Positions 1-64,000 of a stretch of 64,000 bases of DNA are shown here, piece after piece. Made by a program: the position numbers and the translations under genes. Origin of the DNA: Lunularia cruciata (lineage: Eukaryota; Streptophyta; Marchantiopsida; Lunulariales; Lunulariaceae). Each line of letters begins with the position of its first letter. The first letter of the stretch is position 1. The stretch lies in contig OX419761.1 in the NCBI GenBank assembly GCA_948567375.1, positions 27,380,243-27,444,242 of the forward strand, given 5' to 3'. The notes beneath the pieces were generated by a model, which saw only the letters and a list, made by a program, of their open reading frames with translations, had not been told where the DNA came from and did no database searches.

Positions 1-169
1 AACTTGGCCAATGAAGTGATCTCCCCAATCACTTGTGCTCCCGTAACTTCAACCTTGCTTATGAGAAGCCCACAACATCAAACTATAAATATTTGACTAT
101 AAGAAGACCTCAAACCACTTTGATACATGAGATGAAAGACAAATATCAAGTGTTCTATACAAAGGTCCA
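1..169 (+). pseudogene. Left flank of element A: fragment of older gypsy element C
   Basis: This short stretch ends where element A begins. The likely target duplication TCCA(T) at 166-170 recurs at 18235-18239, and the sequence after it continues into a degenerate retropepsin-like region at about 18240-18330. I therefore read 1-169 as the part of element C upstream of its protease, cut off by the insertion of A. Reading frames here are short and broken, and no domain can be named. The upstream part of C lies outside the window. Confidence 0.5.
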
Positions 170-620
170 TGTCACGCCATTTGTAGTGCCGCATTTAGAT
201 GCTTGGACACTGGAGTTTCAGTGATAGTAGTTAGAGTTATTTCAGCAGTATCTCAGAGACTACTTTCTGATGGTCAGATTTTGTGTTTGGGGTACTGACT
301 TCACGGTAGGGCCCACCGTCACTTTGCACCGTTTGCACCATCGAGTGTGTCGTCAGCGGGACCATTAGGGTTTCAGTGCTAGCTTGAGTCCAGGGGGTAT
401 AGTTTTGAAGTGAGCTCCAGAGAGCTCACTTCTCTGATGTTGAGCCTTCGAGTTCCTAGCTATGGTGGACAAAGGCCGGCGAGTGTCACCTGGATTCTCT
501 ATGCTTGAGTGGGTGTGGCTTGACTATAATCAGTGCCCAGTTGTTGGCAGTTTATAGAGTGATAGATCAAGTACTGATCTGAGTTGAGTTGAGTTGAGAG
601 TGGTAAGCAATCTGATTACA
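170..620 (+). repeat. 5' LTR segment (unit Y) of element A
   Basis: This 451-bp segment begins TGTCACGCC and ends CTGATTACA. It matches 17320-17769 along its whole length with many C/T and G/A differences. It includes the short tandem GAGTTGAGTTGAGTTGAG near its end. The 3' copy is flanked by a second unit, X, of about 106 bp; no X is seen here. Either the 5' LTR is partial or the LTR boundaries have been permuted. Confidence 0.8.
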
Positions 621-1829
621 TTAGAGAAGTGAAGTCAGGGGGAAATTGGGTGCAAGAACTTTGAGTGTTGGTGGTATCTCCAAGCTCGGTGGATCGTGGT
701 AGCTCGATTCAAGTTCTGTGTTTCCCTAGTGTGTAGAAGCTCAATCGATTGATGCAAATTTGGCAGTTAGGCGGATGGTGTGCGGAAGCGCTGGCCAAAT
801 TTTGAGCAAAGAAGGAGCAAATTTCAAGCAGTGTTGTGATTTTGACCTCAGGAGGTGAAGGCAGGACCAATTTGCTGCAAGTTGGGCTCAAAAAGTCAAA
901 TTGAAGGTGGAGTTGGGAAGCACTTCTCATGAATTTGTGATTTGGAAAAACTCGTGTTGTAAATTTAGCTTGAGTGGAAAGTTAGCAAGGGATTTGGAGG
1001 ACATCCATCTTTTGGGTTTATGTCAGATTTTGGTTGGGATTTATGTCAGATTTTGGCCAGAATTGGAGGAGTTTTTGCTGTTTGGCCAGATTTGGAGGAG
1101 TTTTGCTAGTTTGGAGGACTTTTGCAGATTTGGAGAAGTTTTGCCAATTTTGGAGGAGGTTCAAAGTGGCAACAAGAAAGGCCTCATTTGGCGTTTAGAG
1201 GCTTCGAGGCATAGGGCTGTGGGCTATGAAGGCCTAGAAGGGCCAGCAAGCCAGCTTGCTGGCGTGAGGCTAGCTAGTTTAGAGTAGATCTTGGTCATTG
1301 GTTGGCAAAATTTGCCTTTCTTGCTAGATTGTGCGCAATAGGGTTTGACCCCTAGATCTCTTATTCTTATACTGGTGCCCTAGCCAACTGGTCCACTCTC
1401 ACTTGTTGTCATAGTGACTATGCCACTATTATCTATACACATGTAGCTTTGGCTAGGAGAGGCAGTTTGATCCCATTCTTGGTGATCTTGGTAGCTTAGG
1501 ACTTAGATACAAACTCCTCTTATGTCAAATGCCAAATGGTGGCAGAGTCAGTCCCGTGTTGTGTTATGAGATGGAGGGTTTTTGTTTAGATTTCTTGTGA
1601 TTGGACCCCCTCTATTCTCTGCTTCCTATTTGTGCACCACGTTTGTGTGAGGTGCCTTGACTTTTGAGCTCTGGTGCTCTGGTGTGCTCTCGGTGGTGAG
1701 GCTGGAGTGATGACCAGTCAGACTACCTTTGTTTCTCTCCGATGAGGCAGGAAGTGATGACCTGCAGACCGTGAGAGTGCGTGTTATGATGGCAGATTAT
1801 AGGTTGCCCTTTCTCCTAGTGTAGTTATC
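621..1829 (+). other. Untranslated leader of element A
   Basis: No convincing coding sequence. A weak primer-binding-site candidate, TGGTATC, lies at about 670, but it matches the initiator-Met complement over only seven bases. At 1016-1165 there is an imperfect tandem repeat built on a GATTTGGAGGAGTTTTGC-like unit and on a repeated TTTATGTCAGATTTTGG. The part from about 1585 to 1820 resembles 31885-32105 further right, suggesting that a relative of A once stood there. Confidence 0.5.
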
Positions 1830-2601
1830 TTGGTTAGAGTTACATTAGTGGGTGGTGCTTGGTGGTGTTGGCACTTGGTGGGGTACTTGCGGTTGCAGTT
1901 GGTGGTTTGGGTTTACTGTTGTGGTTACTTTGTCACGACGGAGTTCTTTGGAGATTCCAGAGGAGTTAGCCCTATAGTACGCAGTGGGTTTACTCCGAGT
2001 GGTGCTTGGTATCAGCATGTATCTCAAGTCCCAATGAGGGAGGAGATTGACTCTGAGTTGGAGTTTGACACAGGAGCTGATTCAGTTGAGAGTGCACTTG
2101 GTGTGTCCGCACCGTTGTTGTGGGACATGGACAAGATCTATGGGGCCTCCAAAGGCCCTAGGCATTACTCTGGTATAGTGGGTACCATTGAGTTGGATGA
2201 CTTCATCCAGGAGTTTGATAGTTGGTGTGATCTACAGCATATGAGGAACCCGACTTTGTTCACACCCTTCATGGCATGGAAGGGGTTGTTTCAGCACTTG
2301 GAGGGTCCACCGATGGATGACTAGCATGAGTTCAAGAGAGCTCATTTGGAGGAGATTGAGTTATGGAGACAGTATTGGTCTCCACATTATGTTTCCATCA
2401 CTTCAGGCTTGGTGGCCAAGAGTAGATCGGCTGTACCCACGAGTTCTAGCTCGAGTAGTGTTGGTGGAGCTAGTAGAGGTGCACTAGTTGGAGATAATGC
2501 TACTACAAGTGGAGGTACCGCTGCAGGAGGTGGTGTGGTACCGGGGTTTAACCCCATGGTAGAGTTCTTCCTATGTTTGAGATAGAATTACCAAGGAGTG
2601 C
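1830..2601 (+). pseudogene. Element A gag, N-terminal part
   Basis: Gag-like coding sequence in one frame, with TAG stops at 2322-2324 and 2583-2585. The segment from about residue 100 on, with many acidic and aromatic residues (DDFIQEFDSWCD, then ELWRQYWSPHY), has the look of a retrotransposon capsid. The true start is uncertain: the frame is open from 1830, but its first residues look like non-coding sequence. Element B is inserted directly after it, and gag resumes at about 10433. B plus its 4-bp duplication is 7827 bp, a multiple of three, so the insertion itself does not shift the frame. Confidence 0.6.
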
Positions 2602-2605
2602 GGAC
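2602..2605. repeat. Target-site duplication of element B (GGAC), left copy
   Basis: GGAC stands directly before the TGTGAGC terminus of B and again at 10429-10432 directly after GTGTTACA. The next base on the right is T, which is also the first base of the LTR, so a 5-bp duplication with one base lost is also possible. Confidence 0.75.
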
Positions 2606-3295
2606 TGTGAGCCGGCCTGTCTCTCACTCAGGATGAACCTCTGATGGCTATTATGGTAGCGCACCATGGACTAAGAAGGCAAGGAACCCCAACTCCATCA
2701 TACTCCTCCAAGGCTAACACTCCAAGACTCAAGACATTGCTCACTAGAGAACTCAATGAGAGAGAGATAGTTGCAAATGAAAAGATGATGAGTACCTCCT
2801 CACCCCTTGTTTATATACTTGTGAAATAGTTACGTACCAAAGTTACTAATTACCGTAGTAACTCAAGTTACTAGACTAAAAGTCAAGTAAAGTCCAAAAG
2901 TAGAAAGGAATATCCATTCACATGGGCATATTCCCCTAAGCATGTGGTCTTATCTTGACCCAACCACTAAGTCAAGGATTCCTTCACATGGGCTATCCTT
3001 GGAATAAAGAAGAATCCAAAAGAAAAAGGTTTGCGGGCCCAAGAGTTCTCAACTCTTTCCTCAAAGCCAAACACCTAGGAATAATGCCAAGTCAACACAA
3101 TAAAATCCAAAATAGTGGGGCTCATCTTTTCTACTTCCTCTAAAGTAAGGTCCACTCTATCTTAGCTATGACTAACTTTAGCTAACCATGACTAATATAG
3201 AACCATCCTTTATCTCTATAAATAATATCTCTTAAGTACTTGTAATACCAAGCTAAATATCACAATACCACACACATGCACAAATGGGTGTTACA
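2606..3295 (-). repeat. 3' LTR of element B
   Basis: 690 bp, equal in length to the copy at 9739-10428 and nearly identical. On the plus strand it begins TGTGAGC and ends GTGTTACA; in the element's own orientation it begins TGTAACACCC. A TATA-like TATAAATAATATC is at about 3216 on the plus strand. Open frames inside both copies (2644-2829 and 9777-9962) reflect only the shared LTR sequence. Confidence 0.93.
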
Positions 3296-3307
3296 TTTAC
3301 CCCCGGA
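3296..3307 (-). other. Polypurine tract of element B
   Basis: Read on the minus strand, TCCGGGGGTAAA lies directly before the LTR terminus TGTAACACCC. Position and composition fit the plus-strand primer site of an LTR element. Confidence 0.7.
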
Positions 3308-3343
3308 CTAAGTTTTCACTTTGTCCTCAAAGTGAAGGTCTCT

Positions 3344-4461
3344 CTACCTTCTATGGTATATCTTCAACTTATCATGGTTAATCCTATCAAAGTGTCTTCC
3401 TCCCAACTCCTTGAGATCATAGGTGTAATTGCCCCACACCTTCTCTACTATAAAAGGTCCAAAGTACTTAGGCAAAACTTCTTTTGCACTCTCTTGAATC
3501 GAATGGAATCAAACAACATTACCCAATCACCTTCTTTGAAAGGCTCCACCTTCTTCTTGCCTTGCCTCTTGTCATAGCTCTCCTTTTGTTTCCTTTGGGC
3601 TTGCTCCACTCGAACCATAGCAACTGCTCTTGCCTCTTCCAACTCCATGAGTTGATCCTTCCTTGACTTCTCTGCATCACTTCCTTGTGCTTTCTTCAAT
3701 CTCCTATGAATGCTTTGGAAGGTAGGAAGATCAAAGTGAATAGGTAAGGTAGACTCAATACCATACACCAATTGGAATGGAGAATATCCGGTGGAAGTCT
3801 TCATGGTTGTCCTATACTCCCACAAAACTGCATGAATCCTCTTGTCCCAATGATGTTTAGCCCCCTCCATTTCTGCATCTTTGGCCAACATCATGCACAA
3901 GGTCTGATTGGTTCTCTCTGCCAAGCCATTGGAATTTGGCTTATAGGATGTAGTTACTCTATGTGTGATAGAGAAATGTTGTAGCATGGCTGTAGTAATG
4001 CTTCATGTAAACTCTCCTCCTCTATCAAAAACCAACTCCAAAGGGCATCCAAACCTAGTGATAATGCGTTCATAAAGAAATCTACCCACTTCATCTTCAT
4101 TCTTGTCCCTCAATGGTCTAGCCTCAACCCACTTGGTAAGGTAATCAGTAACTACCACAATGTACCGATTGTTCCTTGGGGTTCTATTGAGAGGTCCTAC
4201 AAAATCAATTCCCCACTTCTCAAAAGGTCCTAGCAATGGAATTGATCTAAGTGGTGGAGTGGATGTAGACTTTCTAGAAAAAGCTTGACAAACATGACAA
4301 GTTTTGCAATAATCAAGACAATCCTTGAAAATCCCTCTCCAATGGTAACCTGCATCTAGAATCTTGAAAGCAGTCACCTTTCCTGCAAAGTGTCCTCCAC
4401 ATAGTAAACCTTCATGAAACTCCTTTATGAGTAGGATAGCCTCTTCCTTACCCACTGCTCT
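3344..4461 (-). pseudogene. Element B integrase, broken end of pol
   Basis: Continues the gag-pol frame after an in-frame TGA at 4462-4464. The zinc-binding part shows an H...H pair (FHEG...GGHFAG) and the C-x2-C of CKTC. The catalytic core shows WGIDFVGPL, then FDRGGEF with the second aspartate, directly before another in-frame TGA at 4003-4005. The C-terminal part continues to about 3480, where one base seems lost (KRVQKKF then a frame change); the frame then runs to a stop at 3344-3346. I see no chromodomain. Integrase would insert the cDNA copy into the genome; this one cannot be made in full. Confidence 0.85.
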
Positions 4462-7400
4462 TCAAAGTAGACCATCTGCTCCTTGGTGAAAAAGAATATC
4501 CTCCACCATTGTGTAAGGTCTAGATCTTGCTGCAAGAGCCTTCCTCTCCCTAGCATGCATCCCTTCTGGATAGTTACCTCTTGTCACAAAATCCACAATC
4601 TCCTTGTACTCCATTGGAATCTCTTGAGTGAATGAGATTGTCATGAGCTCCTCATCCGGGAAGGAATCATCCACTGGCTCATCTCCATCATGATCATAGG
4701 CTCTAGATAATAAATCAGCATTTGCATGTTTCTTTCCTGGCCTATCTTCAATGGTGTAGTCATACTCAGACAAGAGTATCATCCACCTTGCTAGTCTCCC
4801 TTCAACATTAGGCTTGTTGAAGATGTACTTCAAAGCCTTGTGATCTGTGACAATGGTGGCTTTCCCTCCAATCAAGTAGTGTCTAAACTTCTTGAGACCA
4901 AAGATCACTGCCAACCCTTCTCTCTCCGTGACAAAGTAGTTCTTCTCTGCTGAAACCATCTGCCTACTAGCATAAGCTATTGGATGATCATGCCCATCTT
5001 GGTCTAATTGACTAAGAGTGCATCTTATAGCTACATTAGAAGCATCAGTGTAGAGGATGAAAGGTTTACTCCAATCAGGTTTAGCAAGAATTGGAGCTAC
5101 AACAAGGGATTGCTTGAGCTCCTCAAAAGCTTTGAGAGCCTCCTTGTCTTCCAAAATCACCATGTAATCTACACCCTTCTTCATGTAGATGGTCAATGCA
5201 TAAGCCTTGTTGGAAAATGAGAAGATGAACCTCCTATAGTACCCAACCATCCCCAAGAATTGGCGGAACTTTGTCAAGCTTGAAGGGAATGGAAGGTCTG
5301 AGATTTTCCTCACCTTCTCAGGATCAACTGCTATTCCATCCTTGGAGATGATATGCCCCAAAAGTAGACCTTCTTCACATCCAAAAATGCACTTCTCTGG
5401 GTTGAGTGATGCATTTGCCTCATCCAAGCGTTGCAAGACTTTGATTAGGTGCTCAAAGTGCTCCTCCTTGCTCCCATAGACACAAAAGTCATCAATGAAA
5501 TCTCTCACAAATTTCCCAATGAAAGGTTCAAATACCTTGTTCATGAACCGTTGGAATGTGGCTGGAGCATTGCAAAGCCCAAAAGGCATGACCTTGAAAG
5601 CGTAAGTTCCCCAAGGTGTGGTGAATGTGGTGAGTTGTTGATGCTCTGGTGCAATCTTGATTTGGTTATATCCACTATAACCATCTCCAAAACTGTACCT
5701 CTCATGATTTGCAACCTCCTCCAAGATCTCATCAATGAATGGCAATGGGTAGTAGTCCTTCTTGGTAACAGCATTGAGCTTCTTGTAATCCACACATACC
5801 CGAAGCTTGCCATTCTTTTTCTTCACAATGACAATTGGAGACACCCATTCTGAATTCTCCACCTCAAAGATAAATCCAGCCTCCTTGAGCTTATCAATCT
5901 CCTCCTTCACAACCAAAGATATTGGTGGGCTAATGCGACGTTGCTTTTGGCGGATTGGTCTTGCATGTGACTCCACCTCTATCTTGTGCTCCTCCAAGGT
6001 GACTTCCTTCAAATCCTTGTAACTAAAAGCAAACACATGGATGAACTTGCGGAAAATCTCCTCAAATCTCACTTTCTCCTCCTTGGTAACATTTGGGCCA
6101 TACTTGAGGGTAGATAACCTTCTCTCTACCTCCTCAAGTGTCAATGGTGATTTATCTGGGTCCTTCAAAACCTCTGGCTTAGGTGCAAAATCCATAGCAC
6201 ACAAAGGATACACATCTGAATCAGATTCAAATTCATCCTCCTCCGTGGAAGTCTCCTCTTCCATGCTTGTGTCCACACCTGAAGCTCCTTCTTTAGAATC
6301 TGATTCCCAATAATCAGAAGATGGTGTATCTGAATGTGAAGTGTTGGTGGTGTTAGTCACAGGAACAGTGACTCTATGGTTTGATGGCCCAATCCTCAAG
6401 TACCCTTTGTGCCATCGATCAGTTGTGCATGCTGCTCTCAACCATGGCCTCCCAAGAAGTAAGTCATAGCTTGAATCCTTCAAGACTTGGAAAGTCATGA
6501 GATTTTGAACTCCCATAACTGAAACTACCACCTTATCCATCACCCCTACTGGTCGAACTTGTTGCTTGTTTGCCATGCTCACCACAAATGTTGAAGGTCT
6601 TGAGGGTATCATACCCAACTTCTTCATCAACCTTTCTGACATGGCATTCACTGCTGATCCTCCATCAACCAATGCATCCTTGATGTTGTGACCATTCACT
6701 CTCACATCAATCTTGGAGGCATATTCACAAGCTTCCCATGGTGCTGGCTTGGCATCCACCACCCCCATTGATACTGGAACTTTTGCCTTCTTCTTCTTCT
6801 TGCTCCTTGTAGAACTCAAACCACCTCTAAGCTCCTTTCTCAAGGTAGGGTTCAAAGCAATTAATTGGCCCACTGTGATGTTAGCCTTGTGACTACCAAC
6901 ATCCTCCAACACATTGTAGTTCCATTGTTGCTTTGAGATCAAGAAGTCCTCCATCCCCAACTTCTTCCTTGGAGTCTTTGTTGTTGATGGTGTTGAGGTG
7001 CGAGTGCTCCTAGTAGACATAGGAGTATCCTTGCTTGAATTAAATCCTTGAGAAGAGTGAAAATCCTCTGCAAAACAAGCTCTCTTCTTCTCTTGTGCCA
7101 AAAGCTCCAAATTAAGACCCTTGGAGTTTGAGCACTCTCCCTTCTCATACTTGCTCTCAACCACATCTATGGATGCTATCCCCTTACCTTTGTTGGGATT
7201 AGGAGCCACTTGGGTTTCACTACCTCCCTCTTTCCCTCTATTGGCTCCCTCATAACCCCTTCCTCCATGGTAAGTGGAATTTGGGCAATTCCTTTGGATA
7301 TGGCCTCTTCCTCCACAACCAAAAAAATTTCTATCATTGAAATTGTTGGCTGGTTGGCCTCCTCTATATGGATAGTTTCCATAACTCCTAGGCCCTCTCC

Positions 7401-8169
7401 CTACATTCTGATCCACCTCTCTCTTCTCCCATAGTTGCACCACATTGATCTTGAGATCCGCAAGTTGTTCTGTGATGGTTTGGAGTGGATCTTTTGGTGG
7501 AGGTGCAAGAACTGGAGCAACTACTACTTGTGGTGCAACCCTTGTCACCAAAGTATCAGAAGTTCCACCATACTTGTAGCCTTGAGGAGGATGCACAACC
7601 TCCTTCACCACCAAATCACTCTCATCCCCTTCCAAACTCTCCTCCATACGAATTGCGATCTTGATAGCTTCAACCTTGGAAGAAGGTTTCTCATATCTCA
7701 CCTTGCTTCTAATTTGTGGTCTTAATCCTCCCACAAAATTCTTGGTGAGCATGGCCCCTATGCCAATCATTGTAGTCTCCACATCATCCCCACCCTTCCT
7801 CAACACTATGCAAAATCTGGACTCCAACTTTTCCACTCTTTCCACATAGACCCTCACTTTCTCTCCATCTCCTTGCTTGAGAAATGTAACCTCACTCATC
7901 AATCTCTCATAACTCTCATCAGGAAGAAAGTTCTCAATGAGTGCTGAAGTCAAAGTCTCCCAAGACTCCTCTTCCCCCTCTCTCCTCTCTCTCTTTTGGT
8001 ATTCTGACTCATACCATGTAAGTGCTGCATCCTCAAAGAAATCTGGTAATAATGAGGCCCACTCATTCTTCCTCCTCTCATTGTTTCCTATGCAAGCTCT
8101 CTTGAAGTCTCTCACAAAGGCCTCCACATCTTCTCCATCCTTGCCAAAGAAAACCGGAAGTTTCCCCAT
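4462..8169 (-). CDS. Element B gag-protease-reverse transcriptase-RNase H polyprotein
   Basis: Open frame of 1235 residues starting at an ATG. Gag capsid-like sequence covers roughly residues 1-240 (FFEDAALTWYESEYQ). A zinc knuckle lies near residue 283, but its first Cys is missing: FFGCGGRGHIQRNC has Phe where Cys is expected. The retropepsin motif VDGGSAVNAM is near residue 500 (about 6648-6675). The reverse transcriptase has RVCVDYKKLN, PFGLCNAPATFQ and the catalytic FIDD at about 5488-5500. RNase H has LYTDAS near 5045, then TEREGLAV and VTDHKALK. It ends at a TGA followed in the same frame by integrase sequence, so the stop is a mutation (CGA to TGA is the simplest single change), not the natural end. 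The protein would copy element RNA into DNA in cytoplasmic particles. Confidence 0.9.
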   Translation of the reverse strand: MGKLPVFFGKDGEDVEAFVRDFKRACIGNNERRKNEWASLLPDFFEDAALTWYESEYQKRERREGEEESWETLTSALIENFLPDESYERLMSEVTFLKQGDGEKVRVYVERVEKLESRFCIVLRKGGDDVETTMIGIGAMLTKNFVGGLRPQIRSKVRYEKPSSKVEAIKIAIRMEESLEGDESDLVVKEVVHPPQGYKYGGTSDTLVTRVAPQVVVAPVLAPPPKDPLQTITEQLADLKINVVQLWEKREVDQNVGRGPRSYGNYPYRGGQPANNFNDRNFFGCGGRGHIQRNCPNSTYHGGRGYEGANRGKEGGSETQVAPNPNKGKGIASIDVVESKYEKGECSNSKGLNLELLAQEKKRACFAEDFHSSQGFNSSKDTPMSTRSTRTSTPSTTKTPRKKLGMEDFLISKQQWNYNVLEDVGSHKANITVGQLIALNPTLRKELRGGLSSTRSKKKKKAKVPVSMGVVDAKPAPWEACEYASKIDVRVNGHNIKDALVDGGSAVNAMSERLMKKLGMIPSRPSTFVVSMANKQQVRPVGVMDKVVVSVMGVQNLMTFQVLKDSSYDLLLGRPWLRAACTTDRWHKGYLRIGPSNHRVTVPVTNTTNTSHSDTPSSDYWESDSKEGASGVDTSMEEETSTEEDEFESDSDVYPLCAMDFAPKPEVLKDPDKSPLTLEEVERRLSTLKYGPNVTKEEKVRFEEIFRKFIHVFAFSYKDLKEVTLEEHKIEVESHARPIRQKQRRISPPISLVVKEEIDKLKEAGFIFEVENSEWVSPIVIVKKKNGKLRVCVDYKKLNAVTKKDYYPLPFIDEILEEVANHERYSFGDGYSGYNQIKIAPEHQQLTTFTTPWGTYAFKVMPFGLCNAPATFQRFMNKVFEPFIGKFVRDFIDDFCVYGSKEEHFEHLIKVLQRLDEANASLNPEKCIFGCEEGLLLGHIISKDGIAVDPEKVRKISDLPFPSSLTKFRQFLGMVGYYRRFIFSFSNKAYALTIYMKKGVDYMVILEDKEALKAFEELKQSLVVAPILAKPDWSKPFILYTDASNVAIRCTLSQLDQDGHDHPIAYASRQMVSAEKNYFVTEREGLAVIFGLKKFRHYLIGGKATIVTDHKALKYIFNKPNVEGRLARWMILLSEYDYTIEDRPGKKHANADLLSRAYDHDGDEPVDDSFPDEELMTISFTQEIPMEYKEIVDFVTRGNYPEGMHARERKALAARSRPYTMVEDILFHQGADGLL

Positions 8170-8403
8170 CTTAACCCCTCAATATCTTTCTTTTCTCTCA
8201 ATTTTTTTTTCTCTTTTCTTTTCTCTCACTCTATTACTAATAGAGTATATACATGACTAACACCATCTGAGAATAATCCACTCTAGGAAACACAAAAGGT
8301 TCAGGTTGCTCCAAGATTTCTATAGCAACATCAAATCCTAGAGTGCATATTAATCTAACTCTCATGGATAGTTTATCCATAAGTTGAAAGATTATCTCCA
8401 TCA

Positions 8404-8877
8404 CTAATCTTGAGAACTAGCTGATGAAGGTGGTAGTATTTCTGTAGCTGTACTAAGACTCTCTCCAAGATCCTTCACCAAAGTTTCCAAAAGTGCTTTT
8501 ACTCCACTACACTCATGTCCTTTTGGAAGTCCTTCAACTCCACAAACCTCACACAACTCCTTGGTCTTAGATCTTTTCCCTCCCAATCTTGGTGAAGAAG
8601 GTCCAACATGCAAACCCAAGTCAAGTAAGCCTCTCCTTTCCCTCAATCTCTTGCTCTCAAAGGTCAATGGACATGAACTTGCCTTATGTCCCTTCTCTCC
8701 ACATAGAAAGCACTTAGACTCACTCTTTCCTCCAAGTGGTGTAGGTTTTTGGATCCTCTCAACACTCTCTTCAAATTCTATTGTAAACTCTCTTTTCCTC
8801 AAATCCACCCTTACAATCACCTCAAACCCTTGGGGAACCTTGCATAATCTCAATTTCCACTCTTGATGACCCTCCAT
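8404..8877 (-). CDS. Extra CCHC zinc-knuckle open frame upstream of gag in element B
   Basis: Open frame of 157 residues from the first ATG (8875-8877); the frame also runs 24 bases further upstream without an ATG. A clear CCHC knuckle, CFLCGEKGHKASSC, lies near residue 55. A second Cys-rich motif, CEVCGVEGLPKGHEC, follows near residue 107. The N-terminal half is rich in charged and hydrophobic residues and is not recognised. A short region before a C-terminal zinc knuckle is reminiscent of the nucleic-acid-binding ORFs of some plant retroelements, but that is only an impression. The frame lies between the primer-binding site and gag, on the same strand. Upstream (about 8850-9040) another frame is open, so this may be the end of a longer, frameshifted protein. 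Confidence 0.55.
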   Translation of the reverse strand: MEGHQEWKLRLCKVPQGFEVIVRVDLRKREFTIEFEESVERIQKPTPLGGKSESKCFLCGEKGHKASSCPLTFESKRLRERRGLLDLGLHVGPSSPRLGGKRSKTKELCEVCGVEGLPKGHECSGVKALLETLVKDLGESLSTATEILPPSSASSQD

Positions 8878-8901
8878 GTTCCCCAAGATGAATCTAAACA
8901 C

Positions 8902-9716
8902 TCAAACATGCTTTTTGTTGATCTCAAACTTCTCATGCATGAGATCTCCACTCTGCAGAATTGACCCTTCCTCACAATGTCACTCAAATCTCCCAACCAA
9001 TATGTCACAGTCCTCTGAAATTTTCCACACTTGATCACAACTCCAGGGCGTCCCTCCCTGCAAAATTTCAGATCTTTTCATTGAGCCATTTGGCCTAGAC
9101 ACCTTTCTATTCAGCACCCATATTTCAGATTTGGTCTGAAAACCATTCCCCTCACTTCAAAAACTCATAACGCCCTGCACAAAAACGGTCTCTCTCTAAA
9201 TTTTTGTGGCAGCAGGTAGGATACAATGCACTAAATTTTCTTGGAAATTTTCAGGACAATTCACTGAAAATTAAAGAAATGGCAGACTCTGTACAATTTT
9301 CCAGAGAGCATGCAGTTGCGGGAGCACTTTACCCTATCAACTTTCAAAAATTCTAGCCCAGTGCGCATAGAAGCTCTCTCAATAATTTCAAGTGTGCTAA
9401 CTGAAAGATAACCCAAGCTATCATGTGTAGAAATCTCAAGTCCAGATCTCAAACTTGAGATTTTGCCCAAAATCACCTTAATCCCCAAAATCTGCAATCC
9501 ACCTCACACAATCTCTCCAATTCCTCTCATGTGTACAAGATGTACAAAATCACCTCAAAGACATCATAATGAACTACAGGGTATACAAATGGATCTTGGT
9601 TCTCTAACATAAGTTCAGCCCTCTCCTCTCCTAATGTTCTCTCCAAGTGAGCTCTCATAGCCTCCTTCTGCCTAATGTAGAATTGGACGCGGAACATTAT
9701 CTTGCCTTCTAGAGAG
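8902..9716 (-). other. Leader of element B
   Basis: Region between the 5' LTR of B and its zinc-knuckle frame. Two short minus-strand frames look somewhat protein-like (8850-9038 and 9527-9694, the latter starting MFRVQFYIRQ), but neither matches a family I know. Most of the stretch is best treated as untranslated leader. Confidence 0.4.
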
Positions 9717-9734
9717 GTCCCGGCAACGGAACCA
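9717..9734 (-). other. Primer-binding site of element B
   Basis: On the minus strand, four bases after the 5' LTR, the sequence reads TGGTTCCGTTGCCGGGAC. It is close to the TGGCGCCGTTGCCGGGGA site used by many plant Tat/Athila-type gypsy elements, usually assigned to a tRNA-Asp primer. The position after the LTR terminus supports it. Confidence 0.75.
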
Positions 9735-9738
9735 AAAA

Positions 9739-10428
9739 TGTGAGCTGGCCTGTCTCTCACTCAGGATGAACCTCTGATGGCTATTATGGTAGCGCATCAT
9801 GGACTAAGAAGGCAAGGAACCCCAACTCCATCATACTCCTCCAAGGCTAACACTCCAAGACTCAAGACATTGCTCACTAGAGAACTCAATGAGAGAGAGA
9901 TAGTTGCAAATGAAAAGATGATGAGTACCTCCTCACCCCTTGTTTATATACTTGTGAAATAGTTACGTACCAAAGTTACTAATTACCGTAGTAACTCAAG
10001 TTACTAGACTAAAAGTCAAGTAAAGTCCAAAAGTAGAAAGGAATATCCATTCACATGGGCATATTCCCCTAAGCATGTGGTCTTATCTTGACCCAACCAC
10101 TAAGTCAAGGATTCCTTCACATGGGCTATCCTTGGAATAAAGAAGAATCCAAAAGAAAAAGGTTTGCGGGCCCAAGAGTTCTCAACTCTTTCCTCAAAGC
10201 CAAACACCTAGGAATAATGCCAAGTCAACACACTAAAATCCAAAATAGTGGTGCTCATCTTTTCTACTTCCTCTAAAGTAAGGTCCACTCTATCTTAGCT
10301 ATGACTAACTTTAGCTAACCATGACTAATATAGAACCATCCTTTATCTCTATAAATAATATCTCTTAAGTACTTGTAATACCAAGCTAAATATCACAATA
10401 CCACACACATGCACAAATGGGTGTTACA
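9739..10428 (-). repeat. 5' LTR of element B
   Basis: 690-bp copy of 2606-3295. In the element's orientation this is the promoter-bearing upstream LTR. It is followed on the plus-strand side by the right-hand target duplication GGAC at 10429-10432. Confidence 0.93.
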
Positions 10429-10432
10429 GGAC

Positions 10433-11913
10433 TGACAAGCTGAGGAGCTTGCAGGAGTTCCAGTGGAAGGCTGGAGAGAGCCTACGGAGGCATACACTCG
10501 CATGAGGTGGCTGATCAGTTTCACTCAAGGTGTAACTGAGGCCCAGGAAGTCCAGTTTTGGTATGGGATACTGGACATGGAGTTATGACATAGAGTTGTG
10601 ATGCTACGTTGTTGCATGCTACTTTGCCCACTTTGGCAGTAGTCTTTGGTTTGGCTGAGTGTATTGAGCTCAATATGGTGGAGGAGAGAGTGGTGACATC
10701 TGGATTTGGTAGGGGGACCTCATCCATGGCTGTGACTTCTTCTAGAGTGCAGTAGAGTGCACCACGCCCAGTTGGTTTTCAAGGACAGGGTGGACAGCCC
10801 AGATCCTATGGAGCGAGTGGAGGGCCTAGTAAAGTTAGACCCTTACCCTCATTTTTGAGTCAGCAGCAGCTAGTGAGTGGTGGTGTTGCTTGTTGGACTT
10901 GTGGTGGACCTCACCATCGGAGAGAGTGTACTCAGGGCAGCAGACCTGATACCTCTAGTGCATCACATCCAACATAGAGGTAGTGTAAGCACTGCCACAG
11001 ATTTGGTCACACTAGTGACCAGTGTTTTGACCTACACCCGGAGTTACAAAGTGGTAGGGCTTCTATGGCAGGTAGTAGAGGAGCTCCAGTTCATGGAAGA
11101 CGAGGTGGTAGAGGTGGTGGTAGAGGATCTACACCTAGTAGGAGTGCAGTACCTGCCCTTACTTTTGACATAGCTTTGGCTACTCGGATTGAGTAGTTGG
11201 AGCAGAGATTGGCTAGTATAGCTATTGCTCAGAGGAGATCAGATTTGGGTGCTGAGGCTTCCACCTCATATGCTGGTGATAGAGATGCTTTGGACTTCAT
11301 GTGCAGATCAGCATAGGTGGATGCATCTACAGCAGTGACTAGGAATGCAGTACGTGCTCCAGAGCCTAGAGGAGCATCAGTGGAGTTGGACCCATAGAGA
11401 GGAGAGGTTGGGAGACAAGTCAAACTTCCCCAGTCTTTCACACTATCTGAGGCATTGCAGACGACATCCATGGTTCCTAGACGTCCCAATGTAGGTGTGG
11501 TAGGTGGTGATGGAGTACATGATGGACTACCTGCTAGTCAACCACCTGCTACTATAGAGATTGAGTCTAGCATGATGTTGGGAGCGGCTTAGCTGATTAT
11601 GCGGCATCCTTTATTTTCAGCCAGTGACATGTTTACATTGGGAGTTGACCCAACCCTAGTGTTCCGGTTGGCTGCCACATTGTGTGAGAGTAGGGATGGT
11701 GCAGTTCCTACTACTAGAGCAGAGGTGGTTGGTAGTGGAGCTGACTTGGTTGAGGAGCATGGGATCCGTTCAGGGACCAATGGTTTATGGCAGGCAGCAA
11801 CGGCTAGACTGGAGGAGTTGCCAACTAGACCGGCCTTTGAGAGAGCGCGGTTTACACCTGGTGTTGTCCTATTGGATAACCAGAGGGGGATTTTTTTTTG
11901 GTGGGACCTTTAG
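10433..11913 (+). pseudogene. Element A gag, C-terminal part with two zinc knuckles
   Basis: Gag resumes after element B. The first 60 codons shift frame twice (near 10485 and 10600); from about 10620 one frame holds to 11913. Two CCHC knuckles are visible: CWTCGGPHHRREC at about 10888 and CKHCHRFGHTSDQC at 10984. Two arginine/glycine-rich patches follow, typical of nucleocapsid. In-frame TAG stops are at 10753, 10975, 10981, 11194, 11314, 11395 and 11590. The last part is acidic and poorly conserved. The frame ends at a TAG (11911-11913) just after a homopolymer run where protease would begin in the -1 frame. Confidence 0.75.
11887..11899 (+). promoter_or_regulatory. Candidate -1 ribosomal frameshift site between gag and protease of element A
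   Basis: GGGA followed by nine T. The gag frame reads ATT TTT TTT TGG and stops 12 bases later at 11911. The protease frame is -1 relative to gag and is open across the run. T TTT TTT in the zero frame fits the X XXY YYZ slippery pattern. A chance length change of the homopolymer in a dead copy would look the same. Confidence 0.35.
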
Positions 11914-12656
11914 GGAAGGTCTATACACCACAGAGAGTCTTGTTAGACTCTGATGCGCAGCCCTTTATGTTGGGGAAGGCTGCAGTTGTTGGTCTGGAGT
12001 TACGGAAGACCGATGTGGAGAGGTGTCCATTTCAGATCCAGACATCTCTAGGTGGTGGTTCGACATAATACATCACACGTGGAGAGCTTGTCGTCCAAGT
12101 TCAGCTTGGTCATCCGATTGATAGCTCGGTGGTGAGAGCTCAGGCTATTGTGATGATAGCTGAGTCATATGATGTGCTAGTTGGGGGAGCAGTGTTATAC
12201 CCCATGGGTTTTAGCATTGACTGTTGGGAGGAGACAACCTCTTATAGACCTGGTTGGTAGTCTGGTGAGGGACGGGTATGTCACCTACCAGTACGCTTCA
12301 GTAGTGGCAGTCTTGGCTCACTACAGTCCGGGACCATGGCAGCATCAGTTTTAGCTTTTAGTGGTGCAGTTACTTGACCTGGTGACTTGTTGGAGGGGAA
12401 CGCCCATGCAGAGGATACTCCAATACCAGAGGAGATCACTTGGCTTTGGAGTACGAGTGGCATTGTTCCATCCACCTTGGATGTTCCATTGTGGAGTTCA
12501 GAGGAGGCATTGTAGCAACATGCAGATCAGTTGGTGCAGTAGGCTTGGAGTGGAGCCTTTGTACCATCAGGAGATGAGTGTGAGGATGAGCCTCCAGAGG
12601 CAATTGCTTTGACACCTCTGGATACCACACTCATTGCTTGGCAGTATCCAGTAGAG
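11914..12656 (+). pseudogene. Element A retropepsin-like protease and linker
   Basis: Frame carrying VLLDSDAQPFMLG at about 11937-11975, matching the D-S/T-G-A active-site region of retropepsins. The catalytic glycine position is Asp here, so the site is mutated. Downstream, YDVLVGGAVLYPMGF at about 12170 resembles the hydrophobic ILG-type motif that closes a retropepsin fold. The rest is an acidic linker leading into the methyltransferase without a frame change. In-frame stops are at 12066 (TAA), 12258 (TAG), 12375 (TGA), 12513 (TAG) and 12540 (TAG). Confidence 0.7.
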
Positions 12657-13620
12657 GGGATATGCCTATTGGAGTTGTTTGGTGGGATCAACATCGGACT
12701 AGCTGCAATGTTACAGGCGGGTATACGAGTACAGAGGTACTTGTATGTATAGAAAGATGAGACTGCTAGGCGAGTCTCTCTACATCATATGGCACACTTG
12801 GCCTATCGGTATCCGGAGTTATTAACAATGTCAGCAGTCAGAGGTTACCAGAAGGCCCTACTAGGAGACATTTCCTTACTGGGGGCGCATGACCTAGAGA
12901 GACATGGGCCTATTCACTTGGTGATTTCTGGATAGCCATGTCAGGGACATACACATGCTGGTAGAGGATTGGGTCTTTAGGATCCTCGTTCAGGTGTGTT
13001 TTGGGAGATGTTACGGATACTAAGACATCTCCAGGTTCATCAATCCGTTTCTCTAGCTTACTTTTTGGAGAATGTTCCTTTGATGGGTGATTCTTGCACT
13101 AGAGTGGTGGCGAGTACACATCAGGTCCATTCTTGGATAGGACTTGCTGTATTGTTAGATGCAGCCAGAGTGGGATCACGGGCTTTGGTGGACAAAACTC
13201 TTACCCAGAGAGGTTCTACAACGCGCTTATAATGGGATTCAACGACTTGACCACATCCTTGTGGATGACATCTTGGATGTTGGGCGTCAGTCTCAGACAG
13301 TGGTAGTGGCTGATAGGTCACCTATAGCAGTGGTGAACCTAGTTGGACAGCCTAGAGCTGCATTTCCCACACTCATGAGTTTCCCAGGCTCTCATGCTTT
13401 TCAAGAGGGAGGACCTGGACTTGTTTGGGACTCATAGTAACAACAATTGGTGGAGCCCAACGCTGATGAGAGAGAGCGGGTGATGGGTTTTCACACCGGT
13501 ATTACCACTGTTCCAATAGTGTTAGAGGCATCCAGGCATCAAGTGTTAGGTCTGGCTATGGACCTGAACTGTTTGACCTGGATTGTGAGCCTTGGCTTGG
13601 CAGAGCAGTGTAGGATGCGC
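12657..13620 (+). pseudogene. C5 cytosine DNA methyltransferase domain within pol of element A
   Basis: The sequence shows the motifs of a cytosine-5 DNA methyltransferase in canonical order. Motif I, LELFGGINIGL, binds S-adenosylmethionine (12669-12701). Motif IV has the catalytic PCQ (12936-12944) followed by GHTHAGRGLGL. Motif VI is LENVP (13065-13079). The motif VIII area (GSR, near 13173) carries a one-base frameshift. The target-recognition part includes AAFPTLMSFPGSHAF. Motif IX-like ADERERVMGF is at 13462-13491 and motif X-like LGLAMDLN at 13546-13569. The order I to X excludes the rearranged DRM type; GIRVQRY after motif I recalls DNMT3-type enzymes. In-frame stops are at 12750, 12933, 12978, 13435 and 13438. 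It lies between protease and reverse transcriptase, so it was part of the polyprotein. Intact, it would methylate cytosine in DNA. Its role for the element is inference. Confidence 0.88.
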
Positions 13621-15597
13621 TTGATAGGCATCACCACTCGGACACTTGTGAGCCTTGTGCCTTTAGAGACAATTCAGGCACATGCTGGGGGCGATGGACC
13701 GAGTGGACATGGTATTCTTGCGACACATCCAGTAGCTACTAGGGAGAGTGGTCTACTTGGAGTCCATCCAGGTGAGCGTGGGCTACTTGGATTACACCCT
13801 TGGTCCACATAGGATGTAGCTAGAGGACATGTGGAGCTTGCAGCCAGAGTGGAGGGAGTTTTTCACACAGAGGTTGGGACTTCTAGTGGTTGGGAGCAAG
13901 ACACTATTGCTCCCAAGGGCCCAGAGTAGCAGCCAGTCAGTACGTCTTCCACTCTTACTACAGTTACAGAGGATACTTGGGAGCCAGATCTTGGACCCAA
14001 GCTCACTGGAGAGGAAAGACGGAGGGTTTGGAGGTTCTTGAGGAGTTACATGAGTTGTTTTGCCTTCAGTATGAAGGATTTGGGTGCTTTGAAGGGACCT
14101 GGTATACGGATTGAGCTGACTAGCGACACACCTATTTTCCGACATCCTTATCGATATAGTGATATGGAGAGGACATTGATTCAGAGCCGGAGTAGTGACC
14201 TTTTTGAGGCTGGTTTGGTGGAGATTTCACATGGAGAGTATGCATCAGCGACAGTGATGCCAACCAAGAAGGATATGCATGGCAACTATACAGATAGGCG
14301 GATGTGTGGAGATTACCGTCCTATCAACCAACAGACCAGGGCTGATCGGTATGCCATGCCTACACCGGAGGAGATTTTTGATGCGATTGGGCATGCAAAG
14401 GTCTTCAGTACTTTGGATCTTTGAGCGGGATATCATCAATTGCCAATCAGGGAGGAGGATAAGTCCAAGACAACATTTTGGGCTATTGATCCTCACGGCA
14501 AGGATGTGTTATATCAGTGGAGGTTCTTATAATTTGGGTTGAAGAACGCTCCTGCTGAGTTCCAGAGGGTCATGGATAGGATCCTAGTTGGATTGGATTT
14601 TGCTTGGTGCTATATTGATGACATTTTGGTTTATAGCACTACTATGGAGGAGCATGAGAGACAATTGTTGGAGGTGTTTGAGAGGTTGAGATCTCATGGA
14701 CTCAAATTTCATCCTGGGAAGTGTAGGTTCTTCCACGAGCAGGTTGAGTATTTGGGTCACACTATCTACCCCGGAGGACTTGGTGTCCAGCAGACCAAGG
14801 TGGAGGCTATTGCACGTATTCCTCGGCCTATGGATGTGAGCAAAGTGCGAGCATTCCTTGGGTTGGCGAACTTCTATCGCCGCTATGTTAGAGGATTTAG
14901 TGCCATTGCCAAGGCCTTGACGAAGCTGACCAAGCTTACATAGGAGTGGTGTTGGGGAGATGAGTAGGAGAGAGCTTTTGTAGAGCTCAAGGAGAGGTTG
15001 ACATCTGCTCCTATTTTGAGGAGACCAATCAGGGGATGACCATTTCAGGTTCATACTGATTGGAGTATGTTGGGGCTTGGAGCGGTGCTCACCCAGCATG
15101 ATGATGAGGGGAAGGAGTTTGTGGTGGCCTATGCTAGTTGCTCCAACAATTCAGCAGAGGCAAAGTATAGTTCATATGAGGGAGAGTGCTTGGCAGCAGT
15201 TTGGGCAGTAGCACATTTCCGATGTTACCTATTTGGTAAACCCTTCACTCTCATCACTGATCATCAGCCGCTGAAGTGGTTGATGGAGTCCGACAAGCTT
15301 TCACGGAAGCTTGCACGATGGGCTCTGATTTTACAAGAGTATGATTTCACGGTTGTTCACAGACCTGGAGTGGTGAACCGTGATGCAGATGGGTTGAGTA
15401 GAAACCCATGTCCTAGCCAGCAGGATCAGACCGGAGCACGTTGGCATGGTAAGACAGATGAGGAGATGGTGCCAGGTTGGCATGCATCGGCCTTTGTGTG
15501 TATATTTGCAGAGACTTTGGTGGTATCTCTCTCAGCGCATACAAGAGGAGTTATTGAGGTCATAGATCCAGAGAGTGAAGATATTGGTACAGTTTAG
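13621..15597 (+). pseudogene. Element A reverse transcriptase and RNase H
   Basis: One unbroken frame interrupted only by stop codons. After a linker of unknown role (13621-14030), reverse transcriptase shows CGDYRPINQ (near 14309), FSTLDL at a TGA (14422-14424), FGLKNAPAEFQRVMD, the catalytic YIDD at 14611-14622, and FLGLANFYRRYV. RNase H shows VHTDWS, YEGECLA and ITDHQPLKWL, supplying the acidic residues D, E, D, then RDADGLSR. Stops are at 13810, 13927, 14941, 14965 and 15595 (TAG), 14422 and 15037 (TGA) and 14530 (TAA). No indel is needed from 13447 on. These enzymes copy the RNA and remove the RNA strand. Confidence 0.9.
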
Positions 15598-16701
15598 CGA
15601 GACATTCATGATGATGTCTTAGTGATGGACTATCTTCGTACTGGTGTTGTGGGTGGCACAGTTGGGGCCAAGGAGAGAGACCGTGTTCTTCAGCGAGCCA
15701 GACGGTTCAGATTGGAGGGTAGACACCTTTTGCGTGTATGGGAGGATGGTAGAGTGCGAGTAGTACCACTTCCATCACAGAGACCACGGTTGGTCCGTCA
15801 TGCTCATGAGGAGCTAGGACATTTTGGAGTAAAGCGTACATATAGCTTACTTCTAAGTCATTATTAGTGGCGCAATATGCAGACCAAGGTGCAGTAGTTT
15901 GTTGCCAGATGCATGGTTTGTGACCAAGTTAGAGCATCATTCAATGCTCCTACGCCACAGTTACACCCATTACCTATCATGGGATTGGGTTACCGTTGGA
16001 GTTTGGACTTTGCCGGACCTTTACCGCTGACTGTGAGACATCATCGGTATGTTTTGGTGATGGTGGAGCACTTCTCCAAGTGGATTGAGTTGGTGGCACT
16101 TCCTGACAAGTCTAGTGAAGGGACAACTTACTCGTTCCTGGATCAAGTTCTTAGTCATTTTGGTGCACCAGCTGAGGTTTTGACTGATCAGGGTACAGAG
16201 TTCTTGGGGGAGTTTCAGGTCTTGTGTGACAAGGCTTTGATTGATCATTGTACTACATCCCGAGATCACCCTGAGGCAGATGGCTTAGCAGAGAGAGTGG
16301 TTCAGACGGTGAAGAGAGGATTGCAAAAGTATGGTTTGCAGAGAGGCCACTTGGGAGATCGGGATCTCCAGTTACCTTGGTTGGCCATGGGCTATCAATT
16401 CAGCCGGCAAGCCTCCTTAGCATCCTTCTCTCCATAGTTTCTACTGTATGGACGAGATCCAGATTTACATGCAGCCATTCGTCGAGATGCTACTGTAGTT
16501 GTGGACTTGGATGACCCCGATGTATGGATGAGCGCATGTTCTCAATGGGCAGAAATCTTTCGGAGAGTGATGCCGATGGCCTTTGAGAACTTGGCGATTG
16601 CTCAGCATAGAGATACTTTACGCTATGCTACCATTCAAGGAGGAGGTTATAGACCCTTGATCCGTCAATTTCATCCATGCAACTATGTATATCTACAGTA
16701 G
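15598..16701 (+). pseudogene. Element A integrase
   Basis: Same frame as reverse transcriptase. The HHCC zinc region has HAHEELGH (near 15799) and CMVC (near 15913). The catalytic triad is visible: D in WSLDFAG (about 16006), D in TDQGTEF (16186) and E in GLAERVV (about 16291). TAG stops are at 15865, 15895, 16435 and 16699. Past the core, FLLYGRDP and a C-terminal region lead into the PHD-bearing tail. Integrase joins the cDNA to chromosomal DNA. Confidence 0.9.
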
Positions 16702-17043
16702 ACAGCACCGACGACACTTGATGTTTCTACAGGCCGCACTATCTTGAGAGTGCACGAGGTTTTGCCATCTGGAGTCCTTGTGTTAGAAGGACGTGATGGT
16801 GTTGTTTGGAAGGATCATGTGCGCAATTGTGCGCCATGCCACCTTCCAAACATTGATGGTACTATGGACCCAAGCTTGGCACTTGTACGTGCAGGCTTGA
16901 GGTGTATGTTATGTGGCTCTTCTGGTGGAGCTGCTACTATGTTAGAGTGTGATAGCTGTTTGAGAGGATGGCATATGGCATGTATGACTCTTCCCCTCAC
17001 GGTGGTTCCTCAGGGACAATGGTTATGTCCTAGATGTACTTGA
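16702..17043 (+). pseudogene. PHD finger at the C-terminus of the element A integrase
   Basis: The integrase tail runs straight into a C4HC3 PHD finger: CMLC (16903-16914), CDSC (16948-16959), H-x2-C in GWHMAC (16972-16983) and CPRC (17026-17037), with the conserved Trp in GQWLCPRC. All eight ligands are present with normal spacing, and this 99-residue stretch has no internal stop. The final TGA at 17041 looks like the natural end of pol. PHD fingers usually read histone H3 tails by methylation state, so this may have steered integration much as the chromodomain does in chromoviruses. That role is inference. Confidence 0.88.
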
Positions 17044-17200
17044 CCTATAGCTAGTTCATTCTTTATATGGTATAGATTGCAGACAGGCGACTAACGATGG
17101 GGCTCCATAGCACTCGGCCTCCTGATCTTTGCCCATTAGAGGGTATACCATATACTTAGAGTAGATGGCTATTTGGAGTTAGAGGGACCTAACCGCCAGC

Positions 17201-17212
17201 TAGGGGGGCAAT
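17201..17212 (+). other. Polypurine tract of element A
   Basis: TAGGGGGGCAAT stands directly before TGTGGCATTTTAG, the first base of repeat unit X1. If this is the true tract, the LTR begins with unit X and not with TGTCACGCC. Confidence 0.6.
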
Positions 17213-18234
17213 TGTGGCATTTTAGAGTCTATGTATGACTTATGTGTGAGTTGTGCTTCTATAGTGTATGATGTTGACAACGATGTATGTTGTGTAGCAA
17301 TGTATATACGCACGACAACTGTCACGCCATTTGTAGTTCCGCATCTAGTTGCTCGGACACTGGAGTTCCAGTGATAGTAGTTAGAGTTATTCTAGTAGTT
17401 TCTCAGGGACTACTTTCCAACAGTCTGATTTGGGGTTCGGGGTACTGACTTCACGGTGGGGCTCACCGTCACTTTGCACCGTTCGCACCGTCGAGTGTGC
17501 CATCAGTGGGACCGTTAGGGTTCCAGTGCTAGCTCAAGTCCAAGGGGGTATAGTTTCGAAGTGAGCTCCAGAGAGCTCACTTCTTTGATATTGAGCCTTT
17601 GAGTTCCTGGCTATGGTGGACAGAGGCTGGCGAGCATGACCTGGATTCTCTATGCTTGAGTGGGTGTGGCTTGATTGTAATCAGTGCCTAGTTGTTGGTA
17701 GTTTATAGAGTGACAGATCAAGTACTGATCTGAGTTGAGTTGAGTTGAGAGTGTTAAGCAATCTGATTATTGTGGCACTTTAGAGTCTATGTATGGCTTA
17801 TGTGTGAGTTGTGCTTCTATAGTGTATGATGTTGACATCGATGTATGTTGTGTAGCAATGTATATACGCACGACATAGGGTTTCAATGCTAGCTCAAGTC
17901 CAGGGGGTATAGTTTTGAAGTGAGCTCCAGAGAGCTCACTTCTCTGATGTTGAGCCTTCGAGTTCTTGACTATGATGGACAGAGGCCGGCAAGCGTCACA
18001 TGGATTCTCTATGCTTGAGTGGGTGTGGCTTGATTGTAATCAGTGCCCAGTTGTTGGCAGTTTATAGAGTGACAGATCAAGTACTGATCTAAGTTGAGTT
18101 GAGTTGAGAGTGGTAAGCAATCTGATTATTGTGGCACTTTAGAGTCTATGTATGACTTATGTGTGAGTTGTGTTTCCATAGTGTATGATGTTGACAGTGA
18201 TATATGTTGTGTAGTGATGTATATACGCACGACA
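17213..18234 (+). repeat. Compound 3' LTR of element A: units X-Y-X-Y'-X
   Basis: Two sequence units alternate. X, TGTGGCA...CGCACGACA of about 106 bp, is at 17213-17319, 17771-17875 and 18130-18234. Y, about 450 bp starting TGTCACGCC, is complete at 17320-17770 and shortened (starting at AGGGTTTC) at 17876-18129. Y is the unit at the 5' end of the element. The array resembles tandem LTRs with one partial copy, arising by unequal exchange or by integration of a tandem-LTR intermediate. Confidence 0.75.
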
Positions 18235-21200
18235 TCCATGACCATAATATCCCCCATAACTATTGAAGGCAATGTCATCCAAAATTGTCAAATTGATATA
18301 GGCTCCTCCATCAACATTATGACAAAGTGAGTTATGCAAACATTAGGATTGCAAAGCATAACTAAAACTTTGACCCTTCTTTGAATGAATGACAAAAGAA
18401 GGCACCATCCTATTTGGATGTTAATCAAAGTACCCACATTCATTGGTGAACAAACCTTCCTAGTGGATTATTTGGTCATAGATACCCCTCCTCTTGCACA
18501 ATCTCCACTTTTATTAGGAGTCCCATGGTTGGTAGATGTGGACATCATTACTTCTTAGAAAATTAGGAAGTTAACTTTTGGGAAGAAGTCAAATCACACT
18601 ATTCTTCTTATGTACCCTATCAACCAAAATTCTAGTTTGGATTAGGAAGGAGAACCAGGCTTTGCTTTTGATGCATGGAACCCAGTTATGTTGATAGTGA
18701 TGAGGAGATTATGGATGCCATTGATAATTATCTATTTATAATCAAGAAGGAGATGAGCGGTCATGTAGTATCTAAGGTTACAAGGATGATAAAATCATCC
18801 AAACCTCTCTCCATGTCACCTACCAAACTCACATTGTACTCAACAAACTCATTTTTGAGACTAATCTATGCTAATATTACTAAACAACTCTAATGCACAT
18901 CATGAATAACTCTCACAAAAAAATCATGGCCTTGTTCCCCTTACAATATGCACAAGAACATATGTACACTCCCTAACCCTCTTGCTGCTTCTACATCAAG
19001 GATGAAATTGTTTATAAGGACAAAAAAACCAATGACAAATGTTTCCTTGACATAAAATAACAACAATCTCCTTGACAACAATCTCCTAGATGATATTGTC
19101 ATTCCCAAGGATAGCAAAATAGAAGCCATGCGGGACGACAAGGCTTCCTCAACCAATTCTAAAGAGATATGCCTACATAATGCAATGTGCGGGATGCAAG
19201 ATGTGAGGTGTGAAACTCTTCAGCCTGTACCATTGTTGCCACCACCAAACAAATTATTCCAAAGAGAAATGCAAAAGAGTAGGAAGTCTATCAGACCATA
19301 CTTGATCTAGAATTTTCACACTTCTTTCTGAACAAACCTCCAAGACATGCAAAAAAAACCATTCCTCTACAATTACAAGTCATGGAGAAATTCAAAGATC
19401 TAGATATCTCCTATGCAAAAGAAGCCCATAGATATGTATGGTTGAGTACCAATGTGGGTACCAACAAGCATCATATGTATCAAGAACTCTTCCACAAATT
19501 CAGAGATGTCTTTCCTTGTGATTATATAGAATTGATGGGCGTGAATCCAAAAACATGTCAACATCACATATTGTTGCATACATATGCAATTCTTGTTTGA
19601 TCTAAACCATACAGATTGAACTCCATCTACTCCCAAAAGGTATAATAAGAATTAGACAAACTACTAAAGAGTGGGTTCATCTATCCCATAGGTGAATTTA
19701 AGTGGGGATTGCTGATTCTAGTAGTTCTAGAAAAGGATACAAGAAAAGTAAGGATCTACATAGAGTTCCATAAATTGGATACCCAAACTATACCTAATCC
19801 TTTTCCAATTCCATTAACAAATACCTTGTTGGATAGAGTAGCCCCAGAAGATCAATACAAAACCACATTTGTCATTGAGTGGGAGAGTTATGCCTATTGA
19901 GTGATGCCATTTGGACTATGGAACGCCACTGCAACATTTCAACAATACATGATGAATTCTCTTGGAGAAGTATAGGATGAGCTAGAACTCTACCTCAACA
20001 ACATGTGTATACATAGTTCACACAACAACCATGTCCAAGCATTGTGGGCTGTTCTACAAATCTGCTAGAATATTAGGATTTCCCTCAAAAATATGTATAA
20101 TTGCTATTTCTTGTGGACCTCTCTTAGGCCATCTGGTCTGCAAAAATGGTCTCATAGTTAATCCAAAAAAAATTCAAGTCATTGCACAACTGCCCATACC
20201 CAAGACAATATGCAGCCTTCAACACTTCTTTGGCTAGACAAGATATTACTGCCGGTATGTCCACACATATGCTAAGATAACATCCAAGTTAATTGTACTA
20301 CAACACTTCATGGTGGATTTCTTATGGACACATATCAATGTATTGAGGCTTTTGAGACCTTGAAAACCAAACTAGCTATGGCCTCTAATTGGCCGCACCA
20401 AATTTAGAAATTACCTTTCATGTATTGATACATCCAACACAACAATGGGTGCTATCCTTGCCCGTTACAATGACTAACAACAAGAACATCCCATCTACTA
20501 TGCTAGCCATCAGCTCAACTTTGTAGAGCAAAACTACTCCACCACTAAACAAGGATGCTTTGCATGATTTTTGCTACTCAGAAATTCCCACATTACCTAA
20601 TGGCCCATAGTTTTGTATTCCATTTAGATCACAAAGCCCTTAAGTACCTCATCAACAAGCCCTATCACTCAAGATGTTTAGTGCATTAGATGCTACTCCT
20701 TTAGGAATTCTCCTTTTCAGTTGAGTAGTGCCCCGGCAAGTCTCATGATAATGTAGGACTTCCTTTCCTACATTCTTGGATCTCCAATGATGAACTTCCT
20801 ACAGATTTTGTAGATTTCCATCTCTTCTATGTGTAAGATCAAGTTAGTACTCAATCAATGTGGATGGATCAAATCAGACATTACTTATCTATAGGAAGGG
20901 TTCTGTCCAATCTACCATGCAACCATCATAAGAGCTTTCATATGTTGATCCTTCTCTCCACAATCCTTCTAGAAGACCTTTACCAAATGGGCGTGGGCTG
21001 AGTGCTCTAACATTGCATTGGCCCAAAAGAAATTCATGTAGTACTCAAGGCATGCCACTCTAACAAGAGAATTGAACACTTCTTAGGCAAGCTAACTTCC
21101 CACAAAATCTACTTGATAGGTTACTGGTAGCCCTTAGTCCCCCAAGATGCCAATCAATATGCTAGTTTGTGTGATGCTTGCCAACACATTGGCAAACACA

Positions 21201-22103
21201 CCTCTAGATACCGCATGTATCTCCATCCGGTATTAGTAGCACAACCATGGAGACTTGACTTCATGGGACCCATCAATCCTATAGCTTGACAAACCCATCA
21301 TTGCTATATCATTGTAGTGGTAGACTATATCACTAAGTGGGTAGAGGCCAAATCATTCATTAACAACATGGTAGCTATTATTGTTCAATTTCTACACAAA
21401 AACACTATATCCCATTTTGGTGTTCCATTGTCTATTATAACATATAACAGGTCCATTTCATCAATGATGGAGTAAGGGATCTAAAAAAATTGTATGGGAT
21501 CCAACATAAAAGGTCTAATCCATATCATCCTCAAGCAAATGGCCAATAGAACGTGTCAATATCATCCGGCTTACAATCCTAAAAAGATGATCAGCCTTAA
21601 CCCCACCAATTGGGACCAAAACTACCAAGTGCATTATGGGCATACTGTACACCATCAAACTCACTATGGGATACACTTCCTTCCAGCTTGTTTATGGGCA
21701 AGAAGTAATTTCTACCAATAGAATTCCTTGTCCGTTCTTTTTGCATCCTTATCCATACTTTGACCGGGACATCTCAATTTCAGGAGGGAGAAACCATGGG
21801 AGAATAGATCTTAGCACTCCATAATTTGAGTAAAAAGCATTTTTGTGCCTTATATACACTATATACCACCCAAGCCAAAAATGGCCTATTTTTATTATAG
21901 GACAAAGGAAGTACCGCTCTACCAAAAGATATGGTACTCAAATTTAATGATCGGGTTGGCCAATTCCCTAGAAAACTTGCTGAAAATTGGCTAGGCCCAT
22001 ATAGGATCCGGGAAGTGTTCCAACAATAAATCTGTTCAATTGGAGACATTAGATGGAGAAGTACTAGATACTTGCACCAATGGATCAAAGTGCACACCTT
22101 CTA
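18235..22103 (+). pseudogene. Element C: degenerate Ty3/gypsy pol interrupted by element A
   Basis: Strongly decayed pol on the plus strand. A protease-like IDIGSSINIM is near 18290. Reverse transcriptase shows KVRIYIEFHKLDTQT (about 19750) and VMPFGLWNATATFQ (about 19900). RNase H-like YYASHQLNFVEQNYST is near 20500. Integrase shows DFMGPIN (about 21255), VDYITKWVEAK (about 21320) and ISHFGVPLS (about 21410). The end, ENWLGPYRIREVFQ (about 21975), is the typical integrase C-terminal GPYRI region. Stops and frameshifts are frequent and of mixed type. The protease motif suggests a Tat/Athila-like element. No LTR was found on the right. Confidence 0.8.
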
Positions 22104-23205
22104 ATCCCCATTACATTCCTCTAAGGGTTAAGAAGAAAGAATCCCACAAGAGAGCCACTATTTTTCCATTCCTATTGAGAGTAAGACTATGAAATCTTGG
22201 TTGTGAGAAAACCCCTTTCTATGATATAAGCACATTCCTAAAATTTTGTGGGATTACTTGAAGGTACCTAGCCATTTGGGAATTCCTATACCACACCTTA
22301 AACATTGGGATACAAGAGGCAAACACAATAGGTACACACCAAAAGCTTTTACAAGAGCTTTCCTTATCTTGCAAGTCACAATGATGTTGAAATCTCCAAG
22401 AAAAGATGCATTTTGTTCATAATAAGACACATTCAAGGAAAAGAAAGCACCACGCACTTGTTGCTTTGGATGCTAATGTGAAACAATGCCATGTAGATTA
22501 TGATCCTTCATATCCAATCAAGAGATAAAATACTTGGTGTGAAAAATTGAAGTTGGTGCGGAAATGTATGACTTCCAACAAAGACCTTATCCCTACAAAA
22601 CCCCCAAGGGAACCCAAGTCACCACCATTCTATCATTCATAAATCCTAGGTCGTGAAAATTTTGATTCTTATGCAAGCCAAAACACAAGAACTCATATTA
22701 TGAAGGAAAGTTACTATGGGAAAGTAACCAAGACAAGGAACATCATCTATGGGAACAAAGTCATCAAAGGAGGAGTTCAGAAATGCATGCAATGCAAGCA
22801 AGATCTTGCTTTGAGAGTGGTAGCAAGAGCTCTCTTAGACCGGTTACACCAAACAAGACAAGAAATTTTTGTTACCCATACTCATGAACTAAGATTCATA
22901 GCCAACAACCATCATGAGGATGGAGTGCTTTTGCCAACATCCTCAAAAGGATTTACAAATTTTTTCTGGAGGAATTAGAAAGCTATACTGATCCAAGCGA
23001 GCAAGAAAAAAGTCAATAGCAAGAGAAGGAGAAATCTTGCGAGACAAGAACAACATGGCACCATGAAAGAACACCAAGCAAGAGGCACCAATCCACATTT
23101 AGTCCAGCTACTTGTGTGGCTTTAGTAATGTAGATCTTGTAATAAGGAAGAATATAGAGAATGGAAATTTTGTATTTTGAAGAGTTTTGAAAATTTTGAG
23201 AAATT
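22104..23205. other. Unidentified region right of element C
   Basis: No recognisable gene. A plus-strand frame at 22700-22978 has a C-x2-C (CMQC) but matches nothing I know. It could be untranslated or LTR sequence of element C; no repeat partner lies in the window. Confidence 0.3.
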
Positions 23206-24081
23206 TTGAATTTTGTAGCTCATAAGTTCTTTCTACCAATAGAGGAAGAGCTTCCAAGAATCTTGGCAATTGCAGATGAAATCCAAGTGGAGTCCAAAGT
23301 GATACAACTACATATTCTTGTACCAAGTGGCTCCAAAAGTTTTGTGACGATCCCTATCACAAAGGATAATATATGGGATGTACTCTCATTAGGGAAAAGG
23401 ACAAAATATATTCTCCTAGCTTGGAGGGAATTTTGTGTGAGCCTAAAACCCTTAATATGTCTCTTATTTTTCAACACTATTGATAGAACCATGTACAAAA
23501 ATGGATTCCCAACAGCTATAGTCATACATCCACCTCTTTTCTACACTATGAAGAATTTTCACTAGCTGAGAGGTGGCAAGGGAATGTGTCCTTTTTAAGT
23601 GCATTAGTAATTTACACTATAATTTGAAGTCTGTTACACAAAGAGGCATTGGATTATGCCCTTGTGATATTTACCAAAATACAAGAATGCTGTTCAAACT
23701 TTTGGAAAGAGGTCCACACATACATATGCTGATGGCCATTCACAAACATCTTGCTCCAAGAGCCATTCAAATGTTGGAGAACCTTACCAAGGAAGTGCTA
23801 CTGACTTTGCAATTACTTGTATGTAAGAAAAGTTACAGGGAGATGGTAAAATCAGTTGGGGACAGAACATGAGTCCTTATGCAACAGCCTTACTAATTGC
23901 CAACTTTGAAAAATGGGTTGATAAGGAACAAGCAAACCTGCTGAAACTAATGATTGCCCCTATCACTATTTTGCGAGAAGAGGAATGGTGGGAACTTGGC
24001 AATCCCACAAAAGATGAGATTTCTTGTAGTAAGAAGAAGAAAGTGGTCAGCCCTGAGAAGAGCAGGGCAACATTCCAATAA
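23206..24081 (+). pseudogene. Unrecognised decayed coding-like region
   Basis: Three plus-strand open stretches follow one another (23206-23565, 23573-23872, 23869-24081) with a frame change between each. Their composition is protein-like (DEIQVESKVIQLHILVPSG; TILREEEWWELGNPTKDEIS). They might be pieces of one broken gene or an extra retroelement frame. No family is recognised and no catalytic motif is visible. Confidence 0.3.
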
Positions 24082-25846
24082 AGGGGAAAGCAGAATTAAA
24101 GGTGAGAATTTGTTCTTCCCTAAATGATGAAAAGGAAGCTGAGATTGCCTTATAAAAAAGAAGAACATTGCCTTTGAAGGGGCCTAGAATGCTCTTGGAT
24201 ATCCCAAATACTTGAGCCACTCCTTCCAAGAGAAGGATTGAGTAACAAGGCAAAGTAGAAGTCATCAATATTGAAGATGACTACCCCATAGTCCCAAAGG
24301 GTACAATAGGACCACAATGTTGTGTTGTGGTTTGCATAGCACATGAAAAAGTAAACTAGTATGGTTTATCTCCATAAAGATGGAGTTGTATGATGGATAC
24401 CACGGTTGAGCTATTGCCATGTGAGCAACCTATGTGCATTTAAACACGTTGGCTATATGGAGTACAATCTTATCCTTTTCAAGGGTTTTCATGTATATAG
24501 GTAATGGAGAGTTGAGAGAAAGTGGTTTTTTTTCAGTTTTAGGAGTCTTGAGTGGGAGAAGGACATTGAGAGAGAGAGAGATTTTTTAGCAGAACATGGA
24601 CACCAGGGCGTCAAAGGAAGCACTTTAGCAAGAGATGTCCCATGCTCCCAATTTGCCACTCCAAAATCTGTTTCTTATTAGGCTTCAAGTTTTACACCGT
24701 GGCTGCTTATGGGACTGGATGGTGACACATTTTGGGGCGGCATTCATGGAGTTGATGATAGAAAACCCAAATCTTGTTGTCCTTCTAGTGCTTACTTACA
24801 AGCAAGTCTAGGATTTAACAATTTATGTGCTCTTATAGGAGAATAAGGATTTAAATTCGTTCATGAGCTTCAAGGTGGAGTTATGGGGTCCATTTGTCAA
24901 GATGTGAGGAGGGTAAATGATAAATTTGCAAGAGTTTGGAGAAGTGAAGCTTTGACTTCTTCAAGGTTTGAAGGAGTTAGGGGAGTGCATTTAGAGAGAG
25001 GAGATTTTGAGTGGATGAGAATCAATTAAAGAAGGGGGGGGGGGGATTAAATTCTCTTTTAGATGAGCAAACAAGAGAATTTTGAGAGTTATATCATATC
25101 TTTTCATGATCTTTCAATAGGATTTACGAGTTGATAAAGTTCTCAATGCATTGAGCTTAATAAATTCTAATTTTGAGTCAATCTTGAATTAGATATGATC
25201 ACTTGAAGTTGGAGCAATGGAGATCAAATTGTTGAGGAGAAGATTATGATCAGGTTTGGGGTTTGGGTTGCTTCTTAGGTTTTGGTTCGAATCAAGCTAT
25301 GAAAATTTCCAGTATTGTTTGTGGTTAGAGTTCACACCTTTGTATCAAAATTTCATGTGACTCCTTAAATATAGAATTCTGGATCAAGTATACCTAGGTC
25401 TCCAGAGCTCACAAGTTAGCCTAGCTCAAGAATTGATCTGTATCTCAAGATTGGGATTGGATTGAGGCATCAAACTTTGCAAGGATTTAGAAAAGAGCAC
25501 AAGAAGTTATTGTTGAAAATTTGGGTAGCTCAAGGTTCATAAAGAGTGAGAATTGATGCAATAAGTTCCACTAAAAGTATTTTCATAAACTCAATATGAG
25601 CATTTCTACATTCAATCACTACTAAATGCAAACTCTTCTATTTTTGTGACCATGATTGAAAATTTTAGGTTATTGGAGTGGCTTTGAGGACTATGTGTAT
25701 CTTTGATCTAGAAATCTGGTGGAGATTGCCAAGACCTAGGAGAAAACCCTCAATTAGGGATTTCAAAATTAGGGTGAAAACCTACAAAAAATTGGCCAAG
25801 TTTGAGACCTTTTCAAGGGAGTTGTAGTAGTCAAATTGTGACTTGT
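24082..25846. other. Non-coding stretch before element D
   Basis: No supported gene. It contains a GAGAGAGAGAGAGA run near 24570 and a run of about ten G near 25037-25047. A fragmentary leader or LTR of an older element is possible but not shown. Confidence 0.3.
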
Positions 25847-26330
25847 TGTAATACCAAGAGCTAGCCATATGATCTAGATATGAAAATTTGGTTTGGTAAT
25901 ATCTAGAATGATGTTATACATGATGGTCAAAATAGATCAGATAGAAGTATCACCAAAAGAGTACTTCTACTAATAGGGCAGAAACCAAAATAGACTTGAA
26001 AACCTTAGAACCAATAGCTAGACATATGATTTAAAGGTGAGAATTTGTTTGGTAACATGTTGGTCAAAGCTTGTTTGACCAACCATATAAGACCAAGTCT
26101 TACATGTCATTCATCCAAGTAAGTAATCCAAGGATGGAGCTTGCTGACATGTCACCTATCTATGGGCCTAATCCTATGGTGGAGCTTCCTTGGAGGAGAT
26201 CCTCTTTGTCTATATAATAAAGAGAAGGTGCTCTTTTGGGGCATCGAAGGTTTGAGTGTGAAATCATATGTTTCTCATGGTGTGTTTCTTCTCAGGTCTC
26301 CTATCCCCAAAGTATTATAATGGTATCAGA
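25847..26330 (+). repeat. 5' LTR of element D
   Basis: Begins TGTAATACCAAGAGC and ends CCAAAGTATTATAA before the primer site. The first 138 bp and the last 35 or so match the two halves of the short 3' LTR. The end has lost the canonical CA. Confidence 0.85.
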
Positions 26331-26342
26331 GCAAGTGTTCAA
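26331..26342 (+). other. Primer-binding site of element D
   Basis: TGGTATCAGAGC is the standard plant initiator-Met tRNA complement and starts at the LTR boundary. Confidence 0.9.
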
Positions 26343-26910
26343 AAAGAGTAGGTTACCTCTCTTGGAAGAACATGGGCTTTTTAGATTGAGTAATTTTGAG
26401 AAGAGACATCTTGGTGTAATTGGTAGATTAGGAGTGCTAGAAGAAGGATGAAATAGAGGCTCCGGGAGGACAATATCCAACACCTTGCTTTCCATTCTTG
26501 AATCCATTCCACATTAGGATCATGTACACTCAGCGTGAGCAAGTGAGAGTGTATCTAATTTTTCACTTTGGAGCAGAGTTCATGGATATAGTGATGAATT
26601 CACCAAACCCAGTGATTTTGCCTATTGTGATTTACAATAGAGAGTGGGATTTAATAATCTATATTTTTGTTGTGATGGATTTGAATGTCCTAAATCCTTT
26701 CCTTTTTAAGACTCAAGTAGAAATTTGTTATGTAGTGAGACCAAAAGTGATGTTTAGAGATTTTGTGGTCAAGAATTCTGATAAAGAATATTATCAATGA
26801 GTGGTAGCTTCTGAGGTCCCAATGGTAGTTTTGATAGTTTTTGTGCACTCCAAAGTGATCATATTAACTCTCTATTGAAATAGATAATAACAATTGAGTG
26901 TTACAAGAAC

Positions 26911-27950
26911 CATGGATCCGTAGTTGCAAGAGTTGGTGCAAGGAATGCAGGGGATGTTGAACAAATATTGAGAGATTAAGATGACCATGGAGGCACTACA
27001 AAGTCAAGTGCAGACCCTTAGGAATGATCAAGCAATGCAAGAAGAAGAGCCGTCTCAAAACCTAGTACCTACGATTGAAGTACTTGGAGAGGCACCCGTG
27101 CCTACAAACCCTATCAATGATGAAGCCACATTACTACTCCGGATGAAGAAGACCTGCAACATCAAGCCTTACAAGGAGCAACATACAATGGGAGTAGCGG
27201 AGAACTAGATCTTGAGAATGAATCGATATCTTTGGTTGTTCTCATCATAGATCATCGAGCATACTACAGACGTGTTTGCATGTGGGTACATGAGAAATAA
27301 AGCCCTCACATGGTATAGTGCTTGGGAACAATCTATGTTGGTACAGAGAAGGGAGGTCACATAGACAACAATGCAAGGAGGATTGCTAAAGAATTTTCAG
27401 TCAATGGATTTTGTGCAGATGGCCCGGATCCAACTATGGGGATTGAAACAAAAGAATAGTGTATAAGAGTATGTAGAGGCATTTTTGGATCTACAAGTTG
27501 CAATAACCAACATGAGTCCAATAGAGGCTCTCAAAAATTTCCAATGAGGGTTGAAGGAGCGGATTCGCCAAGAAGTCATGGTACAAAATCCTTGCACGGT
27601 ATTTGAAGCCATTACTTGTGTGCAAAGAATAGCAAGGGCATTGGGTGGAGGTGAAGGAGTAGTTCCACCTCAATGTTATTGGGCAGAAATGCCACATATA
27701 GGTGGACCAATACCGATGGAACCAAACAACCTTTGGTTTTGAGACCGAGGAGCATGTACGCTTCAAGGAGAGCGGGGACGGGTAGAAGAACAGAGAGATG
27801 GACTCCTACAAGAAGAAGGAACTCAAGGAGAACAACACCATTATTACAATTATGGTTGTATTGGGCATATATCTACCAAATATTGTGCTTTTCTTCCTAG
27901 AGGCCCTTGGCCTTAATACAAGCAATCTTTGAACAACATGGAGAGATGCA
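26911..27950 (+). pseudogene. Element D gag
   Basis: Gag frames interrupted by several stops: MTMEALQSQVQTLRNDQ at 26981 (coiled-coil-like), then NKALTWYSAWEQS (about 27296), a capsid hallmark, then IRQEVMVQNPCTVFEAITCVQ (about 27560). A degraded zinc knuckle, YNYGCIGHISTKYC with the first Cys lost, lies at about 27843. In other elements Gag forms the particle that packages element RNA. Confidence 0.65.
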
Positions 27951-27999
27951 CTGAAGAGGAGGAGGTAAAAATCACTTTGGAAAACAAAGGTCACCAATA

Positions 28000-30900
28000 A
28001 ATGTACCTTGCAGCCTTACTGGCTCAATAAGGAAGGAGAAAAGCAAGGGAAGGAAGACGAACATGCAAAGGTACCAAAAGGTAACCTCATAATTGATTGT
28101 AGGAAATGGAATCCTAGAAAGTAATCAAGTGAGAGTATTAATAGATCCAAGAGCAAAGAGCAAAGAGCAAAGAATTTCTTTTCTTGCTCTATTGCAATAA
28201 GATTGAGAATGGATCTAGAGAGAGATGAGAGTGAAGAAGTAGAGTTACCTAACCGAGCAAATAGAGAGGATTGAATCATTACCTAGATGGGTAACACTCT
28301 CTATACAAGAATATCAAGAAGCAATTGAGTGGCAAGTGATACAATTAGCTCGTTATGATGCAATCTTAGGCATGCAATGGATGGAGCATTACAACACTAT
28401 GGTAGATTGGAGGAAGAAAGTAGTAAGAACCCACCAATGGTTGATTATTGGTGTTAAAGAAAAATCAGACAGGCAAGAATTGCCTCTTTATGTCATAGGG
28501 ACAATAGCTCTTTGTAAGACCAATAGATGTTTCATGGGTCTAATAAGAGAAGTCAAGAGTGCACAACTTGATGGAAAAATTCCTGAGAAATTGAAGGATG
28601 TGATAAATGAGTTTCAAGATGTCTTTCCCGATGATCTACCTTGAGGATTACCACCAAAAAGGAGAGTAGATCATAAAATTGAGATACTCCCGGGGAAGAC
28701 ACCTCCTTGTAAGGCTCCATATTGCCTATCACCTCATGAGTTGGAGGAGTGTAAGAATCAAATTGAGGATATGTTGCAAAAAGGGTTCATCCAACCCAAC
28801 ATATCACCACATGGGGCTCTTGTCTTGTTTGTGAAAAAGAAGGACGGTACAATGCGCATGTGTATTGACTATCAGGATCTCAATCAACAAACAATGAAGA
28901 ACAAATACCCCTTACCTTGCATGGAGATCTGTTTGATCAACTCAATGGAGCAAAACACTTCACCAAACTAGATTTGCGGAGCAATTATAATCAAATCCAA
29001 ATTGCAAAGGAGGATGTGCCTTTAAAACTATCTTTTGAACTAGGTATGGCCACTTTGAGTATCTTGTGATACCTTTTGGTCTCACCAATGTATCTACCAC
29101 TTTCATGAGTCTAATGAATGACATATTTTGTCTATATTTAAATAAGGATGTTATCATCTTCCTGGACGATATCTTAGTATATAGTAGCACGGTGACGGAA
29201 TGCAAATAGCATCTACAAGAAGTCCTTCAGATTCTAAGATAGAATCAATTGTGTGCCAAAATATCAAAGTGCAAGTTTGGCAAGTGTAAAGTAGACTACT
29301 TAGAGCATAGAGTAAATGCAGAGGGTATTCAAGTATTGATAGATAAAATAGAGGTCATTCAAAAATGGAGTGCCTTAGAAGATCAAACTCAACTCAAGAG
29401 CTTCTTGGGGTTGACGAGATTCTATCGTCAATTTGTCAAGGACTTCTCTAAGGTTGCATAGCCTTTAATAACACTACTTGGCAAGGGGAAGAAGTGGATG
29501 TGGGGAACCGCATAAGAGTTGAACTTTCAAGAATTGAAAGCAGCCTTGCTACATGCAACAATCTTGAAGTGGTATGACCCAAGACGTCCAATCAAGTTGG
29601 CTATATATGTATTACGCATAGCAATAAGAGCAGTCCTACAACAAGAGTAGCATGATGGATGGCATCCAATTGCATATTTCTCTTGAAAGTTGTTACCAAT
29701 AGAGTGCAACTACAACACCATAGAACAAGAAGAGTTGGCCATTGTCCTTGCAACCAAGCATTAGCAGCACTATCTAGGCGCGAAGGCATTTGTAGTAGAG
29801 ACAAACCACAAACCTCTAGTCTACCTCGAGACACAAAAGGATTTATCTTGTTGGGCAGAGTGGCAATAAAGCTTCAACATGAAAATCACCTTTGTGGAAG
29901 GTAAGAAGAAACTTGCAAATGCATTCACCCGCATGACGATGGCAAACAACTTGGTGACAGAGGTTAAGATTAACCCTAAATTCTGGCAAGAGATTTTGGT
30001 TGTTAAAAAAACTGATCCACAAATTGTAGGAGCGCAATCATCTAAAGGTGTCACAAGCACCCAAGGACTTACCTTCCATGATGGTAGATTATGGATCCCA
30101 AATGTCCCATAATTACGTACCACTATTCTAGCGGAATGTCATGATTTGGCCATTACATGTCATGTCGGAGTGGACAAGACCTTGGATGCAATCTAGTGCC
30201 ATTAATATTGGCCTAAAATGAGCAACGATGTGATGGACTAGGTGCGCAGCTGCCTACTTTGTCAACAAAACAAAGCTTCTAATCAAGCTCTTGCATGGCT
30301 CCTTCAACCTCTCTCCACTCCTACCCAACATTGGGAACAAGTGAGTATGGATCTTGTTTGTGAATTACCCAAAACCACCTCAAGGATTGACTCCATTGTG
30401 GTCTTTGTGGACCGGCTTAACAAAATGATTCATGTACGCCCTAACACCAAGGATTTGACCGCTCCACAACTAGCTCAATTATACTTAGATGCAGTTTTCT
30501 CTCACCATTGCTTGTATCGAGTACTCATCACCGATAAAGGTACTCAATTCACCAATTTGTTTTTGCAAACACTCTTTGGGTTCTCAAAACCAAGTTGGCC
30601 ATGTCTACAACTTACCACCCACAAACAGATGGAAAAAGAGAGCAGGCCAATTGCACTATTGAAGACATGCTATGCGGCTTCACCTTAGAGAAGCAAGAGA
30701 GGTAGGACACCCTACCCTTGTTGGTGGAATTCACTAACAACAATTTGGTGAATGAATCCATCCATGTCACTCCATTCTTCCTCATGTATGATGAGCATTC
30801 CTTCATACCTTCTAGCTTGATGAAGATCTATCCGATGGCTACCAAGGTCAACGCAATCAACACATTTGTTTCTTGAATCCAACAAGGTGTAAAGAGCACC

Positions 30901-31439
30901 GAGCATAGATTACAAATTGCACAAAATTGACAAGAGCAATATCCTGATGCACACAATAGGCACATGATTTCAATGTTGGGGGATCAAGTGTGGCTATCAA
31001 CAACCAACCTCACATTAATTGGACCTTGTAAGCTCAGACCTCGTTTTATTGGGCCTTTTTCTTTCATAGTGTTGACTCACTTCTTCATTGAGTCGACACT
31101 GTGACCTATCACCTCGAGCTACCACCATACATGAAGATTCATCTAGTGTTCCATGTTTTTGTACTATGCAAGTATGCTCCCTGATTGGGCCAGTGTCATT
31201 TCACACAAGGCATTCAACCTTGTCCGACACTCATTGATGGCACGGAGGAATATGAAGTGGAGCGTATTTTCCAAAAATGCATGCTTGGTACTCGCCATCC
31301 ATAGGTAGACTATCTAGTACAATGGAAATGTTACCCCCTCTATGAAGCAACCTGGGAGCCTACTACAAATTTGATACATGCACCGGTGTTGGTGCAAGCG
31401 TTTGAGCAACAACTGCATAATGAGGACATTGCGTCTTAA
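28000..31439 (+). pseudogene. Element D pol with C-terminal chromodomain
   Basis: After a weak protease-like part, YDAILGMQWMEHYN (28360) precedes reverse transcriptase. RT shows [14 protein letters not shown], the catalytic [10 protein letters not shown] at about 29158-29180, and FLGLTRFYRQFVKDF. RNase H is degraded. Integrase shows CLLCQQ (about 30250), SMDLVCELP and LITDKGTQF (about 30525). At 31245-31405 one frame holds a chromodomain: EEYEVERIF, then YLVQWK and ATWEP, with one TAG inside. The stop is at 31437-31439, ten bases before the 3' LTR. Chromodomains in chromoviruses bind heterochromatin marks and guide insertion. Confidence 0.85.
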
Positions 31440-31448
31440 AATAAGGTT

Positions 31449-31621
31449 TGTAATACCAAGAGCTAGGCATATGATCTAGATGTGAAATTTGGTTTGGTAC
31501 CATCTAAAATGATGTTATACATGATGGTAAAAATAGATCAGCTAAAAGTATCACCAAAAGAGTACTTCTACTAATAGAGCAGAATGTTTGGGCTCAAGTC
31601 TCCTATCCTCAAATTATTACA
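31449..31621 (+). repeat. Truncated 3' LTR of element D
   Basis: 173 bp, beginning TGTAATACCAAGAGC and ending ATTATTACA. About 310 bp present in the 5' LTR after GCAGAA are missing. The target duplication CTTGT follows at 31622-31626. Confidence 0.85.
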
Positions 31622-31626
31622 CTTGT

Positions 31627-32759
31627 TTTATATCATCAGAAAGCTTATCTCATAGGCTTTAAATTTAATTGAAGAACACTTTTGTCCAAGTCAAAAAGAA
31701 AAATTTATGATCATATGAGTTGCATAGAGATTTTACCATCAAAAAGACATAGAATCTCCCCACTTGGACTAGAAATTGGTTGAAATCTGAAGTGCATATT
31801 GGAAGAAGCTTGGAGTACAAATTGAAATTAGCTTGAGGATACAACAAGAAGGCTTTGAAGCTCATTTCCAAAAAAAAGAATAGAGATTTTTTTTTGAATT
31901 CTTGTGATTGGATCCTCTTTGTGCTTGCATTCCTATTTGTGTGCCTCATTGGCTTGGATTTGTGTGCAAGCATTGTGCTTGGGTTCCTTCCTTCTAGGTT
32001 GCGGTGTTTTTCTCTTGGGTAATGTTGGAAATGATGACCAATAGACCAAGAATGTGTGTTGTAATGATATGTTAGGTTGGCCGTTACTCCCCTATCTAGT
32101 AGAAGGAATACTAGAAACAAGAGAAAAAGGTTTTAGTGATCATGAAAAAAGTGTGCTTAGACTAGTAGTGACAAATCTACACATGACCTTTGATCCATAG
32201 AATCTACAGCTAGGCAACTATTCTATTCCTAGAGAGAGAAAGGAAAAGTACAACAATGGGCTTGTTAGAATAGTGGAGAAGTAAGTGCCTCACTCATACC
32301 TTAGGCCTTGATTTTTTTTCCAAGGCACGCATGAAGAATAGCCTACAGGAGCCCATCCCATGCCAATTACATAGATTCCTCCTCCCAAGGAATCTATAGA
32401 ACAAGATGCACTAGGATCATTAGCCCAAATAATTGATAGCTTCATGGAGAGTTTGGTAAGTGGTGAGTGTTCTAAGGAGTGGGTAGAATGCCTAGACCAA
32501 GCATGTAAGCTAGGATTAGTTTCCATGTTGACAAATCTGAAAAGTGTGCAAATGGCTTGAGAGAGGATTGTGGAGCTATAGGAGGAATGGGAACAATTTC
32601 TAATGGAAAGTTCTTGCAAGTTCCAAGAAGCAAACATTTCATGGATCCAAAAGGTAGATAAGTGGCAAATAGAAGCCACCAAAGATACAACAACATTGGT
32701 AGAGGTAGAAGTCTAACTCCAATGTTTGTGGAATGAGAACACCATTATGGATGACTAGC
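31627..32759. other. Remnant resembling the leader of element A
   Basis: At 31885-32105 the plus strand shares short ordered blocks with 1580-1820 of element A: TTCTTGTGATTGGA, TTCCTATTTGTG, GATGACCA, and a final TTACTCCCCTATCTAGTAG-like block. I infer an old relative of A into which D later inserted. The rest to 32759 holds no recognised gene. Confidence 0.4.
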
Positions 32760-35700
32760 TAGCCCGGCTCAATTGGAGAATAAGAAGAATGAAGGGGAAC
32801 TCCAATTACTATGGGACCAAGCAAGCCATGCCAAAGAGGAATCCAAGGTGGTAGAAGAGAAATTGCAAGAATTATCCTTCACTTCTGAGAAGTCTTGGAA
32901 GGAGATAAAGGAGCTTAAACCCTTCCAGGCGCAAATCTCAATCCTCAAGGCAAACAAGAGTAATTGGGAGCAGGCCTAGCAGAGTCTTCAAACAGAGTTT
33001 GCTTCCTTATGACTTACTATAAATGAGTTGAACAAAGAAACAACTTGTTGCAAAAAGATCTCTTCTACTATAAGGAGAAGAGATGTGAAGAGCAAGCCAA
33101 AGTATAGGCTCAATAGAATCCTTGGAATGATCTTACTATTCAAAATTGAAGTTTTGTGCAACTTGGTTTGTTGCCCACAACAAGATGGAAGTCCTTTAAG
33201 TGGATGAGGATTCTAAGGTAGAGGAAGAGGGCAAGATCCAAGATGCCAACCCCAAGAGCTTGCCTCAAGAGGAGCACCCAAAGACAATTCTAATGATAAT
33301 GAGGTTGGATCACAAGGGAAGGAGTTTTGTGGGAGGCGGATCACCACCTTTTGGTCCACCTCAAGCAGATCACCCACTTCTGCACCACCTCTTCTAAGCA
33401 AGGAAGCCTATCTTGATCTTCCCCAAAGAAAAGACCAGAAGTAGCTTTACTAAAAAGGGAAATATGGGAAGTAGTCCTATATAAAAGGAAGCTATAGGTG
33501 GAGTTTCCCTAAGAAGTAATGATATCATCAAGGAAGAAGGAATTGCAAGAATTTTAGACAGATCAGCCAAGGAATGGCTAGTGATCAACAAATACCAAAA
33601 AACAAGGAGTATAATGGATAATACCTATATTGTGGACATACTCAGTCTGGTCAAAGAAGAGTTCACAAACACCAATGGAGAATGCCGCCGTGTTGGATCC
33701 ATTGGAAGGAAGGATGAGCCAACTAAATCTTTATGAGGCCCGCTGAGAGTCCAACAACACTATGGAACCTACCACAAGATATGAGGGAAGAGATACCACC
33801 ACAAAGCCAAGTCTTCTTGCTCTAGAGGAGGAGGAGGAGGAGCAACCCATTGAAGAATTCAAGAATCCCAAGACAATTGGACCTTCAAAAGCCAACTTGC
33901 TCTCAAAAATCTATGGAGCTGGTGAAGTAGTAGGCTAAAAGTACCATTACTCTAGAAGGAGAGTTCCCATACTTCATGACTATCTCCCTTACCCTGGAAT
34001 CTAAGGATCCCCTAGAGAAATAGTTATTGCTCCACACATCCAAATTATCAAGGGGTTAGAAAGCTATGCATGTCACATGATAGCCGTTTGGGATCTAGCA
34101 CTAGAAGCCTTCTTGGATCAAGTAAGATAAGTTCCAAGATCTCCATGACTTTCAAGAGTGGCTATCCTTGTCATTCCTCCTCACCATGGGTCTAGCAATA
34201 ATCCCATAGCGGTTATCACATTCTTGCTCTTCATGACAATTTGGCCTCCAAGAGTCATCAAAGTGAATCAAGTTGAAGCAGCAATGAAGGCATTCTACAT
34301 GGAGAATAAAGAGCAATTGGCCTGGTATACATTCCTTCCTCAACCTGATCTCACCTAAGACATGAAAAATTAGATATTTGCAGTCTTCAATTGACTTCAA
34401 TGGGAGATTTTAGTCTTCATGTTGATGGAACAGATCTACCAAATTGATCTTGCCTTGCTGATTACAAGAGCAACAATCAACCACCATCTCTTCCTTTGAG
34501 CAACTCTTTGGATAGAACAATTTGACTCATTATGGGCATTTAGTGTGGAATTTTGGGAACTTTGGAGTTCTAGGTGTGAGCTAGCTAAAGCTATCCTATG
34601 GGAGGACATCCATTTGGCAAATCTTCATGAGTTGACCTATTAGAAATGCATCTACCATACTTCACCTTAAGGTACTTGATAGATTGCCTCAAGCTATATA
34701 CCCAAGGCTTAGCTTTGGAGCAACATGTATGTCCAAAGTGGCTCAAGTAACAAATGTGGAAATTTCTTGTATCCACAAGGATACTCAATTACAAAGTGTC
34801 TACAATACTACCATCAACGACAATCTTGGACCCTAGAATGTGCACATTAGTACTATGGTGCAGGAGTTAAGATCTATGTTTGATCAATTGGGAGAGAAGA
34901 CTCGCACCAAATTTGCTCACTTATTGGACATGTCCTTCAACACATTAGAGAAATGAGTCTAGACTTCTTGAGGTTGGGACTTCAAATATTCCCTGGCTTA
35001 TGAGGCATTGAGCATTTGCACTATCAAATTTTATGACAAAAAGCAAGACATAGACCTTAGCAAGGAACAATATGACTCAAGCAGTTTAGATTATCTAGAG
35101 GCTATCCCATACATCCCGGAATCAAGCAAGCCCATAGCATCTTACCACACAAAATGGAAATTTATGGTAAGGAGTCCCATACTTCCCACTGCAATATATG
35201 AGGACTTCCACTATGTTCTTAGACATGACTAAAGTCTACATGTCTTTATTTGATTCCAAGACTATATTGGATTAATTATCCCAGCAAATATTTTGTTGTG
35301 TTGGTTGTCTTTGGGATTTAAAGCCACCCCGGTCATTGCCACCTGTGCCTTCATAGAGACAATAAGATTACTTGACTTTTGGATGCTCTTCCTAGGGGAT
35401 TAAGAGAAGCATTTGAAGAATGGTTGGATGTGGAAATACCTTGCTCAAGAAGAATTTGACATTTCTCTTATAGGAAGAAGTCACATTGTTGGCTAGATGT
35501 ACAGGATTGTCATGCAAGACTACAAGAAACTATGGATATATTGGAAGGATGTTGGGATCAATAACATACTTACAAAGACCCCATAGTTTTTTGTGGAATG
35601 GTGTATTTCAAGGTCTTAGCCTAAATATATCATTGGCTAGGATGGATGATGTGAAGGAGGAAAGTTCCATCAATCCCTTTCATCAAGAGATCAAGAACAC

Positions 35701-35760
35701 TACATTTATGTATCTGGTCCAACAAGCTAACATGTGGAGTTGTTGACTCTGAGGGACTCT
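32760..35760 (+). pseudogene. Degenerate coding-like region, family not recognised
   Basis: Short plus-strand frames separated by stops and shifts look protein-like over 3 kb: NEGELQLLWDQASHAKEESK (coiled-coil, 32790), an acidic stretch EEEEEEQ (33830), HYHSRR and IAPHIQIIKGLE-like pieces near 34000, YDKKQDIDLSKEQYD (35030) and SKPIASYHTKWKFMVRSP (35130). No reverse transcriptase or integrase motif is visible. It may be the gag/ORF1 portion of an old element or a dead host gene. Confidence 0.35.
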
Positions 35761-36153
35761 GGAATTAGCTCATATGGATGGGTATAGATAGTTGGTGTAT
35801 GTGATTCCATGTTTTGGCATTACCAAGAGAGAGATGATATAGGAACCTTCTATCATATGAGGTCCTAATTTTTCACTTTTGCTAACAAAGGGAAGAAGAA
35901 AAGGTAGCAGCTTGCTTGAAGTGCAAGGTCTTACAAGAGTGCTATGTTGTGGAGCAAAAGGCAAGAACCTATATGTGGGTCTTCCCATCTATGGGAAGAC
36001 CCATCTTAGAACTTTAATTAAGAACCAACAGTATATTGTCAGGTTAGATTAGGATTATCCAAGGAAACTATCTTATAGAGGGGATGAAAGTAGCATGAAG
36101 GACAAGTCACATTGAAGATAGCAGTAGCTTATTGTAACCATAATGATTAGGGC
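35761..36153. other. Unassigned flank
   Basis: No gene recognised. It continues the decayed sequence on its left and ends in AGGGC (36149-36153), the left target duplication of the next element. Confidence 0.3.
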
Positions 36154-38067
36154 TGTGACAACCCGGCAAATATCACTTTTGCGGTAATCGGGTAAGTAAA
36201 GTTTGTTCCCGTAGAGATACGAGTAAGAATTGGTCAAATACGAAGTCAAACCGTAACATGTAGTTCTTCTTGGTTGCGTCTTTAATCTCTCAGGTATAAA
36301 CCACACCCAGAAGAGAGTAACAAGCACTGACTTGCAGTCTTGTCACAAATTAACACTCCATAATCACAACTCCATCAAATCTTTCCAAACAATCTTGATT
36401 GTGATGATTCAGGCTCTCCCAAAAATGGCACTTCACTGCAAAACAAATTCACCTCAAAATTGTGTTCCACCTCTCCACTGAAGGCACAACTTCCTCGAAA
36501 GAAATTGCTTCACATCAACTTTGTACTGCACTCACAAATGCAGAATACTACCAACACGACAATTCCTCTCAGATCTGTCAAGGCATTGCTTCGATTGCAC
36601 TTCACTCAGGATCAAACACACAGAATGAAGATCAAGGCTATGGAATCCAACATCCAACAAGCACATTGACTTGCACTTCGAATTTCTCCAAACACTCACA
36701 AACACAATTGTGAAATTGATACTCGGAATCAAGCTCAAGCGACGAGCACTGTTTCACAACACTTTGCTTTATCTATTCTCAGAAATAATGAGCAATGAAT
36801 AACATTTTCCTGCAAATGCCACTTTTAAATAGTGAAGCAATCGACAATTCTAACAACTATACCGTTCTACCACAACTGTTCTAACCTGGAGATCCAAAAT
36901 GACAATGTAACCTTTCATATCTGTCTATTCAAATCTCAAATCGGTTACTAATCCAATCCGATGTCTACTTCTTCTTTGGCTTTCAAACCCGAACCCAAAG
37001 TAATCTTACTTCCTACTACTCTGTCCTTGGGTTTCACAACTCCTAATTCCTCCACTAATTCTAACATTTCTCCTTCCTGATATGAAATTCCTATCATAGT
37101 TAAGCCTTCTAAATCTCTCTCTCCCAACCCACTCTTCTCTAAAGTGTCAAATGTCAAATCCGAAGACACCTGCATTCCTATCTCTCTTACCTCGGGTCTA
37201 ACAATTATCAATTCTTTTGCTAATTCTACTATATCCTCATAAAGAATTGTAATTGAAAGCATGGGTACACTATCTACACCTTCAATTTGTAACCCACTTT
37301 CCACTATTCACTCATGTTACTAACCCTCATTTATTGTCTGATCTGCACTTTGGGTTTATTCATTACTGTTATTTCTCCTTCAATTTCTATTCCATCTTCA
37401 ATCAAAACTGAAATTGAAGTCATGGGTATCCTAACTATCTTCTTTCCATATTCTAATTTCCTCTGATCCCTCTGGCAAAACTCCCAAAGTCACCTTCACT
37501 GCACTCCAAGGTCCGGCTACCTCTGATTTAGTCATCTTCATCTTGAGGCAAACTCTCATGACCCAAAGTCATGTAAACCCGAAGTCATGTAAACCCGAAG
37601 TACGAAGTACGAAGTCACATTGACCCGAAGACACTTTGACCCGAAGTACATCTACTCCATAAACTTCAAATGCTTGTAACTTCTTCTACAGACTTCCAAA
37701 CTTTGCGATTTTGGTGGCAATGGAAAGCCCTGAACAAGACGCTTCCAACGAAATGTAACACGCTTGATTTGGAGTTATGGTTATTGAGATATAGCCCCCG
37801 CAAGAATCCTGACTTGCAACTTCTATTTCTCCTTCGGCGTTTGCCTTCCTTAACGTTTGATCCGAGTTTTTCCCTCCTTTGACACGAAGTAAGCTTCTTC
37901 GGGTCTAATCCAAACCGAGCCATTCTTCCTCTTACATGAAGTTGATTTCCTCGGGTCTGATCAAATCACAAGTTTGCACTCATTTCTTCTCCATTTGGTT
38001 TCAATTTGGTTTCAACAAAGCATTTTTTCTTCTAAACTCGTCCAAAATGAAAAATGTAAGTACCACA
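36154..38067. mobile_element. Probable solo LTR (1.9 kb) with 5-bp target duplication
   Basis: The segment starts TGTGACAACCCGG and ends GTACCACA (TGTG...CACA) and is flanked by a perfect AGGGC on both sides (36149-36153 and 38068-38072). No gag or pol is inside, so a solo LTR from intra-element recombination or a non-autonomous element fits. It is richer in GC than its surroundings and has a short tandem array of CCCGAAGT(A/C)-type units at about 37565-37650. Its longest frame (minus strand, 36948-37304) is not recognised. Orientation is unknown. Confidence 0.7.
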
Positions 38068-38072
38068 AGGGC

Positions 38073-38679
38073 TCAAAGTAAAATTATTTTAGGGTTAGCC
38101 TTGGTATTTAAGGGAGATAGAAATTGATAGTAAGGGCTGGATTTTGTCTTGAAGGTCCAAGAGATTGGCCTTTCCAACCTACAAGAATAAATTAATAAGA
38201 GACTACAAAAGCTACTATAGAAAGCCAGACATACATTGTGTTAGGATTGGTAGTGTAGAAGACTTGAGCTATTGAAAAACAATAGAAAGTGGAATTTAAT
38301 CTTATTACTTTAAATGGGTGACTAAATGTATACAAATTTTGGAGTCAATATAATTTTATTCATGACATAGTACTCCTTGTTCCTTGTTTGCATTTTTGTC
38401 CCAATTAATTGGGAAGATAGTAAGTTCTCCCTACCAATTTGCTACTTGGAGATTGAGTGACATACTACAAAAGGCCAAAGACTATGGAGGTGAGAGACCC
38501 TTGAACCATCTTTGAGGTAAGTGTCTATAGGAACTTTGTATGCCCTAGTGGAGAAACACCCAAATACTAGAGTCCAAACTATCACCCCTCTCCAAGACAA
38601 ATTGAAGGCTGGGCTGGAAGGGGCTGTGTAAGTCACATAGCCCACTATCTCTTCACTTTAGGATTAGTTTTTCCCATGT
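38073..38679. other. Unassigned AT-rich sequence
   Basis: Nothing recognised in this stretch between the probable solo LTR and the dispersed repeat. Confidence 0.3.
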
Positions 38680-39440
38680 GACGATCAATCTTGGCCTATA
38701 GTTGATATTTGTTCTTGATTTGTATCTCTTTATTCTCCATTTGTAGCTTCTCTAAGTCCAATTGCACTTCATCTTGATTCTTTCTCTTACTCCTTTTGGT
38801 TTGTCATGAAGAAGGCATTTTGTCTTTGCACTTCAAAGATATCATGTGTCAATGTATTTATCTTCTTTGCTTCCTCCTTATAAAGATTGCAAACCTTGAA
38901 AAACTCTTCCTTTGTCTCCTTGTCTTCAGCCTTCTTGGTGTAGAGCTTTTGGTACATACTATGCACCAAGGTAGTATAATCTACAATCTCAAGGCTTTCC
39001 TTTGGTATTCAGGAAGTAAGAGCTCCATTATCTGTAGTTTTGCACCTACCAAATGTACCACAATATGGGCTCTCTCATAGACCTACACTAGGTTCTGGAC
39101 TTGCTTCACCCTCTCCTTATATTGGTACTTCTCGAGGAGGGGCTTTGGCTCCTTGTGGTTCTTGAACCTTAGCTTTGATTTCAACTTCTTCCTTTGGTTT
39201 GGCCCTTACTTATTCTGGTTGGATATCTTTTTGAACTTTGGACTAAAGGTCCTTTTGGGCCAAAGTTACTATCTTTGACCAACCTTTCAAGCCATTTCTT
39301 ATTTTTTATTCTTCCCTCAAAGTGCCCTTTGCTTTGGACATATGTTACTCATAAATTTGTGTAAACAAACTTAAATCCAAAATGCATTTCAACTAACTTT
39401 TTCCTCCTTAACATTAGGTCAGGCTACCATATTTTTACAA
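38680..39440 (-). repeat. Dispersed repeat, copy 1 (coiled-coil-like remnant)
   Basis: About 0.75 kb resembling 46990-47640 in the same orientation, clearly diverged. On the minus strand it encodes a charged stretch (YTKKAEDKETKEEFFKVCN) that looks coiled-coil. It belongs to one of the minus-strand gypsy remnants here; its place in the element is unclear. Confidence 0.6.
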
Positions 39441-39699
39441 AAAAGAGTGAAATTAATAAACAAGTAAATTTTTTGAAAATGTGAGCACCACATATCCCTT
39501 CTCCAATGTAAGAGTCTTGGTGGACACAAGATTAATTCTCTCACTTGAGATCAAGCATAATATTTCCTTGGCTTCCAACCATTCACCCTAGTGCTTCCTC
39601 CTAGATCAACAAGTTACAAGGACCCATTATTATAAATTTTCTCTTCTTTGCATGGTCTTTTCCACCTAATGTGCTACTTCTTGGGGAAGAACTTGTGTT

Positions 39700-40502
39700 A
39701 GCTATCAGATAGTAGCATTTGCTCTCTTTTGGCTACTTGCATTTGTTTGATCTTCTTGTCATGATGCTCTTTCTTGTGAATTTGACTTGCCTTTCTGCAC
39801 TTTTTGGAGTTGTCACTTTTTTCCTCCAAGAATATAAGTTGCTACATCCAAATGTTTTTTCTATCTTCTTCCAACATTTTTTCCTTAGAGAGAATTTGAT
39901 ACCAAATTACCAATGGAATTTGGTATCTCAAATTCCATTGGTAAGATTAAGTGCAAACCAAAAGACAAGAAGTATGGTGTTTGCTTTGTCATGATCTTCT
40001 TGGTAGTGTGGTATGCCCAAAAGGCTACTGGTTGGTTGGAGCTCAATTGTATCCATAATTGATGGTTATCTTGTTGAGAATTTTACACAAAAGTCCATTT
40101 TCTCTCCCTATTAATCCATTTCCCTTTGATTTGTAAGGTTTTGTGTTTTGATGCTTGATCTTAAAATTCTTTGTGAGTGATTCTACCAAGTGGTTCAAGA
40201 AAGACACTCTTGTATCACTAACTAGCTTTATAGGAGATCCATATTGGGAGATGATGTTCCAAAATAAGAATTTGGCTACTATGTCAACATCATCCCATCA
40301 CTTGGCTTTGGCCTCAATCATCTTTGTAGCACAATCTATGCAAACCAAGATATAACTCCTTTTTGTAGTCTATGTAGTAGGTTAGATTAAGCCTACAAAG
40401 TCTACTCTTGTTTCTTGAATGGTGCTAAGGGTAGGATGGGCCTCAAATGCCATTTTGTGGTTGGAATAAGTCTTATGGTTTGTTGGCACACATCACACCT
40501 TT
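39700..40502 (-). pseudogene. Element G: gypsy integrase remnant
   Basis: Minus-strand integrase pieces. KRCDVCQQ (about 40480-40510) is the C-x2-C end of the zinc-binding region. CIDCATKMIEAKA (about 40310) and VAKFLFWNIISQYGSPIKLVSDT (about 40200-40265) match the catalytic core, with D in SDT. Stops are frequent. The zinc region is cut off abruptly at about 40503, where the putative LTR of element F begins, so F appears to have inserted into G. Confidence 0.65.
39907..39944. repeat. Perfect 15-bp inverted repeat with 8-base loop
   Basis: TTACCAATGGAATTT at 39907-39921 is followed by its exact reverse complement at 39930-39944. It lies at the edge of the element G integrase remnant. No terminator function is proposed. 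Confidence 0.85.
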
Positions 40503-40951
40503 TGTAGAAGACCAAGGAGAGAAATAAGAGACGGGAGATCAGAATAGAAATCAAATTGAAAATGCTCAAATGAGGGAAACTACAAATGCCTAGCATGAGC
40601 TTGGGCTTTGGTATTTATATGGTAAACAATACAAGGCTCTTGAGAAGTTTCCTTTTAAGCTCTTGAGAAGCTTCCTTCCTTGGAGTGCAAGCTAAGCTAC
40701 CTAGGAAGCTTCCAAAGAAACTTCCTTCTTGAAGCCACCTACTTGGAATATGAGCTAAGCTAGGGTTAACTTGGTATGCAAATTACCCAATCCTTGGAAG
40801 GTATCTAGAAGCTTCTTAGGCACTTCTAGACATTCTACCAAGAAGCTTCCTAGATGCTTCTAGAACATTTTAAGAATTCTTAGCTATATTTAGCTTATTT
40901 TATTAACTCATTAGCCTTTTCTAACTCATCTACTAACTCCATATTATTACA
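40503..40951 (-). repeat. Putative 3' LTR of element F
   Basis: On the minus strand it starts TGTAATAATATGG, about 60 bases after the end of the element F chromodomain frame, and could end CTTCTACA where element G integrase sequence resumes. It holds a TATA box and an array of heat-shock-like elements. I did not find the partner LTR, so the boundaries rest on position, TG...CA ends and the junction with G. Confidence 0.5.
40612..40865 (-). promoter_or_regulatory. TATA box with upstream heat-shock-element-like array
   Basis: TATAAATA is on the minus strand at 40612-40619. Upstream of it (to the right) are eight GAAnnTTC or TTCnnGAA modules: 40644, 40667, 40705, 40717, 40726, 40808, 40842 and 40858. 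A GAATTC is at 40874. GAAnnTTC is the core of plant heat-shock-factor binding sites, and two to three phased units make a site; 40705-40733 holds three in close order. The layout matches a heat-inducible LTR promoter such as that of ONSEN in Arabidopsis. Actual heat response is inference. Confidence 0.55.
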
Positions 40952-40984
40952 TATTCACCCATTGCTAGTTTGTGATGTTCTTAT

Positions 40985-43900
40985 TGCTATGGAATCTTCA
41001 AAATTTGTATGGCTATTTATGCATTTTGGAGATGACAAAGAGACTCCCATGTGGCCTCTTGAAGAAGATATACTTTGCAAAGGACCTTATATTCAATGTG
41101 TCATTGGCAGCCATGTTGGATGTCGCAACTTCAAGTCTATGATCAACTTCAAATTCTTCATGATTGCTGACAAGGATGGGAGGAGGAAGAGGGAGTTGGA
41201 CATGAGTAGAAAAGGAAAATAGGTTAGAATAGAGGGTTTTAACTTTGAAACATAGAAGACAATATGGATCCACATATGACTAGGAAGAGCAAGTTTGTAA
41301 GCAACATGAGAAATAATTTTAGTAATCTCAAATGGACCTATCCAATTAGGAGCAAGTTTACAAACTTAGGTATCAAGCGTGAAAGGAAGCTTATTGGAAG
41401 AAAGCATGACCTTACCACCTAGTTGAAAGGTGAGATCATGTCAATGCTTATCAACATATGCTTTTGCCAATTTTGAGCACAAGAAGATGAGACTTGGCTT
41501 GATATAGAGATTTAGATAACATGGACAAAAACATGGAAGTATGCAAGACTTGAGATGGAAGAGGAGCAAGAAGATAATTTGGAGCAAGTAGATTTTGCAC
41601 ATAAGGGAGAAAAGCTTATACTTGCATGCTTGGAATTATTATAGGAAAACTTGGCAACTACAAGACATATATCCAATCAATGTGGTGAACATTGACAAAG
41701 GTACATAAAATATTTTCCAAAGTGCAAATTTCTTGTTTTGTTTGTCCACTTGTTCAAGGATGATAGGCTATAGATAATGCAAGCTAAGCCAATGAGTTTA
41801 AAAAAGCACTTGCAAAAATTTACTAGTAAAGCAAGGATCAAGATAAAATATGAGAACTCTTGGGATCTCATGGTGCTTGAAGATGGTGTTGAAGTAGATC
41901 TTGGCCAACATTGGAGCATTGACTATATCCATGGTAGGTGCCAAATGAATCTACTTTTTGAGCTTATCAGCAAACACTATGATGGCTTTATGGCTATGGT
42001 TTGTCTTTGGAAAGGATGTAATGAAGTCTAAGCTAACATGTTGACAATAGGTAAATGGAGTTGGTAGTGGTTGAAGGAGTCTACTCAAGTTCTGGTCATT
42101 GGCTTTGTTGCATTGGTAGCTCTCACAAGATCAAACAAACCCTTGAATCTCTTGCAATATGTTGGGCCACCACCATTAATATTACAGGGTACTCAAGGTC
42201 TTGCTCACACCCATGTGACTAGCAACTAATAAGTCATGGGCTTCTTGAAACCACACAAGTTGTAGATCACCTTTGGCTAGAACATAGATCTGGTTCTCAT
42301 AGAATAGAAGACATTCTTTGAAGGAGAAGGTGTTGTATTCCTTGTCATGTGCTACAAGATGATTTTCTACCAACTGAAAGAAGGGTTCTTGATGTAAAGA
42401 GGTCCTAAACTCAATTTAAACTTTTGAGTCAAGTGACACTATCATACTTGTTGTTGTTATGAAAGATGCAAAGACATTCTTCAAATCAGGTTTATTGTGA
42501 CAAGGCATCAAGAATGACATGGAACTTTCTTGGTTGTATTTAAGCTCAATGTCAAATGATTGTAGTTGCTTCTCCCATCAATGATGCCAAATTTTGGTTA
42601 ATGGTGCAACAACATGAGCAAAATAATGGATGTATCATTGATTAAAACTTGCTAATCCATTAATTCCCCTAACTTTTGTGGCATCCTTAGAAGGAGGTCA
42701 ATAGATAATGGCTTTAATTTTCTCCTCTTCCATCTTGATTCCCACTCCTAAAACCTTATGGCCCAAGTTCTTTTTGCAAAAATGTGCACTTTGACTTCTT
42801 GCAATAGAACTTTTCATTGGCATAGTCTTCTCAAGATGTTTCAAACATGGTTCTTGTGTTTTGTCTCTATCTTATTGTAAATAAAAAATCCATCCAAGAA
42901 ACTACCAATAGTCCATCAATGCATTTGATCTATGAAGATTTCTTGAGTATTTGTGAGCCCAAAAGGTAAACCTCCATTCAAAATGCCCATACCTTGTATG
43001 GAAGGTAGTCTTTTGTACATCTTCTCCAAACAATTGAAATATGCTAGTATTTGCTTCGAAGATCCAACTTCAAAAAGAATTGAGGTCCATTTCATTGATC
43101 CAACAAGTCATCAATTCAAGCCAAGGGATACACATTCTTTATAATTTATTTATTGAGACCATGGTAGTCAATATAGAAGCAAATTTCTCCATCTTTCCAT
43201 GGTACAAATAGTACCGGTGCTCCTCAAGTGGATGCACTATGTTATTTGACGTCCTCCAAAAACTCAATCAATGTTGTTTGAAGTTCTTCTTACCTCTTTC
43301 GTGAGAGCCAAAAAGTTGGTCTATGTACTAGAGTGCTACTTGGTAATAGCTTGATCTTGAAAGGTATACCGCAATCAAAGGGTAATTCCTTTGGAAGATC
43401 ATCTAGAAACACATTTGTAAACTTTTGAATTAACTGATCAACAATTGCTTGATGAGTATTCTTATTCTCATTAGATTTTTCTTTATATTTAATCTATACT
43501 ACAAAAATAGAAATATTTTCCTCCAAAGCTTGCTCTACAACTATTATAGTGAAAGACTTCTCATCTTGGGATTGACTATTCTTAGGTATCTTACTCAAAG
43601 GTGCAAAATAACCTAATCAATAATTCTTACCTTTGTGTTGACTTGAATTTATCATCGGGTCCAACCAAATTGAAACTTATGATGTTCAAGCCAAGGAAGA
43701 CCTAAAATTATATTATAGTATAAATGAGCTACTATAAATCTTATTCACTCTAAATATTCCATCCCAATCTTTAATAAAATAGGTTGGGAAGTACAAAATC
43801 TATAATTCTTTTTACAATCCGCCATCATCAATGGTTTACCCAATATTGATTTAATAGGAATACATAATCCTTTTGCTAATTGCATGGACATGCAATTCTC

Positions 43901-45550
43901 CAAAATCCCAGAATACTTGAGTGACTTCCAAGTCAGGGCAACCATTCTCTTTGGATAGAGATGCATCTTCTTCTTCTCCCAACTCTTCCAAGGTGATACA
44001 ATGAATATATGTATCCACTTTGGTGGAAGGTGGAGTAGGTAAAAATCTTATTGTTGGTCTTGGTGCAAGGAGTTGGGGACAATTTACACTCACATGCCTT
44101 GTGGTACCCCAAGGCATGTTAGTGTGACAATTAGCACACAATGGGGTGTATGGAATCTATTTCTTGGGCTCCAAACAATGTAACAAGCAGTGTAAAATTG
44201 CTTTAAGATTATAGCATGCACTAAGGGTAGCATTTTTCCTTGGAGGTAAATTCCTTCTCTATGGCTCATTAGTAACATATTCCCTAGGCACTTACTTAGG
44301 AATGGTTAAAAAGGGAGTTGGGATTGTACTTGTAGATATCTTTTGTACTATGAAAATCTGGTCATTCTCCTCTACATAGTATTCATGCTCTTTTAGTACA
44401 AAGGTCCATTCCACTACAATGACAAAGAGGGACATGTAGAAAAGCATCCTATATTGGCATGTTCCAACTTACTACAAGTCATGCACCAAATATTTGGCTG
44501 GGTGTACCAAGGAGATTTTTGCCTCTCTATTGAGCAAAATCCTTGATGAGTTCCACTTACTTCATTCCCAATTGAGTGGGGGTCTTTTGGTTGGCATCTA
44601 CTTTATGCTTGTGAGTACCTTACATTTCTTTCCTTTGTTCCTTCTCTTCTTAAGAAGATTACAATTCTGAAGACAAGTTACATTAGATGACTCCAAAGAC
44701 AAAGAAGGTAGTCTTTAGGTTGACTGTTTCATTTTGCTTCTTTGCACTTCATACTTGGTGTAGTTTTTGAGTCAAATTGTATAGCTTTGCAAACTTGATC
44801 ACTTTGCCTATTTTACTATCATCTCATAATTTTGGAAAGACCCAAAGCTCCACAAGATGTCCTCCTAAGAACCAAGCTATTGCTTAAATATCCAAGTATA
44901 CCAAGGTGGCACCTTGCTTAGGCACTAAGACTCAAAGACTCTAGAATCTTTTGGTATAATCATGCAACTTCTCATTCCTCTCTTTCTCTAGATTTTTAAG
45001 GGTGGCAAACACATTTGCCTCATAATCCAATTCTCAATTATTACTTTCAAGAATTGACTTTAGACTATTGGCCAATCTTCTATATTTGTGAGATTTTTAC
45101 TTGCATGTGTTTACCACCAGTTCATTGCATTCTTCTATAGTAGGCTTGGAGAGATTCAAAGTCTATTAGCTTCCACATCTTCTTTGTTTGGCCTTTATCC
45201 TCCTTCTCATCCTTTCCCTTGAATTTTGGTTACTTTTATTGCATGAAAGGAACATAGTTAGCTATTTGGTTGAGGATGAAGGCCAAACTAGGAGAAGAAC
45301 TGCTTTCCTTTACAAGTGAGTAACCAAACAGATCCTAATCTGGTGCTAGGTTGGGAAAAATTTCCAGGTTGTCTATTGAGGAAGATGGCACATTTAGGTT
45401 GGAACCTTTGGGATTGTCCAAGCTACAAATCCTAAGCCTAACTTCCAAAAATTTTTTGTTCCCCATGTCTTTGGCAAAGAGTTCTTGGGGCGATAATGGT
45501 GAATGCTCTCCTTTGGTATCCAAAGCCATTGGACATATGCACTAAAGGCA
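40985..45550 (-). pseudogene. Element F: degenerate chromovirus gag-pol
   Basis: Minus-strand remnants in gypsy order. Cys-rich gag knuckle CANCHTNMPWGTTRHVSVNC is at about 44090-44141. Reverse transcriptase has ICFYIDYHGLN (about 43170), PFGLTNTQEIF (42935-42967) and FLDGFFIY (about 42880-42905), where the second catalytic Asp is Gly. The integrase zinc region is AHDLLVASHMG (about 42200). The core resembles DFITSFPKTNHSHKAIIVFADKL near 42000. The C-terminal end has WIGPFEITKIISHVAYKLALP (about 41280-41345). A degraded chromodomain, EEFEVDH with a final EATWESL, is at about 41040-41165. Gag before 44141 is barely readable. Stops and frameshifts throughout. Confidence 0.7.
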
Positions 45551-46989
45551 CTTAATGTTCTCCTCTCAAAGCCACCTCTAAAGAGCCACTTGTTCTCTTC
45601 TTGGAGAAAGGTTGTCCTCTATCACAAGGGGTTACAAAGCTGCAATTGGAGGAGATGGGGCTTTAAATAACTGACTAGTGATACTCTTGAGTAAAAATTT
45701 GCCTTGCTGTAAGGATAGGGATCAAAGAATAAGTTCACTATTTTATTACTATTTTTCAAGTTGACTAAATTTTCCTTGAGCTTTATCTCATTGGCTACAT
45801 GTCTCTCAGCCTTGTGCTTCTGATTTCTCCTAAATACTCTTAGATCATGAGGGGTTTAAATGTTTCCTAGTACTGAATTCCATGACAACATTCATTGCCT
45901 TTTCTTACTTCACTTCTGGCCACTTTGAGGAGTGTATTACTAGCAATGGTATCAAAAAGCATGTGATAGCTTATTTTCAATGTACTAATTGTAAAAATAG
46001 TAAGAAAAGGTCTTTCCCTTGAGGATATGGGTCAAAATTGACTAAAAATGAAGGAAAAATGTCACTAGTTGTACTTCATTTATTATTTCATGTTAACTTC
46101 TTTGGCATGAACTACTCCTAGAAAAGGCTAGTGTGACTCCCTATGGTGCACTATAGAAAAAGGAAAACAACAATCACTCACAACAAATATAATCCAAGTT
46201 ACTCCTGAAGAAGATTGTTCTTTGCTTGGAAGATGACTTTGCTTTTAAGACTTCAACTTTGAAGTCATGTAATACCCTTCTCATAAATCATTCCCTCAAA
46301 GGCATCTTCTACTTGTCCCAATGCTCTTGATTTTTGAGTTTTGTGGTACTTATAATGCTCCAAACCAAATTGATTCCTCAGCACATTGTTTCACTCCTTT
46401 GGCTCCCATAAGAACCGAATTCTTGATCAATTGAAAATCCACTACTCTATACTCAAGCAATTGTGACCCTATTGTAAATTCTTCATAGTCACTACTCCAT
46501 GCAAGCATTCACCAAGATTCAAGACAAAGTAATTTGACTTTGGTTGTATGTAAAAGTTGCAAGGAGAATGAACTTGTAGATTGTTGGGCCAAAGCCTGAT
46601 ATACAATTTTATACTTTGCCTTAAAGGGAATTAACAACTAAGTGGGCTTTTAGGTAACCTTTTATCTCTAACTTAGGATTCTAATCCTATCTTATCCTAA
46701 TCTAACCAGCTAATTAAGCTTCTTACACATATTAGGGGAGGTGTTTGGTCTTCCTTGAAGTCAACTTTGTATTTTTCTTCCTTGGAATTACTACATTGAA
46801 GTGGTACTTGGTTGTGAAGGTCTAGTCAAACCCAAAGGTATTCTTCCTAAACTTTACAACTATGAATGTCTAATTAAGACTGATGCTTCAGCCATCTACA
46901 AATCTAGAGGTACAATCCTTACCTTAGCATTCTCCAACTTGAAGCAAATGCTAACTACTTACTTATCCTTGGCCTATAGCTTATCTTTA
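45551..46989. other. Unassigned sequence upstream of element F
   Basis: No gene recognised. This is where the 5' LTR and leader of element F would be expected, but I found no match to 40503-40951. Confidence 0.3.
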
Positions 46990-47640
46990 TACCCTAGTTG
47001 CATGTTCTTCTTCTCCATTTGGGACTTCCTTAGGTCTGATTGTACTTACCTTGGTTTTTTCTCTTGCTCCTTCTAGTTCATCACAAAGGAGGCATTTTGT
47101 CTTTGCACTTCAAAGATGTCATCTGTTAGCATGTTTACCTTCTTTGCCTCCTACAAACGAGGAGTTGGCCAAGGTTCACAATCTTTATAAGGATAAAGAT
47201 TGTGAACCTTGGCCAAATCCTTCTTTGTCTTCTACTCTTTAGACTTCTTGATGTATAGCTCCTCCTTGTGCATACTTCACACCAAGGTAGTGTAATCTAT
47301 AATCTTGGAGCACTTGTAGTATTATCTCCACCAAATGCACAAAAAATGGGCCCCTCTTGGACCTACACTATGGTTGCTTGACTTTCTTTACCCTATCCTT
47401 TTGTTGGTATTTTTTGAGGAAGGCGCTCAAGCTTCATGTGGTTCTTGAACCTTAGCTTAGAGTTCAACTTCTTCCTTTGGTTTGGCATTGCTTCTACTTT
47501 TGACCAAGTATCTTCTTGAACTTTGGGCCAAAATTACTTTTCTCCAACCAACCTTTGGGGCCATTTCTAATTCTGCATTCTTCCCTTGGAGTGCCCTCAG
47601 CTTTAGAATTTTTTTACTCATAATTTACACAAACAAACAC
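46990..47640 (-). repeat. Dispersed repeat, copy 2
   Basis: Diverged copy of 38680-39440 in the same orientation, sharing blocks such as GGAGGCATTTTGTCTTTGCACTTCAAAGAT (in part) and CACCAAGGTAGT. It contains an extra perfect palindrome at 47165-47216 that copy 1 lacks. Confidence 0.6.
47165..47216. repeat. Perfect 24-bp inverted repeat with 4-base loop
   Basis: The arm at 47165-47188 is the exact reverse complement of 47193-47216, with loop AAGG. In the homologous copy near 38880 only the right arm has a counterpart, so the left arm looks like an inverted templated duplication. Confidence 0.9.
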
Positions 47641-50600
47641 ATCTAGAAAGAGCATTTCCACCAAGAAACTTTTACCTCCTAAATATTGAATTAGGATGTA
47701 CTATCTTTACAAACAAGAGTGAAATTAATAAAAAGAGTAAATATTGTGAAAATGTGTGCATCAAGCCTTCCTTTGACCAATATGCTATCATGATATATTT
47801 ATGCAAATGGTTAATTTGAGATCCATTAGAGTATTATATATTTCTCTCTATCTTATATGGATATAATATAGAAAATTTCAAATAAATAATAAAAATATAG
47901 AATTGAAAGGACTATCAAAATTACTTAATTTTATTTCTACTCTAAAGAATAACTCTTATAATATTTTTATTAACAGTACTTGTGGTTATGAGTGGACTAT
48001 CACAATCATGTGATTCAATTAGTGATTGCTTAAAGGTAGACATTATGTCAAAGAAATCTTCTGAAAAAATAACTTGGTAATTTTATTTGCATACTCAAAC
48101 AATAGGAATATATGCACTTACCAGGTTGCAAGCCTATGGAGTGGTAAAGTCTTTGCACTTCTAAAGTCTTCATATCAATATCAATTATAGAGAAATTAAT
48201 TTTATTTATACTTGCTTGGATAAGATGTATCTCCTCCTTGGTGGAATTATTTGAAATTTGGTGCACATTCATCTTTTCCCATGTCATAGCATTGACATAA
48301 TATTAAATAAAAATGGGAGGAAATGATAGTTCAAATTTCAAGCTCAACAAGAACCTCCTCTGCATCCTTTTTCTTTGGCTTCATATCTTATCCTTTGAGT
48401 TTAGCATCCAAAAGATTCTTATCCTCCTCCAAATTACAAAGTAAAACTACAAGTACAAAACTTTACTCAAAGCTTTAATAAAAGAGAGGCAAAGAATAAA
48501 TCAATTGATTATTGATAATTTTTTAAAGGATGTATAATGCTCCTATAGCTTCTTCTTTACATAAATAAGATACATCTCATTGCCTCTTCTTAATTGCTAG
48601 CTAATAGCAACTTGCAGTCTTAGAACCTTCTACTTTTGATACTCCTTGCATCTTGTTGAGTGTAATACACCTAGTTGCAATATGCACAAGGACACAATGA
48701 ATTATCTCCTTGAGTGCTTTTTGAAGTGTATGCCACTAAGACCAATTGATTCATTTTACTTCTTTGGCTCAAAAGTCTTATAATTGTTGCACTTTAGGTT
48801 ACACTTATTATATTGTGAATTTTTTTGGTTGCACTTCCTACAACTCACCTATATGAAAGGTAATCCAGAAAATTTAATTATTGGTAATCATAGTCTTTGC
48901 TAAGGGTAACATGAGCTTGATCTCCAATTTTGGTGATTAGAGCTTTCTCCAACCCTTGCATCTTGCAACATCTTTCTTTTGAAAATGGCCAGTCATAATA
49001 CTCAAATTTCTAGATGCACAACATCTAAACTAACATTAAGAACCCATATTGTAATTTATTGTCAAGATACTCATCTCATTCTTGCTAAGGTAGACAAAAA
49101 AAAGCACAAGCATATAGTAAGTGAAGGATCAAAATAGTTAAGTTTACTCAACATCTTTGACTTTACCACAACTTTTTGTCTTTTAACAAGTATATGATAC
49201 ATATAATTGATGTGGTATGGAACATCCAACTCCTCCTTTGATGCCTACACACTCTACAAATCAACCACCATAACTAAGATGGTGAAGGAAGAGGTATTAA
49301 TCTTCACCATTTATTTGCAAGCAAGTCCATAAAATCCTTATTCAATTGCCAAATCTAAGATGATAACTAATTCTCCTTCCCAGGTCACTCTCAATGTGAA
49401 ACCTATCCAAGTTGATTTTGTGTGGAATAAGCATACACTAATTAGTGTACCTTTGCTACTACTCTAATCAAACTACTATTTAATTTATTAAAGCTTTACA
49501 AGTCCACCTCATTTAGCTTCTTAAACATCCTTGGAGCCCATGTGTTCTTGTCAATACATACAAGATGACAAATCCATACACTTAAACTTTATTTCACAAG
49601 AAAGTTCTCTGTAATCATCATCTTCTAAAGACAAATAAGAGACTATGCCTACCTTGCAACCGTCTTGTGCTTGATGCTTTACGTAGTGCTTAACTTCTTC
49701 TTTCCTCACCTGCTTGCACCCGTATTGCCAAATGGCTTTGGCTCATGATTTGTTCTTGTCTGCCTCTTCTTTGAAGACGGACTTGGTGTGTTAGGGGCAT
49801 ATCTTTATAACCAAAATGCCCTTCTTTGGATGCTTGATTTGGAGGTTGTCTAGCTCCTTGAAATCAAGTTAAGGAAGACTTTTCTTAATAAAACAATGTG
49901 TGAGTCTTTCCAAAGTAAAGGTTAGCTTCACAGTCCCGTTTTCAAGCAAACGAAGTTCAATCATAAGTCCAAGAACATTATAGAAAGATCATAACCCAAG
50001 AGAGTTTTATTTTCATAAAACTTTCAAAAGTAGATAAACAACAATAGGTGTTAAAATATTCTTGAAAGTAAATACCTAGGTAGGTCAAGAAAGCCTTAAA
50101 GTATTTTACCTAAATTTTGAGACTTTCATTCCAAAGCTTCTAAGAGTATTTTGCTCATAAAGTGCTGCATTCAAATGGATGCACAATGAATAAAGTAACC
50201 ATTTGAAAAATTATTAAAAAATTTGCAAAATTACCACAAACTAGGAAGTTGAACACTCTTAGATTTATGGACATGTGCATCATTATCTTGCTTCCACTAG
50301 TAGGAAGTCAAAAAGTTGCTATGCATAACTTCCTCTATACTTTGCATTGTGCAAGATGTATAAGAACACTAGAATATTTTCAATTGCAATACAATACTCA
50401 CGATTGCAATATTTGCCAAGTACCTACATAATTTCCTTCATGATAAGATCAATTTGGCACATAAAATTGGTCGTTTGCTAAATTCCAAAAGTGGTTGTGG
50501 TCAATTTCATAACCTTATAGTACCATCCACTTGGTCTTGATGGTGCATGATAATAACTTTAACATCACATTCCTTGCATAGATAAAGAAATTAACTTGAT

Positions 50601-53600
50601 CCTTTGGCTTCTATGTTACCATTTGCTAAGACTAGGAACTTGAGAATTTTTTTAATTAAAAATAACAAAAATAATTTATAAATTGATGAAAAATTTAATA
50701 AGAAAGAAAAATGAGACTTAAAATTGGTAAGAGTAGAAAAAAAGGAGAAAATTAGACAACTCACCACTTTATTTTTAAAGTATGTGTATAATATTCATTC
50801 TAGAAATAGGTGAAAACAAGCAGAAAAATTTGAAGAGAATTTTCTACCTATACTTGAGATTTGATCAAAATACAAGGTCAACCATACTATCACTTCAAAT
50901 TCAGATTTGGAGTTTTTCAATTTTCACCTTTAAACTAGTATAATTCTAAAGATAATGGAAAGTTCATATTGGAAGGATAAATAAGTATAAGTAGATTAAA
51001 AAAACTTCTTTCATTTATCATTGTATGCTCCAAATAAATTTTTTTCCCTTATTTCTTTGAGTGCTAAAATTCAAATTTGGTAGAAAATTGCAATCATACA
51101 TATCATCATTAGTGATATTTTACTTTCTTTTCCTAATTTAACATTATTTATCATGGAAAGATAAATGATAAGTTGTTGTCTACCATTATCTTCCATTTTC
51201 TTGATTTATGGGTTCTTATGGAGTTCTATTAAGTACCAAATATGCACATTCAGTTTGTGATATATTTATCTTTATGATACAATTAGAAACATAGAAAATT
51301 TTATATAATGATTTGCTACCAATATTGCTATATATAATGATTTGGTACCAATATTCCAACTGACTTTGAGTAGTCCCATGGACCCAAAGTCTCTAAATTG
51401 GGAGTGGATAATTTTGACTATATGTCCAATAGATTTATATCTCTATCTATTATTGATCCCAAACAATGGTTCTAATTGATGTACATGACGGATTCATACT
51501 TAGCAGAAAAAATTTAAGAGAAAAATTGAGGGGTCCAATTTAAAACCTATGAAGAGTTAGAGAGGGAAGACTCAAATTCATTTTGTGCGTACAAGAGAGC
51601 TCTTATATCTAGTGGTGAAATGGGTGTGTATGACACTCATTCTATATGTGGAGCTCTACTTCTATCGGTAAAGGGGACGACAAAAATGAGGACAAGTACT
51701 TTGATTGTTATTTGTGAGGTACGATCTGCAATCTAGATTTATCAAAATACCTCAAACGTCTACTTCTCCCATAGTGATGCTTTTCAAAACTAGTCTAGAA
51801 ACATTGTTGTACTTGGAGAAGATATGGGATGATCTCTTCAACAAAATCACTTTGCAAGAGAGGAAGAAAATTCAATGGATGACATAGATGATAAAGCACA
51901 ATCTACTCTCTTCTGATGCTTCATGATACATTGACTAAATTGCACGTCTTCAAAGACGATTATTTTATAGGGATCCAAAATGAAATAAATATGTGTTAAA
52001 GTAGAAGGAGACAAAGTGAGGTCTTTGTATCTGAATATTGTATCCTTCAATAATCTATATAAACTTGAATCCATATATCAATCAAGCAACTTCTCCTAAT
52101 ATAGGAAGCACTTCCACCACTAAATCAAAGCTAAGAACTTGTTTGTCCAATAGGAACTCTTACAAAGAGGTGAGAGGAGATTAAGTTTATAGGTAGTCTT
52201 TTAGTTTATAAATAAAGCTTTTAAAAGAGCTTCTACTACAATCAATAATAAGATTGCTTTAATTATCTTGTTAAAAGACAAAGATGCTTCTAATGGATGT
52301 TTGTACCAAGTATTAACTCATTGCAGGTTGGTATTTGCAAATCATATTGAAATCAAATGCAAAACAATAAAATATACAGTTCTCCAAGTGAGAAATACAG
52401 GATTAGTACTGATTACTATCCAAAGATTACTATAACATATCATATGTTTATGCTAAGGATCCTTGTAGCATAGTTCTTTTCGTAAGATTTTGAAAAATTT
52501 TGCAGATACATTTGCAAGTATGATGTATTGTTGCAAAAATCAATTTTAGTGTGCAAGGATTAAGTTGAGTCGGAATTAAATTATTTTTTTGTTTTCCTTT
52601 ACTTTCCCAAATGTAATTGATCTTGAAGTCCAAATATTATTCTAATTGAATTGAATATTCTTCTATGCATTTGTAATTTTGTTGTTGTGTCTTGATTTGG
52701 TTTAAAATATTGTCATCTTGTACACTTAGTTTCTCTAACCATTTTAACAGTGTACATACATAATTTTCTATACCAAAAAAGTTGATTTACTTGGGAAGTA
52801 TTTAAAATTCCTATGGTTTATTTGTAGAATATGAAAAATTTTGTACCACTAACTACAACTAGAGAAGTGGATAGAGAAAGATCCGAGTTAGCTTAGAATC
52901 AAGGAAAAAATTATGCTTATGGTGAAACAAAATTTATTATATTTAAAGAATAATTGAATCTAGCACAAATATAATATTATATTGGTTGTTGCTACAAATA
53001 ACAAAAGTTATAGAAGAAATTGGCAAGTTGGTTTGCAAGTGGATGGTGCAATAATCTTCATAGAAGCAATTACATTTCAAAAATGTTACAGATCTTATTA
53101 TTACATTGATCCTAAGGACTCTTTTTGTGAGCCAAAGCAAATTAATAATATTTCTCTCGGATTCTTTAAAAACATATAAGATAAAATAAGCTTGATATGT
53201 TGGGATATTTATCATTTTTTTTTCAAATATGAGTATTTTACAAAATCAAAGTGGGATTTTAGTTAGTGGTATATACACAAAATCGAAGGAGAGATAAGAT
53301 GTCTAATAGGATTAGCAAGCGTTGAAGGTAAGATTGTCTCGAGATTGCTTGTCTCGAGACTTAAATAGAATAGAGGCATGCTATAATTTTAAACTAAAGT
53401 CACAATGGACATAGAAATTTGGAATATCAAGTTATGGTTGAAGTATCAACCTCCATTAGTAAACACTATTCGATGGATGTATAACATTTGATCAATAATT
53501 CAAGTTCACGGTAACAAGGGGATAGGCAAAGTTTAGATTAAACAATTTTCATTGAAAGAATATTTGCTACCCCCGGATCAAGTAAAATGACTTCTATAGT

Positions 53601-54900
53601 GCGTTGAAGAAGGAAGGCTTGAACTTAGCTAAAACTTCGTTAGCTTGAAAAATACTCTTAAATGAAGATGATACTATAATATCAAAGAAAGGTTTGATCC
53701 AATGATTGGAAATAAAAAATGAAGATTCTTAACTTGGGAGGTATTGTCCACAGCTTTTGAAATAGTTGAATAAATCGATCGACATAGATTTAAGAAACAA
53801 GTCCTGGTTATATTAACATTGACATTTCAACCTTTGATTTTATGATTATTGGAAGGTAGTAACTTAGAAGTTCCATTTGCAAAGACGCTAAAGATGATTT
53901 ATGTATTCAAGAGAGTGAAGTTGGAAATTTAGTTACTATCTATCAGCTAACTAAATGGAAGGACGGAAGTGTTTTGAAATGATAGTTCAGAACCTTCAGA
54001 GACCTTTGGGTAGAGAGTGAACTTATGAGAATTCATAGCATGGTGGTTTTGAAACCATAGTATTGTGGTGATTTTTCTGGTGAGAATTGAATTCTATTTA
54101 CGTTAGGATGAAATTAATTTGTATTATGGCTCCAGTTGAGATTATGCACATGGTGTACTTTTTTATTAGAGGCCTGTTTTTTCTTTAACTGTTTTGTTGA
54201 TACTTCTCGATGAAAATTTGCTTCTATGAAGTGGGAACCTGGTTTTTTAGGTTATTGATTTTATGTATCGAAATCACTTTCTATATGTGAATATTTAAAA
54301 CTCTTCTTTTTTGGGAATTTTAGAAAAAATTCTTTCCTCTTGTAGAATTAACTGATCCGTTTTGAATGGATAACATCAATTTCATTTTTTTCCCATATGT
54401 TTTCCTAAATCAACCCATTTTTTTACAATTATTACTTTTATCCTTTTGTGCTGATAAGTGCTCTGATAATTTGGATTGACAATATGATCATAATTAAGAA
54501 AGCAATATTTTTAAACTTCCACACCATTAAAATATACTCCAACTTTCCCTTGGATGCTTATCGCATAGGCCATTAGAACTCAATACAAAATCAATATTAT
54601 TGGATTGATGTTAATCAAGATCTGCGGAGTTGAAATTGCGATAGAATTCAAGGTCAATATCACATCTACAATAAAATAATATTTAAACTGCACAGTAGAA
54701 AGGAAATTTAGACTATTGTGATGTAAAATCTTACATCCAAATTCTAAGAAGTGAATTCAAAATCCAGAAAATAAAGCAGTTCTCATTTAAACCGAACCCG
54801 GTTTCAACTCTGGGCTGTTATATATGTATTAGAATCTATCAACCACTTAAAAAAACAAAATTCAAACTCTAAACTCCACTCCAAATTCTGAAGGAAATGT
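47641..54900. other. AT-rich region without identified genes
   Basis: About 7 kb where I support no gene, RNA or complete element. Short frames (48048-48287 minus, 50249-50431 plus, 51705-51887 plus, 52982-53179 plus) are not recognised. Some wording near 49650 and 51800 looks like decayed coding sequence, probably old retroelement remnants. GTCTCGAGA occurs twice at about 53335-53360. Confidence 0.35.
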
Positions 54901-57900
54901 GAGGGGTGTGTAATGGGTACGTACTTCTGTATCCAAGAGGCACAAATATATGTGACTAGAAGAATGGAAGAAAGCCGACTTCATAGAACACAAGAAGGAT
55001 GGAAAAACCCCCTTCAAGCCGTACATGGGAGAGACAAAAGAGGTAGAATGGGACTAGAAACAAAAGTGTATGGGACTAAAAGTAGGGTCTGTGCTGAAGT
55101 ACGTTGGACACAACAAGTTCAATGAAATATGTTAGTGTCTCAAGCGTCCAGTAATCACCGATAATCCCCATACGACCTCCATGACTCCCTTCGACAAATA
55201 AAGGTAGGGTTTAGTTTCCACCCATGACCGAAATAAATTTTAAGTCAAAGTATTCGGTGACTTTTAAAGTTTGAAATTCTAACATGCGTCAACGACTTTC
55301 TGGAGAAATGTTGGACTTAGGTTGAATAAATATGGAGACCATCAAATGTTCGATGACTTTATGGGAGGACTGAGAACCCATTTGATCAAACTGAAATCTC
55401 CAGTGTTTAATGTTAATGTTAATATTCTGATCTTAGGGCGTTGCTTCTCATCCCAAGACGGTACGTGTTGGTGTTGCTCGAAGCTTTCACGGAGTAATCG
55501 TGTCGGAGCATGGAACAGGAAGCCGGGAAACAAAGTCCCACGCAGTGCTTGAGAAGTTCATCTTCAAACTTCGTGGGACTCTTAAATACCAAATCATTTT
55601 GTTTCATTTTGAGTCGGAAAACCAGTTGGATGTTTAAATGATCAATACCTCTATGTATGAAGGGCACTAGCTCAAAGATTAAATTATGGAATGTGAAAAT
55701 ATCTGTGTGTTTGCCTATATTTCGGAACTGCAGATCAATATTCTTGATTCTTGGTGTGAAAGATTTACCAGCAGCTGATTATGTTAGCGGGAATCATTAT
55801 ACTCGTGTCCTGCCAGAGGCTGAAGATGGTCAAGTCCCCTGAGAGAGGGCCAAAGCACAGGTACAAGGCTCAGAAACGTGAACTCTTTGCTATGGATGTG
55901 CGGTTTGGAAGCGCGACTCACACCTAAGTCTGTGAAGACATGTGAGCTTTGCTAAGCTGCGTTACTAGTTGGGCTACGGGTAAAACTCGGAGTAGTTGGT
56001 TGGACCGATTTTGTTGGGCTATGGTTGATCATGAGGAGATATGATTCAGAAGCATTTCTGGATATGAGAAACTACTCACGCTTCCCAGTTTTATGCAGAA
56101 TGTCTGGGAAGTCACAAATTTCACATTAGAAAAGTAACAGGGTGTCGAGTATAATTGACGCACACTCGAGGTGTATATCAAGTCATCCGACATCCTCAGG
56201 ATATCATCGATGACAATTAAAATTTGCCCACGAGATCAGTGTATCTATGAGGTTCTCGAGCTCCCAATCGTTCGTTGACATGATTCCAAACGTAGACGAG
56301 GAGATTTCACAACCGCATTAGTCTCACCAGTAATCTAATTTGCATCGTGTTCTAACTTCAAAAGACATTGATAAGATATTTCAGTGGCCAGTGAAACTTC
56401 GATTGCCATGGAGGTAGGCCACACCGCTGATGATGGAGACTAGAGATTCTACCGGTATACTTGCTTGTAAGGTGTGCCTCAATGCGTTAATACGGCACGT
56501 AAGTGAAGGCCACATGCACAGGCGTTGATATTCGTAAGCAATTCGCTCCGTACGAGGTTATCCGAATCACAATTGTTAAAATGTAACGAATCGTCAGCAA
56601 CTCAGATCAGTACACCGTATCAGGAAAGGTAGTAAACGAAATTGCCAATGCATATTGTTTGCGGTGTATAGACAGTTCGGAGGATCAGAAAGATGAAGCG
56701 CCCATCCTTTACCAACACGTGTTGCTAGACATGCGCTCGTATGCCTCGAGTCCAGATTCTGATTAGCGCAAGATACTTTTCGTTCCAGATATTCTTAAAA
56801 GCTTTCCTGTTTATATTATATCTCTCTATGTCGCAGTTTCCTCGAAGGAACAGGGTAGAGAGGCATTACAATTCGAGCAATCAAACAGATATTTGGTTGC
56901 TTTTGACCGCATGTTTCCGAGCGGCACCTTCCTACTGCAGGTCAAGACAGCTTTTTGCTGATAAGGTGATGGGCTTATCAGACTGTCTGACGACATGCAC
57001 CTTTGGAATCTCTCTGCATGTGACATCCGCCAAGTCTCTCATAGACTTATGTAGGCTTGCAACTACTCGTTTCTGCACCTCTCATCAGACGTCATGCATA
57101 TAAACTTAAATAACATGCATTGCCAATTGTTGCGCCTCATGATCAGATGTTAAGCTTTCCGAATAAAATCGATGAATCTAAAAGCTCTATTCCTTCCGGG
57201 AAATTTCCATGAAAAGCACTGTAACGCTAAAGGACTCCAATGCGCAGGACCTACGATATTGCGGAAAGTGGAGGCCATCAAGCTGGTCAGATTTCAGCAC
57301 TCACAACATGCGCACTTATAGCACAGATGTCGAGGACAAGAACAGCTAATTGGGTTAATTCAAATCCAGCTATCACACTGGGTAAAAACTGTTTATAAAT
57401 GTAAACGCGAAGAATATCATAACTGCGCAAATAAATGAAACATGTCTATGAATGCACGGGCTCGGCAGTGGGTGAATTGCAAAACATTACCCCGACACGC
57501 GAAGCCGGATCAACATTTGTGCTACAGGAGGAAAGAGCGAGATGAGTATCCAATCTTCGACATACCTTGAATCACAACTTCAAGCGTGAGTTATACGAGC
57601 GAACATCAATGAAGCAGAGTGTGGACTCATTGCGTTGAAGGGGAAGCGCATTTTTCAAATAATTGTCCGATATGCTGAGTTTGCATCAAATTGTCAAGCA
57701 TAATCCAATACAATCAATACACTCGCAGTTGCTCTTCTGTGTGGAAAAGTACTTCGCTCATATGGTTAGTGAGGATTTGTTTTTACAGAGCTATTTGCCA
57801 GTTTGGCATCATGTCCGTGACACTGGCCATGGAATCTCATCTATGAACAGTATTGATTGAACTCCATCCCGCCGGTTTTAATTCATGAGCAGGAATTAGT

Positions 57901-58155
57901 CCAAAACAGTGATCCGGATGCATAATAATTTGCACAAATGTATTTCTAACCCAACAGGGACTTGAGCTCTACTTGGATCTGAATGACTGTATATTCTATT
58001 TGAGGTGCTAAAATATAGCTAGACGTAATTAAATTCCTCCTTGCTAGCGACATAGAGCGGTTTGTTTAGATTACAGGTAGTTCAGCTCTGGATTGAATAC
58101 TCACAAAATGAGCTATAATCAGACTACCAAGAATATAAGCAGATCACGATCAAGC
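54901..58155. other. Gene-like composition but no identified gene
   Basis: Base composition becomes more balanced and CpG more common than to the left. The longest frame (56741-57103 plus) has no recognisable domain and no support from neighbours. The part nearest 58155 is probably the 3' flank of the calmodulin-like gene, on the minus strand. Confidence 0.35.
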
Positions 58156-58899
58156 TCAGTAGACGGATGTAGTTCTCATCATCATCCTTTCAAATTCCTC
58201 AAAATTCACTTGACCATCTCCATCTGAGTCTACACCACGGATCATTCGCGAACAGTCTTCCATAGTGCTTTTCTCGCCCAAGCCTTTTAGGACTTGGTGA
58301 AGTTCCTCGGCTGAGATGAAGTTGTTTTTGTCAATGTCAAAGACGGAGAAAGCTGCTCTTAGTTCCTTAGATCGAGCTGCAGGTTCCGCTTTGACGTCCA
58401 TCTTGGTATTGAGATTGATAAATTCCTCCAAGTCAATATACCCATCTCCATCTGTGTCCACTGCATCTAGCATAAGTTTGAGTTCCTCATCCGACGAAGT
58501 ATAGCCGAGAGAACCTAGAACTTTACCAAGTTCAGATTGTGAAATTTTGCCATCCTTATTCACATCTATAAGCTGAAACGCATCTGTAAGTTCTTGATGC
58601 TCGAGGTTGCGAGCGGTTACACTTGTAGAAGCTTCATGCACTTCAATGATATTCTCAGCAGGACCCTTCCCTTTACCCGTTGAGTTTTGTCTGGTGACAG
58701 CACTCGAGCTCGCATTTGAAGTTCTGCCAGGAGAAGCCTTCCTTATCTCGGCAGCAGGAGTGATTTCACAGGAGTTCCTTGTTGGAGATGCAGCTCCTGA
58801 TGATAAGCTAGAGGACGATCGTGACGATGAAGATTTCGAGCTTTCCGCTAAAGAAGAAGACCGGGATTTCTTTCTACTGAAAAGTTTCGGCACCTTCAT
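58156..58899 (-). CDS. Calmodulin-like protein with four EF-hands and a Ser-rich basic N-terminus
   Basis: Single-exon frame of 247 residues from an ATG. Residues 1-95 are a basic, Ser-rich, low-complexity extension (KLFSRKKSRSSS at the start), likely disordered and perhaps a targeting region. Four EF-hand loops follow: 112-123 (DVNKDGKISQSE), 148-159 (DTDGDGYIDLEE), 188-199 (DIDKNNFISAEE) and 224-235 (DSDGDGQVNFEE). All have acidic residues at positions 1 and 12; loop 3 has Asn instead of the usual Gly at position 6. EF-hands 1-2 and 3-4 form two pairs joined by a linker, as in calmodulin. Such CMLs sense calcium and regulate targets in plant stress or development signalling. The frame is open further upstream to a TGA but has no earlier ATG. 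Lack of introns is common in plant CMLs. Partners and location are unknown. Confidence 0.93.
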   Translation of the reverse strand: MKVPKLFSRKKSRSSSLAESSKSSSSRSSSSLSSGAASPTRNSCEITPAAEIRKASPGRTSNASSSAVTRQNSTGKGKGPAENIIEVHEASTSVTARNLEHQELTDAFQLIDVNKDGKISQSELGKVLGSLGYTSSDEELKLMLDAVDTDGDGYIDLEEFINLNTKMDVKAEPAARSKELRAAFSVFDIDKNNFISAEELHQVLKGLGEKSTMEDCSRMIRGVDSDGDGQVNFEEFERMMMRTTSVY

Positions 58900-60900
58900 A
58901 TTGAAGAACTTTTGAGGAGGCCTAGGAGCGTAGACAGTACAACCTGAAGCAAGAACGTCCTGAAGAAGGACAAATCAAAAACGCTTAAACGCACGTTCCT
59001 ACTATCTTTATACGTTGTGATCTGAAACCAGGAAGGCGTCCCTGCTTTTCAATTTAAGCGTCTACTTCACACTGCTTGCTCTCAATAAAGGAGTGCTTGT
59101 ACGCTTCGATTGACGAGACTATGATCCCGTCCTCAGTCAGTCACTTCCCTCAACCACCACCTGTGTTAAGTCTACGCAAGTCGCAAAAGAAATGTTCCAA
59201 GCCTAGACCTCAAAGAACACTAGACTGTTGTGGAAACAACCTCCTACTCCAGATTTATAGATGTCATTAGCTACCCCGTCTTCCGGGATGCAGGAATCAT
59301 CTCTCACAGAGTGTAGATCATATTTCCATTGCTTTCTAGTTACTGCAGAATTGCGAGCCACCGCAGCTTTCAGGCTCCTTCCTCGCAATTTACACGCCGT
59401 GACCTTTACCTTCCCCCGGGGCCTGGCTTTTCACACTCAGTTGGCAAACAAACAAATACACAAGCATGGTAACCAACTACGGCCCCTCACACTCTCTCAG
59501 CTCCTCCGCGTTCTCTTCTATGTCAATTTCCCAGAAAAATTTCATTTATTCACGCGTCCAATTGCCAAAGCCAACTAGCTTGGAAAGCCTCGCGCTCGCT
59601 ATAGCCATTACTATTCACCCGCCAACCTCCACTGTCCTCGACTTCCATCAATGTCGACAATTCCTCCTCCCCTCTCTGGTGTTGTTTCTGTAGGACCTCG
59701 TCTTTTCTACTCTACACGACTTGTCTACTCGCGAATCGGATATGGCCGGGTCGGCGGCCGCTGCTCCTTTCGGATACTGCTGCGAAGCTCCCCGCCAGGA
59801 GACGACGAGCCAGCAATTTCGGTGCGGGAATCCTATCTGTCGCAATAGTTGTGTGGCAGCTCGCCAGAGTTACGGTGCGGATCTTAGCGACCGCTGACGT
59901 TAGTTTACATTTGTTCATCAGCCATTAGTAAGTATAATCAGACCTGGTTATGTAAAACAGGGAAAGATTCTCCGCTGCCTTTGCATAGATGGAAGTATAA
60001 ACATAACTGTTTCACATGCCTTTTAGAAAGGAAGATGTGCATGTGTCTCTCGCTCAAATTGCGTGTCGATTCACTTCATCTCTTGCAGGAAACTTCCAAG
60101 TATTTGAGGATACATAGAGTTTGCTAATGAACATTAGGAACTGCTGGAACGAGATGCCGGCTGATAGCACATGTAATCTAAATATTTCAGAACCATTCAC
60201 AGAATTGGCCAGAAAACCTCGCTTTCAGCTTTCAGAGTAACCCACACAAACGCCATGTATGGAGCCTTGAGAATATCTCTGCAAAGTTAATCGAACTACC
60301 TTTAATCTGCAGTACCCACTAACCAACGCACCCAATTCGCAAGTGTCGCGGTCGGAATCCCGCAGTTAACTCTTTTCCATCCGTCACTTATTGTGCTGCA
60401 TCTTGAAGACGGACGTAACAGAACGGACGTAAATATCCTTGCCGTACTTTCCCAGTACGCCTCGTACGTCGTCGAGGCCCCATCTCCGTGCTAACTTTCA
60501 CGATCATGTCAACCTTGACGCGCTTTCAGGCTATGGCAGGATTCAAGGGGGAAGAAATGTAATCTTCTCCGATAATGCACTGTGAATGCCAGGGAACCTT
60601 CAGCTGCATCTTACCATCGATCTATTCTGCTCGAAGATTCCCTCGTTTCGCTCCGCTCGTTCTGGAGCTTGTGCACAACGCTGAGCCACGGATGTGTTGG
60701 GAGTGCTGATTTGAGGTGAGGTCTAAATTTAAACGTACTTGGACTCTGGGGTGCCAAGAGGAGAATCCGATGTAGATTCAGAGTCGTTAGCGGGATCGAA
60801 AGTCGGTGGGGATGGACTTTTGATGTTGTCGCTGTTGAGTCTAATGGATGCTTGGGCTCTGTGCAGGCGGGTCAGTCATCGAAATTCTTGTAGTAAATAT
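58900..60900. other. Upstream region of the calmodulin-like gene
   Basis: No second gene is supported. The minus-strand frame of the calmodulin-like gene stays open for about 80 bases upstream and contains CTTCAG sequences that could be 3' splice sites of a 5'-UTR intron. At 59640-59900 a CpG-richer stretch is open on both strands (59651-59848 plus, 59712-59918 minus); this may be promoter or UTR and not coding. Confidence 0.4.
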
Positions 60901-63900
60901 GGCGATTGGTGTGAGTGAAGTCAATAGCTTCAATGGTGACGACTCACGTTCATCACATTTACAATTACAACTGTGGTCCTGATCCGTCTTCGATGGGTTG
61001 TTTGGTCTGTCACGAGTTTCATAAGCTCAGTAGGGTTAAGCAAGCGGACTGGGAAGCCTTGTGCCTGCGCAGGGTTCTAGTCCCGATCAGAATTTTCTTG
61101 CGACCAGTATGAATTTTGGTTCTTAGATACTGCAGCAGTTTCACCAGATTGTCGCGCGTTGATCCATGCAAACTCTGGTATACCATGTTGCTCTTTCAAA
61201 AGTAACTTATGATGGCGGAAGCGTCTGGAGATTAGGATTGAGAAACGTTTACCGTGGCAGTTTTGGAAGTTTGAAGCGCTGTGCGCAAATCAAGAGTTAC
61301 TTTTGATTACTTGAGTTACTACTTGCACGTTGTGATAGCAGGAAGTTACGGGGAAATAGCGATTCAGAGTTGCGGAGCACTTTCCAAGTATTCGGAACCC
61401 ACGCGTATCATGTAGTGACTGCAGTTCATGTCTAGGAGAAATCATCAGAATGTCTACGAGCAATTGGATAGTTTCCACCACTATATAGCATGGAGAAATG
61501 AAGTTATCTCGGTGACAAGAAGAAATACGAAGGAGCTCCAAAAGACTGCTTGCGAAAAATCCTACAAAGTCGCAAAATAATGTCAAAACAACATCAACTA
61601 ACTCCTCAGATTCTGCGTACATGGCCACGATCATCTGTACCACTTACCACAATTCCGGTAAAGACTGCATATTCAGCAGTTGACGTGAATCTTAAACCTG
61701 TCCACATAAATCCATCAATGTGGATGTGAATCCTTGTGGTGGGCAGCTGGAAACATGCCGGTCCTCAGCCGTACATACGCTTTCTACGCCCATGAATTAA
61801 AGACTATCTTTGGTCACTAAGAATCTTCATAATCCGAATAGTGAATCGTGGAAATGCTCGATAGATTCAAACCTTCCATACTCTTGCTCCTACTTGCTTA
61901 CCGGGATGAATGGTTGCAGGAATTTAGCTGTAATTCTGGGAAGTCTCACAAGTTCACCCCTTCTCCTGGTTAATAAGCAACTTCCTTTCGCTTCAGTCAC
62001 CATCAGAAACAGGGTTAGAGTTGACTTGATCAGTCAACTTGAATGATATCAACCTTCAAACTTTTGCAAGCGTTTGTATGTATCCTCTAAATAATTTATG
62101 TCCCTGCGATTATCCTCTACACTAAATTTCTTAGTTTCGAGGTCTAAAGAGAGTATAGATAAATATTCATAACTATATAAATATCTGTTATCTATATAAA
62201 TATAGATAAAATATATTCAATATAAACCACTATGGAAAGCGAAAAAGAGTATAAAGCACCAAGGAATGCTAGAGAAGAACCAGAGAGCGGAGCCCAAAGG
62301 GGAAGGGGAAACAAGCCCAAAATAAGAAGAAAGGGGAGAGGCCACCAAGTCAGGTAACAGAAAAGGACACTGAAAGCTACTACTTTTACTATACTGCGTG
62401 ATCTTCTAGAGGAAAATTACTGCTGTAAACAGCCATAGAGGTCCTCCATTGGTATACCAGGAAAGTCAAGGAGTAGGGCACTCCTACCACGGCTGCCCAA
62501 CTATGCAAACCCAAAGCTGAGGAGCGGTGCAGTGTGAATGAAACTCTCCTAAAGTAAGCAGTGAGCATGGCTCGGGAGATCGCCATAACCCTTTTCTTAT
62601 GTGCGGATCCCGTTTCTACCCTTAGCGAGGTTCTGTACTCACCAAGCGGCATGCTTGTTATCACACAATCCTCGCCCTTGTTCTGTCACAACCTCATCCT
62701 TGTCATCAAGTGGCAGTTCTGTCACAAGGGCTTAGGTGGTAGTTTATCACTTAACCCTAAACCTATATAATTCTGTCCATAGTGGTCTGCATGAACAACT
62801 GCATAGTGGGCAGGCATGCTTGGCGAGGATATTGTTATATGACTTCTTGTTCTTCTACATCTGGTGATGACTTTCGTAGTGATTCTTTTTATAGTGCCAC
62901 AACCATTCGTAGGCTGGCCTCCGATTTGCTTCTTTTGAAGTTGGACTTTTGACTCATATTTTGGGAAATTGCATGAGAAGAAGGTTGTATAATTGGCAAG
63001 GATACCTTTAAGGTGGAGAAAACACGGGCACATGAGCTTTTTGGACTTGAAAATGTTATCCAATGGGCACATATAAAATCCCATTCACATATCTCGTCCA
63101 AGATAAGAGTACGTTATCAAGTGAAAAATGGCTGGACTTTGAGAAGAACACAACCACCATGTCTCATGAAGCACAATAGATGATGTCACACAAAAGTGAT
63201 ATGAAGTTGAATTGACACCCAAAGAACTTGATTTCATGATGGAGATAGGCTCCTTTGTTTCCAGGTGGAAGCCTCTGCCTATGATGAGATATTGATGGCC
63301 AAATTTTGACTATGAGGATAATCTTTTGTATCAAGTCAAAGCGAAAGGGAGAAGTAAGGCTTGGTAGCAATCCAAATGTTGTCAACACATTATGATCATG
63401 GCTAAAGATATCTTAGCAGATCTTGGTAACTTTGATAGTGTTTATGATGCTTCAATGTGAACTGAAGATATTTATGGTGAGAAACCTTCCTTAACACTAT
63501 AGGCTAAGATATATGGTGATTTCACAATTTTGGATGGAACTTTCAAGATAACATCATAAGACTTGACCTTGATGGTTTTCAGCAACGTTGATTGCTTTGG
63601 AAAAATGTCAATGATAGGAATTGCTTTTGCAACATGACAGGCTTTGAATGTAGCAATCAAAGCCACTTGATTGTTTAGACTAGATCTAGAAGGAGTGGTT
63701 TTGATTACTGATGGAGCTTCAACATTTGCACTTACAACATCAACATTGAGGTAGAGCATTAAAGTACTCTTGCTTTTGTACCACTTTTGGACAAATCTAT
63801 TTGCTTGTTCCAATAATATGCCACAAGATGTTTGGAACTTCCTTCAGCAGTGAAACTCATTGATATTGGAGATGCTTGACTTGATAGATGAGTATAAAAG

Positions 63901-64000
63901 AATATAATGCTACAATCTCCAATTTTGTTAATAATCCGAGCGTGGTCAAGTTTATGAAGTCAATATAGGTGAAACAAGAAAAGGTTTGTGCTACCTTTAC
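60901..64000. other. Right end without identified genes
   Basis: No recognised gene or RNA. Minus-strand frames at 61290-61643 (117 aa), 62722-63084 (120 aa) and 63472-63813 (113 aa) have no motif I know. A TATA-rich stretch at 62150-62225 is low-complexity. From about 62800 the sequence is again AT-rich and resembles decayed repeat DNA. Confidence 0.3.

Follow-up and report, generated by a model that had tools for sequence, protein, structure and literature searches.

The closest known system to the element described here is KnitGypsy-Dnmt3 of Klebsormidium nitens, and the portions of its description available to us (de Mendoza et al. 2018, PMC5890265) report DNMT3-bearing elements from dinoflagellates and from K. 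nitens. For SymbioDIRS-Dnmt3 of Symbiodinium, and for KnitGypsy-Dnmt3 by reference to DIRS, the same text gives a repeat layout of A-coding-B-A-B. SymbioDIRS-Dnmt3 was active in yeast, and KnitGypsy-Dnmt3 yielded no methylation there, an outcome its authors called inconclusive (PMC5890265). The accessible part of PMC12344493 cites the dinoflagellate and K. nitens cases and names the elements LTR Copia and DIRS, while the available sections of PMC9985172, PMC9516144, PMC10952607 and PMC8616336 make no mention of an element-borne DNMT. Among the matches listed in our literature search, which covered titles and the beginnings of abstracts and had subscription papers, preprints and supplements outside its scope, one paper concerned KnitGypsy and none reported DNMT3-bearing retrotransposons in bryophytes. 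The main text of PMC5890265 contains no occurrence of Marchantia, moss, liverwort or PHD.

We analysed a 64,000-nucleotide stretch of Lunularia cruciata DNA (hereafter the window), for which a retrotransposon with its own cytosine methyltransferase had been predicted. Gypsy-type domains, with a Pfam DNA_methylase match lying between protease and reverse transcriptase, establish such an element at 170-18234 on the plus strand. Like KnitGypsy-Dnmt3, it combines Gypsy-type domains, a DNMT3 that lies in the Pol polyprotein and lacks the DRM-type rearrangement, and an A-coding-B-A-B layout; it differs in its liverwort host, its Sphagnum relatives and the PHD finger that closes the polyprotein. The two are likened here by architecture and not by sequence kinship (PMC5890265, in the parts consulted). 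With SymbioDIRS-Dnmt3 it shares a DNMT3 in one Pol frame with the reverse transcriptase, as well as split repeats, but the Symbiodinium element carries a tyrosine recombinase in place of the rve integrase found here and belongs to another host lineage (PMC5890265). The kind is already known from an alga.

Domain architecture and the methyltransferase of the window copy

A younger Gypsy element (element B, 2606-10430, minus strand) is nested in the gag of the DNMT-bearing element and splits it. The LTRs of element B differ at 6 of 692 positions, GGAC stands on both flanks, and its gag-pol frame (4462-8169, 1235 aa) stays open through the RNase H domain; a Pfam scan of element B found no DNMT. 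The N-terminal part of the interrupted gag (2127-2601, plus strand) was recognized in the frame translation, compared by eye with the related protein P0114, and gag resumes beyond 10430. Its C-terminal part (10522-11913, plus strand, frame 1) bears zinc-knuckle-like cysteines seen by eye and is 35-46% identical to the gag of Marchantia polymorpha relatives, with no Pfam match for the 175-residue zinc-knuckle piece.

An aspartic protease region with a linker follows at 11898-12647 (plus strand, frame 0). Pfam gave no match to this region itself; it can be aligned with the corresponding regions of P0113, P0120 and P0123, the last of which matches PF13650. Beyond the methyltransferase lie reverse transcriptase and RNase H (14290-15342, plus strand, frame 1; PF00078 4.7e-30, PF17919 3.6e-31, PF17917 4e-36) and an integrase with an H2C2 zinc domain and an rve core (15775-16272, plus strand; PF17921 4.1e-15, PF00665 9e-14). 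This order, with H2C2 and rve, is that of Ty3/Gypsy elements, the superfamily being assigned on domain content and order and not on a reverse transcriptase tree. Reverse transcriptase and RNase H are 36% identical to those of element B. ARAGORN, run with the bacterial code, found no tRNA gene in the window, and inspection by eye downstream of repeat A1 (170-618) named no primer-binding site.

Plant chromoviruses are Ty3/Gypsy elements with a chromodomain after the integrase. The element resembles them in placing a chromatin-reader domain at the integrase C-terminus, and differs in having a PHD finger instead of a chromodomain, an additional DNMT and split repeats. The PHD finger (16897-17043, plus strand; PF00628 9.8e-12) forms the C-terminus of the polyprotein just before a TGA and recurs in P0126 and P0127. 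Its best PDB matches are CHD4, MLL3, KMT2D and DPF3, which do not by themselves fix its ligand.

The DNMT3-type C5-cytosine methyltransferase occupies 12648-13632 on the plus strand, between protease and reverse transcriptase. Translation places LFGGI at 12675, PCQ at 12936, ENV at 13068 and a motif VIII-like LWWTK at 13183, and the three-frame translation of 10001-18300 adds the motif X-like ERERVMGF (13468-13491) and LGLAMDLN (13546-13569). Motifs I, IV, VI, VIII and X therefore follow one another in the canonical, unrearranged order, in agreement with the original prediction. That prediction had named a Pfam DNA_methylase search as a check, and the N-terminal piece, its stops written as X, matched PF00145 at E 4.7e-8 (33.3 bits, cut-off 22). 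In the NCBIfam scan the DNMT gave dcm at 31.7 bits, under its cut-off of 100.65. The C-terminal piece alone had no Pfam or NCBIfam match and can be aligned with the corresponding stretch of longer relatives, at 67-68% identity to P0113 and P0114.

Against the PDB, the N-terminal piece found DNMT3A as its best match (E 1.4e-6), with DRM2-named chains at 0.019; the overall sequence ranking put DNMT3A ahead of DRM, DNMT1, DNMT2 and bacterial enzymes. A predicted structure of a relative's DNMT domain has a DNMT3-like fold, with the loop after PCQ poorly predicted. About 25% of the residues superposed on the catalytic domain of animal DNMT3A/DNMT3B are identical. Unlike those enzymes, the domain is embedded in a retrotransposon polyprotein, and Pfam scans of the window pieces and relatives found no PWWP or ADD domain. 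The 50 matches listed in a VIA-align structure comparison include no DRM-named chains, which is no evidence against DRM kinship. DRM or DNMT1-type identity was rejected on the sequence ranking. DNMT3-type identity, as originally proposed in preference to DRM, is thus supported by that ranking and by the fold modelled for a relative, an assignment made in this way and not from a tree with outgroups.

The domain was also said to lie in the reading frames of its neighbours. Its position between protease and reverse transcriptase stands, but a single open frame across it was rejected: it runs in frame 0 until about 13180, with three stops, and then in frame 1, with two more. Frame 0 holds eight stops over 11898-13230 (three of them inside the DNMT domain), and frame 1 holds fourteen from 13177 to the terminal TGA at 17041 (two inside the domain). 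Because the DNMT is split over two frames with stops, the window copy is a dead relic, unable to make the enzyme.

Elsewhere in the window, one intact host gene was recognized, an open calmodulin-like gene (58156-58899, minus strand). In a comparison that took matches to E 1e-40, its closest counterpart was a Marchantia paleacea protein (67% identity), followed by a M. polymorpha protein (62%); Riccia proteins and another M. polymorpha gene reached 46-51%. This gene places the host among the liverworts, as probably a complex thalloid species and probably one outside Marchantia. Dispersed direct repeats lie at 25846-25983 and 31448-31584 (93% identical) and at 38690-39490 and 46968-47763 (68% identical), and an integrase-like fragment was seen by eye at 30242-30688.

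Relatives in liverworts and Sphagnum

Protein searches returned 95 related proteins, 78 with a 335-residue DNMT query and 17 with a long query of which the first 150 residues were scored. An organism name was attached to 29 of the 95, from Marchantia, Riccia, Calypogeia and Sphagnum. The DNMT query yielded M. polymorpha (8), Calypogeia fissa (3) and Sphagnum species (3), and the long query M. polymorpha (11), C. fissa (1) and Sphagnum species (1); M. paleacea and Riccia sorocarpa appeared once each across both queries. The names of the 19 M. polymorpha clusters stem from different annotations, some loci may be counted twice, and 6 of the 11 from the long query are labelled partial. No K. nitens-named match appeared in these searches, which were restricted to 0.55-1.75 times the query length, so that K. 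nitens polyproteins and vascular-plant copies possibly lay beyond their reach. A scan of viral contigs with P0114 gave no match.

Mapping 22 chosen relatives with the window pieces revealed that protease precedes DNMT wherever both are held, with gag ahead of protease in those that reach gag. Reverse transcriptase follows the DNMT in P0115, P0116 and P0120, reverse transcriptase and integrase follow it in the Sphagnum protein P0124, and integrase and PHD follow a DNMT remnant in P0126. The order gag-protease-DNMT-RT-integrase-PHD is pieced together from several relatives, some of them gapped annotation models, such as P0124 and P0126, in which stretches are missing. P0127 departs from it, with reverse transcriptase, RNase H, DNMT, integrase, PHD and then, by eye, a methyltransferase-like tail. 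This second stretch (residues about 1650-1881, DPWAGTG ... TSPWF, read by eye) has no convincing solved relative (best E 0.61); judged from these residues, one element may hold two methyltransferases.

The possibility that a fragment of a host DNMT gene landed by chance in a single retrotransposon can be judged against these maps. Nothing in its favour came to light. Since Marchantia, Calypogeia and Sphagnum relatives likewise have the DNMT after the protease, and ahead of the reverse transcriptase where that is reached, chance insertion was rejected, and we regard it as vanishingly improbable.

The domain is conserved at the protein level among relatives, to judge from the sequences compared. 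PF00145 matched 23 of 24 members of one alignment. With rows gapped at a motif omitted (41 of 95 for motif IV), PCQ is present in 51 of 54 covering relatives and PYQ in 3, ENV in 56 of 64 and ENI in 3 of 64, and LFGGI in 46 of 57. The window DNMT is 65-69% identical to the least damaged M. polymorpha copies (P0113, P0114 and P0120), falling to 50% for other M. polymorpha copies with gaps or losses in either half of the domain. Identity to relatives is 69-78% for the window reverse transcriptase, and for the integrase 69% to P0120 (45 residues) and 79% to P0126 (224 residues), against 44-54% for the protease and 35-46% for gag. The DNMT value is therefore nearer that of the reverse transcriptase than those of protease or gag, a protein-level proxy for constraint; the corresponding criterion for KnitGypsy-Dnmt3 is purifying selection on the DNMT, at Ka/Ks below 0.2 (PMC5890265).

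A phylogenetic tree was built from 38 rows; 37 of the 95 relatives covered enough of the DNMT domain. Twelve M. polymorpha rows formed one branch (100/100), ten of them labelled, the others being P0125 and P0126. The two Calypogeia rows grouped together (100/100), two Sphagnum rows joined five others (100/99), and the window copy fell within a 25-row branch (97/89), its exact place unsure. That every named host group forms a separate branch is as expected of old residents, on these protein alignments, and horizontal transfer is possible. Relatives from Sphagnum and from other liverworts suggest that these elements have long carried the DNMT as a conserved component.

Split repeats and the ends of the element

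The element lies within a target-site duplication, TCCA, at 166-169 and 18235-18238 (plus strand), and the flank match extends to six bases, TCCATG, if the element's own TG is counted. Among 20,000 random position pairs, with matches counted within two bases of register, at least six bases matched in 0.8% and at least four in 10%. At the 5′ terminus stands repeat A1 (170-618, plus strand), which starts with TG and has no repeat B after it; nothing convincingly B-like was found in 1-2605 (best E 1.3 over 9 bases).

Self-comparison and alignment revealed a longer array on the same strand at the 3′ end. A purine-rich run at 17199-17210, seen in the sequence and possibly serving as a polypurine tract, immediately precedes repeat B1 (17211-17317), which ends in CA and is followed by the dinucleotide AC. 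Repeat A2 (17320-17768) starts with TG and is 90% identical to A1; then come B2 (17769-17875, 97% identical to B1), the partial extra copy A3 (17876-18127) and B3 (18128-18234, 93% identical to B1), which ends the element in CA. An ordinary LTR element carries one complete LTR, repeated at either end, whereas here the 5′ end is A and the 3′ end B-A-B-A′-B. In the one copy examined, the layout is thus A-coding-B-A-B plus one tandem repeat (A′-B). The AC at 17318-17319, between B1 (...CA) and A2 (TG...), is like two unprocessed cDNA ends joined, and suggests a way in which split repeats could regenerate ends.

This layout might instead be an accident of the window copy, in which an LTR composed of A and B lost its 5′ B and gained 3′ copies of B. 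A single copy was examined at the DNA level, and the further tandem duplication A3-B3 is plain at the 3′ end, both of which fit such a history. However, the coding region leads directly into B1, without an intervening A, and B1 into A2; the outer ends are TG and CA within a matching target duplication; and the layout equals that given for KnitGypsy-Dnmt3 in the legends of Figs 1 and 4 of PMC5890265. We consider an accident unlikely.

A1 and A2 differ by 37 transitions and 8 transversions. By context, with the background taken from both copies, transitions rank CG (10/48) above CHG (10/91) and CHG above CHH (17/290). This pattern is consistent with an old insertion that was methylated and deaminated over a long time, and does not indicate the methylating agent.

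Proposed role and significance of an element-borne DNMT3

We propose, as the likely reading, a bryophyte Gypsy-type lineage with the order gag-protease-DNMT3-RT-RNaseH-integrase-PHD that methylates its own new DNA and whose PHD finger assists in selecting the site. In intact copies, the DNMT domain would be set free by the protease or would stay in the integration complex. It would then carry out de novo methylation, in the manner of DNMT3, on cytosines of fresh double-stranded cDNA or of the newly inserted copy, and the PHD finger would read a histone state and help choose the integration site. Early self-methylation could limit host damage or time expression while spread continues. The element's own new DNA is probably the substrate of the DNMT. 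Some observations count against this proposal. CpG observed/expected is 0.36 in the DNMT element, not below the rest of the window (0.33), and lower still in element B (0.13), so extra CpG depletion was rejected as a sign of self-methylation. The excess of A1/A2 transitions fits methylation by host enzymes equally well, and the gene order is not universal, the DNMT of P0127 lying between RNase H and integrase. Many M. polymorpha copies have gaps or losses in the DNMT domain, and the yeast assay of KnitGypsy-Dnmt3, called inconclusive by its authors, gave no methylation (PMC5890265).

Alternatively, the enzyme may act on the host, accidental or regular expression of many copies supplying DNMT3-type de novo methylation to a plant that itself has MET, CMT and DRM. 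In the part of PMC5784723 available to us, the listed methyltransferases of M. polymorpha number five (one MET, two CMT and two DRM), with no DNMT3 among them, the family has the 19 M. polymorpha-named clusters counted above with possible duplication of loci, and spill-over of this kind was suggested for Symbiodinium (PMC5890265). We nevertheless find a host-directed role distinctly unlikely; DNMT3s are described as conserved among non-flowering streptophytes in the accessible text of PMC6453930, so a host DNMT3 may exist. A lost methylation role, with the domain retained for DNA binding or as a structural element of the polyprotein, would fit the PYQ found in place of PCQ in 3 of the 54 covering relatives and the inactivity of KnitGypsy-Dnmt3 in yeast (PMC5890265). 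Against it stand the conservation of motifs I, IV, VI, VIII and X in most covering relatives and the predicted DNMT3-like fold, even with its loop after PCQ poorly predicted, and we judge it very unlikely. Self-methylation of new element DNA remains our preferred reading.

A broader scenario, which seems to us rather unlikely, is that one split-repeat Gypsy lineage, carrying DNMT3 and a PHD reader, has been resident in streptophytes since before the moss/liverwort split and is the main surviving source of DNMT3-type de novo methylation in liverworts without a listed DNMT3. If this were true, a transposon would hold a silencing tool that its host has lost.

Retrotransposons are a main target of DNA methylation, and one that itself encodes a methylating enzyme is for that reason a paradox. 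The cases we found in print come from dinoflagellates and one charophyte alga (PMC5890265, in the portions consulted). An architecture conserved in liverworts and Sphagnum alike would be a lasting strategy of land-plant elements and not a curiosity. With members present in Marchantia, a model plant, what an element gains from methylating DNA would be directly testable there.
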